From Oscillospiraceae bacterium (GTDB lineage: Bacteria; Bacillota; Clostridia; Oscillospirales; Ruminococcaceae): a stretch of 64,000 nt of DNA. Below the pieces are notes generated by a model. It ran no database searches. It was not told the origin of the DNA and worked only from the letters and a program-made list of their open reading frames with translations. The position numbers were made by a program, and so were the translations under genes. The stretch is taken from the NCBI GenBank assembly GCA_009784825.1, contig WQXO01000007.1, positions 62,001 through 126,000 of the forward strand. The letters are read 5' to 3'. This document shows, piece after piece, positions 1-64,000 of this stretch (its first letter is position 1; every line of letters starts with the position of its first letter).

Positions 1-455
1 GGAAATATGCAGAATTCGTATTCCGTGAGGGGGAGAAAGAGCCGCAGGCGGAAATCCCGGGTAAAACCTACGGCTATTTTGCAGAATATCATTTAAACCG
101 AGGTGAATACAAGGAAGCAGCTAAATTCGCAGACAAAATGCTGCCGTATATCACAGACGGCAGTTCATTTTTCTTTTATGAATACTTCACGCTCGCTATT
201 GATATTTTCCGTGTTACGGACAACCCACGAGCGTATGAGCTGTGGAAAAAGTTCAACCCCAACTATGCGGACTGCAAGAACCCTGCGTTGAGGTTTTTCT
301 GGGGGGCGGTATCGTATCGGTTGTTTAAAGAAACCGACCCGGAGTTAAGCCGGCAGTATTACGAAACAGCGAAAGCAATCGGTAAAAAGTTTGATAAACG
401 TAACGGTAACAGCTTTTTCTCGGATTATTTGAATAACGATATTATTGATGATTAA
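1..455 (+). CDS. Hypothetical protein, C-terminal part (5' end outside window)
   Basis: The frame is open from the first bases of the window (codons in phase from base 3) to a TAA at 453-455, giving about 150 residues of the C-terminal end. The product is soluble, rich in aromatic and charged residues, with no membrane segment. Helical stretches such as YFAEYHLNRGEYKEAAKFAD look like TPR-type helix pairs, so a TPR-like scaffold is possible (inference). I do not recognise the family. Its last 14 bases overlap, tail to tail, the end of the aldo/keto reductase gene on the other strand. No separate terminator lies between them. Confidence 0.7.
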   Translation, partial: KYAEFVFREGEKEPQAEIPGKTYGYFAEYHLNRGEYKEAAKFADKMLPYITDGSSFFFYEYFTLAIDIFRVTDNPRAYELWKKFNPNYADCKNPALRFFWGAVSYRLFKETDPELSRQYYETAKAIGKKFDKRNGNSFFSDYLNNDIIDD

Positions 456-1593
456 AACTTAATAACTTTTCTGCCTGTTTCATATTATCTATCACAGAAA
501 CACCGAACGGACACCTATTCTCACAAAACCCGCAAGCTATACATTCGCCGCCCTTATGCTCAAGGCTTTTATAATGCGAAATAACCGAGGGCGGAATATT
601 TCCCGTATCTAATAAAGCAATATCAAGATACTTGGTTACAGCGGCAATATCAATCCCAATAGGGCAAGGCTGGCAGTGATTACAATACACGCAGACGCCT
701 TTCATGCCCCTCGCACCGCTGAGTACCTCGCTGTAATCCCGCTCACCGTCGCTCATTTCGAGATACTTCACACAATCATATATTTCCTCAGGGGTTTTAC
801 TGCCGAGAAGAACACTTGCCACAGCAGGTCTTGAAAGTGCATAATGAATACATTGTGCAACAGTCATGGGTTTACTGAACGGCGTATGCTCGGGTGAGAT
901 TAACTTTCCCGCACCCAGCGATTTCATAACAGTGATACCAATGCCTTTTTGTTCGCATAATTTGTACAGCTCTGCACGCTTCGGGTCAATTCCGTTGAAG
1001 CTGTCGGTATTAAACCCATTGTCAAGATGAGTAAAAATACTCTCGTCAGCGGGAATAATATCAAACGCAGGGTTAATACTGAACATCATAAGCTCAGGCA
1101 GTCCCGTATTGATTGCTTTAATTGCGGTCAACGGGTTATGCGAGCTGAACCCGATATTCCCTATGTCGCCGTTTTGCTTTAGCTTTAAAGCATAATCGGC
1201 GATTTCAGTTTCAAACACATTTTTATAATCGTCTTCACTATCAATGAAAAACAGCATACCAAAGTCAATGTACCCGCCGCACAAACGCAGGTGTTCCTCG
1301 AAATAGCGTTTTACCGTGGGCAGGTCACGACTAATGTCATACTGTTGGTTAATATCGGACGAGCAGATATGCCCTTGAATAAGAATATCCTTTCGGCGTG
1401 AACCCAAGCCCTTTGCGATATTCTCACGGATTTCCGCCCCCGGCATAAAAATATCAAAAATATTAATCCCGCAATCAAGTGCAGCGTCAATTGTAGACTT
1501 GACCTGTTCGTAGGGTTTCCTGTCTAAGTGTTCTAAGCCGAACCCGATAATACTCGCACTCTTGCCGGTGTTTCCGATTTCACGTTTTATCAT
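442..1593 (-). CDS. Aldo/keto reductase-like protein with C-terminal 4Fe-4S cysteine motifs
   Basis: 383 residues: an N-terminal aldo/keto reductase (AKR) TIM barrel (about 1-280) followed by a ferredoxin-like tail with the clusters CVYCNHCQPCP and CIACGFCENRCP. This architecture is typical of the predicted Fe-S oxidoreductases of anaerobes. The AKR catalytic tetrad appears largely lost. Asp47 is present (FDIFMPGAE), but the Tyr expected five residues later is absent, the strand that usually carries Lys reads DILIQGH, and the strand that usually carries His reads LFFID. It may therefore act as an electron-transfer or ligand-binding protein rather than a classical NADPH reductase (inference). 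The start overlaps the stop of the upstream VOC gene by 4 bases, so the two are co-translated at the end of the redox-stress cluster. Confidence 0.8.
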   Translation of the reverse strand: MIKREIGNTGKSASIIGFGLEHLDRKPYEQVKSTIDAALDCGINIFDIFMPGAEIRENIAKGLGSRRKDILIQGHICSSDINQQYDISRDLPTVKRYFEEHLRLCGGYIDFGMLFFIDSEDDYKNVFETEIADYALKLKQNGDIGNIGFSSHNPLTAIKAINTGLPELMMFSINPAFDIIPADESIFTHLDNGFNTDSFNGIDPKRAELYKLCEQKGIGITVMKSLGAGKLISPEHTPFSKPMTVAQCIHYALSRPAVASVLLGSKTPEEIYDCVKYLEMSDGERDYSEVLSGARGMKGVCVYCNHCQPCPIGIDIAAVTKYLDIALLDTGNIPPSVISHYKSLEHKGGECIACGFCENRCPFGVSVIDNMKQAEKLLSFNHQ

Positions 1594-2012
1594 TCTTCAG
1601 GACACCCGATTGAGATATTCCAGATTATTCCGAATTTGTCTGTCAGTGAGCCGAATAATTTACTCCAGAAGGTCTCTTGAAGCTCCATAATGACTGCACC
1701 ACCCTCTTTAAGTGCGTTGAACGCCGATGTTGCCGAGTCAACACTGTCAAACTCAGCCATCAAGGCAATATTCGTACCGACATTAACTGACTCATTCGGC
1801 GGGTAGTCGCAGAGCATAACCGTCACGCCCTCTTGAATATCGAACTGTGCGTGCATTACGAAATTCTCAGTACCTGCCGGAGCTTGATAACCGCCGCTCG
1901 GCGGTGCATCACCATACCGCATAATTTCCGCTTTTGCATTAAACGCTTTCTCGTAAAACATAACTGCTTCAGAACAGTTACCGTTGAATGAAATATACGG
2001 GCTTAATTTCAT
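1590..2012 (-). CDS. VOC-superfamily (PhnB/glyoxalase-like) protein
   Basis: 140 residues matching the PhnB-like branch of the vicinal-oxygen-chelate fold: the N-terminal MKLSPYISFNGNCSEAVMFY, a middle MLCDYPPNES segment and the C-terminal FWSKLFGSLTDKFGIIWNI are characteristic. Members are small dimeric proteins with two beta-alpha-beta-beta-beta modules; the substrate is normally unknown. An AGGAGGA-type SD precedes the ATG. The gene lies 26 bases after the rubredoxin gene and overlaps the AKR-like gene by 4 bases, so it belongs to the same minus-strand transcript as the oxygen-defence genes. Function beyond the fold is not assigned. Confidence 0.8.
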   Translation of the reverse strand: MKLSPYISFNGNCSEAVMFYEKAFNAKAEIMRYGDAPPSGGYQAPAGTENFVMHAQFDIQEGVTVMLCDYPPNESVNVGTNIALMAEFDSVDSATSAFNALKEGGAVIMELQETFWSKLFGSLTDKFGIIWNISIGCPEE

Positions 2013-2038
2013 GAGCTTGTCCTCCTGTTTACTTTATT

Positions 2039-2170
2039 TTATTCTTTCGAGAATTGGTCTTTTCCAACACTGCAAAGCGGACACGCATAATCATCAGCGA
2101 GTTCTTCCCACGCAGTTCCTTCGGCGGCTTCATCGTATACATATCCGCATACATCACATACATACTTCAT
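2039..2170 (-). CDS. Rubredoxin, 43 residues
   Basis: A very short gene encoding a compact rubredoxin: [10 protein letters not shown] near the N-terminus and [11 protein letters not shown] near the C-terminus provide the four Cys ligands (Cys5, Cys8, Cys30, Cys33) of the single iron site. Typical rubredoxins are 45-55 residues, so this is at the small end. A strong SD (AGGAGG) lies eight bases before the ATG. It follows the flavodiiron gene by 37 bases in the same orientation and is the expected electron carrier between an NAD(P)H-dependent reductase and rubrerythrin or flavodiiron protein. The call is certain from the cysteine pattern. Confidence 0.92.
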
Positions 2171-2207
2171 TTTAATTTCCTCCTGTCTAAATTTAATTTA
2201 CTTTAAA

Positions 2208-4046
2208 TTACATCGGCTCAAAATCAACCGCACCATGCTTACACAAAGGGCAGATAAAATCATCGGGCAAGGTGTCACCCTCATACACATATCTGCATAT
2301 TTTGCAAACGAACCCACTCTTGCTTTTATTATCGCTTTGCGGCAATTGCGGCTTGGGTTTAATGTTGTCGAAATAATATTGATAGGTAACGCCGCCTTCG
2401 TCTGATAACACAAGTGTTTCGGTAACTTCTGCCGTGAACAATGAATGACTGCCGTAGTCTTGTGTTTCAACCACTTTTGCTGAAATAACAGCATTTACGA
2501 ATTTCGGTAAATATCGAATGTTATTCGCTGTTCGTGCGTCAGAATCATATTCAGCGAATTTGAATTTTTCAACGTCACTTCCGCTTTGGAAACCGAAATG
2601 CTCAAAAATACTGTACGGCGTACTTTGAGTCAGAACACAAGCATTAAACTCACCTGTTTGAGTAATTGTTTTATGGGTGTAATTCGCCTTATTCACCGCA
2701 ATTGCAATTCTTTTCGGATTATCCGTAATCTGCATAACGGTATTAATAATACAGCCGTTGTCCTTATCCGAGTCTTTGGTAGTCAGCAAAAACAAACCGC
2801 ACGGAATCTTAAACATAGCGTTCGGTTGCGAATCAGCCGCTTTCGGCAAAGTGTCTATAATCGCCTCTGCCATTGACTGCATTTCGGAAAGCTGTGACGA
2901 TTTAAGGCTTGACTTAATGCTGATTGTGCCATTGAGAATGTTTATGTTTTTGCACTTTTCTAACTTCTCACGGATTAGCCCACCACTTGTTGCCGCCCAC
3001 GAGCCGTTCTCGATTATAGCAACTGTACGGTTTTGAATATTATGTGAAATTAAGTCGTGCAGAAACGCCTCCATAGACACGAATATCCCTGCGTTGTAGG
3101 TTGTGCTTGCTAAAACAAAATGACTGAACTTAAACGCAGCCGACACGATTTCCGATGCAGGAGTTACCGAAACATCGAACATAACGGTTTTAATCCCATT
3201 TTCTCGTAACTTACCGGATAGAATTTCAGCTACATTTTCGGTATTTCCATACACCGAAGCATACGCAATCATAACACCGTATTCTTCGGGTTCATAACTG
3301 CTCCACTGTGAATATTTCGATATAATTTGCGGTAAATTCTTACGCCAAACAAACCCGTGAAGCGGGCAAATCATGTTTATTTCCAACGCAGAGGCTTTGT
3401 TCAACAAAGCTGACACTTGCCCCCCGTATTTCCCGACAATGTTGGTGTAATAACGCCTTGCCTCGTCCATATAATCCCTTGCAAAGTCCACCTCATCAGC
3501 GAAAATCGCACCGTTTAACGCACCGAAACACCCGAACGCATCTGCGGAAAACAGGATTTTATCAGCAGAATCGTATGTCACCATTACCTCGGGCCAGTGA
3601 ACCATAGGTGCGTTCACGAAATGCAGAGTGTGCCGCCCGGTACACAGAGTATCACCCTCACCGACAATCTGAACTCTTGAGTCTAAGTCGAAACTAAATT
3701 CGTGAAATTGCTTAATGAACGCTAATGTCTTTGCGTTGCAGACGAGTTTCACGTTAGAGTACTTAGTCAGCAATTCGCCAAGTGCGGCGGAATGGTCAGG
3801 CTCCATATGCTGAACGATGATGTAGTCGAGGTTTCTGCCGTCCAATGCGTATGTGAGGTTCTCGAAAAATCTCTGCTGTACCGCTTTATCAACAGTATCG
3901 AATAATACTGTTTGAGTGTCTTTCAACAGATACGAGTTATACGACACGCCGTTCGGGACTGAATACACCCCCTCAAACATAGCTAAACGTCTGTCATTAG
4001 CACCGACCCAAGTTAAATCGTCTGTGATTTTTTTTATACAGTGCAT
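2208..4046 (-). CDS. Multidomain flavodiiron protein with flavin-reductase and rubredoxin domains
   Basis: 612 residues in four modules. Residues 1-255 are the metallo-beta-lactamase-like diiron domain with all ligands present (His80, Glu82, Asp84 in HMEPDHS; His150; Asp169; His230). Residues 258-395 are a flavodoxin domain (AYASVYGNTENVAEIL). About 410-560 is a flavin-reductase-like FMN domain (IPCGLFLLTTKDSD). Residues 577-612 are a rubredoxin with Cys581, 584, 599 and 602. The known function is reduction of O2 to water and/or NO to N2O in the cytoplasm of anaerobes. The last two modules correspond to the partner protein Hrb of acetogens, so this is a self-contained NAD(P)H-to-O2/NO chain (inference). 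It starts 9 bases after rubrerythrin. Confidence 0.92.
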   Translation of the reverse strand: MHCIKKITDDLTWVGANDRRLAMFEGVYSVPNGVSYNSYLLKDTQTVLFDTVDKAVQQRFFENLTYALDGRNLDYIIVQHMEPDHSAALGELLTKYSNVKLVCNAKTLAFIKQFHEFSFDLDSRVQIVGEGDTLCTGRHTLHFVNAPMVHWPEVMVTYDSADKILFSADAFGCFGALNGAIFADEVDFARDYMDEARRYYTNIVGKYGGQVSALLNKASALEINMICPLHGFVWRKNLPQIISKYSQWSSYEPEEYGVMIAYASVYGNTENVAEILSGKLRENGIKTVMFDVSVTPASEIVSAAFKFSHFVLASTTYNAGIFVSMEAFLHDLISHNIQNRTVAIIENGSWAATSGGLIREKLEKCKNINILNGTISIKSSLKSSQLSEMQSMAEAIIDTLPKAADSQPNAMFKIPCGLFLLTTKDSDKDNGCIINTVMQITDNPKRIAIAVNKANYTHKTITQTGEFNACVLTQSTPYSIFEHFGFQSGSDVEKFKFAEYDSDARTANNIRYLPKFVNAVISAKVVETQDYGSHSLFTAEVTETLVLSDEGGVTYQYYFDNIKPKPQLPQSDNKSKSGFVCKICRYVYEGDTLPDDFICPLCKHGAVDFEPM

Positions 4047-4055
4047 ATTAACTCC

Positions 4056-4598
4056 TTAGAAATATCTCTTCAATAATCCCGCAAACGCCATTCCGTGACG
4101 GGCTTCATCTTTACACATTTCATGAACTGTATCGTGAATTGCGTCAAGGTTTAACTGCTTCGCCTTGACTGCAAGGTCTTTTTTCCCTTGGGTAGCACCA
4201 TGCTCAGCAAGAACTCTCATTTCGAGATTTTTCTTAGTAGAAACGTCCACAACCTCACCGAGTAATTCTGCAAACTTAGCGGCGTGTTCCGCTTCCTCAA
4301 AAGCTATTCTTTTATAAGCCTCAGCAACCTCGGGGAAACCCTCCCTGTCCGCTTGACGGCTCATAGCTAAGTACATTCCCACCTCGGTACACTCACCCAT
4401 GAAATTCTGGCGTAATCCCTCGATAATTTCGGGGTCGACATCTTTTGCCACGCCTATTCTGTGTTCATCAGCATAAGCTAAGCCCTCACCGGACTGCTCG
4501 TTGAACTTTGAAGCAGGTGCATTACATTGCGGGCAATTTTCGGGAGCAGAGTCTCCCTCGTGAACAAAACCGCAGATTGAACAAATAAACTTTTTCAT
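4056..4598 (-). CDS. Reverse rubrerythrin (N-terminal rubredoxin, C-terminal diiron domain)
   Basis: 180 residues with the domain order inverted relative to classical rubrerythrin: an N-terminal rubredoxin module (Cys6, Cys9, Cys22, Cys25) followed by a ferritin-like four-helix bundle with two E..ExxH motifs ([10 protein letters not shown] and CKDEARHG). The length matches the clostridial reverse rubrerythrins that reduce hydrogen peroxide using rubredoxin electrons. It is the first gene of a minus-strand cluster with flavodiiron protein and rubredoxin, behind a consensus promoter. An AAGGAG SD sits before the ATG. Peroxide or oxygen induction is likely but no PerR-type box could be confirmed. 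Confidence 0.93.
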
Positions 4599-4632
4599 AA
4601 GACTTCTCCTTAATTAATATTTTAATGAACTT

Positions 4633-4661
4633 ATTATAAACTAAATTATCGGGGTTGTCAA
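4633..4661 (-). promoter_or_regulatory. Promoter of the rubrerythrin-flavodiiron cluster
   Basis: On the minus strand a perfect TTGACA (4656-4661) is followed after exactly 17 bases by TATAAT (4633-4638), 35 bases upstream of the rubrerythrin ATG. Very strong housekeeping-type promoter, which fits the abundance of rubrerythrin in anaerobes. Confidence 0.85.
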
Positions 4662-4677
4662 TATTTATACATCAAAA

Positions 4678-6501
4678 TTACCCCACACTTTCAAACTGAC
4701 TGTTATACAACCCAGCATAAAATCCACCCTTACTTAACAGCTCCTCGTGACCCCCCTGCTCTACTATGTCGCCGTTGTCCATAACAAGGATTAAATCCGC
4801 ATTGCGAATGGTGGACAACCTGTGTGCAATTATAAAACTCGTCCGCCCCTGCATAAGCGTATCCATCGCCTTTTGAATCCTCTCCTCCGTCCTCGTATCC
4901 ACCGAACTGGTAGCTTCATCGAGAATGAGAATTTTCGGGTCAGCAAGAATTGCACGGGCAATGGTCAACAATTGCTTTTGCCCTTGTGAAACATTGGTCA
5001 ATTCTTCGTTTAACTCCATGTCATACCCGCCGGGGAGCGTTTTAATAAAATGATGTGCGTGTGCCGCTTTAGAGGCGGCAATCGCCTCTTCTTTCGTAGC
5101 AGTAGTTTTACCATACAGAATATTATCCATTATTGACCCGTTGAACAGCCAGGTATCCTGCAGCACCATTGCAAATGCTTTGCGAATCTCACTCTTGTTA
5201 TAATCCCGCAGGTCAACCCCGTCCACTAATATTGCACCGCTGTTTACATCGTAAAACCGCATTAATAATTTAATGATTGTGGTTTTCCCTGCACCGGTAG
5301 GCCCGACAATTGCGATTTTCTGCCCGGAATTAACCGTTGCGGAAAAATCATTGATAATTATCTTGTCCTCGGAATAACCGAAACGCACATTACGAAATTC
5401 AACAGAACCTGTGATATTCTCTGTATTAACGGGATTTTCTACGGTGTTGGTTTCCTCGTCCATTTCTAATAATTCAAAAACACGTTCTGCGGCGGCAACG
5501 GTTGACTGAACCATGCTGCTTACCTGTGCAATTTGTGCCAATGGTTGAGTGAACTGCCTTATATACTGGATAAACGCCTGTATATCCCCCACGAATATCC
5601 TGCCTTGTATGACGAAATATCCCCCGATTATCGCCACTGCCACATAACCTAAATTCCCCACGAATAACATAATCGGCATCATCAGCCCCGAAAACGCCTG
5701 CGACTTCCACGCCGAACGGTAAAGCATATTATTGTCCCTGTCGAACTTTTTCATCACCCTTTGTTCAGCGTTAAACGCACGAACGATATTCTGTGCCCCG
5801 AGGACTTCTTCAATCTGCCCGTTCACATGCCCTAAATACTCCTGCTGGTTTTGGAAATGCTTCTGCGAAAACTTAACGGTCAACGCAATCAGAACTAATG
5901 AAATCGGGATAATCACAAGTGAAATAAGTGTCATCATCCAGTCAATCGAGAACATCATCACGAGAATTCCCACCAACATAACAACCGAGGTAATTATCTG
6001 CGTCAAGCTTTGGTTTAGGCTTTGCGAAAGGGTGTCTACGTCATTTGTAATTATGGAAAGTGTTTCCCCGTGGTTCTTGGCATCGAAATAACCGAAGGGC
6101 ATTTTATGGATTTTCTCACTTATTTCTTTTCTGAGCCTATAGGTCAGCTTTTGTGCAACTCCCGTCATAAGCCAGCCCTGCACATAATTGAAAATCGCAC
6201 TGACTATATACAAAGCCAACACTGTAAGGAGGATACCGCCGACTTTCTCGAAATCTATACCGTCACCGCCCGCATACTTATTCATTAACCCGTTGAATAA
6301 TTCAGTGGTGGCGTTACCTAAAATCTTAGGCCCTACTATAGCGAAAATTGTGCTTCCTATTGCGAATGTGATAATTATAATCAGCGAGAATTTATACGCC
6401 ATGAGGTATTTCATCAAGGTCTTGAGCGTTTTTTTGAAATCCCTCGCTTTTTCCGTAACCTGCGGTAACTGATTGTTTCTTTTAATCGGCGGTCTTGCCA
6501 T
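4678..6501 (-). CDS. ABC exporter half-transporter (ATP-binding/permease), consensus-site subunit
   Basis: 607 residues: six-helix type I exporter membrane domain (about 35-335) followed by a nucleotide-binding domain with Walker A GPTGAGKTT, signature VSQGQKQ (a variant of LSGGQ), Walker B ILILDEATSSVD with the catalytic Glu, and switch AHRLS with the catalytic His. The start codon shares one base with the upstream stop (TAATG), so the two half-transporters are translationally coupled and should form a heterodimer of the BmrCD/LmrCD type. Substrate unknown (multidrug, lipid or peptide). No signal for regulation inside the gene. The gene ends 17 bases from the promoter of the rubrerythrin cluster. 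Confidence 0.9.
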   Translation of the reverse strand: MARPPIKRNNQLPQVTEKARDFKKTLKTLMKYLMAYKFSLIIIITFAIGSTIFAIVGPKILGNATTELFNGLMNKYAGGDGIDFEKVGGILLTVLALYIVSAIFNYVQGWLMTGVAQKLTYRLRKEISEKIHKMPFGYFDAKNHGETLSIITNDVDTLSQSLNQSLTQIITSVVMLVGILVMMFSIDWMMTLISLVIIPISLVLIALTVKFSQKHFQNQQEYLGHVNGQIEEVLGAQNIVRAFNAEQRVMKKFDRDNNMLYRSAWKSQAFSGLMMPIMLFVGNLGYVAVAIIGGYFVIQGRIFVGDIQAFIQYIRQFTQPLAQIAQVSSMVQSTVAAAERVFELLEMDEETNTVENPVNTENITGSVEFRNVRFGYSEDKIIINDFSATVNSGQKIAIVGPTGAGKTTIIKLLMRFYDVNSGAILVDGVDLRDYNKSEIRKAFAMVLQDTWLFNGSIMDNILYGKTTATKEEAIAASKAAHAHHFIKTLPGGYDMELNEELTNVSQGQKQLLTIARAILADPKILILDEATSSVDTRTEERIQKAMDTLMQGRTSFIIAHRLSTIRNADLILVMDNGDIVEQGGHEELLSKGGFYAGLYNSQFESVG

Positions 6502-8705
6502 TATGCAGCACCTCCCTCTAACTCCTCACGGGATAACTGGGAATAGGCAATCTGCCGATACGGTTCGCAGGCTTCGAGTAAATCCGAATGTGTCCCCACA
6601 CCGACAATCTCACCCTCGTCAAGCACAATTATCCTGTCTGCCCGCATAATTGTGCTTATTCGTTGAGCCACGATTAACACAATCTTGTCTTTCACAGAAT
6701 CGGCTAACGCCTTCCGCAGTGCCGAATCGGTTTTATAATCAAGTGCGGAAAAACTGTCATCGAATATATATATATCCGGATTTTTGGCAATGGCACGGGC
6801 TATGGAAAGCCGCTGCTTCTGCCCGCCGGAAATGTTAGTCCCGCCTTGTGATATTTCCTCGTCATAGCCGTTTTCTTTTTCTAAGATGAATTCTTCTGCC
6901 TGTGATATTTTCGATGGGATGATGTGGGCATCGTCCCCTGCTTCATCAAAAGCATAAAGAATATTCTCTCGAATACTCCCCGAAAACAGGACTGCTTTCT
7001 GCGAAACATAACCAATCCTGTCCCGCAAGTCCTCCATTCTCACATTCATGACGTTTACGCCGTTTACAAGAACCTCACCCTCACTCACATCGAAAAAACG
7101 AGGTATAAGATTAATCAGGGTAGTTTTCCCCGAACCGGTCGAGCCGATTATGGCGGTGGTCTCTCCTGCTTTTGAAACAAAGCTGATGTTGTTTAATGCG
7201 TTCTCCTCGGCGTTGTGATAACGGAACGACACGTTTTTGAACTCCACTGAGCCGTGAGAATCACCGATTGCAATTGGTTTTTGAGGATTATTGACGGTTA
7301 TAGTTTTATCAAGGACTTGGGCAATTCTGCGATACGAGATAATAGCACGGGGTAAAAACACCGAAAGCATTGACAGCATTAGAAAAGCCATAATAATCTG
7401 CATTGTATAGTTAATAAACGCCATCAAATCCCCTACCCGCATAGCCGCTTCGTTAATCTGCCCCGCACCTATCCATATTATAAGAACACATACACCGTTC
7501 ATTATGAACATCATAGTCGGGAACATAGTCGCCATCGCACGGTTAATAAATATATTAACCTTGGTCAAATCCATATTCGCAATGTCGAACCGTTGTTTCT
7601 CGGCTTCCTCACGGGAAAAAGCCCGTATAACAGGCAACCCGGTGAGAATTTCCCGGGAAATAAGATTAAGCCTGTCTATGAGCTTCTGGATTTTATTAAA
7701 CTTGGGCATTGCTACGATAAACAGCGTGACTACTAAAATGAGAATAGCCCCCACCGCCAACCCGATTACCCACCCCATGTCCGAACCGTCCTGCCGCATT
7801 ACCTTAAAAAACGCACCCAATCCCATAATCGGGGCATAGATTAGCATACGTGAGCCGAATGCTAATATCATCTGAACCTGCTGAACATCGTTGGTACAGC
7901 GGGTTATCAGCGACGCTACAGAGAAATCATCGAACTCCCTGTTCGAGAATTTCAGAATCTTTTCTAATGTTTTCCGCCTTGCTTCTCTCGAGAAGAACGC
8001 CGCCGCCCTTGCCGCAAGAAACGTAGTCAAAACCGCCGCAAACATAGAAAACATCGCATACATAATCATTTGTCCGCCTGCCGAATATATATACTCCATC
8101 TGCATTTTATCCACGTCAACGCCGGCATTGATATGCTCCTGCCGTGCCTGTAATAATGCCGATTGGTATATTATGGCAGGGTCAAGGTCTTTTATCTGCG
8201 TTTTCACGAATTGCAATATCAGGATTACGAACGGGTCACGATAGTCGATTTCACCGACACGTATCATTCTACGGACATTTTCGACATGCTCCTCAGTTAT
8301 TAAACCGGACAGCAGTTCCGACATGTCAACACCCTGTTCAAGCCCCGTGAACATTTCCTCGGTCATATTATCAGTGAAATACACGATTGCAAGCGGCAAA
8401 AGCAGCTCCTCAAGAATGTCACCGTACTCGGTTAAAACATACACACCATCGACTAAACTGTAGCATTCTAAGATTTCCTCCTCATACCACCTGTCGCTCA
8501 CGATTATAAGCAGTTTCTCCATTTCGCTTTGGGCGATTTTTTCGGGAATAGGGGAAGTTATGCCGGATTGTTGAATCCCGACATTAACAATGTCAGCAGT
8601 ATACCCCGGAAGCTCTAACTCGCAGAACGCCTGCCCGACAATTAAAACTATTATAACCAACCACACATGTGCTTTTTTAAAAAGCAGTCCGAATAATTTT
8701 GACAT
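6501..8705 (-). CDS. ABC exporter half-transporter with large extracytoplasmic insertion, degenerate ATPase site
   Basis: 734 residues, longer than a usual half-exporter because about 170 residues rich in acidic amino acids (about 40-215) lie between the first and second membrane segments and should be outside the cell. The nucleotide-binding domain has Walker A GSTGSGKTT and signature NISGGQKQR, but Walker B reads YIFDDSFSALD (Asp in place of the catalytic Glu) and the switch reads AQRIS (Gln in place of His). These two changes mark the non-catalytic half of asymmetric heterodimeric exporters. It is the promoter-proximal gene of the pair. No promoter of its own was seen, so read-through from rpsT across the hairpin element at 8735-8834 is possible. 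Confidence 0.9.
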   Translation of the reverse strand: MSKLFGLLFKKAHVWLVIIVLIVGQAFCELELPGYTADIVNVGIQQSGITSPIPEKIAQSEMEKLLIIVSDRWYEEEILECYSLVDGVYVLTEYGDILEELLLPLAIVYFTDNMTEEMFTGLEQGVDMSELLSGLITEEHVENVRRMIRVGEIDYRDPFVILILQFVKTQIKDLDPAIIYQSALLQARQEHINAGVDVDKMQMEYIYSAGGQMIMYAMFSMFAAVLTTFLAARAAAFFSREARRKTLEKILKFSNREFDDFSVASLITRCTNDVQQVQMILAFGSRMLIYAPIMGLGAFFKVMRQDGSDMGWVIGLAVGAILILVVTLFIVAMPKFNKIQKLIDRLNLISREILTGLPVIRAFSREEAEKQRFDIANMDLTKVNIFINRAMATMFPTMMFIMNGVCVLIIWIGAGQINEAAMRVGDLMAFINYTMQIIMAFLMLSMLSVFLPRAIISYRRIAQVLDKTITVNNPQKPIAIGDSHGSVEFKNVSFRYHNAEENALNNISFVSKAGETTAIIGSTGSGKTTLINLIPRFFDVSEGEVLVNGVNVMNVRMEDLRDRIGYVSQKAVLFSGSIRENILYAFDEAGDDAHIIPSKISQAEEFILEKENGYDEEISQGGTNISGGQKQRLSIARAIAKNPDIYIFDDSFSALDYKTDSALRKALADSVKDKIVLIVAQRISTIMRADRIIVLDEGEIVGVGTHSDLLEACEPYRQIAYSQLSREELEGGAA

Positions 8706-8734
8706 ATCATTACCTTAAAATATTAACCCAAAAA

Positions 8735-8834
8735 TGTAGGGGCTGATGCCCACATCAGCCCGTAAAATGGTATTGTATTGAATTTCGGGACGATAGTAGG
8801 TAAGAGTTCGCCCCGAACTCCTTCGTCCCCTACA
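8735..8834. repeat. 100-bp palindromic intergenic element with TGTAGGGG/CCCCTACA ends
   Basis: The element begins with TGTAGGGG (8735-8742) and ends with its exact inverse CCCCTACA (8827-8834). Inside are two hairpins: GGGCTGATG (8740-8748) with CATCAGCCC (8753-8761), and a nested one in which GGGACGA (8787-8793) pairs with TCGTCCC (8823-8829) around GAGTTCG/CGAACTC (8804-8810/8814-8820). It lies between rpsT and the ABC pair. A diverged copy of the first hairpin occurs at 41424-41451 inside a coding region. It is REP- or MITE-like, and may attenuate transcription from rpsT. Confidence 0.7.
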
Positions 8835-8840
8835 GTTACG

Positions 8841-9095
8841 TTACGCATTTGCGGAAGCACTGTTTTGTTTCTTCGCTAATTGCGATTTCAAACGTGCCGC
8901 CTTGTTCTTGTGGATAAGCCCCTTAGCCGCCGCCTTATCAACACCGACAACTGCCGCTCTTATGGTTTCGGCACTTGCATCGTCTGCTCCGGCTTTCTTA
9001 AGTCTTGTTCTAAGCTGGGATTTGCGAGCCTTGTTCCGCTCGTTGCGTGCCTTTGCAACAAGAACCCTTTTCTTGGCTGATTTAATGTTAGGCAA
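8841..9095 (-). CDS. rpsT: 30S ribosomal protein S20
   Basis: 84 residues, very basic, beginning [11 protein letters not shown] and containing the typical S20 pattern [15 protein letters not shown] and a late [16 protein letters not shown]. The length fits the bacterial S20 family. S20 binds the 5' domain of 16S rRNA early in 30S assembly. It has a GGGGAGG SD and an about 87-base leader behind a good promoter on the minus strand. It is divergent from gpr, which is the conserved Firmicutes arrangement rpsT/gpr/spoIIP. Certain. Confidence 0.97.
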
Positions 9096-9116
9096 AATTT
9101 CACCTCCCCGAAATAT

Positions 9117-9155
9117 AATTAATAATTAATAGTTAATAATGAATAATGAAATGAG
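9117..9155. repeat. TTAATAATTAATAATGAATAATG-type AT-rich repeat
   Basis: In the rpsT leader the sequence consists of iterated AATTAAT/AATAATGAATAATGA units. The same units flank the intergenic region at 37707-37840. No start codons in the run are used by a visible gene. Confidence 0.5.
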
Positions 9156-9171
9156 TATGAATATTTACTAT

Positions 9172-9202
9172 TGAATATAACACGATACATTGTAGCACAC
9201 TT
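9172..9202 (+). promoter_or_regulatory. Possible sporulation (sigma-G-like) promoter of gpr
   Basis: TGAATA (9172-9177), 18 bases, CACACTT (9196-9202) resembles the sigma-F/sigma-G pattern TGAATA-N17/18-CATACTA. gpr is a forespore gene in Bacillus, so the location is sensible, but the -10 match is only 5 of 7. Confidence 0.3.
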
Positions 9203-9217
9203 CTTTATGAAATGCAA
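9189..9217 (-). promoter_or_regulatory. Promoter of rpsT
   Basis: On the minus strand TTGCAT (9212-9217), 17 bases, TACAAT (9189-9194). Transcription would start near 9182, giving an AT-rich leader of about 87 bases. The site overlaps the putative gpr promoter on the other strand. Confidence 0.65.
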
Positions 9218-9245
9218 TAGTTTTTTATAAAAAAAGGAAAATTTT

Positions 9246-9941
9246 ATGCAAAGAACCGATTTAGCTCACGAAATGGGCGTAAAACCCGGCGGAAATTATG
9301 ACACCTTATTCTGTGACGAACTCGATTCCGATAGTGAAATTTCTGCATTATCGAAAATTATATCACGTTATCTGCCGGTTAAGCAAACCCTGAAAACGCT
9401 TGTGGTGGGATTGGGCAACGAGAACATCACCCCCGACTCGTTGGGTGCTCGTGCAGCAGGGAGAGTTCTTGCAACCGCACACTTCACCGGACACAGCGAA
9501 TTCGACGAGCTGGGACTGCGTGAGGTTTATGTAATCACTCCCGGTGTAATGGCACAGACGGGGTTTGAAAGTGCCGAGCAGTTGAAATATATCGTAAACG
9601 GCGTAAAACCGGACTGCCTCATAGTAATTGACAGCCTCGCCTGCCGTGATACCGGACGATTAGGGCATACCATTCAAGTGACCGACACCGGGATTTCCCC
9701 CGGAAGCGGGGTTAAAAATGAACGCAGGGAATTCTCCGAAAAGACATTCGGAATCCCGATAATCGCTGTAGGTGTGCCTACTGTTGTTGACTTAACAATC
9801 TCTGATGAAGAAACCTTCATGGCAGTCCCGAGGGACATTGACGTGATTGTCAACCACTTCGCAAGGGTAATCTCGGGGGCGGTGAATAAGGCACTCAACC
9901 CGACATTAAGTGAATCAGAAATAGAGAAGTTGCTTTTTTGA
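9246..9941 (+). CDS. gpr: GPR spore germination protease (short form)
   Basis: 231 residues of the GPR endopeptidase that degrades small acid-soluble spore proteins (SASP) during germination. The sequence starts at the position of the mature Bacillus enzyme (QRTDLAHE) and carries the diagnostic blocks LVVGLGNENITPDSLGAR, ITPGVMAQTGFE, VIDSLACRDTGRLGHTIQ and DTGISPGSGVKNER, which include the conserved aspartates. Bacillus GPR is about 370 residues with a propeptide; here both the propeptide and about 100 C-terminal residues are missing, so auto-processing control must differ (inference). It is divergent from rpsT and followed, after an inserted block, by spoIIP. A GGA-type SD (AAAAAGGAAAATTTT) precedes the ATG. 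Confidence 0.93.
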   Translation: MQRTDLAHEMGVKPGGNYDTLFCDELDSDSEISALSKIISRYLPVKQTLKTLVVGLGNENITPDSLGARAAGRVLATAHFTGHSEFDELGLREVYVITPGVMAQTGFESAEQLKYIVNGVKPDCLIVIDSLACRDTGRLGHTIQVTDTGISPGSGVKNERREFSEKTFGIPIIAVGVPTVVDLTISDEETFMAVPRDIDVIVNHFARVISGAVNKALNPTLSESEIEKLLF

Positions 9942-9949
9942 AAAAAGGC

Positions 9950-9986
9950 TTGCATTCCTAAAGAAATTAAGGTATAATATCTTTAG
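9950..9986 (+). promoter_or_regulatory. Promoter and inverted-repeat operator of the toxin-antitoxin operon
   Basis: TTGCAT (9950-9955), 17 bases, TATAAT (9973-9978). An inverted repeat CTAAAGA (9958-9964) / TCTTTAG (9980-9986) encloses the -10 box, which is the expected place for autorepression by the antitoxin (inference). Confidence 0.7.
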
Positions 9987-10017
9987 AGTATAAAAGTAAG
10001 TAAAGGGGGTAACTGTT

Positions 10018-10290
10018 ATGCCGCGAATTCAATCAAGCACCGACCTACGCAACAACTATAATGAAATATCAACATTTTGTCATCAAAATCGTGAACCCGT
10101 GTTTATTACCAAAAACGGACAGGGAGATTTAGCAGTAATGAGCATGGAAACATACGAAGCATTAAACGGAAAACTCGAATTGTATCAGCTCCTTGACGAA
10201 GGTCACAGAGCCGCCAAGGAAGGACGCAAACGTCCGCACAGAGAGGTTTTCGATGATATTAAGCAAGGGTTTGCCGATGGAAAGATTTAA
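10018..10290 (+). CDS. Type II antitoxin, Phd/YefM family
   Basis: 90 residues. The N-terminal half (STDLRNNYNEISTFCHQNREPVFITKNGQGDLAVMS) is the Phd/YefM DNA-binding and dimerisation fold; the polar C-terminus (KEGRKRPHREVFDDIKQGFAD) would be the disordered toxin-binding arm. It neutralises the toxin encoded next and autorepresses the operon. A GGGGG-type SD sits before the ATG. It lies between gpr and spoIIP, a conserved pair elsewhere, so it is an insertion in that neighbourhood. Confidence 0.9.
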   Translation: MPRIQSSTDLRNNYNEISTFCHQNREPVFITKNGQGDLAVMSMETYEALNGKLELYQLLDEGHRAAKEGRKRPHREVFDDIKQGFADGKI

Positions 10291-10591
10291 AGTGTTTCTG
10301 ACAGAACCGGCAGAAAATGATTTAAAGGATATTGCATTATACATTTCTGTAAATTTGCATGAACCGAGTGCAGCACTTAACACAATTAATGCAATTGAAA
10401 CAAAAATCGAAAATTTAGAAATAATGCCGTTGGCTTATCCGCTCGTCAGAGACGATTTTTTAGCTTCCTTGGGTTACAGATTAATGCCGGTTAAGAATTA
10501 TCATGTTTTTTACATAGCCTATGAAAAAGAGAAAACTGTAGATATTGAACGCATTTTATACAGTCGCCGCAACTGGAAGCATATTATATAA
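10277..10591 (+). CDS. Type II toxin, RelE/ParE superfamily
   Basis: 104 residues from the ATG at 10277, which overlaps the antitoxin end by 14 bases as is usual in these operons. An upstream extension of the frame lies wholly inside the antitoxin gene and lacks an SD. The pattern FKVFLTEPAENDLKDIALYI, then LGYRLMPVKNYHVFYIAYE and VDIERILYSRRNW, is that of the ParE/RelE fold: an N-terminal beta strand, a helix pair and a C-terminal beta sheet. ParE members inhibit gyrase and RelE members cleave mRNA on ribosomes; the RRNW ending fits the wider family, so target choice is open. Confidence 0.88.
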   Translation: MERFKVFLTEPAENDLKDIALYISVNLHEPSAALNTINAIETKIENLEIMPLAYPLVRDDFLASLGYRLMPVKNYHVFYIAYEKEKTVDIERILYSRRNWKHII

Positions 10592-10633
10592 ATCGTTGGA
10601 AATGACCTGCTGTGAACATCTTGACGAATTCTG

Positions 10634-10662
10634 TTGACAGTTCAAGAAATATATGCTATACT
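10634..10662 (+). promoter_or_regulatory. Promoter of the patatin gene
   Basis: TTGACA (10634-10639), 17 bases, TATACT (10657-10662). Because the -10 lies at 10657-10662, an ATG at 10653 in the same frame cannot be in the mRNA; this fixes the start at 10680. Confidence 0.8.
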
Positions 10663-10679
10663 TTGATACGGTGATAATT

Positions 10680-11552
10680 ATGCCTAATGTGGGAATTGTC
10701 CTTTCCGGCGGCTTCGCTAAGGGTGCATATCAAATTGGTGTCCTTAAAGCAGTGGAGGAATATTTCGGAAAAGGCGACAACAATTCAATTAAATATGTGA
10801 GTGCATCCTCGGTCGGCGTTCTTAATGCATACGCTTTTATGCAAGGGAGAACCGATGTTGCCGAGAAAATATGGCTCAGTTTGAAATGCAACGGTTATCG
10901 TTCATTCGTCAACTTGTATAAACGGGGACTGTTCATGGACAGTATCGTTAATGCAGTTTCGGCAGACACTCGCAAGCCGCCGCCTTTTTTATACGCTGCC
11001 TGCTTTAACGTAACAAAACTGAAGCTTAATTATATAAACTTCAAAACCGTGAAACCCCGTGAGGTTAGGGACTATCTCCACGCCTCTGTAAGGCTTCCGG
11101 TGTTCTCGAAAGCGGTGGAAATCGGCGGGAATAAATATTTCGACGGTGCGTTGGTGGATAACATTCCGGTTCGCCCGATTATGAAGCACCCGTTAGACTA
11201 TGCGATTGTTATTCACTTCGACAACGCCAACTATATATTCGAGAACGACTATTTCGACAGCAGGCTGATTAAGATTAACTTTTTAGGCGATTCGATGGTC
11301 AAAAACTCGCTTGACTTCGATAGGAATTCCATAGCCTATATGATAAAGTCCGGTTATGAGGAAAGTAAAACATTGTTTGACATAATCTTCAGTAACGGCA
11401 TTGACGATTTGGAATACATATATCGGAAAATCGAATTCCTCAACGGCATAAGGGGGAGAGGCGGAATTAAACCGCAATCCCGATTAACAGGCGATGTTGT
11501 GGTTAATAATATTAACAAGGTTTTAAAAAAGGTTATTATTTCAAAAATATAA
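10680..11552 (+). CDS. Patatin-like phospholipase
   Basis: 290 residues. The oxyanion-hole block VLSGGFAKGAYQIGVL, the nucleophile elbow ASSVGVLNA and the catalytic Asp block YFDGALVDNIP give the Ser-Asp dyad of bacterial patatins, which hydrolyse acyl esters of phospholipids at the membrane. The elbow has Ala instead of the first Gly of GxSxG, a mild deviation. No signal peptide is evident, so the protein is probably cytoplasmic or peripheral. The start at 10680 is set by the promoter (see 10634-10662). It is transcribed on its own, or with the small membrane protein 11 bases downstream. It is part of the block inserted between gpr and spoIIP. Confidence 0.87.
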   Translation: MPNVGIVLSGGFAKGAYQIGVLKAVEEYFGKGDNNSIKYVSASSVGVLNAYAFMQGRTDVAEKIWLSLKCNGYRSFVNLYKRGLFMDSIVNAVSADTRKPPPFLYAACFNVTKLKLNYINFKTVKPREVRDYLHASVRLPVFSKAVEIGGNKYFDGALVDNIPVRPIMKHPLDYAIVIHFDNANYIFENDYFDSRLIKINFLGDSMVKNSLDFDRNSIAYMIKSGYEESKTLFDIIFSNGIDDLEYIYRKIEFLNGIRGRGGIKPQSRLTGDVVVNNINKVLKKVIISKI

Positions 11553-11563
11553 GGAGGGGCATA

Positions 11564-11731
11564 ATGATTAAAAAGAGTTTGTTGGGTTCGGCATTGGTTT
11601 TAGGGGGGTTGAGCGTTATCTGTGCAGCGGCGTTCGGTATTATTTATGTTGTTGAGCTGTTCAGCAAGGCAACCACCGCTAAAGAAAGAGTTACGCAAAG
11701 AGTTAGGGATTACGTTTTAGACAAGTTTTGA
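11564..11731 (+). CDS. Small single-pass membrane protein (55 residues)
   Basis: A 55-residue frame with an excellent SD (AAGGAGGGG) 5 bases before the ATG. It begins MIKKSLLGSALVLGGLSVIC, followed by a second hydrophobic stretch and a charged C-terminal amphipathic helix (KATTAKERVTQRVRDYVLD). One long transmembrane helix is predicted with the charged tail on one face. It sits 11 bases after the patatin gene and just before a terminator, so it is probably the last gene of that transcript. No family is recognised; a helper or membrane anchor for the patatin is conceivable (inference). Confidence 0.7.
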   Translation: MIKKSLLGSALVLGGLSVICAAAFGIIYVVELFSKATTAKERVTQRVRDYVLDKF

Positions 11732-11756
11732 GGAATAATTAAGAAATTAATTAAAA

Positions 11757-11795
11757 AGAAGTTCGATTTATAAAATAAATCGACTTCTTTTTTTG
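11757..11795 (+). terminator. Rho-independent terminator after the patatin/small-protein unit
   Basis: AAAGAAGTTCGATTTA and TAAATCGACTTCTTT form a long stem with one bulged base, followed by a run of T (TTTTTTT). Confidence 0.8.
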
Positions 11796-11802
11796 CGGGC
11801 TT

Positions 11803-11824
11803 GTTCATACAATCGAGTATGAAC
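11803..11824 (+). promoter_or_regulatory. Palindrome at the spoIIP start; contains a sigma-E-like -10
   Basis: GTTCATAC (11803-11810) and GTATGAAC (11817-11824) are perfect inverted repeats separated by six bases and cover the ATG of spoIIP. CATACAAT (11806-11813) equals the mother-cell sigma-E -10 consensus, but no convincing -35 was found at the right distance. Confidence 0.35.
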
Positions 11825-12982
11825 ATATTTTTAAAAAGGACAAGACCCAATATTATTCGTATGCTTGCGGGAGCATTAACGGCACTGCTTTCTCCGGCGG
11901 CGGCTTACGGGGTCAGCGGAAATATCGACGACATAAATTGGCTTTCGGAGAATTCTGTAATCTTCCGAAAACAAGCCGCCCCTGCTGTTATTCAACCCAA
12001 TAACGGTTCGCTTATTTTATACATACCTGATGAAATAAACGAGGTTGTTACGGTTGAGATAACACTCCCCGCAAAACCCGACGAACCGCCTTATGAAGAA
12101 AAAACCTTCCCCGACGAATTAACAGTTCCGGTTATGTCGCAGAATATTTCGCAGTATATCGAGGATTTAAGCGTCTTTGCCTCGCATGACGGGTATATCA
12201 CCAATATGACGTTTACCCCGAATTTAGGCGAAATTTTCATTAATCTTGATACAGCGGGGCAAATCCGCAATTCCACTTATATCGACAATCATACGCTGTT
12301 ATACGAAAGTCGCCAGCCGGTTAATATCAAGCCTGTTCAAAACGCCGAGCCGCAGGTGCTTATAATTCACACCCACGCCACCGAAAGCTTTCAGCCGTCG
12401 TCAAGCGGGTTTTATGACAGTGAATACACGGCTCGCACAATTGACTCCGAGAAAAATATAATAGCGGTCGGGGCGAAAATCGCCGAGGAAATTGCAAAGC
12501 ACGGGTTCACGGTTATTCACGACGGAACACTGCATGATTACCCGATGTTCAGCGGTGCGTATGCGAGAAGTGCCGAAACGGTCAAGGCGATTTTAGAGGA
12601 ATATCCCTCAATAAAAATAGTCCTCGATGTTCATCGGGACGCAATAGAAAGAGAGGGTTCGCCTGTTGCCGCAGTTACACAGATAAACGGGAAAGAGGCG
12701 GCACAGATTATGATAATTTCAGCCGCCGACGACGGCAACTGGGACGTTCCCGAGTTTATGCAGAATTTCAGGTTCGCATGTTATTTACAAGGTCGCATTG
12801 AGAGCGACAGCCCCGGAATTACCCGCCCTGTTTTGTTCCAGTATTGCAATTATAATCAGCACCTGTCAACCGGCTCGCTGTTACTTGAAATAGGCTCGCA
12901 CGGGAATACGTTAGAGCAGGCGTTGTATACCGCCGAGTTAATCGGGCAAAGCATAGGTAAAGCATTAGCGGAATTGATATAA
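11819..12982 (+). CDS. spoIIP: Stage II sporulation protein P (peptidoglycan hydrolase)
   Basis: 387 residues from the ATG at 11819; a TTG 18 bases upstream is an alternative and neither has a strong SD. A basic start (MNIFLKRTRPN) and a hydrophobic segment form the membrane anchor, then a linker and the amidase/endopeptidase domain with LIIHTHATESF, YPSIKIVLDVHRDAIER and the C-terminal LLLEIGSHGNTLEQA. These His and Glu residues bind zinc in the SpoIIP family. With SpoIID and SpoIIM it remodels septal peptidoglycan during engulfment. Its usual neighbour gpr is 1.9 kb upstream, separated by an inserted toxin-antitoxin and patatin block. Confidence 0.93.
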   Translation: MNIFLKRTRPNIIRMLAGALTALLSPAAAYGVSGNIDDINWLSENSVIFRKQAAPAVIQPNNGSLILYIPDEINEVVTVEITLPAKPDEPPYEEKTFPDELTVPVMSQNISQYIEDLSVFASHDGYITNMTFTPNLGEIFINLDTAGQIRNSTYIDNHTLLYESRQPVNIKPVQNAEPQVLIIHTHATESFQPSSSGFYDSEYTARTIDSEKNIIAVGAKIAEEIAKHGFTVIHDGTLHDYPMFSGAYARSAETVKAILEEYPSIKIVLDVHRDAIEREGSPVAAVTQINGKEAAQIMIISAADDGNWDVPEFMQNFRFACYLQGRIESDSPGITRPVLFQYCNYNQHLSTGSLLLEIGSHGNTLEQALYTAELIGQSIGKALAELI

Positions 12983-13002
12983 TACGGAGCGGTGTAGTTT
13001 TC

Positions 13003-13030
13003 TTGACTTTTTTACTTTTTATGATATAAT
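13003..13030 (+). promoter_or_regulatory. Promoter of the 385-residue lipoprotein gene
   Basis: TTGACT (13003-13008), 16 bases, TATAAT (13025-13030). Confidence 0.7.
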
Positions 13031-13033
13031 AAC

Positions 13034-13062
13034 AGGCAGACTTATATTTAATGAGTCTGCCT
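13034..13062 (+). promoter_or_regulatory. Leader stem-loop of the lipoprotein mRNA
   Basis: AGGCAGACT (13034-13042) and AGTCTGCCT (13054-13062) form a 9-bp stem starting about where transcription begins. It could stabilise the mRNA 5' end or bind a regulator. Confidence 0.5.
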
Positions 13063-13089
13063 ACTTTAATAATATAAAAGGGGAAATAC

Positions 13090-14247
13090 ATGACAAGAAA
13101 TAAAGCAATTGTATTTATAATTACAACATTAACATTGTGCATTATATTATTAAGTATTGTAGGATGTGTGAAATCCGAACCCGAGAATAATTATCTCCTC
13201 GGCGATGGAAAATCAATGCCGCTCTATACTCTTTGCCTTCTCGATGATGGTTATATATATTTCGATTTAAGAGATAAATCTGATGTCCCTTATTATAGAT
13301 ATTATTTTGAAGATGACAGAACCATCGAATTAGGCAGAGTTCCCCGTTATATGCTTTCCGGAAATTCTGAAGCATTGATAGATAATATATATTATTTTTT
13401 TGTCGGGGTGTTTAACGAAAACCAAGAATTTATGAATGTTCTCTATGCAATTAATCTTGAGGAAAATACGTTTTATCCTGTAATGACTGATACAGAACAC
13501 GTTTTTATTGAGTCCTGTTCCTATAAAAACAGATATATAGTTGCATTATTAGGTTCAAGCGATGGTAATAATGTATACACTTCTTATTTAAGTTTGTTTG
13601 ACACTCAAACAAAACAGTTTATTAATAAATCAGAAGCATTTTCATTTGATGAAATCACCCGTGCCGACGGTAGAAGCGTAGGCGGGTTTTGCACTTTCAA
13701 AGATTATATATATGTTTTTGTCAATGATACATTATTGGACGATTCTGTTGATGGGGATGGTTTTATTCACAATGATGTTATACATGTATATGATTTTGAT
13801 TTTAATCTTGTTCAGGTGATAGGGTTGGGTGAAGCACATGATGCACTTACAAAATACTGGTCGGTAAAAATGAAAGTTCTCGATAATAATCTTATATACG
13901 TCAGAAACTTTTCCCGATACAGCGTCATCGGCATAATTGAAGATGATTTAATTAAACCGTTATTGCTAAACGATGGTGACGATAGAATGGATATAGATAT
14001 GTCTGATTATGGTTTAAACGAGCCTCCGATTTTGTTTGCAAGATATACAAATAATATTTTTACAATTGACACCAAAACCCAAAGTGTAAATAAAATCGAG
14101 CTTGACATTAAAGATGGTTTCCATATCATATATATGATGACCTCTGACGAAAACTCAGTTTTAATTTTAATGGGTGAAAACGGATATGAAAGCATAACGT
14201 ATTATGTTCCAAACGAAAAGCTTAGTGAATTAGAATTCGGTTATTAA
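13090..14247 (+). CDS. Putative lipoprotein, possibly beta-propeller
   Basis: 385 residues with a lipoprotein signal: basic MTRNK, a hydrophobic core and lipobox SIVGC (Cys about residue 27). The rest is an all-beta looking protein with repeated segments such as LLDDGYIYFDLRDK, IDNIYYFFVGVF, FKDYIYVFVND and NNLIYVRNFSRY, spaced roughly 60-90 residues apart, as in beta-propeller or WD-like exported proteins (inference). It has its own promoter and a strong terminator, so it is monocistronic. An AAGGGGAAA SD precedes the ATG. Function unknown. Confidence 0.75.
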   Translation: MTRNKAIVFIITTLTLCIILLSIVGCVKSEPENNYLLGDGKSMPLYTLCLLDDGYIYFDLRDKSDVPYYRYYFEDDRTIELGRVPRYMLSGNSEALIDNIYYFFVGVFNENQEFMNVLYAINLEENTFYPVMTDTEHVFIESCSYKNRYIVALLGSSDGNNVYTSYLSLFDTQTKQFINKSEAFSFDEITRADGRSVGGFCTFKDYIYVFVNDTLLDDSVDGDGFIHNDVIHVYDFDFNLVQVIGLGEAHDALTKYWSVKMKVLDNNLIYVRNFSRYSVIGIIEDDLIKPLLLNDGDDRMDIDMSDYGLNEPPILFARYTNNIFTIDTKTQSVNKIELDIKDGFHIIYMMTSDENSVLILMGENGYESITYYVPNEKLSELEFGY

Positions 14248-14257
14248 TTACACAACA

Positions 14258-14287
14258 AATACGGAGCGGTTATAACCGCTCCGTATT
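14258..14287. terminator. Bidirectional terminator
   Basis: AATACGGAGCGGT / ACCGCTCCGTATT, a perfect 13-bp stem between two convergent genes. A half copy, AATACGGAGCGGT, is also present just after spoIIP (about 12981-12993). Confidence 0.8.
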
Positions 14288-14293
14288 GATTTA

Positions 14294-15124
14294 TTAAACG
14301 AATTCCTCTAACAATGTATCAAAGAAGTCTGATTCAAACAATTCACCCCAGTTAATACTGTCGCCGATAAACAACTCAAACAGGTATATCACCAATCCTA
14401 TTATCGAGTCGCTGAACCACGATTGCACCTGAGCAATTGCCGACTGAACAGCATAATAAATTGAAAAGCATATTATGGCGAAGATTAAAACACATATGAG
14501 TGACCAAATCATGAAAGCCCGAGCGAAATTCTTGCGGCTTCTGTTCTTGGGGGCGAAGCATAGGATTAGGCAGATTATGCCGCCGATTATAGGAATACTG
14601 AACAGCAAAATCATTCCCAAATACCAGCCCACGCCTACCGGCGGAGTGTCATGCTGAAAGGGTTTCGGCGGTATGTAGGGGGGAGGTAATGGTGCTTGGG
14701 GAACAGGAGGTAGTGCTTGCTGTATAGGCATTACCGTTTGTTGAACGGGCACGGGGACAGGTACAGGTACGGGGACAACCACAGGAGGCTCTGCGACTGC
14801 TACTGCTGATACGACTTGAGCAGGAGTTGCCTGTTCCAAAACCGGTGGTGCTGCTTCTGCAATTGCTTCAACCACGGGAACTGTTTCTAATACGGGAGGT
14901 TCTGCCGTTATAGCTTCTGCCGTGGCATGAAATTCTTCAACATGGGGCTCATCAATAACCGGAATATCCATGTTCGGGGCAAGCTCAAGGTCAGGGGAAT
15001 ATACGGGCTGTTCCTCGGATATGTGCTTGTCTATTTCTGATTCTGTCAGTATGCTTGCTCCGCAGGCTGAACAAAACTTGTTGCCCGCTTGGTTTTCTGT
15101 ACTGCAATTAATACAAGTAGTCAT
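14294..15124 (-). CDS. Zinc-ribbon membrane protein with proline/valine-rich linker
   Basis: 276 residues from the ATG at 15124, which has an AAAGGAGCGG SD; an upstream ATG at 15166 lies at the transcription start and is excluded. An N-terminal zinc ribbon (CINCSTENQAGNKFCSACG) is followed by a long low-complexity linker of Pro, Val, Ala and Glu (about 40-170, with a VPVPVPVP run), then about three membrane segments (LGMILLFSIPIIGGIICLIL and others). Such zinc-ribbon plus DUF-type membrane proteins are common in Clostridia; their role is unknown. The linker may span part of the cytoplasm between ribbon and membrane. Confidence 0.75.
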   Translation of the reverse strand: MTTCINCSTENQAGNKFCSACGASILTESEIDKHISEEQPVYSPDLELAPNMDIPVIDEPHVEEFHATAEAITAEPPVLETVPVVEAIAEAAPPVLEQATPAQVVSAVAVAEPPVVVPVPVPVPVPVQQTVMPIQQALPPVPQAPLPPPYIPPKPFQHDTPPVGVGWYLGMILLFSIPIIGGIICLILCFAPKNRSRKNFARAFMIWSLICVLIFAIICFSIYYAVQSAIAQVQSWFSDSIIGLVIYLFELFIGDSINWGELFESDFFDTLLEEFV

Positions 15125-15166
15125 AAAAATCCGCTCCTTTATGTAAAATCGTTCAAATATGTGCAA

Positions 15167-15195
15167 ATTATATCATTTTTGTTGATTTTTGTCAA
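15167..15195 (-). promoter_or_regulatory. Promoter of the zinc-ribbon membrane protein
   Basis: On the minus strand TTGACA (15190-15195), 17 bases, TATAAT (15167-15172). Confidence 0.8.
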
Positions 15196-15221
15196 GTAAT
15201 TGAGGGAAATTTATGCGATTT

Positions 15222-15275
15222 CCTTATAATACGCACGTGTGACACGCAGGCACGCAGGTGCGTGTTATAATAAGG
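15222..15275. repeat. Imperfect intergenic palindrome
   Basis: CCTTATAATACGCAC and GTGCGTGTTATAATAAGG are near-perfect inverse arms around a CACGCAG-rich centre. It lies upstream of the promoter at 15167 and could be a small mobile repeat or a regulator site. Confidence 0.5.
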
Positions 15276-15291
15276 GAGGGTATATGATAAA

Positions 15292-15311
15292 GCCGCCGAG
15301 GGGTCGGCGGC
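15292..15311 (-). terminator. Terminator of the 15326-16911 gene cluster
   Basis: GCCGCCGA (15292-15299) and TCGGCGGC (15304-15311) form a GC-rich stem; on the minus strand it is followed by TTTAT. Confidence 0.65.
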
Positions 15312-15325
15312 GGGGGGAATTCACC

Positions 15326-15883
15326 CTATCCTACATTAATAAACCCATCTGGTAATTCTAAATCATGCGATGTAATGCTATTATCCCAACGCCATTTATC
15401 ATTTGGTATATCTGCACCTTTTTCTGTCCATATGTTTATTATATTATTACTATAATCAAAATTGAAAAACAAATTCCAGTTTTCTGAAAATCCGGAAATA
15501 TACACATCTAATTCGTTATGTCCCGCTTGTATAACCAATTCTTGGCATAGCATGATACATCTTTGAGCAAATTCTCTTTGTGTGGATAAGCTATGATTAT
15601 ACCAATCAAATGAGTCATTAATGAGAATATCATATATAATGTCACCATCTTCTTCAAGCACTTTAATTTCTTTAATAGGGTTTACATATTCATTTGTTTC
15701 AATTTGCTCCGGTTGAGTTTGAGTTGCTTCATCGACGACGCTGTCTAATGCAGATACTACATTAGCGATACCGCTGTTGATGTTATCGTTTGAAGAAATA
15801 TCGTCTTCCACGCTCGCAACTGCTAAAACTGTAAATCCCAGAATTGCAATAACCAGAATAATTGTATTAAATCTCTTTTTCAT
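15326..15883 (-). CDS. Hypothetical exported protein
   Basis: 185 residues from the ATG at 15883 (SD AAGGAAA); a further-upstream ATG in this frame lies inside the preceding gene. An N-terminal signal/anchor (MKKRFNTIILVIAILGFTVL) is followed by an acidic, Ser/Thr-rich linker and a C-terminal domain of about 110 residues with no recognised motif (LCQELVIQAGHNELDVYI). It overlaps the preceding membrane protein by 17 bases, so the three genes 16911-15326 are one operon. Function unknown. Confidence 0.65.
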   Translation of the reverse strand: MKKRFNTIILVIAILGFTVLAVASVEDDISSNDNINSGIANVVSALDSVVDEATQTQPEQIETNEYVNPIKEIKVLEEDGDIIYDILINDSFDWYNHSLSTQREFAQRCIMLCQELVIQAGHNELDVYISGFSENWNLFFNFDYSNNIINIWTEKGADIPNDKWRWDNSITSHDLELPDGFINVG

Positions 15884-16289
15884 GTCTGTGTTTCCTTTTC
15901 TTAATAATAAAATATATTGAAAGAGAACATGCGACAAAAACCACATCTAAAACATCGCCTGTTCCGCTTACAATCCCGATATACTGCATTATTTCAAATA
16001 GAATTGTTAGAATAAGTGCAGTAAAGAAAGCGAAATATATATTATTTTTGATAATGTACACCGTTTCAGCTAACGCCAATGCCCACAATATATCAGACAA
16101 GTGATATTTAATGAAATCAGATAAGAAAATCGGTAACTGTGATAAATCAATAATCGCATTATCCAAATTTCCGATAATCGGGAACCATGAAAGAGGCGGT
16201 CTGAATAACACATATATCATTACACCCAAAAGCAATGCAGTGAACATAAACAGAAAGCTCCCGACCGGGCGTTTCATATTGTTATTCAT
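15867..16289 (-). CDS. VanZ-like membrane protein
   Basis: 140 residues from the ATG at 16289, which overlaps the upstream stop by 8 bases (coupled translation). About four membrane helices with the loop motif FEIMQYIGIVSGTGDVLDV, reminiscent of VanZ-type proteins in which Glu-Gln and Gly-Asp residues sit at helix ends (resemblance is weak, inference). It lies between a zinc-ribbon membrane protein and an exported protein in one operon. Confidence 0.6.
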   Translation of the reverse strand: MNNNMKRPVGSFLFMFTALLLGVMIYVLFRPPLSWFPIIGNLDNAIIDLSQLPIFLSDFIKYHLSDILWALALAETVYIIKNNIYFAFFTALILTILFEIMQYIGIVSGTGDVLDVVFVACSLSIYFIIKKRKHRHEKEI

Positions 16290-16911
16290 TATTTTTCCAT
16301 TGTTTTTGCTTGTTTTTAACATGAAGAAAATATATTACATTACCTATTCCGGCAGTGAAATAGAATAGTATTATATGTATGCCTATATTCTGTTTAGGGT
16401 AGATTGGCTCTGAATTGGATTGTTGCTTTGGTCGAAAAATTATGGCTATTACAGGAGCAAACATAACACCCAAAACTATAAGCGGGATAAAAATATTGAA
16501 CATCATATCCCAGTCTACGCTGTCAATAAACTGCTTAATGGCGGTAGTAATAACATGGATTAAGTATATACTGACAGCGAACCAAGCAGCGGCGAAAGAG
16601 GTTATAACAATTTTGGTTACTTTATTCCACTCTTTCATTAAAACCCAAGTTAATAGTATCCCGACAGGAGGAAAGAGTGTTAATAATCCAACAGTCCAGA
16701 TTAACTCTTTTTTCTTTGTTTTCTCTGCTTTTTCGCACTTTACTTTAACTTCTATTGTTGCTAACCCGCAATTCGGACAGAAATTTGAACTGTGAACAGA
16801 ATTACAATTGTCACATATTATATCAAAACTGACAGAACCGCACGAGGAACAGTGTTTATCTGTTCTTTTGGACTCGGCATTGCAATAACGACATCGTTTC
16901 ATTACTCTCAT
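16282..16911 (-). CDS. Double zinc-ribbon membrane protein
   Basis: 209 residues from the ATG at 16911, chosen because GGGGAGA lies 8 bases before it and because the promoter -35 at 16966-16971 excludes the longer frame. Two zinc ribbons lie near the N-terminus (CRYCNAESKRTDKHCSSCG and CDNCNSVHSSNFCPNCG), then a Lys-rich linker and four membrane helices. It is first gene of a three-gene operon of membrane or exported proteins. It resembles the zinc-ribbon gene at 14294 in layout but not in linker. Function unknown. Confidence 0.7.
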   Translation of the reverse strand: MRVMKRCRYCNAESKRTDKHCSSCGSVSFDIICDNCNSVHSSNFCPNCGLATIEVKVKCEKAEKTKKKELIWTVGLLTLFPPVGILLTWVLMKEWNKVTKIVITSFAAAWFAVSIYLIHVITTAIKQFIDSVDWDMMFNIFIPLIVLGVMFAPVIAIIFRPKQQSNSEPIYPKQNIGIHIILFYFTAGIGNVIYFLHVKNKQKQWKNNE

Positions 16912-16942
16912 CTCAACATCTCCCCAAATATCTGTTTTACAG

Positions 16943-16971
16943 ATTATATCACTTTCTGCACATTTTGTCAA
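16943..16971 (-). promoter_or_regulatory. Promoter of the 16911-15326 operon
   Basis: On the minus strand TTGACA (16966-16971), 17 bases, TATAAT (16943-16948). Confidence 0.8.
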
Positions 16972-16998
16972 GTGCTATACGCACGATAATATAAGTGT

Positions 16999-17026
16999 TT
17001 AACATTGTGCTGATTACCGCTATAAT
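16999..17026 (+). promoter_or_regulatory. Promoter of the small ribbon-helix-helix gene
   Basis: TTAACA (16999-17004), 16 bases, TATAAT (17021-17026). It is divergent from and only 28 bases away from the promoter at 16943-16971. Confidence 0.6.
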
Positions 17027-17045
17027 ATATAGCAGAGGTGATTAC

Positions 17046-17216
17046 ATGAAGAAATTTAACATCGAAAAAGAGGAATACATCAATAAAACATTCAAGATAC
17101 CTGTAAAACTCGCAGACCGAATGAATAAGGTATGCGATAACAAGAACGTCAGCATGAACAAACTTGTTGTAAAATGTATTGAATTCGCACTTGACAATTC
17201 TGATATGGACATATAA
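17046..17216 (+). CDS. Small ribbon-helix-helix-like (Arc/CopG-type) protein
   Basis: 56 residues from the ATG at 17046, which has a GAGGTG SD; the frame extends upstream but into the promoter. KTFKIPVKLADRMNKVCDNK followed by SMNKLVVKCIEFALDN fits a beta strand plus two helices, the MetJ/Arc fold that binds DNA as a dimer. It stands alone with its own promoter and terminator and is divergent from a membrane-protein operon that it might control (inference). Confidence 0.65.
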   Translation: MKKFNIEKEEYINKTFKIPVKLADRMNKVCDNKNVSMNKLVVKCIEFALDNSDMDI

Positions 17217-17222
17217 CACTTA

Positions 17223-17252
17223 GGCGGTTTTAGTAACACTACTAAAACCGCC
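17223..17252 (+). terminator. Strong stem-loop terminator (recurring GGCGGTTTTAGTA type)
   Basis: GGCGGTTTTAGTA / TACTAAAACCGCC, a perfect 13-bp stem with ACAC loop. Almost the same hairpin occurs at 39480-39516. Confidence 0.75.
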
Positions 17253-17276
17253 GGTTTGTTATAAACTATTTCTTAC

Positions 17277-17993
17277 CTACACAAAAGTATGCTCGCCTGC
17301 TTGCGGTGTTCTCGAAGTCGGGAAATGTCGCCATGCAATTATTGCGGGGTTGGGGTTGTGTAATGCATCTGCCAACCTCTTAAAGTCGGGGCGGCTGACC
17401 TCACTCATCATATACGCCGAGCGGGTTGAATCCGGTTTACGGCGGGCGTTGAGCGATTTTATTAAATAATCTGCGTCGGCTAAGCCAATTCCGTGACCGT
17501 AGTACATGCCGTCACCCATTACAATTACGTTTTCGCCCTGCCATTGCGGAGTTTTCGGGTCAACGTCGGGGTTTTTGAAATAAGCACGGTCTCCGGGGAG
17601 AATCTCGCTGACCTTAACCGGGGTTGCTATACTGCGGAGAAGCGGCTCACGTATATCCCAGTCCATGAGGTATATTCCCTTGAACGTGTTGTCGAACGCT
17701 TCAGCCCCGTAAACCTCCAGCAACGCCTTAAAATATACGATTGACATAGCTGTGGCACATTCTGTCGCATAAGCACCGCCGTTTGTGAATATGTCCGTTA
17801 TCGCCTCGGAGGGCTTGGCTGTCGATTTAAGCCGCCAGCCGCCGTTATCGGTGCGAAACCAGTAGTCCGGGTTGCATCGTGTATTCTCGAATATCGCAAA
17901 CCCCATGCCGCTGTTCTTTAAATCCGTTGCGGCTTTGACGGTTTCGGTGCGTAACCGCTTTTCAAATTCTGCATATGTATTGTCTGTCGCCAT
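17277..17993 (-). CDS. tgl: Spore-coat protein-glutamine gamma-glutamyltransferase (transglutaminase)
   Basis: 238 residues, close to Bacillus Tgl (245). The catalytic block YATECATAMSIVYF has the nucleophile Cys79, and the second conserved block reads AYFKNPDVDPKTPQWQ then GENVIVMGDGMYYGHGIG, carrying the essential residues of the Bacillus enzyme. It forms epsilon-(gamma-glutamyl)lysine crosslinks between coat proteins on the mother-cell side of the spore. An AAAGGAG SD precedes the ATG. An inverted repeat spans the leader (TGTAACACT...AGTGTTACA, 17997-18030). No sigma-K promoter could be confirmed. With gpr and spoIIP it supports a spore-forming host. Confidence 0.9.
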   Translation of the reverse strand: MATDNTYAEFEKRLRTETVKAATDLKNSGMGFAIFENTRCNPDYWFRTDNGGWRLKSTAKPSEAITDIFTNGGAYATECATAMSIVYFKALLEVYGAEAFDNTFKGIYLMDWDIREPLLRSIATPVKVSEILPGDRAYFKNPDVDPKTPQWQGENVIVMGDGMYYGHGIGLADADYLIKSLNARRKPDSTRSAYMMSEVSRPDFKRLADALHNPNPAIIAWRHFPTSRTPQAGEHTFV

Positions 17994-17995
17994 TA

Positions 17996-18031
17996 TGTAA
18001 CACTCCTTTTTACTGTGATAGTGTTACATAA
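17996..18031 (-). promoter_or_regulatory. Inverted repeat in the tgl leader
   Basis: ATGTAACACT and AGTGTTACAT are 10-bp inverse arms with the tgl SD in the loop. The stem could limit translation or be an operator. Confidence 0.45.
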
Positions 18032-18043
18032 TATGATAAAGTA

Positions 18044-18081
18044 ATGGTTTTGTTGACAGAACAACAAAACCATGTTATACT
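18044..18081 (+). promoter_or_regulatory. Promoter of the type I toxin mRNA with overlapping palindrome
   Basis: TTGACA (18053-18058), 17 bases, TATACT (18076-18081). TGGTTTTGTT and AACAAAACCA are inverse arms that begin before the -35 and end in the spacer, a plausible operator or the end hairpin of neighbouring transcription. Confidence 0.75.
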
Positions 18082-18166
18082 ACAATTAAAGCAGACCACA
18101 ACTACGGTTAATAGGCGGCTGGCTTGAACCTCCTCGTGCAAATTCAATTGAAGGGAGGTGATGCTC

Positions 18167-18253
18167 GTGGAAATGATAGTAGATTTACTTACTTTGTATG
18201 TACTTTTGCAAATTATCATAGAAATGAAAAACAACCGCCCCCAGCAAAAGTGA
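18167..18253 (+). CDS. Putative small hydrophobic toxin peptide (28 residues)
   Basis: The frame starts at GTG 18167, eight bases after GGAGG; ATG 18161 is too close to the SD and ATG 18173 is a possible alternative. The peptide is MEMIVDLLTLYVLLQIIIEM followed by the polar tail KNNRPQQK: one short membrane helix plus a charged end, like the holin-like toxins of Firmicutes type I systems (TxpA/BsrG class by layout, not by sequence identity). It has its own perfect promoter, a folded mRNA and an antisense RNA across its 3' end. Activity is inferred from the arrangement. Confidence 0.68.
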   Translation: MEMIVDLLTLYVLLQIIIEMKNNRPQQK

Positions 18254-18303
18254 CGGTTGATTTTCAACTAAACTAAAGCTAAGCCGCTTAGGTCTGCTTT
18301 TCT
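18226..18303 (-). ncRNA. Putative antisense RNA antitoxin (about 78 nt)
   Basis: It starts from the minus-strand promoter at 18310-18338 and ends at a terminator formed by CAACCG/CGGTTG (18232-18237/18254-18259) with five T after the stem. It is fully complementary to the end of the toxin frame and to the mRNA 3' UTR including the arm that pairs with the 5' end. The 3'-overlap layout equals txpA/ratA and bsrG/SR4 of Bacillus subtilis (established knowledge). Its action on this mRNA is inference. Confidence 0.68.
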
Positions 18304-18309
18304 ATTGCC

Positions 18310-18338
18310 ATTATATCATGAATTATGTTTTTTGTCAA
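18310..18338 (-). promoter_or_regulatory. Promoter of the antisense RNA
   Basis: On the minus strand a perfect TTGACA (18333-18338), exactly 17 bases, perfect TATAAT (18310-18315). Stronger than the toxin promoter, as expected for an antitoxin RNA. Confidence 0.8.
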
Positions 18339-18361
18339 CACCGATTTTTATTCGGTTTTAT

Positions 18362-18826
18362 TTATTTTTTATCCACCTTTCCGACACGTATTATTTCTAT
18401 TATATGACATACACAATTTAATAAAAACATCAAGCCGCATACCATCAGACCGCCGATGTAGGTCAACCCCCATTCATTTATAAATTCTGTATCTTCTGAG
18501 ATATGCCCACTAAGCCCTGTGTATATGAAACTAAAGGCTCCGATGAATAAAAGTAATGGAATTATATATTTTAATCCGTTATCAAACCTCTTCCCTATGC
18601 CTATACCCCGAAAACAGCTCTCCACAGCGAAAAATGTAAAAATAGTAACTCCTGATACTAATAACACCACTACGGGATTTGCCCAGTAAATATTATTAAT
18701 TACGAGCAAGTAATTCGAAAAAATTACTAACAGTGCGAACCAAAACCCGTGCTTATAACAACTGTTCATAATAAAAAGCTGTCTTTCGTCAAAACCGTCT
18801 ATATTCTTAATATTAAACTTTTTCAT
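18362..18826 (-). CDS. Hypothetical membrane protein (partner of XRE regulator)
   Basis: 154 residues with four membrane helices (FALLVIFSNYLLVINNIYW, VVLLVSGVTIFTFFAVESCF and two more). The N-terminal FDERQLFIMNSCYKHGFW resembles the DERQ start of small membrane proteins paired with HTH_3 regulators in Clostridia. It overlaps the regulator gene by 14 bases and is cotranscribed with it. Such pairs often sense membrane or antibiotic stress, but no function is established here. Confidence 0.72.
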   Translation of the reverse strand: MKKFNIKNIDGFDERQLFIMNSCYKHGFWFALLVIFSNYLLVINNIYWANPVVVLLVSGVTIFTFFAVESCFRGIGIGKRFDNGLKYIIPLLLFIGAFSFIYTGLSGHISEDTEFINEWGLTYIGGLMVCGLMFLLNCVCHIIEIIRVGKVDKK

Positions 18827-19025
18827 TGTTCTCCTCCCAAAATAAATCGTTTAATGTCTTGTCCAGCGTTTTGCAAATGGCGGTGCATAATTTTATTGAC
18901 GGATTATATTCGCCGAGTTCAATGGCGTTTATAGTCTGTCTTGCTACGTCTACTGCGTCCGCAAGGTCTTTTTGTGTCATGTCCTTAGCCGCTCGTGCGG
19001 CTTTAAGCCTTAGGTTCTTGCTCAT
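18813..19025 (-). CDS. XRE-family HTH transcriptional regulator (YozG-type)
   Basis: 70 residues, almost entirely one HTH_3 domain: LKAARAAKDMTQKDLADAVD, then VARQTINAIELGEYNPSIKL and ICKTLDKTLNDLFW. These short repressors commonly control their own operon with a membrane protein. The promoter carries three copies of a 10-bp motif (see 19040-19088), which makes autoregulation likely. A GAGGAG SD precedes the ATG. Confidence 0.9.
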   Translation of the reverse strand: MSKNLRLKAARAAKDMTQKDLADAVDVARQTINAIELGEYNPSIKLCTAICKTLDKTLNDLFWEENNEKV

Positions 19026-19039
19026 AATAAAAACTCCTC

Positions 19040-19088
19040 ATGACTTATAATAACATATATAAGTCATTATGTCAAGTATATAAGTCAT
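19040..19088 (-). promoter_or_regulatory. Promoter and triple operator of the XRE operon
   Basis: On the minus strand TTGACA (19070-19075), 17 bases, TATTAT (19047-19052). The motif ATGACTTATA occurs at 19040-19049 in one orientation and at 19058-19067 and 19079-19088 in the other, the last two 21 bases (two helical turns) apart and flanking the -35. Confidence 0.75.
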
Positions 19089-19189
19089 TTTATTTCAAAA
19101 ATAATTTTCAAAAAAGACTGGATTTTTTTCCCTGTATCTGTTATACTGTTATATGTTATTAAAATTTATTTTTTAGGAGGACAACCTTT

Positions 19190-21832
19190 ATGGGCAAGCA
19201 ATTCGTGTATCTGTTCAAAGACGGCGACGGTTCCAACAAAAATCTCCTCGGCGGAAAGGGTGCAAACCTTGCTGAAATGACTAAGTTGGGGTTGCCTATA
19301 CCCCAAGGCTTTACCGTTACTACTGAGGCGTGTACTCAGTATTATGCGGATGGCGAGGTCATCAACGACGCTATTCAAGCGGAAATCATGGAAAACATCG
19401 TAAAGATGGAGGAAATCGCAGGGAAGAAGTTCGGCGATAAGGAAAAACCGTTATTGGTTTCGGTGCGTTCCGGTGCGAGAGCGTCCATGCCCGGTATGAT
19501 GGACACGGTTCTTAACCTCGGCTTAAACGATGAGGTTGTGGAAATCGTTGCTAACAAATCCGGTAATGCAAGATGGGCTTATGACTGCTACAGAAGATTT
19601 ATTCAAATGTATTCCGACGTTGTTATGGAAGTCGGTAAAGAATATTTTGAAAAGTTAATCCACAAAATGAAAGAAGAAAAAGGCTTTAAACTCGACACCG
19701 AGCTTTCTGCTGACGATTTGAAAGAGCTTGCTAACCAGTTCAAGGCTGAGTATAAAGCGAAATTGGGAGCGGACTTCCCCTCCGACCCGAAGGAACAGCT
19801 TATGGGAGCGATTAAAGCTGTATTCCGTTCTTGGGATAACGACAGGGCTAAGTATTACCGCAGAATGAACGATATTCCCGCTTCTTGGGGAACTGCCGTA
19901 AACGTGCAGGAAATGGTGTTCGGTAACTTAGGCGATACATCGGGAACAGGCGTTGCGTTCACACGTGACCCCTCCACCGGCGAAAAGAAACTCTATGGCG
20001 AATACCTCATTAATGCTCAGGGTGAGGACGTTGTTGCGGGTATCCGTACCCCCTCGCCTATTACCGAGCTTGAGAGAGACCTCCCTGACGCTTACAACGA
20101 ATTTGTTGCAATCTGCAATAAATTAGAGCATCACTATAAAGATATGCAGGATATGGAATTCACCATCGAAGACAAGAAACTCTATATGCTTCAGACACGT
20201 AGCGGTAAACGTACTGCTGTTGCGGCTCTCAAAATCGCTTGTGACTTGGTTGACGAGGGTATGAGAACCGAAGAAGAAGCAGTCTGCATGATTGACCCGA
20301 AACAGCTTGACCACCTCTTACACCCGCAGTTCGACACCGCTGCACTTAAAGCGGCTACCGTTATCGGTAAAGGCTTGGCGGCTTCCCCGGGTGCTGCTTG
20401 CGGTCAAATCGCATTCTCCGCCGCTACTGCCGCTGAATGGGGCAAAGCGGGCAAGGACGTTATATTGGTTCGTCCGGAAACCTCACCCGAGGACATCGAG
20501 GGTATGGACGTTTCTAAGGGAATTCTCACCTCTACAGGCGGTAAGACCTCTCACGCGGCTGTTGTTGCTCGTGGTATGGGTACCTGTTGTATCGTTGGTT
20601 GCGGCGACCTCAAAATCAACGAAGAGGCGAAAACTTGTGTAATCGGTTCATCTTCTTTCAAAGAAGGCGATATTATTTCCTTAGACGGTTCTGCCGGTAA
20701 TATCTACGGCGAATCCATTGCAACCGTTGAAGCGTCAATCGGCGGTGACTTTGACAGAGTTATGAAATGGACTGACAAGTTTAAGACTCTGAAAGTTCGT
20801 ACAAATGCAGATACTCCCAAAGATGCCGCTAAAGCAATCGAGTTCGGGGCACAGGGGATTGGTCTTTGCAGAACCGAGCATATGTTCTTCGAGGCAGACA
20901 GAATTGCGGCTATTCGTGAAATGATTTGCTCTGAAACAGTCGAACAGCGTGAGAAAGCATTAGCGAAAATCGAACCTATGCAGCAGGGCGACTTTGAGGG
21001 GATTTTCGAGGCTATGGGCGAATACCCTGTGACCATTCGTTTCCTTGACCCGCCGTTGCATGAGTTCTTGGCAGGGTTCGGCGAAAGTGACATTGCCAAC
21101 TTAGCGGGCGTTATGGGTAAAACTGTTGCTCAGATTAAGGAAATCATTGATTCGCTTCACGAGTTCAACCCCATGATGGGACACCGTGGCTGTCGCTTGG
21201 CTGTAACTTATCCTGAAATTGCTGCTATGCAGACAAGAGCGGTTATTAAAGCGGCGATTGCTGTTAATAAAAAGGGCATGAGCGTTGTTCCCGAAATCAT
21301 GATTCCGCTGATTAGTGAAGTTAAAGAATTGGCTTATGTTAAAGCTGTAGTTGTTAAAACTGCTGACGAAGTTATTAAAGCGGCAGGCGTTGACCTCAAA
21401 TACATGGTTGGTACTATGATTGAAATCCCCAGAGCGGCACTTACCGCTGATGAGGTTGCCAAGGAAGCTGAATTCTTCTCGTTCGGTACTAATGACCTGT
21501 CACAGATGACCTTCGGGTTCTCTCGTGATGACGCAGGTAAGTTCCTTGAGGCGTATTACGAAAAGAACATTTATGAGTTCGACCCGTTTGTCAAGATTGA
21601 CTTTGCAGGCGTTGGCGAATTAATGAAAATCGCTGTTACTAAGGGTAAGCAAACACGTCCGAACCTCAAGCTCGGTATTTGTGGTGAGCATGGCGGCGAC
21701 CCCGCTTCGGTAGCGTTCTGCCACTCAATCGGTTTGGATTATGTAAGCTGTTCACCGTTCAGAGTGCCCATTGCAAGACTTGCGGCGGCACAGGCGGCGA
21801 TTGAAAATGGTAATGTTTCCAACAAAGGATAA
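19190..21832 (+). CDS. ppdK: Pyruvate, phosphate dikinase
   Basis: 880 residues, the usual length. Order of domains: ATP-grasp (about 1-340, LLGGKGANLAEMTKLGLPIP), phosphohistidine swivel domain (about 380-510, TGGKTSHAAVVARGMG with catalytic His455), and the PEP/pyruvate TIM barrel (about 520-880, MGHRGCRLAVTYPE, SFGTNDLSQMTFGFSRDD, GICGEHGGDP). It catalyses reversible ATP + Pi + pyruvate = AMP + PPi + PEP in the cytosol; in anaerobes it allows PPi-linked glycolysis or gluconeogenesis. A membrane pyrophosphatase (44838) in the window uses the same PPi pool. SD TAGGAGG; a -10-like TATACT lies at 19142-19147. Monocistronic, ending in a strong terminator. Confidence 0.97.
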   Translation: MGKQFVYLFKDGDGSNKNLLGGKGANLAEMTKLGLPIPQGFTVTTEACTQYYADGEVINDAIQAEIMENIVKMEEIAGKKFGDKEKPLLVSVRSGARASMPGMMDTVLNLGLNDEVVEIVANKSGNARWAYDCYRRFIQMYSDVVMEVGKEYFEKLIHKMKEEKGFKLDTELSADDLKELANQFKAEYKAKLGADFPSDPKEQLMGAIKAVFRSWDNDRAKYYRRMNDIPASWGTAVNVQEMVFGNLGDTSGTGVAFTRDPSTGEKKLYGEYLINAQGEDVVAGIRTPSPITELERDLPDAYNEFVAICNKLEHHYKDMQDMEFTIEDKKLYMLQTRSGKRTAVAALKIACDLVDEGMRTEEEAVCMIDPKQLDHLLHPQFDTAALKAATVIGKGLAASPGAACGQIAFSAATAAEWGKAGKDVILVRPETSPEDIEGMDVSKGILTSTGGKTSHAAVVARGMGTCCIVGCGDLKINEEAKTCVIGSSSFKEGDIISLDGSAGNIYGESIATVEASIGGDFDRVMKWTDKFKTLKVRTNADTPKDAAKAIEFGAQGIGLCRTEHMFFEADRIAAIREMICSETVEQREKALAKIEPMQQGDFEGIFEAMGEYPVTIRFLDPPLHEFLAGFGESDIANLAGVMGKTVAQIKEIIDSLHEFNPMMGHRGCRLAVTYPEIAAMQTRAVIKAAIAVNKKGMSVVPEIMIPLISEVKELAYVKAVVVKTADEVIKAAGVDLKYMVGTMIEIPRAALTADEVAKEAEFFSFGTNDLSQMTFGFSRDDAGKFLEAYYEKNIYEFDPFVKIDFAGVGELMKIAVTKGKQTRPNLKLGICGEHGGDPASVAFCHSIGLDYVSCSPFRVPIARLAAAQAAIENGNVSNKG

Positions 21833-21843
21833 TCGGTAATAGC

Positions 21844-21875
21844 AAAAGGGCAGTTCACAATGAACTGCCCTTTTT
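21844..21875 (+). terminator. Terminator of ppdK
   Basis: AAAAGGGCAGTTCA / TGAACTGCCCTTTTT, 14-bp stem with CAA loop; symmetric, so it also serves the convergent gene at 21882. Confidence 0.88.
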
Positions 21876-21881
21876 GTGTTA

Positions 21882-22565
21882 TTACTCTGTTCCGGTTTGT
21901 GTGAATAAAAGTGCAAGCTCATTTTTATAATCCTGTGAACAATTGCCGGTTCTCGTTGATATAATAAAGAAAAATTTGTTGTCTGCACTGTAACAAAACT
22001 CTGACCTCCACTGCATATCACTTGAAGAAAAGTATATCTCCGACTCTCCAAATAAACCGCTATTTTTAATATCGTACTCGTTTATAAATTTGGTTCTGCC
22101 TATATACATATTATAGTCGCCTTCTTCTAAAACAAAGCTATAATAATTCATTCGTTGGTATATTGCAGAATGGACATATTCCTCGCCAATAATTTCTAAA
22201 TATTTTTTTATAAAAATATCAAATTCTTCATCAGTGCTATCAATGCTTATTATCTCCTTTGCATATATTTCCGAGAGCTTTTCATTGTATATTCTTTTTT
22301 TATAAACATTTAACATCACATCTAAACTTACACGTCCATTTGCGATAGACTCATGAGTATATTCATATCGCTGTATAAAATCATCAATGTTAACACCCTC
22401 TAAATCTTCCTCGGTTAATCCTACATCATTATCTCTGATGTACTGCAATAATTCCTCTGCGGTAATAAGCTCCGGTTCTGTTGTTATCGGTTCGCTTCTT
22501 TGGGGACACGAGCAAAGAGTTACAACGATAACACAGAATATAAGAAGTACAAGAACACGTTTCAT
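21882..22565 (-). CDS. Putative lipoprotein, paralogue of the next protein
   Basis: 227 residues with signal MKRVLVLLIFCVIVVTLCSC (lipobox TLCSC). The body shares a long block with the product of 22583-23815: ELITAEELLQYIRDNDVGLT, then EEDLEGVNIDDFI, a ISIDSTDEEFDIFI segment and the ending NELALLFTQTGTE versus YELALLFTQTGLN. Two tandem genes with this module point to a local duplication. The two genes are 17 bases apart and share a transcript. The module is helical followed by a beta-rich half; no family recognised. Confidence 0.72.
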   Translation of the reverse strand: MKRVLVLLIFCVIVVTLCSCPQRSEPITTEPELITAEELLQYIRDNDVGLTEEDLEGVNIDDFIQRYEYTHESIANGRVSLDVMLNVYKKRIYNEKLSEIYAKEIISIDSTDEEFDIFIKKYLEIIGEEYVHSAIYQRMNYYSFVLEEGDYNMYIGRTKFINEYDIKNSGLFGESEIYFSSSDMQWRSEFCYSADNKFFFIISTRTGNCSQDYKNELALLFTQTGTE

Positions 22566-22582
22566 AAAACCAACCTCGTTTA

Positions 22583-23815
22583 TTAATTTAATCCGGTTTG
22601 TGTGAATAAAAGCGCGAGTTCGTAATCATAATCATCATAAGGATTTATAATCAAAAAGAATTTGTTGTCTTTGTTATAACAGAACATATGATTTGAACCG
22701 AAAGAATTATCCATACCCTCAGGAATAAATATTTCAAGCCCAAATGCTGTCTCTTTTATTTGAAACTGCTCAATAATTTCCGTCTTTCCTATCCAGACTA
22801 CATATCGGTCATCTTCATCTAAAATTTCATATACTTCTATAGGCACAGAAGTTTTATATTTCCCTAAATGATTGGATTCTTTTCCTATCGCCTTAAAGTA
22901 CAATATTATAAAAGCATCGAATTCTTCATCTGTGCTGTTAATGCTGATTAATTCCTTGGCTACGAATTCAAAGTTTTGCTTGTTTTGGATATAATCCCTA
23001 TATGATTCTAATATATTCTTTAGAATAAATTTTGATAAATTTTCATTATTAATATGCCAGTGTACAATAAAATCATCAATGTTAACACCCTCGAAATCTT
23101 CCTCGGTTAATCCTACATCGTTATCTTCGATATATTGCAATAATTCCTCTGCTGTAATAAGCTCCGGCTTCGCTTGTGTGTCATGCTCCCTCTCAAGTCG
23201 TATAAGCTCCTCTATTACTTCTATCGGAAGTTTAGAAATTAAAGTGACCTCTTCTCCGATTATTTCTGTATAAATAGTTTTCAATCTATTTTCATAAACT
23301 GTTAGTTGGTTTTCTTTATCTTGTTTTTCTAAATACCAATATACTTTCCAGTATTCATCATCTTGTGTCCGTTTTACTAAAATCATCATCGCTTCTTCAA
23401 ACGAATAACCCAAATCCCGCTCAACCCCTGCAATTCTAATAATAGAATCTGCGGTGTTAAAATCAATGTCTTTCCGAAATTCTACGGGGTAGGAGTAGGA
23501 TACATACGTAGCATGAAACGAGTAGGCGGCAAGGGCGTATAAATAAACGCAACGCTCCGCTTCCTCCGGGGTCAAGCCTGCTTGTATAAATTCTGATTCC
23601 AACTCGGTACCACTCATTGAACGCTCCCGTGCGTTATGTATAAGCTCATACGATACATTAAGCCGGATTTCTTCTGCTGCCGCTAATTTTTTCTGGATTT
23701 GTAAATTGTTATAATCCTGAACTTGTGAAAATATGAATATTATTACGTTTATACCGATAATCACGGCAAAAACAATAATACAAGAGAGGATTATTTTATG
23801 TAAGAATTTTTTCAT
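22583..23815 (-). CDS. Membrane-anchored exported protein with duplicated unknown module
   Basis: 410 residues. The N-terminal membrane anchor (IILSCIIVFAVIIGINVIIF) is followed by about 200 residues of helical sequence (ARERSMSGTELESEFIQAGL, TPEEAERCVYLY) and then the module shared with the downstream lipoprotein (ELITAEELLQYIEDNDVGLT to the end). No SD precedes the ATG; the -10 box lies only six bases upstream, which predicts a leaderless mRNA. First gene of a two-gene operon ending at the ppdK terminator. Function unknown. Confidence 0.72.
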   Translation of the reverse strand: MKKFLHKIILSCIIVFAVIIGINVIIFIFSQVQDYNNLQIQKKLAAAEEIRLNVSYELIHNARERSMSGTELESEFIQAGLTPEEAERCVYLYALAAYSFHATYVSYSYPVEFRKDIDFNTADSIIRIAGVERDLGYSFEEAMMILVKRTQDDEYWKVYWYLEKQDKENQLTVYENRLKTIYTEIIGEEVTLISKLPIEVIEELIRLEREHDTQAKPELITAEELLQYIEDNDVGLTEEDFEGVNIDDFIVHWHINNENLSKFILKNILESYRDYIQNKQNFEFVAKELISINSTDEEFDAFIILYFKAIGKESNHLGKYKTSVPIEVYEILDEDDRYVVWIGKTEIIEQFQIKETAFGLEIFIPEGMDNSFGSNHMFCYNKDNKFFLIINPYDDYDYELALLFTQTGLN

Positions 23816-23821
23816 GTTGTT

Positions 23822-23850
23822 ATTATATCATTAAGCGGGATAAAAAGCAA
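23822..23850 (-). promoter_or_regulatory. Promoter giving a leaderless mRNA
   Basis: On the minus strand TTGCTT (23845-23850), 17 bases, TATAAT (23822-23827), then six bases and the ATG at 23815. The expected start of transcription is the A of ATG. Confidence 0.7.
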
Positions 23851-23890
23851 TAGATTTTTTAAATGTTGTTTTTAACAAGTGAATAATAAC

Positions 23891-23917
23891 CCCCCCTTGA
23901 TGTGGTTTCAAGGGGGG
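23891..23917 (-). terminator. Terminator of the histidine-kinase operon
   Basis: CCCCCCTTGA / TCAAGGGGGG, a perfect 10-bp stem with 7-base loop, placed 12 bases after the kinase stop. Confidence 0.75.
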
Positions 23918-23928
23918 ATTGCATTTTC

Positions 23929-25617
23929 TTATTTTTGAAGTTTGCAGGTGAATGTGAATTTCGAGCCTTTGCCCAACTCGGATTGTACCGTTATATCTCC
24001 GCCCATAAGCTCGATTATACGTTTCGATAAGGCAAGCCCTATTCCTATTCCTCCGTGTTTCCTCGAGTGACCGCCGTCTACCTGCTCGAATATTTTAAAC
24101 AGTTCTTTTTGATGTTCCTCCGATATGCCTATACCATTGTCTGATACTTCGATTTTTAAAGTTACTGTTTCGTCGGTTTCATTAATTATTGAGGCATCGA
24201 ATTTTATGTCGCCCTGTTCGGGAGTGAACTTAACCGCATTGGCCAGTAGATTTGCGATTACCTGTTTTAACCGCCCACCGTCACCCATTAGTTTTTCGGG
24301 GATTGACTGGTCAATGTTAAACTTCAGCGATTGCTTTTTTTCTGCCGCATTATAGCCAATGCCTTTTAAGGATTCTCTGATTGTTGCTTTAAAATCGAAA
24401 GCCTTGACTGACAATTTTAAAGAACCGTATTCAATTGCCGACGCATCTAAAACACCGTTAATCATACTCAACAGCTTCTCTGACGATTGTTCGATTTCGT
24501 TTAAGTATTTTTGCAATTCATCGTCGATGCCTTGGATTTCGATGACCTGCACCATGCCCATTATGGCGTTTAAGGGTGTCCGCATTTCGTGGCTCATTCG
24601 TGAAAGGAATTCACTCTTAGCACGGCTGCTGTGTTCTGCAAGCTCCTTCGCCGAAACCAACTCGGCTTTAAGCTTCAACACGGCATTCAAATCATGCTCG
24701 ATTGCGTTACGTTCAAATACGTTTGAAAATGTGCTTGCAACAAGAATTGCAAGTCCGGCTTCGTTTTCGCTCCACTCTTGGTCGTTTTCCTTCGAGAATG
24801 AAATAAACGCTTCCACTTCGCCTTTTATGAAAACAGGCGTTATTATAAAATTGGAAAAATGCTCCCGCTTTAAATTGAAAATGTTGCTGCTTTGCAGGTC
24901 TTTCCCGAATATGCATTGCTTTTCTTCATCTGAAAATATGCCTTTTATGAAATGAGCCATTTTTTCATTCATTTCGATATTGTCGCCTAATCGGGTTTCT
25001 AATTGCAACTCGGGTCTGAGCCATTCGTTTCGGCAGACCAAAACTGTGTTGTCGCTTTCAAATTTATACAGCAGAACCATCACTATGTCCATGAATTCGC
25101 CAACCATTTGCAGAATATCTGTATACAGTTCGTCGGCGTGGATGTCAGACAGAAAGCTGTGGGAGATTTTCGTCATTAACGCTTGTTGACGCAGCCGCCC
25201 GTCTAACTCGTTTGTGTGGGCAATTATTGTGCGTGTTTGATTAACTAAGTCAATCTGGTTCTTGACCCTCAGCTTTACAATTGCAGAGCTGAACGGTTTT
25301 AAAATATAGTCAACCGCTCCTAATGCCAAGCCCCTTTCCTCAGCTTCGTGATTGTCAAGACCTGTGATAAATATGACGGGAATGTCCCGAGTTCTTTCAG
25401 AATTTTTTAACGCAGTTATAACCTCGTATCCATCCATGTCCGGCATAATCACGTCAAGCAGGATTATGTCCGGCTTAAATTCCTCAGCGGTTTCTATGGC
25501 ATCGCTTCCGTCGCTCGAAGCATAAATAGTATACTCCGGGCTGAGAATGCTTTTCAACGCACTGATATTAGCACGCTCGTCGTCAACAATTAATATGCTG
25601 TTCTTAATGTCACTCAT
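23929..25617 (-). CDS. Hybrid response regulator/histidine kinase (REC-GAF-HisKA-HATPase)
   Basis: 562 residues from ATG 25617, which has GGAG nine bases upstream; an ATG 21 bases earlier lacks an SD. Order: receiver domain (about 6-120; LLDVIMPDMDGYEV with phospho-Asp), GAF-like domain (about 140-300), DHp helices with SRMSHEMRTPLNAIMG and HATPase with GIGIGLALSKRI at the end. No membrane segment, so it is cytosolic. A receiver at the N-terminus suggests that the preceding hybrid kinase phosphorylates it, making a phosphorelay (inference). It is 55 bases downstream of that kinase in the same operon. Targets are not visible. Confidence 0.88.
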   Translation of the reverse strand: MSDIKNSILIVDDERANISALKSILSPEYTIYASSDGSDAIETAEEFKPDIILLDVIMPDMDGYEVITALKNSERTRDIPVIFITGLDNHEAEERGLALGAVDYILKPFSSAIVKLRVKNQIDLVNQTRTIIAHTNELDGRLRQQALMTKISHSFLSDIHADELYTDILQMVGEFMDIVMVLLYKFESDNTVLVCRNEWLRPELQLETRLGDNIEMNEKMAHFIKGIFSDEEKQCIFGKDLQSSNIFNLKREHFSNFIITPVFIKGEVEAFISFSKENDQEWSENEAGLAILVASTFSNVFERNAIEHDLNAVLKLKAELVSAKELAEHSSRAKSEFLSRMSHEMRTPLNAIMGMVQVIEIQGIDDELQKYLNEIEQSSEKLLSMINGVLDASAIEYGSLKLSVKAFDFKATIRESLKGIGYNAAEKKQSLKFNIDQSIPEKLMGDGGRLKQVIANLLANAVKFTPEQGDIKFDASIINETDETVTLKIEVSDNGIGISEEHQKELFKIFEQVDGGHSRKHGGIGIGLALSKRIIELMGGDITVQSELGKGSKFTFTCKLQK

Positions 25618-25672
25618 CATTTCCCACTCCGTTTTCATTAATTATTTTTAACACTTTTAATACATTATACCG

Positions 25673-28246
25673 CTATTCCTTTAACAGGAATTTTTTTAAT
25701 ATACCGAACAATTCCGATACGTTGATTGGCTTGCCTATGTGAGCGTTCATTCCCGCTTCGAGGCACTTTTCAATATCCTCACGGAACACATTGGCAGTCA
25801 TTGCGACTATGGGAATGTTCCCGCCCTGCACATGCTCTGACGCACGGATTTTTCGGGTTGCTTCACACCCGTCCATCTCGGGCATTTGCATATCCATTAG
25901 AATTAAGTCATAGCGTTCCGGTGATTTTTCAAAAATTTCCACCGCTTGGACACCGTTCTCGGCACACTCCATTTCTAAAAGAGTGGGAGCAATCAAAACT
26001 TCAACAATCTCACGGTTGATTTCAACGTCCTCCGCTAACAGAACCTTGAACCCTTTGAATATTCCGTCGTTGTTTAATTCCTCCTCGTTTTGTAAGTGTT
26101 CTGTTCCGATTGCTTCGGTGATTGCGTCTGCTATTGCTGACGGGAACAGTGGTTTCGACAGGAACTTATCGACACCTGCTTTGCGGGCTTCATCAGCTAT
26201 GTCGCTCCATTCGGCGGCGGAAATTATTATGATAATCGAGTTACCGCGTGTGCCTTCCTTTGCCTTGATTTCTTTGGCAAGCATTATCCCGTCCATATCC
26301 GGCATTTTCCAGTCAACAAAGTAAATATGATACAGCCCGTTATTGCCGATAAGTGCTAATGCCTCCTCCCCGCTTAACGCTGTGTCACAGTCAGTTCCGA
26401 AGCCTTTCATCACGTCTTTAAAATAGCTCAGTATTTCCGGGTCATCGTCAATCGCCATGATAGAAACATTGTTCCAGTTTACACCTTTAAGCACTTGATT
26501 TTTCTTAGTGCCTTTCATCGCCTTAAACGTGAACGAGAAAGTCGAACCCTTACCCTCCTCTGATTCAAGCTCGATTACTCCGCCCATTAACTCGACTATG
26601 CTTTTGGAGATTGCCAAGCCTAATCCCGTTCCGCCGAATTTGCGTGAGGTTCCCGTTTCGGCTTGCTGGAACGAGTTAAACAGTTTTTTCTGCTGTTCTT
26701 CGTTTATGCCTATGCCCGAGTCTTTAACAGATATGCGGATTGTGTATTCGCCGTTTTCCTCGCCAACGCAACGAGTGTCAAGCTTAATCGAACCGAAGTC
26801 CGGTGTGAATTTAACCGCATTGCTGAACAGATTTGTGATTACCTGTGCTAACCGTTGGTCGTCACTGATTAATGTCCTCGGAATGGATTTATCTATGTTT
26901 ACGGTGATTTTCTGGTTCTTTTCATCAGCACGGAATGCGATAATATTAACCACACGCTGAAGCATTTTTTCAAAGTAGAACTCGACATTCGCTAACTCGA
27001 ACTTGTTGGCTTCGATTTTCGACATATCAAGAATATCGTTGATTACGCCCAATAAATGCTGTGAGGCGTTTTCGATTTTCCCGAAGCAATAGTCTTTCCT
27101 CGATAAGTCGTCGGCGGATTTTCCGATTACGGTCATCCCGATTATGGCGTTCATCGGGGTGCGGATTTCGTGCGACATGTTCGACAGGAAATCGCTTTTC
27201 GCCCTGCTGGCGACTTCCGCCTCCTCACGCAGCCTTTGGGTGTTTATAAGCGTGTTCTTGTCCTCGGTTATGTCCATTAATGCACCGGCAGTGCGGATGG
27301 CGTTACCATTATCGTCACGCACGGTTTCACCTGAGCCTTGAAAATAAATATATTCACCGGCTTTGTTTTTCAGACGGAATTCCACAAAATAAGGTGTTTG
27401 TCCGGTTTTGTCAAGCAGGTGATTTGTTAAAGCTGTAACCGCTTTTTCTGCATCATCGGGGTGCAGGCGTTCACCCCAGCTCCTGATTTTATTCGGGAAT
27501 TCTTCTTCATTTGAATAACCCAGCATTTCCCTTACATCGTCTGAAAAAACAACGGTGTTATCGAGGTTTACGGGGTCGTCTTGAACAATGTCCATATCCC
27601 ATAAGCCGATTTTCGTTGACTTGACCACTAAGTTCAACTTGGTCAACTGAAGCTCGTTTAGTTTATTCGCTTGTAAGACCTTCTGCTCCATTTCCTTCCG
27701 AATAACCGCATTTGAACACAGGAACGCAGCAGAACGCAGCATTTCCACAACATCATCATCGAAAAAGCGTTCTTTTACAAGGTCTTCAAACAATACAAAT
27801 CCCCAAAAGTCGCCTTTGACAATTATCGGTGTTGCGAATACCGATACTACTCCGAATGATTTAAGTACCTCGGCTTCGGGGAGAAGCCTTGCCGGGCTGT
27901 TGACCGATTCGTTGCTTTTAAGTATATTCTCCCACCTTGGCACAAGATTTGAATAAGAAATGTCTGCTAATACAGGGTTGGGTTTTGTGGTGCCACCCGA
28001 CTCCCTGTCCCAGCGGTAAACCTGTGAGGTGTGAAGCCCGTCGGGTTTTAGAAAGTTATGCCAGACAGACAGTCTGTTTAAATCTGCCATGTCCGCAATT
28101 TCCGCCATTCCCTCTGACATCATCTTGTCAAACGATTCGTCATAACCGGAAAAGAAAATCATCGCCACCTTGTTAAGCGTGTCCGACATTCTTTTTCTGC
28201 GTTCTAATATCTCTATTGTCACGGAATAATCGTTGTTTATTTCCAT
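25673..28246 (-). CDS. Hybrid sensor histidine kinase (GAF-PAS-HisKA-HATPase-REC-REC)
   Basis: 857 residues, cytosolic. GAF (about 20-190), PAS/PAC (about 205-330, [20 protein letters not shown]), DHp with [17 protein letters not shown] (His about 360), HATPase (about 450-575, [20 protein letters not shown]), a first receiver (about 595-715, [14 protein letters not shown]) and a second receiver (about 735-855, [16 protein letters not shown]). No Hpt domain is present, so the phosphoryl group must pass to another protein, probably the kinase encoded next. SD AAAGGGA before the ATG; a promoter lies at 28290-28318. Confidence 0.9.
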
Positions 28247-28289
28247 TTACACAGTCCCTTTCGATTCTTGAGCGGAGTTCCACTATATA

Positions 28290-28318
28290 ATTAAACTATA
28301 TTTTAAGGGAAATGTCAA
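28290..28318 (-). promoter_or_regulatory. Promoter of the histidine-kinase operon
   Basis: On the minus strand TTGACA (28313-28318), 17 bases, TTTAAT (28290-28295), about 45 bases upstream of the ATG. Confidence 0.65.
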
Positions 28319-28369
28319 GGGATTTATGGGTTTTTGGTGAAAAAAGGTGTGAATGATTTGGCAAAACAA

Positions 28370-28398
28370 TAGACAAACTCAAGCAATGATGTTATAAT
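28370..28398 (+). promoter_or_regulatory. Promoter giving a leaderless mRNA
   Basis: TAGACA (28370-28375), 17 bases, TATAAT (28393-28398), then seven bases and the ATG at 28406. Confidence 0.7.
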
Positions 28399-28405
28399 GT
28401 AAATT

Positions 28406-28993
28406 ATGAAACAACATAAAAAAGATTTAACAGAGCAGTTTCGACAGGCGGTTCTTGAAATCCGCGGTGTGTTTACTCAAGCAGATGAGGAAGACGGTGA
28501 CAACGCCGTATTCCACGCTGTCGATGCAACTGTCGAGAGTATGCTGAAATATGTGGGGCTTAACAGGCTTTTTCGTAGACGAGGAGCGGACGGCATTATA
28601 CTGACGTTCGGACGTTCTGACCGCAGAAAAGGTTCTATTCTTCTTGATGACAGTGCAACGCAAATTCAAAAAGACTTTTATAGAATTGTCAGTAATGATT
28701 TTGCCGAAAATACCGAGGAAGAATTCGCTGAATTCTGCGTTATGCTTATCGATGGGTGTGTTGAATTGCTTGATGAGAAGAAGCATTTTTCGGATTTGAG
28801 CGACGAAGTTAAAACTGCGTATCTTGAGTTGAGTAACGCCGTTCAAGTAATGCCGCAAGGTGTTGATGAAATTGTGCGACAGCTTACGGAAAACATCGAT
28901 GAGTTTAATGCAATTCTCGTTAATTGTGTAGACGCATTAGGGAAGTTTGATACAGTCAACAGAGAGGTTGTTAGTAAACAAGTAAGTGAATGA
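28406..28993 (+). CDS. Hypothetical acidic soluble protein
   Basis: 195 residues, helical and acidic, without membrane segment: MKQHKKDLTEQFRQAVLEIR, then a basic patch NRLFRRRGADGIILTFGRSD and several amphipathic helices (FAEFCVMLIDGCVELLDE, GVDEIVRQLTENIDEFNA). No SD lies before the ATG and the promoter -10 is seven bases upstream, so the mRNA is probably leaderless. Monocistronic and followed by a strong hairpin. Family not recognised. Confidence 0.68.
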   Translation: MKQHKKDLTEQFRQAVLEIRGVFTQADEEDGDNAVFHAVDATVESMLKYVGLNRLFRRRGADGIILTFGRSDRRKGSILLDDSATQIQKDFYRIVSNDFAENTEEEFAEFCVMLIDGCVELLDEKKHFSDLSDEVKTAYLELSNAVQVMPQGVDEIVRQLTENIDEFNAILVNCVDALGKFDTVNREVVSKQVSE

Positions 28994-29020
28994 GTGGGTG
29001 TCGCCGCCTATGAATTAAAA

Positions 29021-29048
29021 CCGCCGCTACGTGTAAGTGTAGCGGCGG
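29021..29048 (+). terminator. Stem-loop after the hypothetical gene
   Basis: CCGCCGCTAC / GTAGCGGCGG, 10-bp stem with 8-base loop, 28 bases after the stop; no long T run, so termination strength is uncertain. Confidence 0.6.
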
Positions 29049-29136
29049 CGGTTAATACTAACTAATATCACAATAAACCCATACCCGCACAAGCCGAATA
29101 AATCCCGCTCCCTGTCTATGTTTACAGTATACATGA

Positions 29137-29181
29137 AAACGCCGAAAAAGTCAAACATTTCTATTGACTTTTTCGGCGTTT
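29137..29181. terminator. Perfect 18-bp terminator stem
   Basis: AAACGCCGAAAAAGTCAA / TTGACTTTTTCGGCGTTT, nine-base loop, T run after the stem on the plus strand and A/T-rich sequence on the other side; it separates the plus-strand gene from the convergent APS-kinase-like gene. Confidence 0.85.
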
Positions 29182-29234
29182 TTTGCACCGATAATGCACC
29201 GCTTTACACTACTTCGGTATTGCTTTCAATTCTT

Positions 29235-29780
29235 TTATATTAAGTTGCCTATATATTCAGATAGTTTAATAATCGAACTTTCAATATCTAATTCAGCAGT
29301 GTTTATTATTAAATCGCTTTTAGTCGGGGCTTCAAAAATATCAGTTTCTTTATATTTTTCGTAAACATATCGGTCGTTTTCACCTATAATTTTAATTGGT
29401 ACGGTTGTTATTAAACCCTCCATTGATTTTTTATACAAGCCTTTTACATCTCGCTGTTCGCATATTTCTAAAGGACATTTGATATATATTTTTTTAATAT
29501 TTTCCAACATTTCGTCTGCCAAGGTTCTATACTTTTCTAAGTTAGCTGTCGCAGAAACAATAACATTTTTGCCGTTATTGTTAAGCAAATAACATGAGTG
29601 TATCATGCTCCTATATACAATCTCGCGTTCATTTTGTAGAAAAGTTGGATTTGGGGTTAAAAACTTTCTCATTTCATCAGAATCTAAATGAACTAAATCA
29701 TATTTATCACATAACAGTGATGCTAATGTCGTTTTTCCGCTTGAAGGTAAACCGAACAACCAAAAAGTATAAGTTTTCAC
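29235..29780 (-). CDS. APS-kinase-like (CysC family) small-molecule kinase
   Basis: 181 residues from GTG 29780, chosen because GGGGGA lies upstream and the gene then starts five bases after the preceding stop. P-loop GLPSSGKTTLASLL, substrate loop LDSDEMRKFL, and the family signature CPLEICEQRDVKGLYKKS are those of adenylylsulfate kinases. The C-terminal YEKYKETDIFEAPTKSDLII also follows the family. No sulfate-assimilation genes are nearby, so the substrate may not be APS (inference). Cotranscribed with a three-helix membrane protein from a promoter with a palindromic operator. Confidence 0.82.
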   Translation of the reverse strand: MKTYTFWLFGLPSSGKTTLASLLCDKYDLVHLDSDEMRKFLTPNPTFLQNEREIVYRSMIHSCYLLNNNGKNVIVSATANLEKYRTLADEMLENIKKIYIKCPLEICEQRDVKGLYKKSMEGLITTVPIKIIGENDRYVYEKYKETDIFEAPTKSDLIINTAELDIESSIIKLSEYIGNLI

Positions 29781-29785
29781 AATGA

Positions 29786-30418
29786 TTAAATCCCCCAAAA
29801 TAATTTCAACACAAAATGAAACAAAACAGTAAGAGCAAAAGAGAATATGTTCACACTCAACCATATGTATGAGTATCTTGTGTATGAGTAGCGTTGATTG
29901 GTTATCTTTGATATGCCGTGCATTTCAACCAGTATTTGGTTGGTAATCTTTTCGAGAGTATCAAGGTCATATGCTTCTTTCTCTAATACTTCAAGGGGTG
30001 CGTTACCAACATAAATAGGAGCTGTAAAAGCCTTTATGACACGTGGGTCTTTACTTTGCCCTGCAAGTTCAGCAATCGTTTTTATGTTTTTGCCCGGAAG
30101 TAGACATTTTATCCCCCAAAATGCTGTTAATAAAAATGACGATAAAAACGCTAAGAATAATACAGTTACAATTGAAACTACTACTATAAATTGATTAGTG
30201 GAAGAAAACGAATCACTTGACAAAACGCCGTTATTCCAAACATCAATTATAATAAAGGAGTATGCTGTAACTATAAAAGCAAGAATTGCCATAATTATTG
30301 ACGTTCTTTGATAAACGGAACTTTTCAACTCGTCAAGCCTTTCATGGCAATATCTAAGCTGCTCAATGCGTTGTATTTGAATAGTGTCGTTGTTGTTTTC
30401 GGTAATCGTTTTATTCAT
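29786..30418 (-). CDS. Hypothetical membrane protein paired with the CysC-like kinase
   Basis: 210 residues. The N-terminal cytosolic helix (RIEQLRYCHERLDELKSSVY) resembles SMODS-associated-type or SLATT-like helical openings, followed by two membrane helices (IIMAILAFIVTAYSFIIIDV; VVSIVTVLFLAFLSSFLLTA), a central soluble part of about 75 residues and a third helix at the C-terminus. The SLATT resemblance (two TM after a helix) is weak and only inference; SLATT proteins are associated with membrane perturbation in defence systems. SD GAGG. First gene of a two-gene operon. Confidence 0.65.
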   Translation of the reverse strand: MNKTITENNNDTIQIQRIEQLRYCHERLDELKSSVYQRTSIIMAILAFIVTAYSFIIIDVWNNGVLSSDSFSSTNQFIVVVSIVTVLFLAFLSSFLLTAFWGIKCLLPGKNIKTIAELAGQSKDPRVIKAFTAPIYVGNAPLEVLEKEAYDLDTLEKITNQILVEMHGISKITNQRYSYTRYSYIWLSVNIFSFALTVLFHFVLKLFWGI

Positions 30419-30469
30419 AGCCTTAACCTCACTTTGAAAAAATCATTATAACTTAACCTTTCTTATATC

Positions 30470-30506
30470 ATTATACCACACATAACCCCGCTTGTCAAGC
30501 GGGGTT
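30470..30506 (-). promoter_or_regulatory. Promoter with a 23-bp palindromic operator over the -35
   Basis: On the minus strand TTGACA (30493-30498), 17 bases, TATAAT (30470-30475). The -35 is the centre of AACCCCGCTT-gac-AAGCGGGGTT (30484-30506). Such placement is typical of repressor binding. The same palindrome could act as a weak terminator stem. Confidence 0.65.
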
Positions 30507-30610
30507 CGACAAATTCTGCAAAGAGGGGTAAGCCTTACCGCTCCTAAAAGCCTAAAACTCTAAAATATCTCCATAAAACGACTATAATACCCCTCCCGAG
30601 TACTTTTCCA

Positions 30611-30650
30611 CCCCCTGTCCTAATATAATTGATATATTAAGGACAAGGGG
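30611..30650 (+). promoter_or_regulatory. Leader stem-loop of the symporter gene overlapping its SD
   Basis: CCCCTGTCCTAATATA and TATATTAAGGACAAGGGG are inverse arms (two bulged A). The SD GGGGGG is the outer end of the 3' arm, so the stem can hide the ribosome site. Confidence 0.45.
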
Positions 30651-30658
30651 GGATTTCT

Positions 30659-31975
30659 TTGACGGTCATAAACTGGCTGAACGAGTATATATTCTGGGGA
30701 GCACCCGTGCTGGCGTTGTTCATCGGGACGGGCGTTTTCTTCAGTGTGAAATTAGGGTTCTTTCAACTTAATACATGGAAAATTTTTAAGCAGACTATCT
30801 TCGCTAAACAAGAAAAAAGCGGTAAAAATACACTAAGTCCGTTCCAGACATTAACCAACTCATTGGCTGTCACAATAGGTACAGGGAACATCGTCGCACT
30901 CGGGACGGCAATCGCACTCGGCGGGGCAGGTGCGGTATTTTGGATGTGGGTGTCGGCGTTTCTGGGAATGGCAACTACATATGCCGAGAACTACCTCGGA
31001 ATGCGTTATAGGCGGCAACGTCCTGAGGGAGGGTATTTCGGGGGGGCGTTTTATTATATTGAAAAAGCACTCGGAAGCTTCCCTGCAAAGCTGTTCGCAC
31101 TCTGCTGTGTTTTCTCAAGCCTCGGTATCGGAAATATGACGCAGATTAACGCCATGTCCTCCTCCATGAAGCACAGCTTCGACACGCCCTTGTGGTTGAG
31201 CGGGGTTATTGCAATTGTTCCTGTGGGGGTGTTAATCTTCGGTGGTGCTAAAGTGTTGGGGCGGGTCACGGAAAAGACTATTCCGGTTATCGCTGTTATA
31301 TATATTTTGGGCTGTCTTGCGGTTATATTTATTTTTATTAAAGATGTTCCCGCTTGTTTTATGCGGATTGTCACCGAGGCGTTTAACCTGAGAAGCATGG
31401 CGGGCGGGGCGGCAGGTGTCGGGATTGGTAAGGCGATGAGCTGGGGGTTCAGGAGGGGGATATTCTCTAACGAAGCGGGACTCGGCAGTTCTGTAACCAT
31501 GAACGCCATGTCCTCCTCTGAGGATGCACATAAACAAAGCCTGTGGGCTACACTTACGGTGTTTTTCGATACGATAGTCATCTGCACCTTAACAGCGTTC
31601 GCTATTCTGCTGACGGGTGCAGACAATTCCGACTTAAGCGACGGGGGAATGAACTTAGCCTCTACGGCTTTTTCAAGTGCTTTTGGGGATTATGCAGGGG
31701 TGTTTATAACAATATCAATCGTGTTGTTCGCCATTGCCACCGCTTCGGGGTGGTCGGTGTTCGGGGCGGTTTGTATGGAGTATTTATTCGGGAAAAAAAC
31801 GGTTAAGCCTTTTTTAGTTGTGTTCGTCTTATGCGTATTCGTCGGGGCGGTGATGAAGTTGGAAATCGTGTGGGGGTTAGCCGATTTGATGAACGGTGTT
31901 ATGGCTGTTCCGAATTTATTGGCGGTGACGGTGCTGGGGTTAAAAGGGGAAATAGACAGTGCTAAAAAGAAGTAG
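30659..31975 (+). CDS. Sodium:alanine/glycine symporter (AGCS family)
   Basis: 438 residues with about eleven membrane helices. AGCS signatures: GTGVFFSVKLGFFQL near the start, SPFQTLTNSLAVTIGTGNIV, GMATTYAENYLG and WGFRRGIFSNEAGLGSSVTM. It imports alanine or glycine with Na+ or H+. Start is TTG at 30659, nine bases after the GGGGGG SD; no ATG lies close by. The SD is in a leader hairpin. The gene is followed at once by the ilvD promoter. Substrate within the family cannot be fixed from sequence. Confidence 0.9.
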   Translation: MTVINWLNEYIFWGAPVLALFIGTGVFFSVKLGFFQLNTWKIFKQTIFAKQEKSGKNTLSPFQTLTNSLAVTIGTGNIVALGTAIALGGAGAVFWMWVSAFLGMATTYAENYLGMRYRRQRPEGGYFGGAFYYIEKALGSFPAKLFALCCVFSSLGIGNMTQINAMSSSMKHSFDTPLWLSGVIAIVPVGVLIFGGAKVLGRVTEKTIPVIAVIYILGCLAVIFIFIKDVPACFMRIVTEAFNLRSMAGGAAGVGIGKAMSWGFRRGIFSNEAGLGSSVTMNAMSSSEDAHKQSLWATLTVFFDTIVICTLTAFAILLTGADNSDLSDGGMNLASTAFSSAFGDYAGVFITISIVLFAIATASGWSVFGAVCMEYLFGKKTVKPFLVVFVLCVFVGAVMKLEIVWGLADLMNGVMAVPNLLAVTVLGLKGEIDSAKKK

Positions 31976-32004
31976 TTGACTTTTGTTGAAATAAAGTATA
32001 TAAT
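31976..32004 (+). promoter_or_regulatory. Promoter of ilvD-radC
   Basis: TTGACT (31976-31981), 17 bases, TATAAT (31999-32004), beginning directly after the symporter stop. Confidence 0.8.
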
Positions 32005-32042
32005 GTTCACATAAATAATCAGTGTTTTAAGGAAGTGGAAAA

Positions 32043-33695
32043 ATGAGAAGTGAGCTGCTTACGAAAGGCATAGAACGTATACCCCATCGAGCTTTGTTGA
32101 AATCGTTGGGCTTGACCTCTTCAGAGATGGACAAGCCGTTCATCGCTGTTGTCAACGCCGCAAGTGAATACGTTCCCGGGCATACGCATTTGCACGAAAT
32201 ATCGAAAGCAGTCAAGGACGGTATTCGTAATGCGGGCGGCGTTCCTTTTGAGTTTTTCACAATCGGTGTGTGTGACGGGCTTGCCATGAACCATGAGGGC
32301 ATGAGATATTCATTGGCTTCCCGCGAGTTAATCGCAGACAGCATTGAGGTTATGCTTATGGCACACCCTTTAGACGGGGTTGTGTTTATTCCTAATTGTG
32401 ACAAAATCGTGCCCGGTATGTTAATGGCAGCGGCACGCTTAAACATTCCGTCGGCGTTTGTGTCGGGTGGACCTATGTTAGCGGGGGTAGTCGGCGGTAA
32501 GCGTGTTAATTTATCTGAAACCTTCGAGGCGGTCGCAAAACACAGGAAAGGTGAAATAAGCGATTATGAATTAGTGGAAATGGAAAATAACGCTTGTCCT
32601 ACCTGCGGCTCCTGTGCGGGAATGTATACCGCTAATTCCATGAACTGCTTAACTGAGGCACTCGGTTTGTCCTTGCCGTTCAGCGGTACTGAGCCTGCTG
32701 TTACCTCAGCACGCAGACGGCTCGCAAAGGAAACAGGCGAGTTGATTATGGAGATATACAAAAAAGGCATTAAACCGCTCGATATTATCACCAAGGCGAA
32801 CATGGTTAATGCAATTGCTGTTGATATGGCAATCGGTGCTTCATCGAATACGGTTTTGCATTTGTTGGCGATTTCTCATGAGGCGAATATAAATATTACC
32901 CTTGATGATATAAATGAATTAGGCAAGAAAATTCCGCAGTTGTGTAAACTGAACCCTGCAAGCGATATATTCATCGAGGACTTAAACGCTGTCGGCGGTA
33001 TTCAATCGGTTATGCGTGAGTTATTCCGTGAGGGGTTAATTGACCCTGAGGTTATGACCATTTCGGGGACACAAGGGTCACGTTTAAAAGACGCTCGTAA
33101 AGCTGACGGAAATGTCATTAAAACATTAGAAAGTCCCATTCGCAGTGACGGGGGGATTGCGGTTCTTTACGGGAATTTGGCACCCGAGGGTTGTGTGGTT
33201 AAGCAAGGGGCGTTACGCCCTGAAATGATGAAATTTTCCGGTGTCGCTAAAGCATTCGACAATGAGCAGGAGGCGGTTGAGGCAATTCTCGGCGGTGATA
33301 TTTCTGCGGGGGATATTGTGGTAATCCGTTATGAGGGGCCTAAGGGAGGCCCGGGTATGCCGGAAATGCTCGCACCGACTGCGGCAATTGCAGGAATGGG
33401 ATTAGACGGCAGTGTCGCCTTAGTCACCGACGGGCGGTTCAGCGGGGCAAGCAGGGGTGCGGCAATCGGACACGTTTCTCCCGAAGCGGCAGAGGGTGGG
33501 TGCATTGCATATGTTCAAACCGGTGATGTTATTGAATTCGATATTCCTAATCGGCAGATAAGGCTTTTGGTTTCTGATGAAATTATCAATGAAAGAAAAG
33601 CCGACACAATTATTAAAACCAAAGAAACCACGGGATATTTACAGCGTTATGCGAGGGTAGTTACCTCATCACATACAGGAGCAATTTTGAAATGA
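32043..33695 (+). CDS. ilvD: Dihydroxy-acid dehydratase
   Basis: 550 residues. Fe-S ligand blocks [15 protein letters not shown] and [18 protein letters not shown], plus [20 protein letters not shown] and [10 protein letters not shown], are those of IlvD/Edd dehydratases of bacterial length. It converts 2,3-dihydroxy-isovalerate and -methylvalerate to the 2-oxo acids in valine and isoleucine synthesis. SD AAGGAAG. It is separated from other ilv genes in this window; no T-box or leader peptide was seen in the 38-base leader. It overlaps radC by 4 bases. Confidence 0.96.
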
Positions 33696-34393
33696 CAACA
33701 AAACCCGTTCACCAGCACGGCGGACGCAGACAAAGAAAAAAAGAGCAGTTTCTGAAATATGGTATAGAAACGCTCCCTGACCATGAGGTCTTGGAAATTC
33801 TTTTGTATTACGCCATTCCGAGAAGTGATACTAATGATATTGCTCATACTCTGATAAAGAAATTCGGGTCGCTTAACAATGTTTTAGACGCCGAATATGA
33901 TGAATTAAAAAACGTCAGCGGAATCGGTGATAACGCCGCTTCGCTGATTTGTTTTTTCAGGCTGCTTTCGAGAGTTTATACAAGAAATTCTGCCGAGAAA
34001 GAACTAATCGAGAATTTTAATTGTGAACGATTAAAGGACTATTGCAATACATTATTCTTCGGGAGCAAAAGTGAAGAGATTTATTGTTTGTATTTAACTG
34101 ATGATTTGAAGTTGATTTGTGAGGAACGGGTCAGCATGGGGACTATCGGAAAGGTGGATTTGCCGATTAGGAAAATCGCACATTCTGCCCTTGTGAATAA
34201 GTGCAGTCGGTTAGTTATTTCGCATAATCACCCTGCCGGAAGCTGCATGCCGTCTCGTGCGGATATTGACGCTACTAAAGATGTTTGTGATATGTTTAAG
34301 AAAATGGATGTCGAGTTAATTGACCATATTATCGTCGGGAGAGACGGGGTCGCCTCATTGAAGGAAAGCGGGTATATGACGGGGTATTGGTGA
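33692..34393 (+). CDS. radC: RadC-family JAB1/MPN domain protein
   Basis: 233 residues. The N-terminal helix-hairpin-helix UPF0758 part ([20 protein letters not shown] and [14 protein letters not shown]) is followed by the JAB/MPN domain with the metal motif [18 protein letters not shown]. RadC was once linked to DNA repair; its biochemical role is unsettled. The start ATG overlaps the ilvD stop (ATGA). The stop is immediately followed by a block of AATTGACAAT repeats. Confidence 0.92.
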
Positions 34394-34448
34394 CGGACAA
34401 TGTACAATTGACAATTGACAATGTACAATTGACAATTGATAGTTGACA
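34393..34448 (+). repeat. AATTGACAAT-type short repeat block
   Basis: ACAATGTACAATTGACAATT is iterated twice here, ending in GATAGTTGACAA. Related blocks occur at 44608-44712, 55195-55235, 57061-57075 and, in frame, inside prmA (about 55752-55792). Confidence 0.7.
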
Positions 34449-34459
34449 AGAGGTGACGA

Positions 34460-34969
34460 ATGAGAATAGTGAAATACATATTGTGTAAACAGCTCTTACC
34501 GATAGTGATAGTGTGTATATCACAAGTTATAATGTTTTATATAACTAAGGTCACTATAGGATTTGCTTTTTCTATTAGACCGCATGAGTTATTAGTGTTT
34601 GTTTTCTTTACACCACTAATCGCAATACCGGCAATAGTGTGCAGTATCAGAAGGTTGAATGTTTGGTTTTATCACTGGGTTGCGGGAATACCTGTCAATG
34701 CTTTTTTATGTGACTTTTATTATGACCGGAGCAGGGATGCTTTTGGATGGGGAGAAGTTTTCTTACTAATTTTTATTGTGCTTTCATTTGTTTTAGCAGT
34801 TGCGGCAAGTTTTGCAGTTTGGTTTATTAAGTTCTGCATAAAACAATATAAGAAATACAAATCGGGTAAACATCGAAAAGAAATTAATGAATACGAGGAA
34901 TACATTGTAAGCATAGACCCGCTTAACCCTGAGCATTCACAGTTGACAACAGGCGACGAATTAGAATAA
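34460..34969 (+). CDS. Hypothetical membrane protein
   Basis: 169 residues with three to four membrane helices (LLPIVIVCISQVIMFYITKV, LLVFVFFTPLIAIPAIVCSI, VFLLIFIVLSFVLAVAASFA) and a charged C-terminus (KQYKKYKSGKHRKEINEYEE). SD AAGAGGTG. Located between repeat DNA and an EFR1-type ferredoxin gene. No family recognised. Confidence 0.65.
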   Translation: MRIVKYILCKQLLPIVIVCISQVIMFYITKVTIGFAFSIRPHELLVFVFFTPLIAIPAIVCSIRRLNVWFYHWVAGIPVNAFLCDFYYDRSRDAFGWGEVFLLIFIVLSFVLAVAASFAVWFIKFCIKQYKKYKSGKHRKEINEYEEYIVSIDPLNPEHSQLTTGDELE

Positions 34970-34992
34970 TATAAATAATGTGGGGTGTGGTA

Positions 34993-35739
34993 ATGCTGAC
35001 GTTATTCTTTTCAGGGACGGGGAACACTAAATACATAGCTGAACGCTTCAGTAAAACAATGGGGTATGCTTGTCATTCTATTGAGGATAGTATTGACTTT
35101 GAAGATTTAATATGTAAAAGCTCCCGCATTTGTGTATGTTATCCGATATATGGCTCGAGGGTGCCTCGTATTTTCAAGGAATTTGTAAGAGAGTATTCGG
35201 CGTTATTCAAAAATAAAGAGATTATTATAATTATCACACAGTTAATTGCTTCGGGGGACGGTGCGAGAGTTTTTGTTGATTTATTCCCTAAGAAGCATTT
35301 CAAGGTTATTTATGCTGAGCATATAAACATGCCGAATAATGTTTGTAATTTCGCTTTGTTACCGCTGAAAAATGGTGTACAGAATCATAAGATGATTAGG
35401 AAAGCCGAAATTAGACTTGCACGAGTTTGCAGAGATATTCAAAGAGGCAGAATTATCAGACGGGGGTTTAATGCTTTTTCCCGATTTTTAGGATTGTTTC
35501 AAGGTGTTTTTGAGGAAAAAATGAACGCAAGGGGCAAAAATGTCAAAATTGACAATGATTGTACCGTGTGCGGTTTATGCGTTAATGCTTGCCCGATGAA
35601 GAATTTAAGAATTTCCGACGGGGAAATTAAACATGACAATAACTGCACAATTTGTTACCGCTGTGTTAATCTGTGTCCGCAAAAGGCGATTACAACATTT
35701 TTTCACAGGAAACCCAAAGACCAATATAACGGAGTTTAA
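34993..35739 (+). CDS. EFR1-type flavodoxin/ferredoxin fusion
   Basis: 248 residues from the ATG at 34993 (GGGGTG SD); an ATG 15 bases earlier has no SD. Flavodoxin-like half with FMN loop [30 protein letters not shown], then a C-terminal 2x[4Fe-4S] ferredoxin ([15 protein letters not shown] and [15 protein letters not shown]). Such EFRO-type proteins are common in anaerobic Firmicutes and move electrons between low-potential carriers; the partner is unknown. It is followed 5 bases later by uvrB. Confidence 0.87.
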
Positions 35740-35744
35740 ATAAA

Positions 35745-37703
35745 ATGGATAAGTTTAAGTTAAAATCATCGTTTACGCCTACGGGAGACCAACCCGGGGC
35801 TGTTCGTGCTTTGGCAGACGGTATCTTAAACGGTGACAGGGAGCAGACTCTTATGGGCGTCACCGGCTCGGGTAAGACGTTCACCATGGCGAATGTTATC
35901 GCCGAGGTCAATCGCCCTACCCTTGTTCTTGCACATAATAAGACACTTGCGGCACAATTGTGCGGGGAGTTTAAGGAGTTTTTTCCGGATAATGCGGTTG
36001 AATATTTCGTGAGTTATTATGACTATTATCAGCCGGAGGCGTATATCCCGGGGACGGATACTTTTATTGAAAAAGACAGTGCGATTAATGATGAAATAGA
36101 CCGCTTACGACACTCTGCGACGTTCGCATTGGCAGAGCGGCGTGACGTTATAATCGTTGCGAGTGTTTCCTGCATTTTCAGCATAGGCGGGCCCGAGGAG
36201 TATCGTGCGAATGTCGTATCACTCAGAAAAGGCATGGAGATTTCCCGTGATGATGTTATGCGGAAATTAGTCGGGATTCAATATGAACGCAACGACATTA
36301 ATTTTACACGGAATAAGTTTAGGGTGCGTGGTGATGTGCTTGAGGTGTTTCCCGCAGGTAATCCTGTTGAGCGAGCGTATAGGATAGAATTCTTCGGGGA
36401 CGAGATTGAAAAGATTTCTGAAATTGAGGTGGTTTCGGGGAATCCTGTTCGCCAGATGAGCCACGCTTTGATATTCCCTGCGACACATTATATCGTCAGC
36501 AGAGATAAATTAGAAAAGGCGTTACAGGACATAGAAACGGAAATGGAAGAGCGGGTAGAGTATTTCACCAACGAGCATAAGTTAATCGAGGCACAACGCA
36601 TTGCACAGCGGACTATGTATGACATAGAAATGCTTCGGGAAATCGGAATGTGCAAAGGGGTCGAGAACTATTCCCGTGTGTTGGCAGGACGTGAACCGGG
36701 GGCTATCCCGATTACTTTGTTAGACCACTTCCCCGAGGATTATCTGCTTATGGTGGACGAAAGCCATGTAACACTTCCGCAGGTGAGAGGAATGTATGGC
36801 GGGGATGCGGCTCGGAAAAAGAACCTGATTGAGTATGGGTTCCGCCTGCCGTCCGCTTATGATAACCGCCCCATGAATTTCAACGAATTCTATGACAAAG
36901 TGAACCAAGTTGTGTTCGTTTCGGCGACACCTGCGGCTTTTGAAAAGGAGAAAAGCACACGGGTGGTTCAACAGGTAATCCGCCCTACGGGATTGCTCGA
37001 CCCGAAGGTGACAGTTAAGCCAATTGAGGGGCAAATCGAGGATTTATTAAGCGAGATTAATAAACGGATTGAGCGAAAGGAACGCACCCTTGTCACTACT
37101 TTGACAAAACGCATGGCAGAGGATTTGACGTTCTATTTAGAAAAATTGGGCGTTAAAGTCCGGTATATGCACCATGATATTGATACTATGGAGCGAATGG
37201 AGATTATTCGGGATTTGCGGTTGGGTGAGTTTGATGTGTTAGTCGGTATTAATCTGCTTCGGGAGGGGTTAGACCTGCCTGAGGTATCGTTGGTTGCAAT
37301 TCTTGATGCAGACAAGGAGGGGTTTCTGCGGAGTGAGACTTCATTGGTTCAGACAATCGGCAGGGCAGCCCGTAACGCCGACGGTGAGGTAATTATGTAT
37401 GCCGATAATGTGACCCGTTCAATGGAGGCGGCAATTCGTGAAACCGGACGTCGGCGGGAAATCCAACAGGCTTTTAATGAAGCAAACGGCATTGTGCCGC
37501 AGACAATTATTAAAAATGTGCGTGATGTTTTAGAGATTACCAAAAAAGATGACGGGGTTAAGGGTGATAAGCGGAAGCTGAAAAAGTCTGAAAAAGATGC
37601 ACTTATTAAGAAATACACCGCTCTTATGAAAGAGGCGGCGAAGCTGTTAGATTTTGAGCAGGCGGCGTATTATCGTGATATGATTATGGAAATGCAGGGA
37701 TAA
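35745..37703 (+). CDS. uvrB: Excinuclease ABC subunit B
   Basis: 652 residues, full length. Walker [15 protein letters not shown], the DNA-clamping beta-hairpin [20 protein letters not shown], helicase motifs [23 protein letters not shown] and [10 protein letters not shown], and the C-terminal UVR domain ([15 protein letters not shown]) that contacts UvrC. It loads on damaged DNA with UvrA for nucleotide excision repair. uvrA and uvrC are not in the window. SD GGAG. Confidence 0.97.
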
Positions 37704-37706
37704 ATA

Positions 37707-37840
37707 CTAATTAATAATTAATAATGAATAATGAATAATGAATAATGATTGTGTCGCCTGTGGCGAAAATTTAAAATAAAAATCTTTGCGGACGCAAATA
37801 CCAAAATTATTAACTATTAATTATTAATTGTTAATTTTTT
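37707..37840. repeat. MITE-like element with TTAATAATTAATAATG inverted ends
   Basis: Left end ATTAATAATTAATAATGAATAATG (iterated) and right end AAAATTATTAACTATTAATTATTAATT are inverse of each other around a 60-base unique centre containing TGTCGCC..GGCGAAA. No coding capacity. The left arm repeats the block seen at 9117-9155. Confidence 0.55.
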
Positions 37841-37851
37841 AAATAAGTGTA

Positions 37852-37896
37852 TTGACAAAATGAAATAACTGTTATATAATACGTATAACAGTTATT
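37852..37896 (+). promoter_or_regulatory. Promoter and 13-bp inverted-repeat operator of the YtrA-type regulator
   Basis: TTGACA (37852-37857), 17 bases, TATAAT (37875-37880). AATAACTGTTATA (37864-37876) and TATAACAGTTATT (37884-37896) are perfect inverse arms bracketing the -10, the standard place for GntR/YtrA autorepression. Confidence 0.85.
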
Positions 37897-37913
37897 TTTA
37901 CGTGAGGGGAATT

Positions 37914-38315
37914 ATGATACTTCAAATAGATACGCAGAGCCATGATGCAATTTATGAGCAGCTGCGAAGTCAGATTATTCTCGGGATTGCTTCGGGACAA
38001 CTCCAACCGGGGGAGCATATGCCGTCTGTTAGGAGGCTTGCCGCCGACTTGGGGATTAATCTCCATACCGTCAACAAGGTTTATACCATGCTGTGTGACG
38101 AGCATTATTTAGTTATGGACCGACGAAAGGGTGCGGTTGTTTCGCATAAACAAAACAGTGACGGTGATTTCGAGAGGAAGCTTAAACGGACATTAACCTT
38201 TGCGGCGGCCGAGGCACATTGCAGAAATATAGATGAAAAAGCATTTTTGCAATTCTGTGAAGAATGTTTCGGTAATGCCGGAAATTCTAAATCAAATAAG
38301 GGAGATAATACATGA
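37914..38315 (+). CDS. GntR-family transcriptional regulator, YtrA subfamily
   Basis: 133 residues from ATG 37914 (SD GAGGGG). N-terminal winged helix-turn-helix (AIYEQLRSQIILGIASGQLQ, then HMPSVRRLAADLGINLHTVN and KVYTMLCDEHYLVM) with only a short C-terminal helical tail, as in YtrA repressors of membrane-protein operons. It overlaps the following membrane protein gene by 4 bases and has a perfect operator over its promoter. Confidence 0.92.
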   Translation: MILQIDTQSHDAIYEQLRSQIILGIASGQLQPGEHMPSVRRLAADLGINLHTVNKVYTMLCDEHYLVMDRRKGAVVSHKQNSDGDFERKLKRTLTFAAAEAHCRNIDEKAFLQFCEECFGNAGNSKSNKGDNT

Positions 38316-39457
38316 GTGAACTCAACATTTTGTGTTATATAACCAATATAACAATATTACTCTTAATTGGTGTTTTATTTGCGATTATTCCGCTGATAAC
38401 CCGCAAGAACTTCTTATTCGGGGTGCGTGTTCCCATTGAACAGCAGAGCCACCCCACGGCATTAGTATTAAAAAAGAGGTATCTGCGCGGGATAGTCATT
38501 GCTACGTTTATATCACTTGTATTGGCAACCGCACAATTCTTGCTGTATGAACGGTGGTGCATTATCGCAGTTATGTACCTGCCTTTTGTGATGGTCATTG
38601 CACAGTTCGCCGTGTATATCCCTTGTTGGAGGAAAGCCAAGTCTCTCAAAAAAAGTGAGGGGTGGAATGTTCCGCAGATTGCGGCGGCAGACACTCGCTC
38701 GGCATATGCTAATGAGAAAATGAAGTCGATACCTTGGGGGTATTACATTATATCGTTGATTGCGGTTTTTGCGTGTATTATTGCGGGGTTCGCAGTGTAC
38801 CCCGAGTTACCGGATATGATTCCCACCCACTATGATATTAATATGGAACCCGACGCTTGGTCGGAGAAGTCTATATGGGTTATATTGTTAATTCCGCTGT
38901 TTATGCTGCTTATGCTCGCTACTATGGTTGTGACCGCTATGGTGTTCGCACGGACAAAGCTGCAGATTAACCCGCAGAACCCTGTTCTTTCGTTTGCACA
39001 GAATAAGGCGTATCGCAGAGGTATGCAGCATTGTTTGGGAATTCTAACTCTATGTATTACCGCAATGTTCATATTGTTGTTCATACCGGTGGTTATGCCG
39101 GGGACGACTACCCCCTCCGCACCTTTTTGGATATTGGTAATCGGTATGTGTGTGCCTTTGATTGTGTTTCAAGTGAGGGCAGGACAGGGCGGATGCAAGC
39201 TCAATCCCAAAATTGATGAGGAGGAGCCTGATATTTCGGGTAATGCCGTTCCCGTGGTTAAGGGACGCAACGACGACGAACACTGGTTCTTGGGAATGTT
39301 TTATTATAATAAGAATGACCCTGCGATTATGGTGGAAGACCGCTTCGGTGCGAATATCGGGTTCAATTATGCGAGGCTTCCCGCACAGATAACCACAGGA
39401 ATTCTCGCCATCGGAACAATTGTATTGTATGTGTGGATTACGGTGATATTTATATAA
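38312..39457 (+). CDS. DUF1648/DUF5808 membrane protein controlled by YtrA-type regulator
   Basis: 381 residues with about eight membrane helices. The loop LPDMIPTHYDINMEPDAWSE is the DUF1648 signature, and HWFLGMFYYNKNDPAIMVED followed by RFGANIGFNYA is the C-terminal DUF5808 signature. Proteins with this pair (SdpI-related class) are usually encoded next to YtrA or ArsR regulators and some give immunity to membrane-active peptides (family knowledge); the ligand here is unknown. Start overlaps the regulator stop. Confidence 0.85.
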   Translation: MSELNILCYITNITILLLIGVLFAIIPLITRKNFLFGVRVPIEQQSHPTALVLKKRYLRGIVIATFISLVLATAQFLLYERWCIIAVMYLPFVMVIAQFAVYIPCWRKAKSLKKSEGWNVPQIAAADTRSAYANEKMKSIPWGYYIISLIAVFACIIAGFAVYPELPDMIPTHYDINMEPDAWSEKSIWVILLIPLFMLLMLATMVVTAMVFARTKLQINPQNPVLSFAQNKAYRRGMQHCLGILTLCITAMFILLFIPVVMPGTTTPSAPFWILVIGMCVPLIVFQVRAGQGGCKLNPKIDEEEPDISGNAVPVVKGRNDDEHWFLGMFYYNKNDPAIMVEDRFGANIGFNYARLPAQITTGILAIGTIVLYVWITVIFI

Positions 39458-39479
39458 GGCGATGATTTATATAAAAAGC

Positions 39480-39516
39480 AACGGCGGTTTTAGTAACACT
39501 CTACTAAAACCGCCGT
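39480..39516. terminator. Second copy of the GGCGGTTTTAGTA terminator hairpin
   Basis: AACGGCGGTTTTAGTA / TACTAAAACCGCCGTT, loop ACACTC. Nearly identical to the hairpin at 17223-17252; here between a plus-strand gene and a convergent tRNA. Confidence 0.75.
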
Positions 39517-39519
39517 TTC

Positions 39520-39590
39520 AGCGGGTAGCGGGAATCGAACCCGCACGACCAGCTTGGAAGGCTGGGATTCTGCCATTGAACTACACCCGC
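39520..39590 (-). tRNA. tRNA-Gly(TCC)
   Basis: 71 nt on the minus strand: acceptor GCGGGTG, D arm, anticodon loop with TCC (CTTCCAA), TPsiC GTTCGATTC, discriminator T. CCA is not encoded. Confidence 0.95.
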
Positions 39591-39603
39591 AAATCGCTTA
39601 GCC

Positions 39604-39632
39604 ATTATACCACTGTTATTAATATTTGTCAA
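39604..39632 (-). promoter_or_regulatory. Promoter of tRNA-Gly(TCC)
   Basis: On the minus strand TTGACA (39627-39632), 17 bases, TATAAT (39604-39609), about 14 bases before the tRNA. Confidence 0.85.
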
Positions 39633-39690
39633 GCACTTTTTTTGTTTTATGGTAAATTGAGGTAAAATGCGGGAAATCTCCGTTATTCAT

Positions 39691-39740
39691 ATGACGATGT
39701 TTTTTAAATCACATCACTTGATTTATTTAAACACCGTCAT
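39691..39740. repeat. Imperfect long palindrome in the intergenic region
   Basis: ATGACGATGTTTTTTAAATCA and TGATTTATTTAAACACCGTCAT are inverse arms around CATCACT. It could be a terminator or a regulator site; T-rich sequence follows on the plus strand. Confidence 0.5.
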
Positions 39741-39778
39741 CATGTTTTTTACAATTGATAATTAACGCAACATTTTTA

Positions 39779-39807
39779 TTGACGGCACAGCAGTTATGTG
39801 TTATAAT
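39779..39807 (+). promoter_or_regulatory. Promoter giving a leaderless ABC-F mRNA
   Basis: TTGACG (39779-39784), 17 bases, TATAAT (39802-39807), six T, then ATG 39814. Confidence 0.75.
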
Positions 39808-39813
39808 TTTTTT

Positions 39814-41697
39814 ATGATTATCTCACTTGAAAATATTAGCAGATACTATAACGGTGAGCAGGTGCTTAAGAACATATCGCTCACCATCGAGGACAACGAA
39901 CGTATCGGCTTAATCGGAATTAACGGGTGCGGGAAATCCACACTGCTCAAAATCATTGCGGGAGTAGATGTACCCGACAATCAGCCCGAACCGTTCACAC
40001 CAAAAATATACAGGAACAAAGAAGCCGGAATAGGCTTCCTTGCACAGGATAGCGGACTTAATCGTGAGTGTTCTGTTATTGATGAAATGAAGGGAGTTTT
40101 CCGTGAATTATTAGATATTGCCGAACGTCTTGAGGAGTTACGTGACAACAACTTGACCGAGCAATACGCTGAAGAGTATTCACAGAAATCTGCCTATTTT
40201 GAAACTAATGACGGGTATCTGATTGATGTAAAAATTAATAAAATTTTGAACGGTATGGGGTTTCCGACGGATACCCATGACCGAATTATCTCGACTTTAA
40301 GCGGAGGTGAAAAAACCCGCCTTGCTTTAGCCAAGCTGTTACTCGAAAACCCTGCCTTGCTTATTCTTGACGAGCCAACCAACCACCTTGACTTTGATAC
40401 TGTTATGTGGTTGGAGGAGTATCTCAGCGAATACAAGGGGGCATTATTAATTGTTTCCCATGACAGGTACTTCCTTGATAAGTTAGTCACCTCTGTCTGT
40501 GAAATTGAACGTGGGGTTCTTAGGCGGTTTAAGGGGAATTATACGGCATTTGTCGGGCAAAAGCAGGAATATGTTACCCGTCAGTTAAAAGAATATGAGG
40601 CACAGGCGGAAGAAATCGCAAAGCTGCAGGATTATGTGGCACGCAATATTGTTCGGGCATCAACCTCAAATATGGCGAAAAGTCGGGTTAAAAAATTAGA
40701 GTCCATGGAGTTAATCGAGAAACCTGTGCTTAGTGAGAAGTCTGCGAAAATTAAGCTGACATATGACCGTGAACCCCCTAAGGAGTTATTGACGGTTGAG
40801 AATGTGAGATTAACAGTCGGTGCAGACTCAACCGCAGTAACATTAATCGATAATCTGTCATTCGATATTCGGCGTGGTGAGAAAATGGCGATTGTCGGTG
40901 CTAACGGGAGCGGAAAAACCTCACTGCTTAAGGTTATTCAAAATAAGTTACCGCATACTAAAGGGAATATCGAATGGGGAGAGAATGTGAGAATTTCTTA
41001 TTTCGAGCAGGAGAATTCCCGCCTTAATCCCAATGACACGGTTATGAACGCTGTCCATAAGCTATACCCGCGTATGACGGAACTTGAAGTCCGCTCACTT
41101 TTAGGCAGTGTAAGAATTACCGGAGAGGATGTATATAAAAAAGTCGGTGTTATATCGGGGGGAGAGCGTGCTAAGTTAAGATTTGCGATTATGATGCTTG
41201 AGAGGGGGAATGTGCTTATTCTCGATGAGCCGACCAACCATCTTGATATAAGCACCCGTGAGGTTCTTGAGGACGCTTTGTGCGAATATACGGGGACGAT
41301 TATATATGTTTCCCATGACAGGTATTTATTAAACAAGCTGTCCTCACGTATTCTTGAAATAACCGATATGGGTGTTCGCAGTTTTAGCGGGTTTGATGAA
41401 TATGTAAATAATCGCAGAATTCCTGTAGGGAGCGATGCTCACATCGCTCCGAAAACCACAAACACCTATAAAAATAAGGAACAGCGTGTTAATGAAGCGA
41501 AAAAGCGAACCCGCATTAAAGAGCTTGAAGCAGATATGCAGAATTGTGAAGCATTGTTGAACGAGTTGCAAAACGATATGGCTGACCCTGTTATTTCTGC
41601 TGATTATCAGCTTATGCAGGAGAAATACATCATGTATGAAGAAACTAAGAAGCGGCTGGCAGAATTAGATAATGAATGGCTGCTGCTTTCGGAATAA
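39814..41697 (+). CDS. ABC-F family ATPase (translation factor / ribosome protection type)
   Basis: 627 residues from ATG 39814; an in-frame ATG at 39796 overlaps the promoter -10 and is excluded. Two ABC domains without membrane part: Walker A GINGCGKSTLLKII and GANGSGKTSLLKVI, signatures LSGGEKTRLALAKLL and ISGGERAKLRFAIMM, Walker B LLILDEPTNHLDFDT and VLILDEPTNHLDIST, with the interdomain linker (about 235-310) that reaches the ribosomal P-site tRNA. A helical C-terminal extension follows. Residues encoded at 41424-41451 (VGSDAHIAP) are an in-frame copy of a repeat hairpin. No SD and a -10 six bases upstream predict a leaderless mRNA. Confidence 0.92.
   Translation: MIISLENISRYYNGEQVLKNISLTIEDNERIGLIGINGCGKSTLLKIIAGVDVPDNQPEPFTPKIYRNKEAGIGFLAQDSGLNRECSVIDEMKGVFRELLDIAERLEELRDNNLTEQYAEEYSQKSAYFETNDGYLIDVKINKILNGMGFPTDTHDRIISTLSGGEKTRLALAKLLLENPALLILDEPTNHLDFDTVMWLEEYLSEYKGALLIVSHDRYFLDKLVTSVCEIERGVLRRFKGNYTAFVGQKQEYVTRQLKEYEAQAEEIAKLQDYVARNIVRASTSNMAKSRVKKLESMELIEKPVLSEKSAKIKLTYDREPPKELLTVENVRLTVGADSTAVTLIDNLSFDIRRGEKMAIVGANGSGKTSLLKVIQNKLPHTKGNIEWGENVRISYFEQENSRLNPNDTVMNAVHKLYPRMTELEVRSLLGSVRITGEDVYKKVGVISGGERAKLRFAIMMLERGNVLILDEPTNHLDISTREVLEDALCEYTGTIIYVSHDRYLLNKLSSRILEITDMGVRSFSGFDEYVNNRRIPVGSDAHIAPKTTNTYKNKEQRVNEAKKRTRIKELEADMQNCEALLNELQNDMADPVISADYQLMQEKYIMYEETKKRLAELDNEWLLLSE
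41424..41451 (+). repeat. TGTAGGG hairpin repeat inside the ABC-F coding region
   Basis: TGTAGGGAGCGATG-CTCA-CATCGCTCC here, against TGTAGGGGCTGATG-CCCA-CATCAGCCC at 8735-8761. Stem bases differ on both sides in a compensating way. It stays in frame and lies in the linker after the second ABC domain, where insertions are tolerated. Confidence 0.65.
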
Positions 41698-41725
41698 CCC
41701 GACATAATTATAAGGAGATTGATTT

Positions 41726-44413
41726 ATGCAAAGACATCGGAGTAGTTTACAGGATATTTTTAAGGAGTTGCAGACCGATTCGGGTAAAGGCTTGACAAGC
41801 GGGCAAATCCCCGATATTCAAAAAGAAAAAGGGTTGAACAAGTTCGATGATGAAAAGAAAGAGACGGTTTTGCAAAAGGCACTTCATCATCTTGTTGATA
41901 TAACGTCGCTGATTTTATTAGCGGCGGCGGTTATTGCGTTTATTGTAGCGATATTCGACCCGTCACACGGGTTCACTGACTCGATTGTCATTATGTCAAT
42001 CGTGGTCATAAACGTCGTCCTCGCCACTAAGCAGGAAATGGGGGCGGAGAAAGCATTAGACGCTTTAAAGAATATGCACGCAAATATGACGGTTGTTCTT
42101 CGTGATGGTGAAAAGCAGAATATTAATGCTGTGGATTTGGTGCCGGGTGACATTCTTATATTAGGGGCGGGGGATATGATTCCCGCAGACGCACGAATTA
42201 TCGAAAGCTCTAACTTAAAGGTGGACGAGTCTATTCTGACGGGGGAAAGTGTTCCTGTTGAAAAAGACGGGAATTTGGAAATCGCCGAAGACGCCCCCTT
42301 AGGTGACAGGTTTAATATGCTGTTCTCGGGTTGTCTTATTACTAACGGCAGGGTTAAGGCTGTTGTTGTCGAAACCGGTATGTCCACCGAAATGGGCAAA
42401 ATTGCGGGGTTGTTAAGCGATACCAAAAAAGTGAAAACACCGCTCCAAAAGAAGATGGACGGTTTGGGGAGAATTCTGTGTATGGTCGCAATTGCGGCGG
42501 GTGCGGGAATGTTCCTTATGGAAATAATCAACGGGAATTTCGCTGAGAACCCGCTGTTAGTATTATTGAACGCTGTTTCTATGGCGGTTGCGGTTGTTCC
42601 TGAATGTCTGCCTATTATTGTAACAGCTTCATTGGCATACGGGGTTATGCTTATGGCGAATAAGCATGCGATTATTCGCAGGCTTTCCGCTGTCGAAACC
42701 CTTGGCAGTGCGTCGGTTATATGCTCGGATAAGACGGGTACGCTTACTATGAACCGCATGACCATTCAAAAAGTGTGGATACCCGGGCATGACCCCATTG
42801 ATGCACAAAGCGACTTTAATCATAATGAGCGGTTTCTTATTGAAATTATGTCGTTGGCGAGTAATGCCTCTATTGAAGTTAATGCAGAGGGGGAATCTGT
42901 TAAGGAAATAGGCGACCCCACTGAAACTGCCATAGTACGGTTACTGCGGGATAAGAATATTACGAAAAAGAGCCTTGACGCAATTTTTTATAAAATGCAC
43001 GAGCTTCCCTTCGATTCTCAAAGAAAGTTGATGACTACGGTTCATGAGTTACCCGAGACCGAGAAGCCTAAGGAGGGTCAGCACCGGTATATATCTATTA
43101 CTAAAGGTGCATTTGACAGGATTCCGATTGACCCTGCTACGGTATGCGGGGATACCGCTAAACGTATTCATGATGAATTTGCTCAAAGTGCGTTGAGGGT
43201 TATTGCGGCGGGCTATAAGTATTATGAGGAGCTGCCTGCTGTTCTCGATGAAGCGGAGCTTGAGAAGGATTTGATATTCGCCGGATTTGTGGGAATGATT
43301 GACCCGCCTCGCCCTGAAAGTGCTATTGCGGTTCAAACCGCAAAGGAGGCGGGAATTAAAACAGTTATGATTACCGGCGACCATGTTATTACCGCTTCGG
43401 CAATCGCAAAGGAAATCGGGATATTCAGCGAGGGTGACAAGACCATGACCGGCGTGGAATTAGCGAAAATGAGCGACGATGAATTAGCCGAGAATGTCAA
43501 GAGTTATTCAGTGTATGCCCGTGTCAGTCCGGAGGATAAAATTCGCATAGTTAAGGCGTGGCAGTCCCACGGGGAGGTTGTTGCCATGACCGGTGACGGG
43601 GTTAATGACGCTCCCGCACTTAAGGCGGCTAATGCGGGGGTGGCAATGGGTTCGGGGACTGATGTTTCTAAGAGTGCCTCCGATGTGGTTTTGACCGACG
43701 ACAACTTCGCTTCAATCGTAGACGCAGTTAAGGAAGGCAGGCGAGTTTATACCAATATACGAAAAGTCCTATGTTCGCTGATTTCCTGTAACCTTTCCGA
43801 AATATTCACCATGTTATTGGGTATTCTGTTCTGGCAGAGGGCACCGATTGTGGCAATACAACTATTATTCATTAATGTGGTAGCCGATGGCGTTCCCGAT
43901 TTATGTATGTGTCGTGAGCCTGCCGAGAAGGACGTTATGCGGCAGAAGCCTGTTGAAAAGAATGAAAGCATTTTCGCAAGAGGAGTGGCGACAAGGATTA
44001 TTATATACGGGACTGTGTTTGCTGTGGTGTCGCTGATTGCGTATTACCTGGGTGCTTTTGTGGACGTTTATGACGGTTATGCCCCCTCTCACGAAATAGG
44101 CATGACAATGGCGTATCTTGTAATCGGCGGGTCGTCGGTTGTAAATATTCTTAATGTGAGGAGTTTCAGTGAGTCGGTATTCTCAAAGAACTTCTTCGGG
44201 AATAAAATGCTGTTAGCGGGGATTTGTTTTTCATTTGCCGCATTAGGCTTGACTGCCACAGTACCCGGATTAAGGGACGTTTTCTACTGTGTTCCGATGG
44301 GCTCGAACCACTGGCTCATTGCAATCGGGTTGTCCCTTGCACCGTTATTCGCAGGTGAGATTCATAAAATATTCGTTAGACGGAAGATGAAAAAATTGAC
44401 TGTCGGGAATTGA
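41726..44413 (+). CDS. Cation-transporting P-type ATPase (P2 type, calcium-like)
   Basis: 895 residues. Actuator motif LTGESVPVEKD, phosphorylation motif SDKTGTLTMNR (Asp335), ATP-binding and hinge motif MTGDGVNDAPALKAANAGVAM, and ten membrane helices with the expected spacing. The usual PEGLP of helix 4 reads PECLP, and helix 6 has NVVADGVPDL, so ion selectivity may differ from Ca2+ pumps. SD AAGGAG. It lies 28 bases after the ABC-F gene and is followed by a terminator. Function: ATP-driven cation export at the cell membrane. Confidence 0.9.
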   Translation: MQRHRSSLQDIFKELQTDSGKGLTSGQIPDIQKEKGLNKFDDEKKETVLQKALHHLVDITSLILLAAAVIAFIVAIFDPSHGFTDSIVIMSIVVINVVLATKQEMGAEKALDALKNMHANMTVVLRDGEKQNINAVDLVPGDILILGAGDMIPADARIIESSNLKVDESILTGESVPVEKDGNLEIAEDAPLGDRFNMLFSGCLITNGRVKAVVVETGMSTEMGKIAGLLSDTKKVKTPLQKKMDGLGRILCMVAIAAGAGMFLMEIINGNFAENPLLVLLNAVSMAVAVVPECLPIIVTASLAYGVMLMANKHAIIRRLSAVETLGSASVICSDKTGTLTMNRMTIQKVWIPGHDPIDAQSDFNHNERFLIEIMSLASNASIEVNAEGESVKEIGDPTETAIVRLLRDKNITKKSLDAIFYKMHELPFDSQRKLMTTVHELPETEKPKEGQHRYISITKGAFDRIPIDPATVCGDTAKRIHDEFAQSALRVIAAGYKYYEELPAVLDEAELEKDLIFAGFVGMIDPPRPESAIAVQTAKEAGIKTVMITGDHVITASAIAKEIGIFSEGDKTMTGVELAKMSDDELAENVKSYSVYARVSPEDKIRIVKAWQSHGEVVAMTGDGVNDAPALKAANAGVAMGSGTDVSKSASDVVLTDDNFASIVDAVKEGRRVYTNIRKVLCSLISCNLSEIFTMLLGILFWQRAPIVAIQLLFINVVADGVPDLCMCREPAEKDVMRQKPVEKNESIFARGVATRIIIYGTVFAVVSLIAYYLGAFVDVYDGYAPSHEIGMTMAYLVIGGSSVVNILNVRSFSESVFSKNFFGNKMLLAGICFSFAALGLTATVPGLRDVFYCVPMGSNHWLIAIGLSLAPLFAGEIHKIFVRRKMKKLTVGN

Positions 44414-44439
44414 AATAATCTTCAGTTTATCACGTTTGC

Positions 44440-44462
44440 CGCCGATTTTCTCGGCGGCAGAT
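44440..44462 (+). terminator. Terminator after the P-type ATPase
   Basis: TGCCGCCGA / TCGGCGGCA with TTTTC loop, followed by a T-rich stretch (GATATATTTT). Confidence 0.75.
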
Positions 44463-44481
44463 ATATTTTCCAGATAAAATG

Positions 44482-44510
44482 TTGACAATGCGGGAAATAT
44501 ATGTTATGAT
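44482..44510 (+). promoter_or_regulatory. Promoter of tRNA-Arg (and possibly tRNA-His)
   Basis: TTGACA (44482-44487), 17 bases, TATGAT (44505-44510). Confidence 0.8.
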
Positions 44511-44532
44511 GTTAAACGTATTATAAGCAGAC

Positions 44533-44606
<74 letters not shown>

Positions 44607-44607
44607 T

Positions 44608-44712
44608 GACGGACAATGTACAATGTACAATTGACAATTGACAATTATTTTAAAGCAAGCTTGTATAATCCTTTATTAATTGTCAATTGTGCATTGTCAA
44701 CTGTCAATTGTC
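44608..44712. repeat. Palindromic AATTGACAAT repeat element between two tRNA genes
   Basis: Left end GACGGACAATGTACAATGTA then ATTGACAATTGACAATT; right end the inverse AATTGTCAATTGTGCATTG then TCAACTGTCAATTGTCA; an about 40-base unique centre holds AAGCAAGCTTG and TATAAT. It has the shape of a small inverted-repeat element. Confidence 0.65.
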
Positions 44713-44714
44713 AT

Positions 44715-44789
44715 GGTGGGTGTGGCGCAGTTGGTTAGCGCGTCAGATTGTGGCTCTGAAGGCCGTGAGTTCGAATCTCATCATCCACC
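44715..44789 (+). tRNA. tRNA-His(GTG)
   Basis: 75 nt including the extra G at position -1: GGTGGGTG start, anticodon loop ATTGTGGC (GTG), TPsiC AGTTCGAATCT, 3' CATCCACC. CCA is not encoded beyond CC. Confidence 0.95.
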
Positions 44790-44837
44790 CTTTTCTTTTG
44801 GTTTTCACGCACAATAATTATTTAGGAGCTGATTAAA

Positions 44838-47051
44838 TTGGTTGAGAATCTATTCTGGGTAGGTTACATCGGAGCGGCAGCATCACTTGTGTTCGCACTT
44901 ATTCAAGCACGCAAGGTCATGAAGTTTTCTGAGGGCGACGAGAAAATGCAGAAAATTGCACAGGCAATCCGAACGGGTGCAAATGCTTTTATGAAACGCC
45001 AGTACAGCACGGTTGCTATTATTCTCGGAGGCATTTTCCTCCTCCTTGCCGCACTTGCGTACATACCCTTGTTATTCGGTCAGAGCGGTTACATAAACGT
45101 GTTTACACCGTTCGCTTTCATCACGGGGGGAACCTTAACCGCGTTGTGCGGCTTCATCGGAATGAAGGTTTCCACCAACGCCAACGCCCGTACCGCTCAT
45201 GCCGCAACCGAAAGCCTTAATAAGGCTCTTCGTGTGTCGTTTGCGTCAGGGTCGGTTATGGGATTTATTGTAAACGGGTTGGCTATTCTTGAAATAACGG
45301 TCTGGTTTATGCTTTTAAAATATGCGTTTAAGCAACCTGATGACGTTATCGCATATACCATGGTTACATTCGGAATGGGCGTTGCTGTGGTTGCCGTGTT
45401 CGCACGTGTCGGTGGCGGTATATTCACCAAAGCCGCAGACGTCGGTGCGGACTTAGTCGGTAAGGTAGAAGCCGGAATTCCTGAGGACGACCCCCGTAAC
45501 CCCGCTGTTATCGCTGATAACGTGGGTGATAATGTGGGCGACGTTGCGGGAATGGGTGCAGACTTACATGAAAGTAACTCCAACGCATTAGTGGCGACCA
45601 TCGCCATCAGCTTTGGTGCGGGGTACGGAATTGCGGGATTTATGCTACCAATTATCGTGTCGGTGGTAGGTGTAATCTGTTCGATTATCGGTACGTTCTT
45701 CGTTCGCACAAAGGAACAAACTGACCAGAAATCACTCTTGGGTTCACTCAGAAGAGGTGTTTATGTAGCAGGCGGACTTGCGGCTGTTATTACAATGCCT
45801 TTGATTTATTATATTGCCAACAACGCTCCTGCACAAACCGAAGGTATTGCAAACCCTATGGCTAATAACGTGTGGGGATTATGCGGAGCGGTAATCGTCG
45901 GTATCATTGCAGGGTTTATCGTAAGCCTTTTCACAGAGTATTACACCTCTGACGCAAGTAAGCCCACTCGTGAGCTTGCCGCTTCAAGTGAAAGCGGTGC
46001 CGCTCCTTTGATGATTGGCGGTTTATCACTCGGTATGAAATCAACTGCAGGCCCGCTCCTTACAATCGGCGGTGCCGCATTAGCGAGTTTCTGCATTTCG
46101 GGTGGTATGGACTACCTCAGAAACGGCGGTATATTAGACTATAACGCAGGGTTATACGGGATTGGACTTTCCGCTGTTGCTATGCTCGCAACTAACGCGA
46201 TTATTCTTGCGACTGACGCATTCGGCCCCGTTGCGGATAACGCCGGCGGAATTGCCGAAATGGCTCATTTACCCGCAGAGGTTCGTGAACGCACCGACGC
46301 ACTCGATGCACTCGGAAACACTACTGCGGCTACCGGTAAAGGGTTCGCAATCGCCTCAAACGCATTCACGGGGCTGGCACTCTTAGTTTCTTATGTGAAT
46401 GTTGCCCTTGCTGAAATGGGTAAAGGCTGTGAAACTTGTGTAGAATTAGGCGAGAACTGCTCTGACCATGCACTTAACTTAGCGATTACTAATCCGCCTG
46501 TTCTTATCGGGTTCTTCGCGGGAGCGGCTGTGGTGTTCTTGTTTGCGGCACTTTGTATGTCGGCGGTTCAGAGGGCGGCACAAAGTATCGTTAAAGAGGT
46601 CAGACGGCAGTTCAAAGAAATTAAAGGTCTGTTAGAGGGGAAAGAGGGCGTTGAAGCCGATTATGCAACTTGTGTTGACATATGCACAAGAGGGGCTTTA
46701 AAAGAAATGGTTGCCCCTGCCCTGCTCACAATCGCCGCACCTATACTTGTGGGATTAGTTCTCGGTTCAGCAGGTGTTGTCGGTTATTTAGCGGGAATTA
46801 TTGTTATCGGGTTCTCAATGGCAGTGTTTATGTTAAACTCCGGCGGTGCTTGGGATAATGCCAAGAAGCATATCGAGCAAGGGAACTTCGGCGGTAAGGG
46901 CAGTGATAATCATAAGGCGGCAGTAATCGGTGATACGGTGGGTGACCCCTTAAAAGATACGGCAGGTCCGTCGTTCAATAACGTAATCACGGTTTCTTGT
47001 ACTGTTGCGATTGTGTTTATTGGAATAACTGTGGCGTTCTCGTTGCTGTAA
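44838..47051 (+). CDS. hppA: Membrane-bound K+-dependent pyrophosphatase (H+ or Na+ pump)
   Basis: 737 residues, sixteen membrane helices expected. Substrate motifs DVGADLVGKVEAGIPEDDPR, NPAVIADNVGDNVGDVAGMG and the C-terminal GDTVGDPLKDTAGPSFN are diagnostic. GNTTAATGKG has Ala where K+-independent enzymes have Lys, so this is the K+-dependent class, which includes both H+ and Na+ pumps; the ion cannot be decided from these motifs. It couples PPi hydrolysis to ion export and matches PPi use by ppdK. The start is TTG 44838 after SD TAGGAGC. Confidence 0.95.
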   Translation: MVENLFWVGYIGAAASLVFALIQARKVMKFSEGDEKMQKIAQAIRTGANAFMKRQYSTVAIILGGIFLLLAALAYIPLLFGQSGYINVFTPFAFITGGTLTALCGFIGMKVSTNANARTAHAATESLNKALRVSFASGSVMGFIVNGLAILEITVWFMLLKYAFKQPDDVIAYTMVTFGMGVAVVAVFARVGGGIFTKAADVGADLVGKVEAGIPEDDPRNPAVIADNVGDNVGDVAGMGADLHESNSNALVATIAISFGAGYGIAGFMLPIIVSVVGVICSIIGTFFVRTKEQTDQKSLLGSLRRGVYVAGGLAAVITMPLIYYIANNAPAQTEGIANPMANNVWGLCGAVIVGIIAGFIVSLFTEYYTSDASKPTRELAASSESGAAPLMIGGLSLGMKSTAGPLLTIGGAALASFCISGGMDYLRNGGILDYNAGLYGIGLSAVAMLATNAIILATDAFGPVADNAGGIAEMAHLPAEVRERTDALDALGNTTAATGKGFAIASNAFTGLALLVSYVNVALAEMGKGCETCVELGENCSDHALNLAITNPPVLIGFFAGAAVVFLFAALCMSAVQRAAQSIVKEVRRQFKEIKGLLEGKEGVEADYATCVDICTRGALKEMVAPALLTIAAPILVGLVLGSAGVVGYLAGIIVIGFSMAVFMLNSGGAWDNAKKHIEQGNFGGKGSDNHKAAVIGDTVGDPLKDTAGPSFNNVITVSCTVAIVFIGITVAFSLL

Positions 47052-47130
47052 GCCGATAGAATTGATGTTATATTTAATAAGGTGGGGTACAGGTAACTGT
47101 GCCCCTTGTTAACAAAGTTAAGGAGAATAT

Positions 47131-47781
47131 ATGTCGAGAAATAAAATTATTGTGGTTGATGATAATCCTGTCACCCTCGCTATATGCGATAAGGTATTGG
47201 GTATGTCGTTTGAAGTGTTTGCGGTGGAATCGGCGATTAAAATGTTCGAGATAATTGATGAGGTTATGCCCTCATTAATCGTTCTTGACGTTGAAATGCC
47301 GGGCATGGACGGGTATGAGGCCATCAAAACATTAAAAGCCAATGATGTCTATAAAGATATTGCGGTGGTGTTCCTTTCTGCACTTGATGACGCTAAGAGT
47401 GAGATGGCAGGGTTGGACTTGGGTGCGGTTGATTATATTCATAAACCTTTCGACGGGCAAATCCTTTTACGGCGGGTTGAAAAGCACATTAAAGTAATCG
47501 AGGGCAGGCATGAGCTGCTTGAGCTGAATAAATTAATAGATGAATTGTCGAGGCACAAAAGCAAGAATTCTAAGGAATTGATAGACCACCTCTTAGCCCG
47601 TGAGGAAATCCTCACCCGAATGGCTCATGATATTCGCTCGCCGCTTAACACCATTATGGATATGATTGCCACCGCCATAAACACAAACAATGTTGACGAA
47701 ATTATTAACTGCCTCGGAAAAGCTGATATTGAATCAAGATTGATTTTAGAAATAATCGACGACGTTCTCGACATTGAATAA
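47131..47781 (+). CDS. Receiver domain fused to an isolated DHp (HisKA) helix pair, no kinase domain
   Basis: 216 residues. Receiver domain (about 1-120; VVDDNPVTLAICDK, LDVEMPGMDGYEAI, with Lys in VDYIHKPFD), a coiled linker, then RMAHDIRSPLNTIMDMIA with His166 and a second helix ending LEIIDDVLDIE. The HATPase domain that normally follows is absent and the stop is clean. Layout suggests a phosphotransfer dimer like Spo0B (inference), which could connect to the two hybrid kinases at 23.9-28.2 kb or to sporulation. SD AAGGAG. It stands between hppA and an antiporter gene. Confidence 0.82.
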   Translation: MSRNKIIVVDDNPVTLAICDKVLGMSFEVFAVESAIKMFEIIDEVMPSLIVLDVEMPGMDGYEAIKTLKANDVYKDIAVVFLSALDDAKSEMAGLDLGAVDYIHKPFDGQILLRRVEKHIKVIEGRHELLELNKLIDELSRHKSKNSKELIDHLLAREEILTRMAHDIRSPLNTIMDMIATAINTNNVDEIINCLGKADIESRLILEIIDDVLDIE

Positions 47782-47804
47782 AATTAGTTAAAAGGATAGA
47801 TTAA

Positions 47805-48968
47805 ATGGACATTGTTTTTATCTTCGGAATAATACTCGTTATCAGTGCGTTATCCTGTAAAACCGCTAACAAGGTCGGCTTGCCCGTGTTGGTCGGTTTT
47901 ATTCTGATTGGTGTGCTAATCGGAAATTTCTTCCGTTTCGATGACATGGAAATTGTTGACCATATTTGTAACTTCGCTTTATTGCTGATTATTTTCACGG
48001 GTGGGTTTCACACCGATTTTGCAAGGGCTAAACCGGTTCTCGCTGTATCCTCCGCTATATCAATCGGGGGGACTGTTCTGACTGCGGCTTTGTCCGGTGC
48101 TTTTGCCTATTATGTTTTGAACCTCGGTTTTTACCCGTCCATCTTGCTTGGTGTAATTATCTCATCGACTGACGTGGCTTCGGTTTTCTCTGCACTTCAA
48201 TCTAAACGAATGGTTTTGAAAAATGACCTTGATTCTGTTTTGGAATTGGAAAGCGGTTCTAATGAACCATTTGCTCATATTCTGACAATCGTGTTCATCG
48301 CACTTGCAACCGGCTCAAGCAATGCACCGTTGGTTTTTATTGTAGAATTAGGTGTGGGAATTATTGTGGGTGTTGCTTTCGCAAAGTTAGGGCAGTTTTT
48401 GATTAACCGATTGAGAGTGGACATTGACGGGGTTTACGGGGTTCTCCTGTGCGGGCTGGCGTTCCTTATATTCGGGGCTGCGGCTCAGCTTGGTGGGAGC
48501 GGATTCTTGGCTGTGTACATAGGCGGCATGATTATGGGGAATGGCAGGTTAGTGTATAAGGGGTCGCTTTCAAGAATGTATAGTGCGGTTTCTATGCTTA
48601 TGCAGATTGTATTATTTATCGTTTTGGGAATACTGTTTATACCGTCATTAGAAAAAATTGAATCAGTTTGGAAGGTCGCAGGGACAGGATTACTGTTCGC
48701 CTTGTTCTTGTTCTTGGTTGCACGCCCTTTGGCAATGTTCTTGATTATGAAGCTGTTCCGCCGCCCTTGGAGAGAAATCGTATTCGTGTCGTGGGCGGGG
48801 TTTAGAGGGGCTTCCTCCATTGTTTTCGCCACGCATTTGTTGACGGAGAAATTGGAATATTCCGAATATGTCTTCAGCATTGTGTTTTTTACGGTAATAC
48901 TGTCGGTAACAGTGCAAAGTTCGTTTATCCGCCCGATTGCAAAAAAGTTAAAATTAGTGGAAGAATAA
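47805..48968 (+). CDS. Cation:proton antiporter (CPA1/NhaP2-like)
   Basis: 387 residues, about twelve membrane helices. FTGGFHTDFARAKPVLAVSS, VIISSTDVASVFSALQSK and LESGSNEPFAHILTIVF follow the pattern of K+/H+ and Na+/H+ antiporters of the CPA1 type; the ST-D and SNEP acid residues are the expected ion-binding positions. NhaP2-type proteins normally carry C-terminal RCK domains, which are lacking here. SD AAAGGAT. It continues an ion-homeostasis block (P-ATPases, hppA). Confidence 0.85.
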   Translation: MDIVFIFGIILVISALSCKTANKVGLPVLVGFILIGVLIGNFFRFDDMEIVDHICNFALLLIIFTGGFHTDFARAKPVLAVSSAISIGGTVLTAALSGAFAYYVLNLGFYPSILLGVIISSTDVASVFSALQSKRMVLKNDLDSVLELESGSNEPFAHILTIVFIALATGSSNAPLVFIVELGVGIIVGVAFAKLGQFLINRLRVDIDGVYGVLLCGLAFLIFGAAAQLGGSGFLAVYIGGMIMGNGRLVYKGSLSRMYSAVSMLMQIVLFIVLGILFIPSLEKIESVWKVAGTGLLFALFLFLVARPLAMFLIMKLFRRPWREIVFVSWAGFRGASSIVFATHLLTEKLEYSEYVFSIVFFTVILSVTVQSSFIRPIAKKLKLVEE

Positions 48969-48987
48969 AAGAAACAGGAATTTTAAA

Positions 48988-51900
48988 ATGAACGCTTACA
49001 TTGAGTCAAAGGAAACACTTGTAAAAACCTATAACACCGACATGCTCTCGGGATTAACCGATGAGCAGGCTGTTAAAAATGCCGCAGAATTCGGTGTAAA
49101 CTCGCTTACTAAAAAGAAGCCTGTGTCACTTTTAAAAAGAATATGGCTCGCTTCAACCGAACCTATGCTCATTCTGTTGATTGTCGCCGCTTTAATTGCG
49201 GTTACGGTTAACATAATTCGCTATTCGGCGGGCGGGCATTTTGATTGGCCCGAATGCATCGGTATATTCGTTGCGATTATTCTGTCGGTGGCAATTGCTG
49301 TTATTATGGAGGGCAAGAGTGCTAAAGCATTTGAGGCACTTAATAAAATTAACGAAGATATTGTTGTGAAAGTTATCCGCAACGGCAGTACTGTTATGTT
49401 AAACCAAAAAGACATTGTTGTGGGAGATATTCTTATAATCTCGACAGGTGACAGAGTTCCCGCTGACGGAAGACTGATAAGCAGCAGTGAGCTTCATGCG
49501 GACGAATCTATGCTGACGGGAGAATCAGTTCCTGCTGAAAAAGATTCCGAAGCAGTTATTACTGATGTGAAAACACCGTTAGCGGAACGTGTAAACATGT
49601 TATATTCCGGGACGTTTATTACATCGGGGTTCGGGCAGTTAATCGTTACCGGGGTGGGCGACAGCACCGAATTCGGGAAAATTGCGGGTGAACTGAATAA
49701 TAAGAAAAGCGATTCTGAAAAGTCCACCCCTTTACAGGAAAAGTTAGCACGAATGAGTAAGCTGATTACGCTGTTCGGGGTTATTGCCGCCGCTATTGTT
49801 TTTGTTGTACAGTTAATTAATTTTTCAAAAAACGGTGTGTTACATTTTGAGGAAGTGATGGACGCTTTCGTAACAAGTATTGTGTTAATTGTTGCCGCTG
49901 TTCCTGAGGGATTGCCGACAATTGTGGCAGTGTCGCTTTCGATTAATATTATTAAATTGGCAAAGCAAAACGCACTTGTTAAAAAAATGATTGCCTGTGA
50001 AACTGTCGGCTGTGTTAATATAATCTGCTCGGACAAAACAGGTACACTCACCGAGAACCGCATGACCGTAGTCAATGAAATAACAAGCGATATAATTATA
50101 AAAAACATTCAAATAAACAGCACTGCCGAATTAGGGGAGGACAATACATTCATCGGCAACCCAACCGAGTGTGCGTTACTTGTAAGGGCAGGCGATTATA
50201 AAAAAGCCCGCCGTGAAGCGGAAATTGTAACAGTTATGCCGTTTTCCTCCCAAGAGAAAATGATGACTACGGTGGTACTCGAAAACAGCGATAATGTGTC
50301 TTATTACAAGGGCAGTCCCGAAAGAATTATGGCATTGTGCGATGATTATTCCGCTGAGGAGGAGATTATCGCTTATGAGGAAAAGTCCTGCCGAATTATT
50401 GCATTCGCACATAGTATTAACAGCGGTTCGCCGCAGTTTGACGGGTTCGCCGCAATCGCTGACCCCATTCGTGAGGAGGTATACGAAGCTGCCGAGAACT
50501 GCTTCAGGGCGGGGATTGAAATAAAAATGCTGACCGGCGATAATATAATTACTGCCACTGCCATAGCTAATGAACTGCACTTACTCGACGGTGGAAAAAT
50601 CGCTGTTGAGGCAAGAGAATTAGAAGAGTTATCTGATGAGGAATTGGCTGAGAAAATCAAGAATATCGCTGTTATTGCACGGAGTACGCCTACTATAAAA
50701 ATGCGTGTGGTTAAATTATTAAAAGAAGCAGGCAATGTCATTGCGGTTACGGGGGACGGGATAAACGACGCTCCCGCTATTAAAAACGCTGACGTTGGGA
50801 TTGCTATGGGGATTGCGGGGACAGAGGTTTCTAAGGAAGCCAGCGACATTGTTTTATTAAATGATTCATTCGCAACCATTGCGAGGGCGATTGAATGGGG
50901 GCGAGGAATTTACGAGAATTTCAAAAGGTTCATCGTGTTCCAGCTTACTGTGAATGTTTCATCAGTTACTGTAGTCCTTGCGTCGGTGCTTATGGGATTG
51001 AAAGAACCGTTCACTGCATTGCAGTTGTTGTGGATTAATATAATAATGGACGGTCCACCCGCTTTGACCTTAGGGTTGGAACCGCCTCATAAAAACTTGA
51101 TGGATAACCCACCGGTTAAGCGAAGTGAAAACATCGTTTCTAAGAAATTGTTGGCACGGATAGGCGTGTCGGGATTGTATATTTCTGTAGTGTTTTTATT
51201 GCAATATACCGTGAATTTCCTCGGTGCAACCGACGAGCAACGAATGACTGTTCTGTTTGCATTGTTCGCAATGTTCCAATTATTTAACTCGTTTAACTGC
51301 CGTGTCCTCGGCAATGAAAGCATATTCCCAACGTTTTTCAAAAACAAAATTATGTTAGCGGCAGTTTCAGTTACGTTTGTTATGCAAATATTAATTATAC
51401 AATTCGCAGGGGATTTCTTTAAAGTAATCCCGCTTAGTTTCGATATGTGGGTGAGAGTTATTGCTGTTGCTTCAAGTGTGATTGTGCTGACAGAGCTTGT
51501 GAAGTTAGTCAGGCGGGCAGGCAAGAAAGCGTTATATGTGATTGTTCCTGTTATCGTTGTATTATCGGTATTGTGCTTGCTTTTATATAATGGGGTAATT
51601 TGGTTTAACAATCCGTCAACACAAAAATACCCCGTGAGAGGGGTAGATGTTTCATCGTATCAAGGTGTTATTGACTGGGAAATTCTCGCCGATAATAATA
51701 TAGATTTCGCATTTATCAAAGCAACGGAGGGAAGCAGTCACGTTGATGAAAAGTTCGCCTATAACTGGGAGAAAGCATTGTCCGATACAGATTTGTTAAT
51801 TGGGGCATATCACTTTTTCAGTTATGACAGTTCGGGTATAACACAGGCGGAGAATTTTATAAAAACCGTTCCCATTGTATCGGGGACTCTGCCGCCTGTA

Positions 51901-52248
51901 ATAGATATAGAATTCTACGGAGATATAGAAAAAAATCTGCCCTCTCGAGAGCATACCGGTGAAATACTGAACGATATGTTAATAATACTTGAGGAGCATT
52001 ACGGACACAAGCCGATAATATACGCTACCATGAAATCGTATAACCTGTACATTAAAAACGAATATGAGGAATACCCGATTTGGATAAGAGATGTGATTAA
52101 AAAGCCGGTTCTCCCCGATGGGAGGGAATGGGTGTTCTGGCAGTATTCCCACCGTGAAACCTTAAACGGTTATGACGGGGTTGAAAGGTTCATTGATATG
52201 AATGTGTTTTACGGTTCGACATATGAGCTTAGGGAACTTACAGATTAA
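48988..52248 (+). CDS. Fusion of a P-type calcium-like ATPase with a C-terminal GH25 muramidase
   Basis: 1086 residues in one uninterrupted frame. Residues 1-845 form a complete P2A/PMCA-type ATPase: LTGESVPAEKD, helix 4 VPEGLPTIVAVSLS, SDKTGTLTENRM (Asp349), VTGDGINDAPAIKNADVGIA, helix 6 INIIMDGPPALTLGLEP, ending LTELVKLVRR. Then an eleventh membrane helix (849-871) and a GH25 lysozyme domain (884-1086) with all motifs: RGVDVSSYQGVIDW, FAFIKATEG, GAYHFFSYD, the catalytic pair in PPVIDIEFYG, and WQYS. An odd number of helices puts the muramidase outside the cell, where its substrate is. Probably formed by fusion of two adjacent genes (inference). It overlaps convergent comF by 11 bases. Confidence 0.93.
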   Translation: MNAYIESKETLVKTYNTDMLSGLTDEQAVKNAAEFGVNSLTKKKPVSLLKRIWLASTEPMLILLIVAALIAVTVNIIRYSAGGHFDWPECIGIFVAIILSVAIAVIMEGKSAKAFEALNKINEDIVVKVIRNGSTVMLNQKDIVVGDILIISTGDRVPADGRLISSSELHADESMLTGESVPAEKDSEAVITDVKTPLAERVNMLYSGTFITSGFGQLIVTGVGDSTEFGKIAGELNNKKSDSEKSTPLQEKLARMSKLITLFGVIAAAIVFVVQLINFSKNGVLHFEEVMDAFVTSIVLIVAAVPEGLPTIVAVSLSINIIKLAKQNALVKKMIACETVGCVNIICSDKTGTLTENRMTVVNEITSDIIIKNIQINSTAELGEDNTFIGNPTECALLVRAGDYKKARREAEIVTVMPFSSQEKMMTTVVLENSDNVSYYKGSPERIMALCDDYSAEEEIIAYEEKSCRIIAFAHSINSGSPQFDGFAAIADPIREEVYEAAENCFRAGIEIKMLTGDNIITATAIANELHLLDGGKIAVEARELEELSDEELAEKIKNIAVIARSTPTIKMRVVKLLKEAGNVIAVTGDGINDAPAIKNADVGIAMGIAGTEVSKEASDIVLLNDSFATIARAIEWGRGIYENFKRFIVFQLTVNVSSVTVVLASVLMGLKEPFTALQLLWINIIMDGPPALTLGLEPPHKNLMDNPPVKRSENIVSKKLLARIGVSGLYISVVFLLQYTVNFLGATDEQRMTVLFALFAMFQLFNSFNCRVLGNESIFPTFFKNKIMLAAVSVTFVMQILIIQFAGDFFKVIPLSFDMWVRVIAVASSVIVLTELVKLVRRAGKKALYVIVPVIVVLSVLCLLLYNGVIWFNNPSTQKYPVRGVDVSSYQGVIDWEILADNNIDFAFIKATEGSSHVDEKFAYNWEKALSDTDLLIGAYHFFSYDSSGITQAENFIKTVPIVSGTLPPVIDIEFYGDIEKNLPSREHTGEILNDMLIILEEHYGHKPIIYATMKSYNLYIKNEYEEYPIWIRDVIKKPVLPDGREWVFWQYSHRETLNGYDGVERFIDMNVFYGSTYELRELTD

Positions 52249-52858
52249 CTGCCGCAATGACCGCCGTGTATACCTTTTCCGCACCTGCAAAGCGAAGAAT
52301 TTCCGCCGCCTCTTCGAGTGTTGAGCCGGTCGCACGAACATCGTCAATGAGAAGTATGTTTTTTGCGATTTTGTGATTTTTCGTAACAGTAAATGCACCT
52401 TTAAGATTCTCACGGCGTTCTTCCGCTGTGAGGTCTTTTTGTGTTTCGGTATTGCGGATTTTTTTGAGTAGTTTCACGTCGCAGGGAATGTTCATTAATT
52501 GACCGAGTTCCTCTGCGACTAATGCGGGCGGATTATATCCGCTTATTTTTATTCGATGTTTACTCGCGGGAATACAAGTTATTAAATCAATATTTATATC
52601 AAGAATATCGTATATCAGTTTAGCGGCGGCGGACACTGCGTAACCGTTGCCACCCTCCTTTATGCTGAAAATAAACGGTTTAATCTTCTCGGTGTATTCA
52701 AACACTGCAATATTATCCGAATCGTTTTTGTGAAATTCATAATTGTCGATACAGGAATTGCACCAGTAGGCATTATATGTGATTATCTCGTTACAAAACG
52801 GACAGCGGTTCGGGTAAAGAACGTCAAGTGCGAGGCGTTTTAACTCGTAAGCGGTCAT
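52238..52858 (-). CDS. ComF-family phosphoribosyltransferase-like protein
   Basis: 206 residues. N-terminal zinc finger CPFCNEIITYNAYWCNSC, then a PRTase fold with the PRPP motif ILLIDDVRATGSTLEEAAEI. ComF proteins bind PriA and are needed for single-stranded DNA handling in natural transformation. It overlaps the recD2 stop by 4 bases, so the two are coupled, and overlaps the 3' end of the convergent ATPase-GH25 gene by 11 bases. Whether the host is competent is not shown. Confidence 0.9.
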   Translation of the reverse strand: MTAYELKRLALDVLYPNRCPFCNEIITYNAYWCNSCIDNYEFHKNDSDNIAVFEYTEKIKPFIFSIKEGGNGYAVSAAAKLIYDILDINIDLITCIPASKHRIKISGYNPPALVAEELGQLMNIPCDVKLLKKIRNTETQKDLTAEERRENLKGAFTVTKNHKIAKNILLIDDVRATGSTLEEAAEILRFAGAEKVYTAVIAAVNL

Positions 52859-55056
52859 TCGTCCTCCTGTGTCATCAACGTCCGCAAGCAGGAATAACGG
52901 ATTGTTTTTTTATCGTTGTTCGTCATTTGTAATATAGTTTCTGCCCTGCCTACGATAATTAATAAATCCCTCGCCCTTGTTACTCCCGTGTATAACAGAC
53001 TGCGGTATAACAGTTTCCTTGCGGCTGTCGGGAGCGGCAGAATTACTGCCCTGTACTCACTGCCTTGACTCTTATGGACGGTTATTGCAAAAGCGTGTTC
53101 GATTTTATTAAACAGTCCGGGTGGGATTGCCGCTACTCTGCCGTCGAAGTTTACGATTAGACTACCCGAGTGGCGGTCAATGTCGGTGATTATTCCAATA
53201 TCGCCGTTAAACACACCCATGCCCCTTTCGCCGCCACGCTTCCACTCGATATTATAATCGTTGACGGTCTGCATGACCTTGTCGCCTATTCGGAATGTCA
53301 CATCGAAATACTTCACCTCACGTTTTTTAACCGAAGCAGGGTTAATTGCACTTTGTAACGATTTATTGAGCTCACGTGTTCCCGCTTGACCCATTTTTGT
53401 CGGGGTCAGCACTTGTATGTCTTCTATCGGGTTGAACCCGTAAGCGTCGGGTAAGCGTGTTTGTACCAATCCTGTAACAGTTTTTGATATTTCGTCCTCG
53501 GTGTTGCAATTAATAAAGAAGAAGTCCTTGTCACGAACGTTCAACTCGGGGGCAGTGCCATTGACAATACTGTGGGCGTTTGTGACAATCAGACTTTCGG
53601 CAGCTTGGCGGAAAATTTCGGTCAGCCTTATGCTTTCAATTTTTTTCGATGCTATTAAGTCCCTTAGAATATTCCCTGCACCCACTGACGGTAATTGGTC
53701 GGAATCGCCCACCATTATTAACTTTGAATCGTTCTTCACAGCACGCAGAAGTGATTCAAATAAAAGTGTGTCTACCATTGACATTTCATCAATTATTATA
53801 ACATCGGATTTAATTGGGTTGAGCTCGTTTTTCTTGAACTTCAGCATGTTTTCCTGTGAGGCATCTACTTCTAATAATCGGTGAATAGTCATCGCTCTTT
53901 CACCTGTTAATTCTGACATGCGTTTCGCCGCTCTCCCTGTGGGGGCGGCTAATGATAATGTGTTTCTTTTACGCTTAAGCAGTTGAATTACGGCGTTAAG
54001 CGTGGTGGTTTTACCTGTACCGGGCCCGCCTGTTAAAATCAGCAGATTGTTCCCTAAGCAACCGTTGATTGCCGCCTTTTGAAGAGTTTCATAGGTTATG
54101 CCCTCTGCCCATTCTATACCCGCAATTTCCTCGGAAAAGTCAGCCGTGACTTTCGGGTTAAACTTGAGCATTTTATTAAGCTTATCCGTTATATATTGCT
54201 CTGCCTTGTAGTAGGCGGCGAGATAGACAAATTCGTGCTTACTGATGTCTAAAACATAGAAGCGACCCTCGTCCACCCCTTCGTATAGACCTATGTCAAA
54301 AGCGTCACGGGTTAAACCGATATACTCGATTGCACAATCACGTAGCTGGCTCATAGGAAGGCAGGTATGCCCCATACCCGTGTTACTGAGGAGAATATGC
54401 GAGATTGCCGCTTTAACACGGTTGATGGCGTTGGTGTCAATCCCGAACGCTTCGGCTAATTTATCGGCAGTTTCAAATTCAAGCTCTATCCCCTCTTCAC
54501 AAAGAATGAACGGGTTCTCTTTAATTAATGCGATTGATGAGGTGTTGTACCTCTGCCATACCGCAATTGCCGTTGCGGGGCTTATACCGTATTCTGAGAG
54601 GAACGACATCACTGTGTTGACACCGCACAGCTTTCGATATTGTGTTCCGTAGGATATGGCTTTGTCAAGTGTTATGCCTTTGATTTCGTGCAGGCGTTCG
54701 GGGGTGTTTTCGATAATGTCGAGTGTGCTTGTCCCGAATTTTTCTGTGATTTTTATAGCGGTTTTAACCCCGATACCGGATATTATTCCGGAACCGAGGT
54801 AACGTGATATTTCTTCAACTGTTTCGGGAGGTGTGCGTTCTACCGTTTGTGCCTTGAACTGCTCACCGTATTTCGTGTCGATAATAAATGTTCCCGTAAG
54901 CAACAGCTTCTCCCCCTCGGCAATATCGCCGAGAACTCCCTTAACGGTAATCGGACTGCCGTCACAATCTAACTCAAGAATGATAAAGCCGTTTTCTGCG
55001 TTTTTGAATATGACACTGTCCACAATTCCCGATATTGTTTTTACGGTTTCGTCCAT
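52855..55056 (-). CDS. recD2: RecD2-type ATP-dependent DNA helicase
   Basis: 733 residues, the length of RecD2 (RecD without RecBC). N-terminal OB-like part (ISGIVDSVIFKNAENGFIIL), a helix-hairpin-helix region (LGSGIISGIGVKTAIKITE), Walker A LTGGPGTGKTTTLNAV, motif II IIDEMSMVDTLL, GDSDQLPSVGAG and motif VI FAITVHKSQGSEYRAVIL. A 5'-3' helicase for replication-fork and repair work. Start ATG 55056 lies inside the 3' end of a small membrane-protein gene (16-base overlap) and has no near SD, so it is probably translationally coupled. Confidence 0.94.
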   Translation of the reverse strand: MDETVKTISGIVDSVIFKNAENGFIILELDCDGSPITVKGVLGDIAEGEKLLLTGTFIIDTKYGEQFKAQTVERTPPETVEEISRYLGSGIISGIGVKTAIKITEKFGTSTLDIIENTPERLHEIKGITLDKAISYGTQYRKLCGVNTVMSFLSEYGISPATAIAVWQRYNTSSIALIKENPFILCEEGIELEFETADKLAEAFGIDTNAINRVKAAISHILLSNTGMGHTCLPMSQLRDCAIEYIGLTRDAFDIGLYEGVDEGRFYVLDISKHEFVYLAAYYKAEQYITDKLNKMLKFNPKVTADFSEEIAGIEWAEGITYETLQKAAINGCLGNNLLILTGGPGTGKTTTLNAVIQLLKRKRNTLSLAAPTGRAAKRMSELTGERAMTIHRLLEVDASQENMLKFKKNELNPIKSDVIIIDEMSMVDTLLFESLLRAVKNDSKLIMVGDSDQLPSVGAGNILRDLIASKKIESIRLTEIFRQAAESLIVTNAHSIVNGTAPELNVRDKDFFFINCNTEDEISKTVTGLVQTRLPDAYGFNPIEDIQVLTPTKMGQAGTRELNKSLQSAINPASVKKREVKYFDVTFRIGDKVMQTVNDYNIEWKRGGERGMGVFNGDIGIITDIDRHSGSLIVNFDGRVAAIPPGLFNKIEHAFAITVHKSQGSEYRAVILPLPTAARKLLYRSLLYTGVTRARDLLIIVGRAETILQMTNNDKKTIRYSCLRTLMTQEDE

Positions 55057-55178
55057 ATTTTTGTATCTTTTTCTTTCCTGTATATAATTTTGATTATGAA
55101 TTTACAAAGCATATTTACTGCTTGGATTGCACCGAATACTCCGAAGAATATTAATAAAAATAAGAAAAGTTCATTCAT
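55041..55178 (-). CDS. Small membrane protein (45 residues) upstream of recD2
   Basis: Frame MNELFLFLLIFFGVFGAIQA followed by a second hydrophobic run (MLCKFIIKIIY) and a basic tail (RKEKDTKIWTKP). SD AGGGGTG lies seven bases before the ATG. Its stop lies 13 bases inside recD2, giving an overlap that may serve to start recD2 translation. It may be a real small protein or a leader peptide; no family recognised. Confidence 0.55.
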   Translation of the reverse strand: MNELFLFLLIFFGVFGAIQAVNMLCKFIIKIIYRKEKDTKIWTKP

Positions 55179-55194
55179 ATAAAACACCCCTGAC

Positions 55195-55235
55195 GACAAT
55201 TGACAGTTCACAATTGATAGTTAACAGTTGATGTA
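55195..55235 (-). repeat. Diverged AATTGACAAT repeat block
   Basis: ACAATTGACAGTTCACAATTG then ATAGTTAACAGTTGATG between prmA and the small membrane-protein gene; same family as 34393 and 44608. Confidence 0.6.
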
Positions 55236-55253
55236 TTATTATATGTGACTTAG

Positions 55254-56087
55254 TTAATTTTTGATACAGACTAAGGCAACCCAGTCTTCCTTTTCACGGG
55301 TTTCAATGATTATATAACCGGCATTGTTCAAGGCTTTTGTCACTTCGGGTAAACGGGTGTTGATAATTCCCGATAAGAGAAGCTTGTTGCTTTTCGGGAA
55401 TACACCTACCATTGAAATAATTATATCTGCGGTTATATTTGCGATTATTATGTCGTTGTCGTCGCCGAGTTCTTTTTGCAATGCTCTGTCGGCGGTTAAA
55501 TCACCGCAGAATATCCTGTAGTTTTTGATATTGTTCGTGTCGAGCGTTTCTTTCGTGATGCGAGTGGCGTTTTCGGATATGTCAATTGCGGTAATTCTAT
55601 CTGCACCGAGTAACCCTGCCGCCGCCGAGAGAATTCCGCTTCCGCACCCTATATCTGTTACATTATCGCCCGCTTTCACATGGTCTGACAGAAGTTCAAG
55701 ACACAGATATGTCGAGGCGTGCTGACCCGTTCCGAAAGCTGAGCCGGGGTCTATTGTCAGCTGACAGTTGATAGTGGACAGTGTACAGTTATCGGTTTCC
55801 CATGTGGGTAAAATCGTCAACTTTCCTACGTTAAACGGCTTGAAGTATTGCTTCCAGTTGTTTGCCCAGTCCTCCTCGGCGACATATCCTGTCTTATATT
55901 CATAACCGAGATTTTGCACTTTTGAAAGAGTACCCCTGCCCTGCTCGTTGTCTTCGAGGTAAACTGTTATGTTCGGGAAACCCCCGCTGTCGAGTTCAAA
56001 TCCGGTTATTCCCAAATCCAAAAGACGTGAAGTCATAAGCTCCACGTCTTGATTAGTTGTGTCAATTGTAAGTTTAATAAAGTTCAT
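55254..56087 (-). CDS. prmA: Ribosomal protein L11 methyltransferase
   Basis: 277 residues. The substrate-recognition N-terminal domain with EEDWANNWKQYFKPFNVGKL is followed by the Rossmann methyltransferase: DPGSAFGTGQHASTYLCLEL, VTDIGCGSGILSAAAGLLGA and IIANITADIIISM. It trimethylates L11. Residues about 98-112 (DNCTLSTINCQLT) are unlike other PrmA proteins and are encoded by a copy of the AATTGACAAT-type repeat (about 55752-55792) inserted in frame directly before the SAM-binding motif. It follows the metalloprotease-like gene by three bases. Confidence 0.94.
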   Translation of the reverse strand: MNFIKLTIDTTNQDVELMTSRLLDLGITGFELDSGGFPNITVYLEDNEQGRGTLSKVQNLGYEYKTGYVAEEDWANNWKQYFKPFNVGKLTILPTWETDNCTLSTINCQLTIDPGSAFGTGQHASTYLCLELLSDHVKAGDNVTDIGCGSGILSAAAGLLGADRITAIDISENATRITKETLDTNNIKNYRIFCGDLTADRALQKELGDDNDIIIANITADIIISMVGVFPKSNKLLLSGIINTRLPEVTKALNNAGYIIIETREKEDWVALVCIKN

Positions 56088-56090
56088 AAT

Positions 56091-56618
56091 TTATGCTGAT
56101 GCGTTGTAAATACTGCCTTTCTTCCTCGTTATATCCTCTGCACCCACTCTGAATAAATCAATGTAATCCGGGTTAACATATTTCGTAACCGTCCTTGTTT
56201 CGCCACCCGCTACGTAGGATTTTCCGCATTCGTGGCATGTCCCGTATATAATTCTCACCGATTGTGAGACCACTTCCATGTTGTTTTCCTTGGCACGCTG
56301 CTGCTCGTTGCGGACATGCTCTTGCTCGTGGGCACGAACCATGTGTGCCGCTTCGTCCGGGGACATTTTTGTGGGGGCTTGGAAAGACACCGTTCCGTCA
56401 CCCGATTTGTCTTGGTAGCGGCGGTTCTTGCAGGCTTCACATTCGCATAACGGGCAATCCCCGTCAAACCCGTCACGTTTCCTCGCAAAAGGAATCTTAT
56501 GCCCGTTTTTGTCAGTCGCCTGCTGTTGTTCTTTTATAGCCTCGTTACGTGCTTCCTTACTGCCCGGAAGCCGCAGGATTTCATGTTCAACAATGTTGTT
56601 AAATATCGACATATTCAT
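56091..56618 (-). CDS. Putative SprA-related metalloprotease-like protein (HEXXH)
   Basis: 175 residues. Four Cys in CPLCECEACKNRRY and two in YGTCHECGKSY can bind metal. RAHEQEHVRNEQ contains HEXXH (HEQEH), and SYVAGGETRTVTKYV resembles the YAVGGEV block of the SprA-related putative metalloproteases, where RAHEQAH is conserved (family knowledge; match by eye only). No signal peptide. SD GAGGGAG. First gene of an operon with prmA. The promoter at 56655-56683 probably also serves recD2 and comF. Confidence 0.65.
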   Translation of the reverse strand: MNMSIFNNIVEHEILRLPGSKEARNEAIKEQQQATDKNGHKIPFARKRDGFDGDCPLCECEACKNRRYQDKSGDGTVSFQAPTKMSPDEAAHMVRAHEQEHVRNEQQRAKENNMEVVSQSVRIIYGTCHECGKSYVAGGETRTVTKYVNPDYIDLFRVGAEDITRKKGSIYNASA

Positions 56619-56654
56619 AAAACTCCCTCGCTTCCTCTGTTTATAATTACTGCT

Positions 56655-56683
56655 ATTATAACAGCATGTGAATAAAAATGCAA
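56655..56683 (-). promoter_or_regulatory. Promoter of the metalloprotease-like/prmA operon
   Basis: On the minus strand TTGCAT (56678-56683), 17 bases, TATAAT (56655-56660). Confidence 0.75.
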
Positions 56684-56772
56684 TAGTTATTTTGCAATTT
56701 TGTGCAAAAACACGGAAATTTTTAGTAAATTTGACATGGAAATTATATAAAAAAGAAATTTTTCAAAATAAC

Positions 56773-56801
56773 TTGACAAACTATTTCAAAGTGTGTATAA
56801 T
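56773..56801 (+). promoter_or_regulatory. Promoter of the four-tRNA cluster
   Basis: TTGACA (56773-56778), 17 bases, TATAAT (56796-56801), 23 bases before tRNA-Val. Confidence 0.88.
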
Positions 56802-56824
56802 GAGATATGCTGTAATGCAATTAA

Positions 56825-56897
56825 GGGAGCTTAGCTCAGCCGGGAGAGCACCTGCCTTACAAGCAGGGGGTCACAGGTTCGAGCCCTGTAGCTCCCA
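56825..56897 (+). tRNA. tRNA-Val(TAC)
   Basis: 73 nt: acceptor GGGAGCT/AGCTCCC, anticodon loop CCTTACAAG (TAC), TPsiC GGTTCGAGCC, discriminator A, no encoded CCA. Confidence 0.95.
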
Positions 56898-56904
56898 CTC
56901 CCGA

Positions 56905-56978
56905 GGTCCAGTAGTTCAGTTGGTTAGAACGCTAGCCTGTCACGCTAGAGGTCGAGGGTTCGAGTCCCTTCTGGATCG
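56905..56978 (+). tRNA. tRNA-Asp(GTC)
   Basis: 74 nt: acceptor GGTCCAG/CTGGATC (one G-T pair), anticodon loop CTGTCAC (GTC), TPsiC GGTTCGAGTCC, discriminator G. Confidence 0.95.
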
Positions 56979-56983
56979 TTTTT

Positions 56984-57056
56984 GCCCCTGTAGCTCAGTC
57001 GGTAGAGCAGTAGACTGAAAATCTACGTGTCGTTGGTTCAATTCCGACCGGGGGCA
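56984..57056 (+). tRNA. tRNA-Phe(GAA)
   Basis: 73 nt: acceptor GCCCCTG/CGGGGGC, anticodon loop CTGAAAA (GAA), TPsiC GGTTCAATTCC, discriminator A. Confidence 0.95.
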
Positions 57057-57090
57057 CGACGACAATGTACAATTGTCGGTCAATAGTTAA

Positions 57091-57163
57091 GCGGATTTAG
57101 CTCATTCGGTAGAGCGCCACCTTGCCAAGGTGGAGGTGACGAGTTCGAGCCTCGTAATCCGCT
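57091..57163 (+). tRNA. tRNA-Gly(GCC)
   Basis: 73 nt: acceptor GCGGATT/AATCCGC, anticodon loop TTGCCAA (GCC), TPsiC AGTTCGAGCCT, discriminator T. A short AATTGTC repeat separates it from tRNA-Phe. It is the tRNA nearest the recombinase module and a possible integration target. Confidence 0.95.
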
Positions 57164-57176
57164 GGCAATTATACAG

Positions 57177-57212
57177 TCCTCAAACCCGGTGTTTATGTGG
57201 GTTTGGGGATTT
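57177..57212 (+). terminator. Terminator of the tRNA cluster
   Basis: CCTCAAACCC / GGGTTTGGGG followed by ATTTTTCTTTTTT. Confidence 0.85.
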
Positions 57213-57253
57213 TTCTTTTTTGTTAAATTCTCATTCTTCCCATTATCTTCCCA

Positions 57254-58462
57254 TTAAATCGTTTGACTTGCCTGCCGATAAGCGTTCGATAGGATTTCAC
57301 AATTGCGGCTTGCTGTGTTCCTGTGCCCGTAGCAGTTTAAAGTCGTAGAAACGGAAGTGTGCCCTAATAAACGTGAAACTGTTACGATGTCAACGCCCGC
57401 TTGGAGCAATGTTGATGCCGCCAGATGACGAAGACTGTGCAAATCACAAAAACGAAAACCATTACATATGCAGAAATCTTTAAACCACTTATACGGAAGT
57501 GTCGGGCAGAGCAGATTACCATTCCACGATGAAAACACCATATCATAACCCGTGTTAATCCACTTGTTCGCAAGTTGTAACTTCTGTTCATTCTGCCATG
57601 ATTTATAATTGCATAACATATCAACAATATGTTTCGGTAAGCCGGCAATGGTACGCTGTGATTCTTCGGTTTTAGTTTCACCTACATGAGTGCCGATTGA
57701 CTTAGTATATTTCACCGCCTGACGAATTGTTATACTGCCATAATCCAAGTCCACATCACGCCATTCAAGCCCGAGCAGTTCTCCGCGTCTGACACCTGTA
57801 TGAGCCATTAGGTTAATAAGCATTCGCAGTACAATGTTATCCGTTGATTCGAGAGCGACTAAAATCTGCCCCATTTCTTCAATGGTATAGATTTCTTTTC
57901 GCTTTTTACGTTCAGTCGGTAATTCCACCTGACTACAAGGGTTTCGGTCAACCATGTCAAACCGTAAAGCCCGCTTAAACACATTAGAAATAAAACCTAA
58001 ATGAAGTTGCTTGCGTTTTCTGCTCAATGGTTTTCCCGCTACTTTAGATTTCTGCTTACTCCTGCCGTTAGTCATCAAGCTGTCGATGAAAAATTGAATT
58101 TGCCGTGCGGTAATTTCCCCGATTTGCATATATCCGAATTCTTTATATATGCGTGGTGCAATCCGCCTATAAGTATCAAAGGTAATCGGTGACAAACTGC
58201 TTTTTGCTCCGTTTAACCATTCCTCTGCAAGAGCTTCAAACTTAATTGTATTATCAGTGAACCTTTTACTTTTGCACTCCATTCGGAACAATACAACTGC
58301 CTCTTGTAACGCTTCAGCGATTTGTTTATTATTTCTTTGTTCGGGGTTAGGATACCACATTGTTGAGCGGACTATCTGCTTACCGTGAATATCACGTCCC
58401 ATTGTTATGCGTATTTCGTACCCGCCATCGGTTTTTGAGCGGGTATGTTTTATTTTTACCAT
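57254..58462 (-). CDS. Site-specific tyrosine recombinase (Tn916/phage-type integrase)
   Basis: 402 residues. N-terminal arm-binding domain (IKHTRSKTDGGYEIRITMGR), core-binding SAM-like domain (about 70-175) and catalytic domain with Arg in HTGVRRGELLGLEW, the HSLRHLAASTLLQAGVDIVT block (His, Arg), VSRLLGHTSVSTTL (His) and the nucleophile Tyr in LNCYGHRNT. Full length and apparently intact. SD AAGGAGG is presented in the loop of a 7-bp hairpin (58463-58485). The gene ends about 90 bases from tRNA-Gly, the classical position of an integrative element's int gene. Confidence 0.93.
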   Translation of the reverse strand: MVKIKHTRSKTDGGYEIRITMGRDIHGKQIVRSTMWYPNPEQRNNKQIAEALQEAVVLFRMECKSKRFTDNTIKFEALAEEWLNGAKSSLSPITFDTYRRIAPRIYKEFGYMQIGEITARQIQFFIDSLMTNGRSKQKSKVAGKPLSRKRKQLHLGFISNVFKRALRFDMVDRNPCSQVELPTERKKRKEIYTIEEMGQILVALESTDNIVLRMLINLMAHTGVRRGELLGLEWRDVDLDYGSITIRQAVKYTKSIGTHVGETKTEESQRTIAGLPKHIVDMLCNYKSWQNEQKLQLANKWINTGYDMVFSSWNGNLLCPTLPYKWFKDFCICNGFRFCDLHSLRHLAASTLLQAGVDIVTVSRLLGHTSVSTTLNCYGHRNTASRNCEILSNAYRQASQTI

Positions 58463-58485
58463 CGCGATTCCTCCTTAAAATCGCG
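58463..58485 (-). promoter_or_regulatory. Hairpin with SD in the loop at the integrase start
   Basis: CGCGATT and AATCGCG form a 7-bp stem whose loop is TTAAGGAGG; the start codon follows at once. Confidence 0.55.
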
Positions 58486-58559
58486 GTACATTTTCACATG
58501 ATTATTTTACCATAATTAAATCCTTTTGTCAAATCTAATGCACTGCTTCTTTAGTTTGC

Positions 58560-58736
58560 TTATGCTTTGAAAACTGTGTTGTAGAGTGCTTTTTCGGGTA
58601 TCAGATATTTTTTACCCGCCATGAAACACGGTAATTCCCCTGTGATACACATTTGGCGGATACGGTATTCTGTTAATCCGTCAATAAGCATGGCGGCTTC
58701 TTTAATTGTGAGTAATCTATTTCTATCTTGGTTCAT
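58560..58736 (-). CDS. Excisionase-like small HTH protein
   Basis: 58 residues: MNQDRNRLLTIKEAAMLIDG, then LTEYRIRQMCITGELPCFMA and GKKYLIPEKALYN. This is the MerR/Xis-type winged helix of excisionases (LTIKEAA start, then a helix reading the groove and the GKKYLIP wing). Start ATGA overlaps the stop of the upstream recombinase by 4 bases. It lies between two recombinases and 97 bases before the integrase, matching an xis-int order. Confidence 0.82.
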   Translation of the reverse strand: MNQDRNRLLTIKEAAMLIDGLTEYRIRQMCITGELPCFMAGKKYLIPEKALYNTVFKA

Positions 58737-59608
58737 TCCTGCTCACCACCGTTCTTTTTAAGTGATGATAAGTAAATCTCTGTAACATCACCCCGCTCAT
58801 GTCCTAATAACTTCGATACTGCTTTTTTCGCCTGCCATTCGGTGTAACCGCTGTTGATAAACTCATTAAACTTGTTCACCGAATAAGTATGACGTAACCC
58901 GTGAAACGTAAGCCTCTCTTTATTTTGGCGTTCGGGTAGTTTATTACGATAATATCGTATAAACTGTTGCAACTGTTTAATGTACACATGGGTAGGTACA
59001 TCGTTCGGGACGAGTAACTTCTCGCCTCTTTCGGTAACCTCAAGCTGTTTGCGGAGTGTAACCGATATTAAGTCATTAATCGGAGCTGTGCGTTGTTTCC
59101 CGTTTTTGCCCTTAATAGTGAGAAATCCGCTTTTAATTGCGTTCCTTGCCATAGCGGTGTCAATTCTGCAACACTCGTGAATTCGTAACCCTGCATAATA
59201 CGCAAGACACATCGCACATACATAGTCCTCTGTTGCATAAGCACATATCATATTGAACTCTTCCTCGCTCCATGTCCTGTCATAACCGAGGAGCTTCCTG
59301 CGGCTTAGGTTTAATTCCGAGTTATCGGGTAGTTTAAACCGTGGTTCTGACATCTTATCATGGAAGAACCGTATAGCTGCTAAGTCTGTCTTAATCGTCG
59401 AGGCGGATTTGTTGCTTTTCTTAAGATATTCTGCATATCCCTCAATGTGCTTAGGTGCGATGTTCGATAGTTTCTGTAACCTCCATTCTTCTGCTAAGTA
59501 TCGGCAGAACCGTTGCATCGCCTGGTAGTATCGTTCTTTAGTCTTGATACTCCCCTGTCGATTGTGTTTGTGTAGTCTCTCTAACTGCGAGATTAAGTTT
59601 TGGTACAT
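58733..59608 (-). CDS. Second tyrosine recombinase (XerC/D-like)
   Basis: 291 residues from ATG 59608 (SD AAAGGGG); a longer frame to 59641 would run into a hairpin and has no SD. N-terminal core-binding domain (SIKTKERYYQAMQRFCRYLA), catalytic Arg in YYAGLRIHECCRID, LTFHGLRHTYSVNKF (His, Arg), LLGHERGDVTEIYLS (His and Tyr nucleophile). It has no arm-binding domain and is unlike the integrase encoded downstream. The 5' leader is about 640 bases of structured sequence with its own promoter. Its role may be in controlling the element or in inversion. Confidence 0.88.
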   Translation of the reverse strand: MYQNLISQLERLHKHNRQGSIKTKERYYQAMQRFCRYLAEEWRLQKLSNIAPKHIEGYAEYLKKSNKSASTIKTDLAAIRFFHDKMSEPRFKLPDNSELNLSRRKLLGYDRTWSEEEFNMICAYATEDYVCAMCLAYYAGLRIHECCRIDTAMARNAIKSGFLTIKGKNGKQRTAPINDLISVTLRKQLEVTERGEKLLVPNDVPTHVYIKQLQQFIRYYRNKLPERQNKERLTFHGLRHTYSVNKFNEFINSGYTEWQAKKAVSKLLGHERGDVTEIYLSSLKKNGGEQE

Positions 59609-59622
59609 AAAGTCCCCTTTCC

Positions 59623-60262
59623 GCGAATCCTTGATTCGCATTGGGCAACAGGTCTGCCCTAACCGAATTTTCAGCGTTTCCTGTCGGTTTCTGTTTCAGT
59701 AAGGAGGACAGTTATCGTTTTTGCCTTTATTTAAGCCGTTTCTGCTAATCGCCATTAATACTGTCTCTGTTGTATTTAGTTGTACGCTGATTAGAAATTA
59801 CGCCGATTTCGCTTTAATAAGCGTATGAATAATTCATATCGGCACACACATTATCTGAGTAACTCAGACAGCGTTTCCGCTAAGTGTGTTTGGTTGCGTA
59901 ATCCTACGCCGGAACATTAATTGATTTGATAAATTCCCCCTTTCGTTTTAGATTGACTTTTTAATTGATTGTCGATTTTAATTAACTTTTAATCAATTCT
60001 GAATAGATTTTTTGACTTAAAATTGATTTTAACGCAAAAGAAAGCCTATGACTTTTTTACAAATAAAAAAGTCGCACCTCTCCCATATGGGATTAGTGCA
60101 GCTCATGCGAACTGTTTGGTTTTTGTTAATTTAGAATGACATTGAAATCGTCATTCCCACCGACACGTCTATGACAGAATAGTACCTGTTACAGCAACGT
60201 AAGCGTTAATAGATAGACCGTTCTGATGAGGTCGCAACCTCGTGAACGTTAAAAGTAATTAA
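59623..60262 (-). ncRNA. Candidate large structured RNA upstream of the recombinases
   Basis: About 640 non-coding bases behind a perfect promoter, packed with stems. 5' part: CGTTC/GAACG (60219-60223/60244-60248) around GAGGT/ACCTC; GTCTAT/ATAGAC (60167/60213); GAATGAC/GTCATTC (60134/60150); GCAC..CCCAT/ATGGG..GTGC (60074-60099) followed by six T. 3' part: two adjacent three-way junctions. GCCGAT/ATCGGC (59802/59838) encloses CGCTT/AAGCG and ATGAA/TTCAT. ACACAC/GTGTGT (59844/59884) encloses CTGAG/CTCAG and AGCG-GAAA-CGCT, a GNRA loop. GCGTA/TACGC, AACCGA/TCGGTT, GGGCA/TGCCC and GCGAATC/GATTCGC complete it. Family not recognised; it may be one RNA or a short RNA plus a long leader. Confidence 0.6.
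59942..60035. repeat. Iterated TTAATTGATT/AATCAATT motifs
   Basis: Between the two structured parts the sequence is AT-rich with repeated ATTGATT, TTTTAATT and AATCAATT units in both orientations, like arm-type recombinase or Xis binding sites. Confidence 0.45.
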
Positions 60263-60269
60263 TAACCGT

Positions 60270-60298
60270 ATTATACCATAAAAAGGCGGTTTTGTCAA
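60270..60298 (-). promoter_or_regulatory. Promoter of the structured RNA / recombinase transcript
   Basis: On the minus strand TTGACA (60293-60298), exactly 17 bases, TATAAT (60270-60275). Start near 60263. Confidence 0.88.
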
Positions 60299-60360
60299 GT
60301 AGTTTTGAAGGAGTATTTTACCAAAGGTTATAAGAGATTAATATAAATTGCAACAAAAAT

Positions 60361-60393
60361 AACGCCGTTCGCTTTTACACGAACGGCGTTTTT
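60361..60393 (-). terminator. Terminator of the surface-protein gene
   Basis: AACGCCGTTCG / CGAACGGCGTT, perfect 11-bp stem, followed by T-rich sequence on both strands. Confidence 0.85.
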
Positions 60394-60411
60394 CAAATAT
60401 ATAACTTACCT

Positions 60412-63400
60412 TTACAAAGACATACGCCTTCTCTTTTTACCGATAATAATTATCGCACTTGATATTATTAGACCGTTCAAACCGACTATAACTCCTGTAT
60501 GCGGGTTATAATCTGAAATATCATTAGGATTGCCCATAACATTGACGATGAGCACAATACTTTCTGATTTTCCGTCAACAAACTCTGCTATAAACTCATA
60601 TTTGCCGTTTCTCAAGGTTTTTAAATAATGCTCTTGCAAGGTAATAACCGTACTGCCTGATGTAACCGTGTAAGCAGAACTGTCAACAACAACACCATTC
60701 AATAATAACCGAATAAACTTAGTATGGTCGGCATCTATTTTCGCTGTAGCATTACCGCTCCCTGTCCATTCGCCGAAACTTGTAACAACAATATAAGTTA
60801 TGCCTGTAGATGATGTGTTATTGTTGTCGGGATTATTGTTATTGTTGGGATTGTCGCCGTTGTTATCATTATTGTTGACGCCGTTATTGTTGTTATCTCC
60901 ACCGCCGGGATTACCTCCACCATTAGGGGTATCACCACCACCAGGTGTACTGCCATCATCGGGAGTATCTCCGCCTACAGCTTCAAATACAACAGAAATC
61001 ACTGTACCGGATTGTTCAAATTGAATAGATTGCATCATGGTATCTTCTGCAAAGAGATTATTCGCAAAAGCGACTGTCTTAGATTCAATTATAATGCCAT
61101 TATCATCGAATAATGTAGCAATAATATTACCATTTTGTGCTTCAATTGGCTGCATAGAAAGGTTATTGATATTTATGTTAGAAATTGTTCCGGCGGCATT
61201 ATTAATTATATCAGCAGTCATTACTACCTTTGGTTCGTTATATCTTATTAAGCTATTGAAATTTACAGAGGATTGATTTGATAAATAATGACGCTCTTCA
61301 ACAAGAGTACTCCCGTTCCAAATCTCAGCTTTGATATAGATTCGAATACCTGTATTAGGAATTTCACCATTTTCTAACTCACTAAGAGGTATTATATAAC
61401 TGTAATGAAGATTAAGACCGCCAACATCAAGAAGTTCCAAATCCTCTGCTGACACGATAATTTTTTGACCGCTTACATTAATTGGATTTTCACACATAGG
61501 GTCATCAAAGAAAGACAAATGAACTTCATTTCCACTACCCTTTAACGTCACATCGCTGTCGTTGAAAAGATGTATAGAAAATTCTCGAATGCCTCTCTCT
61601 GCTGTAAGTGTTGTAATATGCCCAATAGATACATCCGGTTTTGCTAACATTAACATACCGTTAAATACTTTATTTTCACCATTTGAAAATTCAACCAAAA
61701 TACTGTATGCAGGATTATTGAGAGAATCCCCTGTAGATAATACAATATCATACATCTGAAACCCTCCCGGTACGATTACACTGCTGTCAGTAATATAAGT
61801 GTTTCCGTCAATTCTTATTTCAATCGAATTGATTGCATCCATTCCGGTATTCGCTACAGAGAATGTAATTAATAAATCTTCATTAACACCTACACTTAAG
61901 TCATTGAAACTAACTCCACTTATAAATGTGTTTTCAAAAGACTTGGTTTTGTTTTGGACAGAAATAATTACATCATCTTCAAAGTTTTCCGGCTCTAAAA
62001 ATTCTGCATATTCTATTGTAATTTGATTTCCAGATAGATTACCATTTATTATTTCCAATCCATAACCGCTTTTCGGCTCTACTACTGTCATCGGTACACT
62101 AAACGACATAATACCGCTATCATCTAAAATCTTAATGGCATAAATTGCATCACCATGTTCACTGAAGTTGTATGATTTACAGAGAATAGCCGCTTGATTT
62201 CCATTTCCAACAAGTTGATACATCATTGTGGGATTCAATATGCTAAAATCAGAAACTTCAATTACACTCAACACATTAAAACTATCTACATTTCCGTTAT
62301 TAAACAGCTTTCTCACCACAATGTCACTACCATACTCTGAATAACGATACCACGAAATGTAGAAATCATCGTCGTTTGCAACTATTTGCGGATTAACACA
62401 TAAATCATCGCCATTTGTAAGAATAGTTTTTGTAACTGTTCCTGCACTATCAACAAAATAAGTTACAATATCACTTGTATTATCATCCAAGTTATTACTT
62501 ATATTGGCAATTACAGTAAACCCATAGTCATTCATAGCGATTTGATAGCCATTAAACATATTCTCACCTATAGAATCTAAACGAGCGGGTTCAGACCAGT
62601 TTCCATTAGCGTATGTGCTGTACCATAATTCGGTTGTAGCAGAAAAGCCCTCTGTTTCATCGTGTTGAAGTATAAGACGTTGCCATGCTACAACGGCTTT
62701 TTTGTTTTCGGTATCAACATCGACTGTAGGATTACCATCTGGTTGATTATTATCAGTTAAAAATAAAGGTTTTGTCCATTCAATACCATTATATACGCTT
62801 ACAACAAGCTCGGTCTGATTTAATAAATAGATTAAATCATTCTCATCAATTTCTTCTTTTTCAATAAAAATATCTAAACAGTCGTTTGTTGCTCGCAGAT
62901 TAAAAGCTTCATAGGTTTTTACCGCGAAATTCTCATTCCCTTTGATAATTACTTCGTTTTCATTATCACTATAATTAATAGGTGTGGATAAATCAACACT
63001 TTCAAACAAATTGTATGAGTTAAAGTATGTCATGGCGGAAAGAGGAGATACTAATGAAGTTTGCTCATTCCACAAATTTAATGTTCTGTACTGTGGCATA
63101 ATAAACATTCCATATCTAATATAATCTAAATAAACTAACCTACCATTCTGTTGCCCTTGATTAATATTCTTATTGTAACTTGAATTTGCATACCAATTAT
63201 AGACAGAATTAGTTCTGCTTGAATTTAATTTGATGAGACCGAAGAGCCATTTCCTTTGAGTTATAGTTTTGTTTTCGGTTTCAGTTGATAAAGATAACTC
63301 AATTGAATTATTATTTATCCTCATTGAAACATTAGAATCAGAACCAAATTCAATCCATGAATATTTATCTGGAATTAAGAATCCTATTATAAACAAACCA

Positions 63401-64000
63401 ACATCAACAACAGGAATACCTGTATTCGCTTCCCCTATAGCAAGTGAAATAACAGTACTATCAATTAATTGCTCTGCGCTTCCTTGCCAATATACTCTTT
63501 TTGCCCCCGAAGCATTTCCATCAGTAATATGTAGGTAAAAATCGTTTTCTTTTTCTATCCATTGGAGTGTTCCTTCAACAAAAGATTCTGTGGAGTGGTT
63601 AAGTTTAAACAAATCTATATTAAATATTCTGAACATAGCAGGATTGTTTACTCTTTCTTTTACTGTACAGTAATTTGCCCAAAATTCCTTGAATGTATCA
63701 GGTTTTGACATGTTTCTTGAATAATATCCATACCATTCATAAATTAATGGATTTTCTGTTGATTTAATTCTAATTTCATAATCTAACCCAGAAATTTCTG
63801 CTAATGGGGACAACCAATTTACCTTAAAAGGTGAATCGTAGAAACTGGGTAAAAAAGAATCGAAATCTGTTTGGAATGGTAAAAACAATTTCGCACTTTC
63901 TTCTGCTTTACCCCTTAAAGCCATATTCGATATACTAAACGGCATCCGCTCTGTTTGGCTTGAGCCATCGGTGTATGTGAACTCAATGTTGAAACTTTTA
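60412..64000 (-). CDS. Large sortase-anchored surface protein, 5' end outside window
   Basis: The frame stays open from 63945 to the window edge, so the start lies beyond base 64000; about 1195 residues are seen. A long N-terminal region with tandem beta-rich segments is followed by a CARDB-like domain (VNEDLLITFSVANTGMDAIN), a Gly/Asn/Asp/Pro-rich linker (GGGDTPNGGGNPGGGDNNNN), an X2-like Ig domain (LLLNGVVVDSSAYTV then LKTLRNGKYEFIAEFVDG) and a sorting signal: NPHTG, hydrophobic helix, KKRRRMSL. It should be fixed to the cell wall by a sortase that reads NPxTG-type motifs. Its ligand is unknown; adhesion or carbohydrate binding is likely. Confidence 0.88.
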   Translation of the reverse strand, partial: KSFNIEFTYTDGSSQTERMPFSISNMALRGKAEESAKLFLPFQTDFDSFLPSFYDSPFKVNWLSPLAEISGLDYEIRIKSTENPLIYEWYGYYSRNMSKPDTFKEFWANYCTVKERVNNPAMFRIFNIDLFKLNHSTESFVEGTLQWIEKENDFYLHITDGNASGAKRVYWQGSAEQLIDSTVISLAIGEANTGIPVVDVGLFIIGFLIPDKYSWIEFGSDSNVSMRINNNSIELSLSTETENKTITQRKWLFGLIKLNSSRTNSVYNWYANSSYNKNINQGQQNGRLVYLDYIRYGMFIMPQYRTLNLWNEQTSLVSPLSAMTYFNSYNLFESVDLSTPINYSDNENEVIIKGNENFAVKTYEAFNLRATNDCLDIFIEKEEIDENDLIYLLNQTELVVSVYNGIEWTKPLFLTDNNQPDGNPTVDVDTENKKAVVAWQRLILQHDETEGFSATTELWYSTYANGNWSEPARLDSIGENMFNGYQIAMNDYGFTVIANISNNLDDNTSDIVTYFVDSAGTVTKTILTNGDDLCVNPQIVANDDDFYISWYRYSEYGSDIVVRKLFNNGNVDSFNVLSVIEVSDFSILNPTMMYQLVGNGNQAAILCKSYNFSEHGDAIYAIKILDDSGIMSFSVPMTVVEPKSGYGLEIINGNLSGNQITIEYAEFLEPENFEDDVIISVQNKTKSFENTFISGVSFNDLSVGVNEDLLITFSVANTGMDAINSIEIRIDGNTYITDSSVIVPGGFQMYDIVLSTGDSLNNPAYSILVEFSNGENKVFNGMLMLAKPDVSIGHITTLTAERGIREFSIHLFNDSDVTLKGSGNEVHLSFFDDPMCENPINVSGQKIIVSAEDLELLDVGGLNLHYSYIIPLSELENGEIPNTGIRIYIKAEIWNGSTLVEERHYLSNQSSVNFNSLIRYNEPKVVMTADIINNAAGTISNININNLSMQPIEAQNGNIIATLFDDNGIIIESKTVAFANNLFAEDTMMQSIQFEQSGTVISVVFEAVGGDTPDDGSTPGGGDTPNGGGNPGGGDNNNNGVNNNDNNGDNPNNNNNPDNNNTSSTGITYIVVTSFGEWTGSGNATAKIDADHTKFIRLLLNGVVVDSSAYTVTSGSTVITLQEHYLKTLRNGKYEFIAEFVDGKSESIVLIVNVMGNPNDISDYNPHTGVIVGLNGLIISSAIIIIGKKRRRMSL

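Follow-up and report, generated by a model that had tools for sequence, protein, structure and literature searches.

Can a single bacterial gene encode both an ion pump and an enzyme that cuts the cell wall? This question is raised by one frame in the window (the whole 64,000-nucleotide stretch of DNA analysed here), which runs on the plus strand at 48988–52248 as a single stretch of 1086 codons, from an ATG at 48988 to a stop ending at 52248, with zero internal stops. The named Pfam domains of its product all score above their curated cut-offs, and both the ATPase (residues 6–841) and the GH25 domain (886–1061) are complete (Table 1), so the initial annotation was right to see here a complete P-type ATPase and a complete GH25 in one unbroken frame. 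The same frame is found on a 145 kb contig (C7); as this contig belongs to the assembly from which the window was taken, it adds no independent evidence. We consider that it probably represents (at a probability of about 0.6) a real lineage-specific fusion, an eleven-helix Ca2+ exporter with an extracytoplasmic muramidase, the two being linked by co-expression and co-location.

Table 1. Features of the fused protein and of its surroundings in the window.
Feature	Residues	Position	Strand	Basis
Cation_ATPase_N	6–71			Pfam, above curated cut-off
E1-E2_ATPase	126–327			Pfam, above curated cut-off
Hydrolase	344–602			Pfam, above curated cut-off
Cation_ATPase_C	673–841			Pfam, above curated cut-off
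Glyco_hydro_25	886–1061			Pfam, above curated cut-off
PMCA-type Ca2+ P-type ATPase (predicted)	1–843 (about)	48988..51516	+	Pfam, NCBIfam, alignments
Junction and predicted eleventh helix, GH25 signal anchor	844–875	51517..51612	+	hydropathy, GH25 alignments
GH25 muramidase domain (predicted) and stop	876–1086	51613..52248	+	Pfam, alignment with 1jfx
Second cation P-type ATPase (38% identity to the fused ATPase)		41726..44413	+	Pfam, alignment
Membrane pyrophosphatase (H_PPase)		44838..47051	+	Pfam
Receiver-domain protein with partial HisKA stretch, no kinase domain		47131..47781	+	HisKA 25.3 bits against cut-off 26.9
Na_H_Exchanger-family antiporter, 19 bases upstream of fused gene		47805..48968	+	Pfam
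ComF-like phosphoribosyltransferase, convergent, 11-base overlap with fused-frame end		52238..52858	-	domain match
RecD2-like helicase		52855..55056	-	named by eye and synteny

The reading of the first half as a calcium-like P-type ATPase with Asp349 and the accompanying motifs is well borne out. The PMCA-type NCBIfam model TIGR01517 matches it with 646 bits (cut-off 507), and the PMR1-type (573) and SERCA-type (451) scores stay below their own cut-offs. The phosphorylated Asp and the TGES, TGD and GDGxNDxP motifs are all present in the translation; in an alignment with 32 orthologues D349 is invariant, as are most motif residues, and D590 is nearly so. The solved structures that match this part best are those of SPCA1, of LMCA1 from bacteria and of a plant pump of the PMCA type. 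Aligned to LMCA1 (lmo0841; PDB 6zhf, 9euq), the ion-site residues are E307, N684 and D688, opposite E292, N716 and residue 720, the region in which the excerpted text of PMC11977196 places a single Ca2+ site of LMCA1. The ATPase half probably exports Ca2+ through a single site that corresponds to site II of SERCA, with protons as counter-ion; the identity of the ion rests on this comparison of site residues, and it may also be Mn2+.

The GH25 half is complete too. PF01183 scores 125 bits against a cut-off of 27 and covers profile positions 1–179 of 180, the best solved relatives are 2wag (E 7e-71) and 1jfx, and the carboxylates D887, D973, E975 and D1070 align with D9, D98, E100 and D198 of 1jfx, which we take to be its catalytic residues. 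Both the completeness of the domain and its catalytic acidic pair, claimed from the start, are thus confirmed, and this half is a predicted muramidase that would cut glycan strands near the membrane. Its horizontal gain is possible; the tree, placing the fused domain with no single stand-alone member, falls short of showing it.

Where do the two halves meet? After what should be ten helices of the ATPase type, hydropathy gives an eleventh hydrophobic segment: residues 844–875 are strongly hydrophobic, and 848–866 is the most hydrophobic 19-residue window of the entire protein. Our ATPase set comprised 111 loci (the best 80 of 477 relatives in named genomes, plus 29 and 2 others, a few records being present twice), three of which are unreadable to the stop, as two run off the contig and in one (L124) the match ends early. 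In all 108 readable loci the stop lies close to the position equivalent to 850, at most 8 residues ahead of it or 11 behind it, so none of them carries an extra domain. Conversely, 32 of the 34 stand-alone members of the GH25 subfamily in the order (E < 1e-40, among the matches listed) align from residues 847–864 on and so include the hydrophobic segment wholly or partly, and the other two start behind the anchor; stand-alone rows that cover the whole anchor have 8–17 identities over 28–30 residues. Since normal ATPases stop there and stand-alone GH25s align from there, the eleventh helix is, as judged by alignment, no linker but the signal anchor with which such a GH25 protein starts; the initial annotation had already proposed this for a junction near residue 845. 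Because the helix matches a GH25 N-terminal anchor, the fusion would consist of the last codons of one gene and the first of another, a join that, by the same alignments, costs almost nothing of either partner.

P2-type pumps have ten helices and a cytoplasmic C-terminus, and under the positive-inside rule positively charged residues flanking a helix stay cytoplasmic. In the fused protein a basic stretch, KLVRRAGKK, directly precedes the hydrophobic segment. With a ten-helix ATPase expected to have its C-terminus inside the cell, and with this stretch ahead of the most hydrophobic segment, the chain should cross outward at helix 11 and bring the GH25 domain to the side that faces the wall. An AlphaFold model, built from an alignment (A4) that sets 32 ATPases beside the window protein and has no GH25 rows, backs the ATPase domains and has helices at 818–844 and 849–874. 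The latter has a pLDDT of 46–61 and the GH25 part mostly below 50, a low-confidence region that is unreliable because of the missing GH25 rows. The proposal that an extra helix puts the muramidase outside thus draws on the anchor and the basic stretch before it; the model is too weak there to show the membrane side. Two joint alignments (A2 and A3) were dropped, as their GH25 rows fell onto the ATPase and the guide rows of A3 were overlapping pieces of the window protein itself.

Does such a protein occur elsewhere? The GH25 part with its anchor was searched against 71 genomes of the genus, 394 of the order, 391 of the class and 398 of the phylum, sets that overlap and of which the larger ones are samples. 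Any match at all is present in 61 of the 71, 192 of the 394 and 110 of the 391 genomes, respectively; in the phylum 9 of 398 match at E 1e-25 or better, and in the family of the best match 2 of 4 genomes have a match. Genus mates have just distant GH25s (E 7e-16 or weaker) and lack this subfamily. Besides the window, subfamily members (E < 1e-40, among the matches listed) number 34 in the order and 28 in the class, in frames of 236–617 and 219–424 aa, and the phylum search gives ten other rows in frames of 165–278 aa. Open frames of this length are too short for an ATPase plus a GH25, so none of these members is a fusion. A second ATPase-GH25 fusion was found neither in these searches, among the matches listed, nor in the 108 readable ATPase loci; the whole-protein scan of named genomes may omit the window's own genome. 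Among viral contigs, no relative was found with the GH25 part as query and the exact junction pattern was absent; alignment A1 picked up at least 80 GH25 loci there, at 29–38% identity.

Several candidates were rejected. At least nine GH25 matches fall in long frames (≥950 aa); seven of these regions (L160–L166) have no ATPase, and the other two listed are in G626 and G666. The 617-aa frame (L142) owes its length solely to an extension at its upstream end, which runs across a gene read in a different frame. Among the titles and opening parts of abstracts listed for open-access literature on such a fusion or on membrane-anchored GH25 lysozymes we found no protein of this kind, in line with the statement that no ion pump with a tethered wall hydrolase is known. 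Within the sequences searched, the fusion is striking and so far a one-off, present in one genome only.

Being alone, it might owe its existence to an assembly or base-call error, either a small error at the junction that merged two adjacent genes or a chimeric contig. The window comes from a single assembly in 32 contigs, and both the lack of another fusion among the genomes searched and the lack of this GH25 subfamily in genus mates would fit such an error. However, a chance chimera would have had to hit the precise end of one gene and the precise start of the other and to keep the frame as well, and GC and codon usage are unchanged across the junction. Furthermore, the ATPase nearest to the fused one in the tree (L176:7323-9923 of genus mate G063; support 100/96) also adjoins RecD2. 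It ends normally (866 aa), and the GH25 of that genome is just a distant one, elsewhere, with 33% identity. This sister ATPase lies 66 bases after RecD2, with no ComF between them and in an orientation that differs from the window, where ComF and RecD2 are found just beyond the GH25 part. Because it too neighbours RecD2, the sequences to the left and to the right of the junction would belong to a single chromosome region. The receiver protein and the antiporter are paired in three genus mates (G003, G012, G085), and RecD2 and ComF in three others (G010, G066, G081). Together, the synteny with the sister ATPase, these neighbour pairs and the uniform composition make a gross chimera unlikely; they weigh less against a single-base error, and we regard an error of either kind as unlikely overall, though worth serious thought.

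Upstream of the fused gene, the plus-strand region 41726–48968 is, by its predicted genes, an ion-transport cluster, and the antiporter and the fused gene are probably on the same transcript. Farther downstream there are four tRNA genes, one each for Val, Asp, Phe and Gly, at 56825–57164 on the plus strand, followed by two Phage_integrase-family genes (57254–58462 and 58733–59641, minus strand); 56825–59641 is likely the edge of an integrated element.

In the relatives examined, ATPase and GH25 are two separate genes, and in none of them was a member of the anchored GH25 subfamily found directly behind the ATPase gene. A GH25 profile applied to 109 ATPase loci, whose flanks are short in many cases, gave one GH25 neighbour: in G003 a different GH25 gene (L007:205-1335, 376 aa) ends 42 bases upstream of the orthologous ATPase. 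We do not count this as a conserved gene pair, because by a rough estimate GH25 genes are common enough to give about 1 in 109. Seen from the other side, GH25 lies beside a cation transporter in 2 of the 19 stand-alone loci with neighbours viewed, the other 17 neighbourhoods being unrelated by eye. At L132:315-1814 (G122) the stand-alone GH25 that best matches the fused one comes after the gene of a GDT1 divalent cation/proton antiporter, and at L144:1501-3711 (G417) another stand-alone anchored GH25 is divergent to a Na_H_Exchanger-family gene. This count is suggestive and compatible with chance.

Close relatives of the ATPase also occur in Treponema, Fibrobacterota and Methanosarcinales MAGs (L052, L056, L068, L081, L087, L091 and others). 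As ATPases from outside Bacillota are mixed among those of Bacillota in the tree, their phylogeny suggests ATPase transfer between gut organisms. The loci of the named-genome scan include several MAGs with isolate names of termite-gut appearance; one study reportedly deals with 589 termite-gut MAGs (PMC7024585).

It should be considered whether one frame might yield two proteins, the GH25 being made also or mainly alone, by an internal GTG start or by cleavage after the anchor, with the pump serving as its leader. In-frame GTG codons are indeed present at 838 and 851, which is where the stand-alone GH25 genes start, but neither is preceded by a clear ribosome-binding site by eye, and no promoter-like site was found on the plus strand at 50544–51671, the 1.1 kb before the junction included. 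A terminator-like site was likewise not found on the plus strand at 51172–51628. We judge separate production of the GH25 improbable. Still more doubtful is a recent, neutral or decaying fusion in which one half is dead and the join has no role. Its occurrence in one species only would agree with this, as would the second cation ATPase of the same kind 4.6 kb upstream, which could make the fused one dispensable; against it, no stop, frameshift or lost active residue was found in the sequence of either half.

Under the fusion that we favour, a stand-alone GH25 gene with its own signal anchor would have been joined in frame to the 3' end of a Ca2+-ATPase gene in an ion-transport cluster. The product would be an eleven-helix pump, with ten ATPase helices ending in the cytoplasm and the former signal anchor crossing outward, which would place the muramidase outside, against the peptidoglycan and tethered near the membrane. 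There the ATPase would export Ca2+, probably against protons, and the GH25 would cut the glycan strands within its reach. The promoter and the position of the pump would then fix the time and the place at which the tethered hydrolase appears, giving 1:1 co-expression and co-location. Given the topology and the two activities that we infer, the inferred link between pump and muramidase is most likely such shared expression and location rather than allosteric control. The initial annotation went further, suggesting that wall remodelling might be coupled to cation export or to local ion concentration; we found nothing in support of coupling. A tethered muramidase switched directly by the pump cycle, or by a local change of Ca2+ or H+, would make a P-type ATPase part of a wall-remodelling machine, but seems to us a long shot.

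If the fusion is real and active, a single polypeptide exports an ion and cuts peptidoglycan, and it would be a small, self-contained system in which to ask whether Gram-positive bacteria link the export of divalent cations to the turnover of their wall. It would also show that a signal-anchored enzyme can extend a membrane protein with a cytoplasmic C-terminus with no parts lost from either.

Each partner has counterparts among known systems. LMCA1 and SPCA1 (8iww) have the whole ATPase core in common with the window protein, but their alignments stop at its residues 843–847, and neither chain spans the extra helix and the GH25. Similarly, 2wag and 1jfx share the domain and the four aligned carboxylates, in chains of 220 and 217 residues with no transporter joined. 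Further counterparts are the stand-alone signal-anchored GH25s of Clostridia (L132, L133 and others; about 250 aa), which, at an identity of up to 63%, have a hydrophobic anchor directly before the domain just as the window protein does. Those of the order lie in frames with no room for an ATPase and are separate genes bounded by their own stops, whereas the window GH25 lies in frame with its ATPase.
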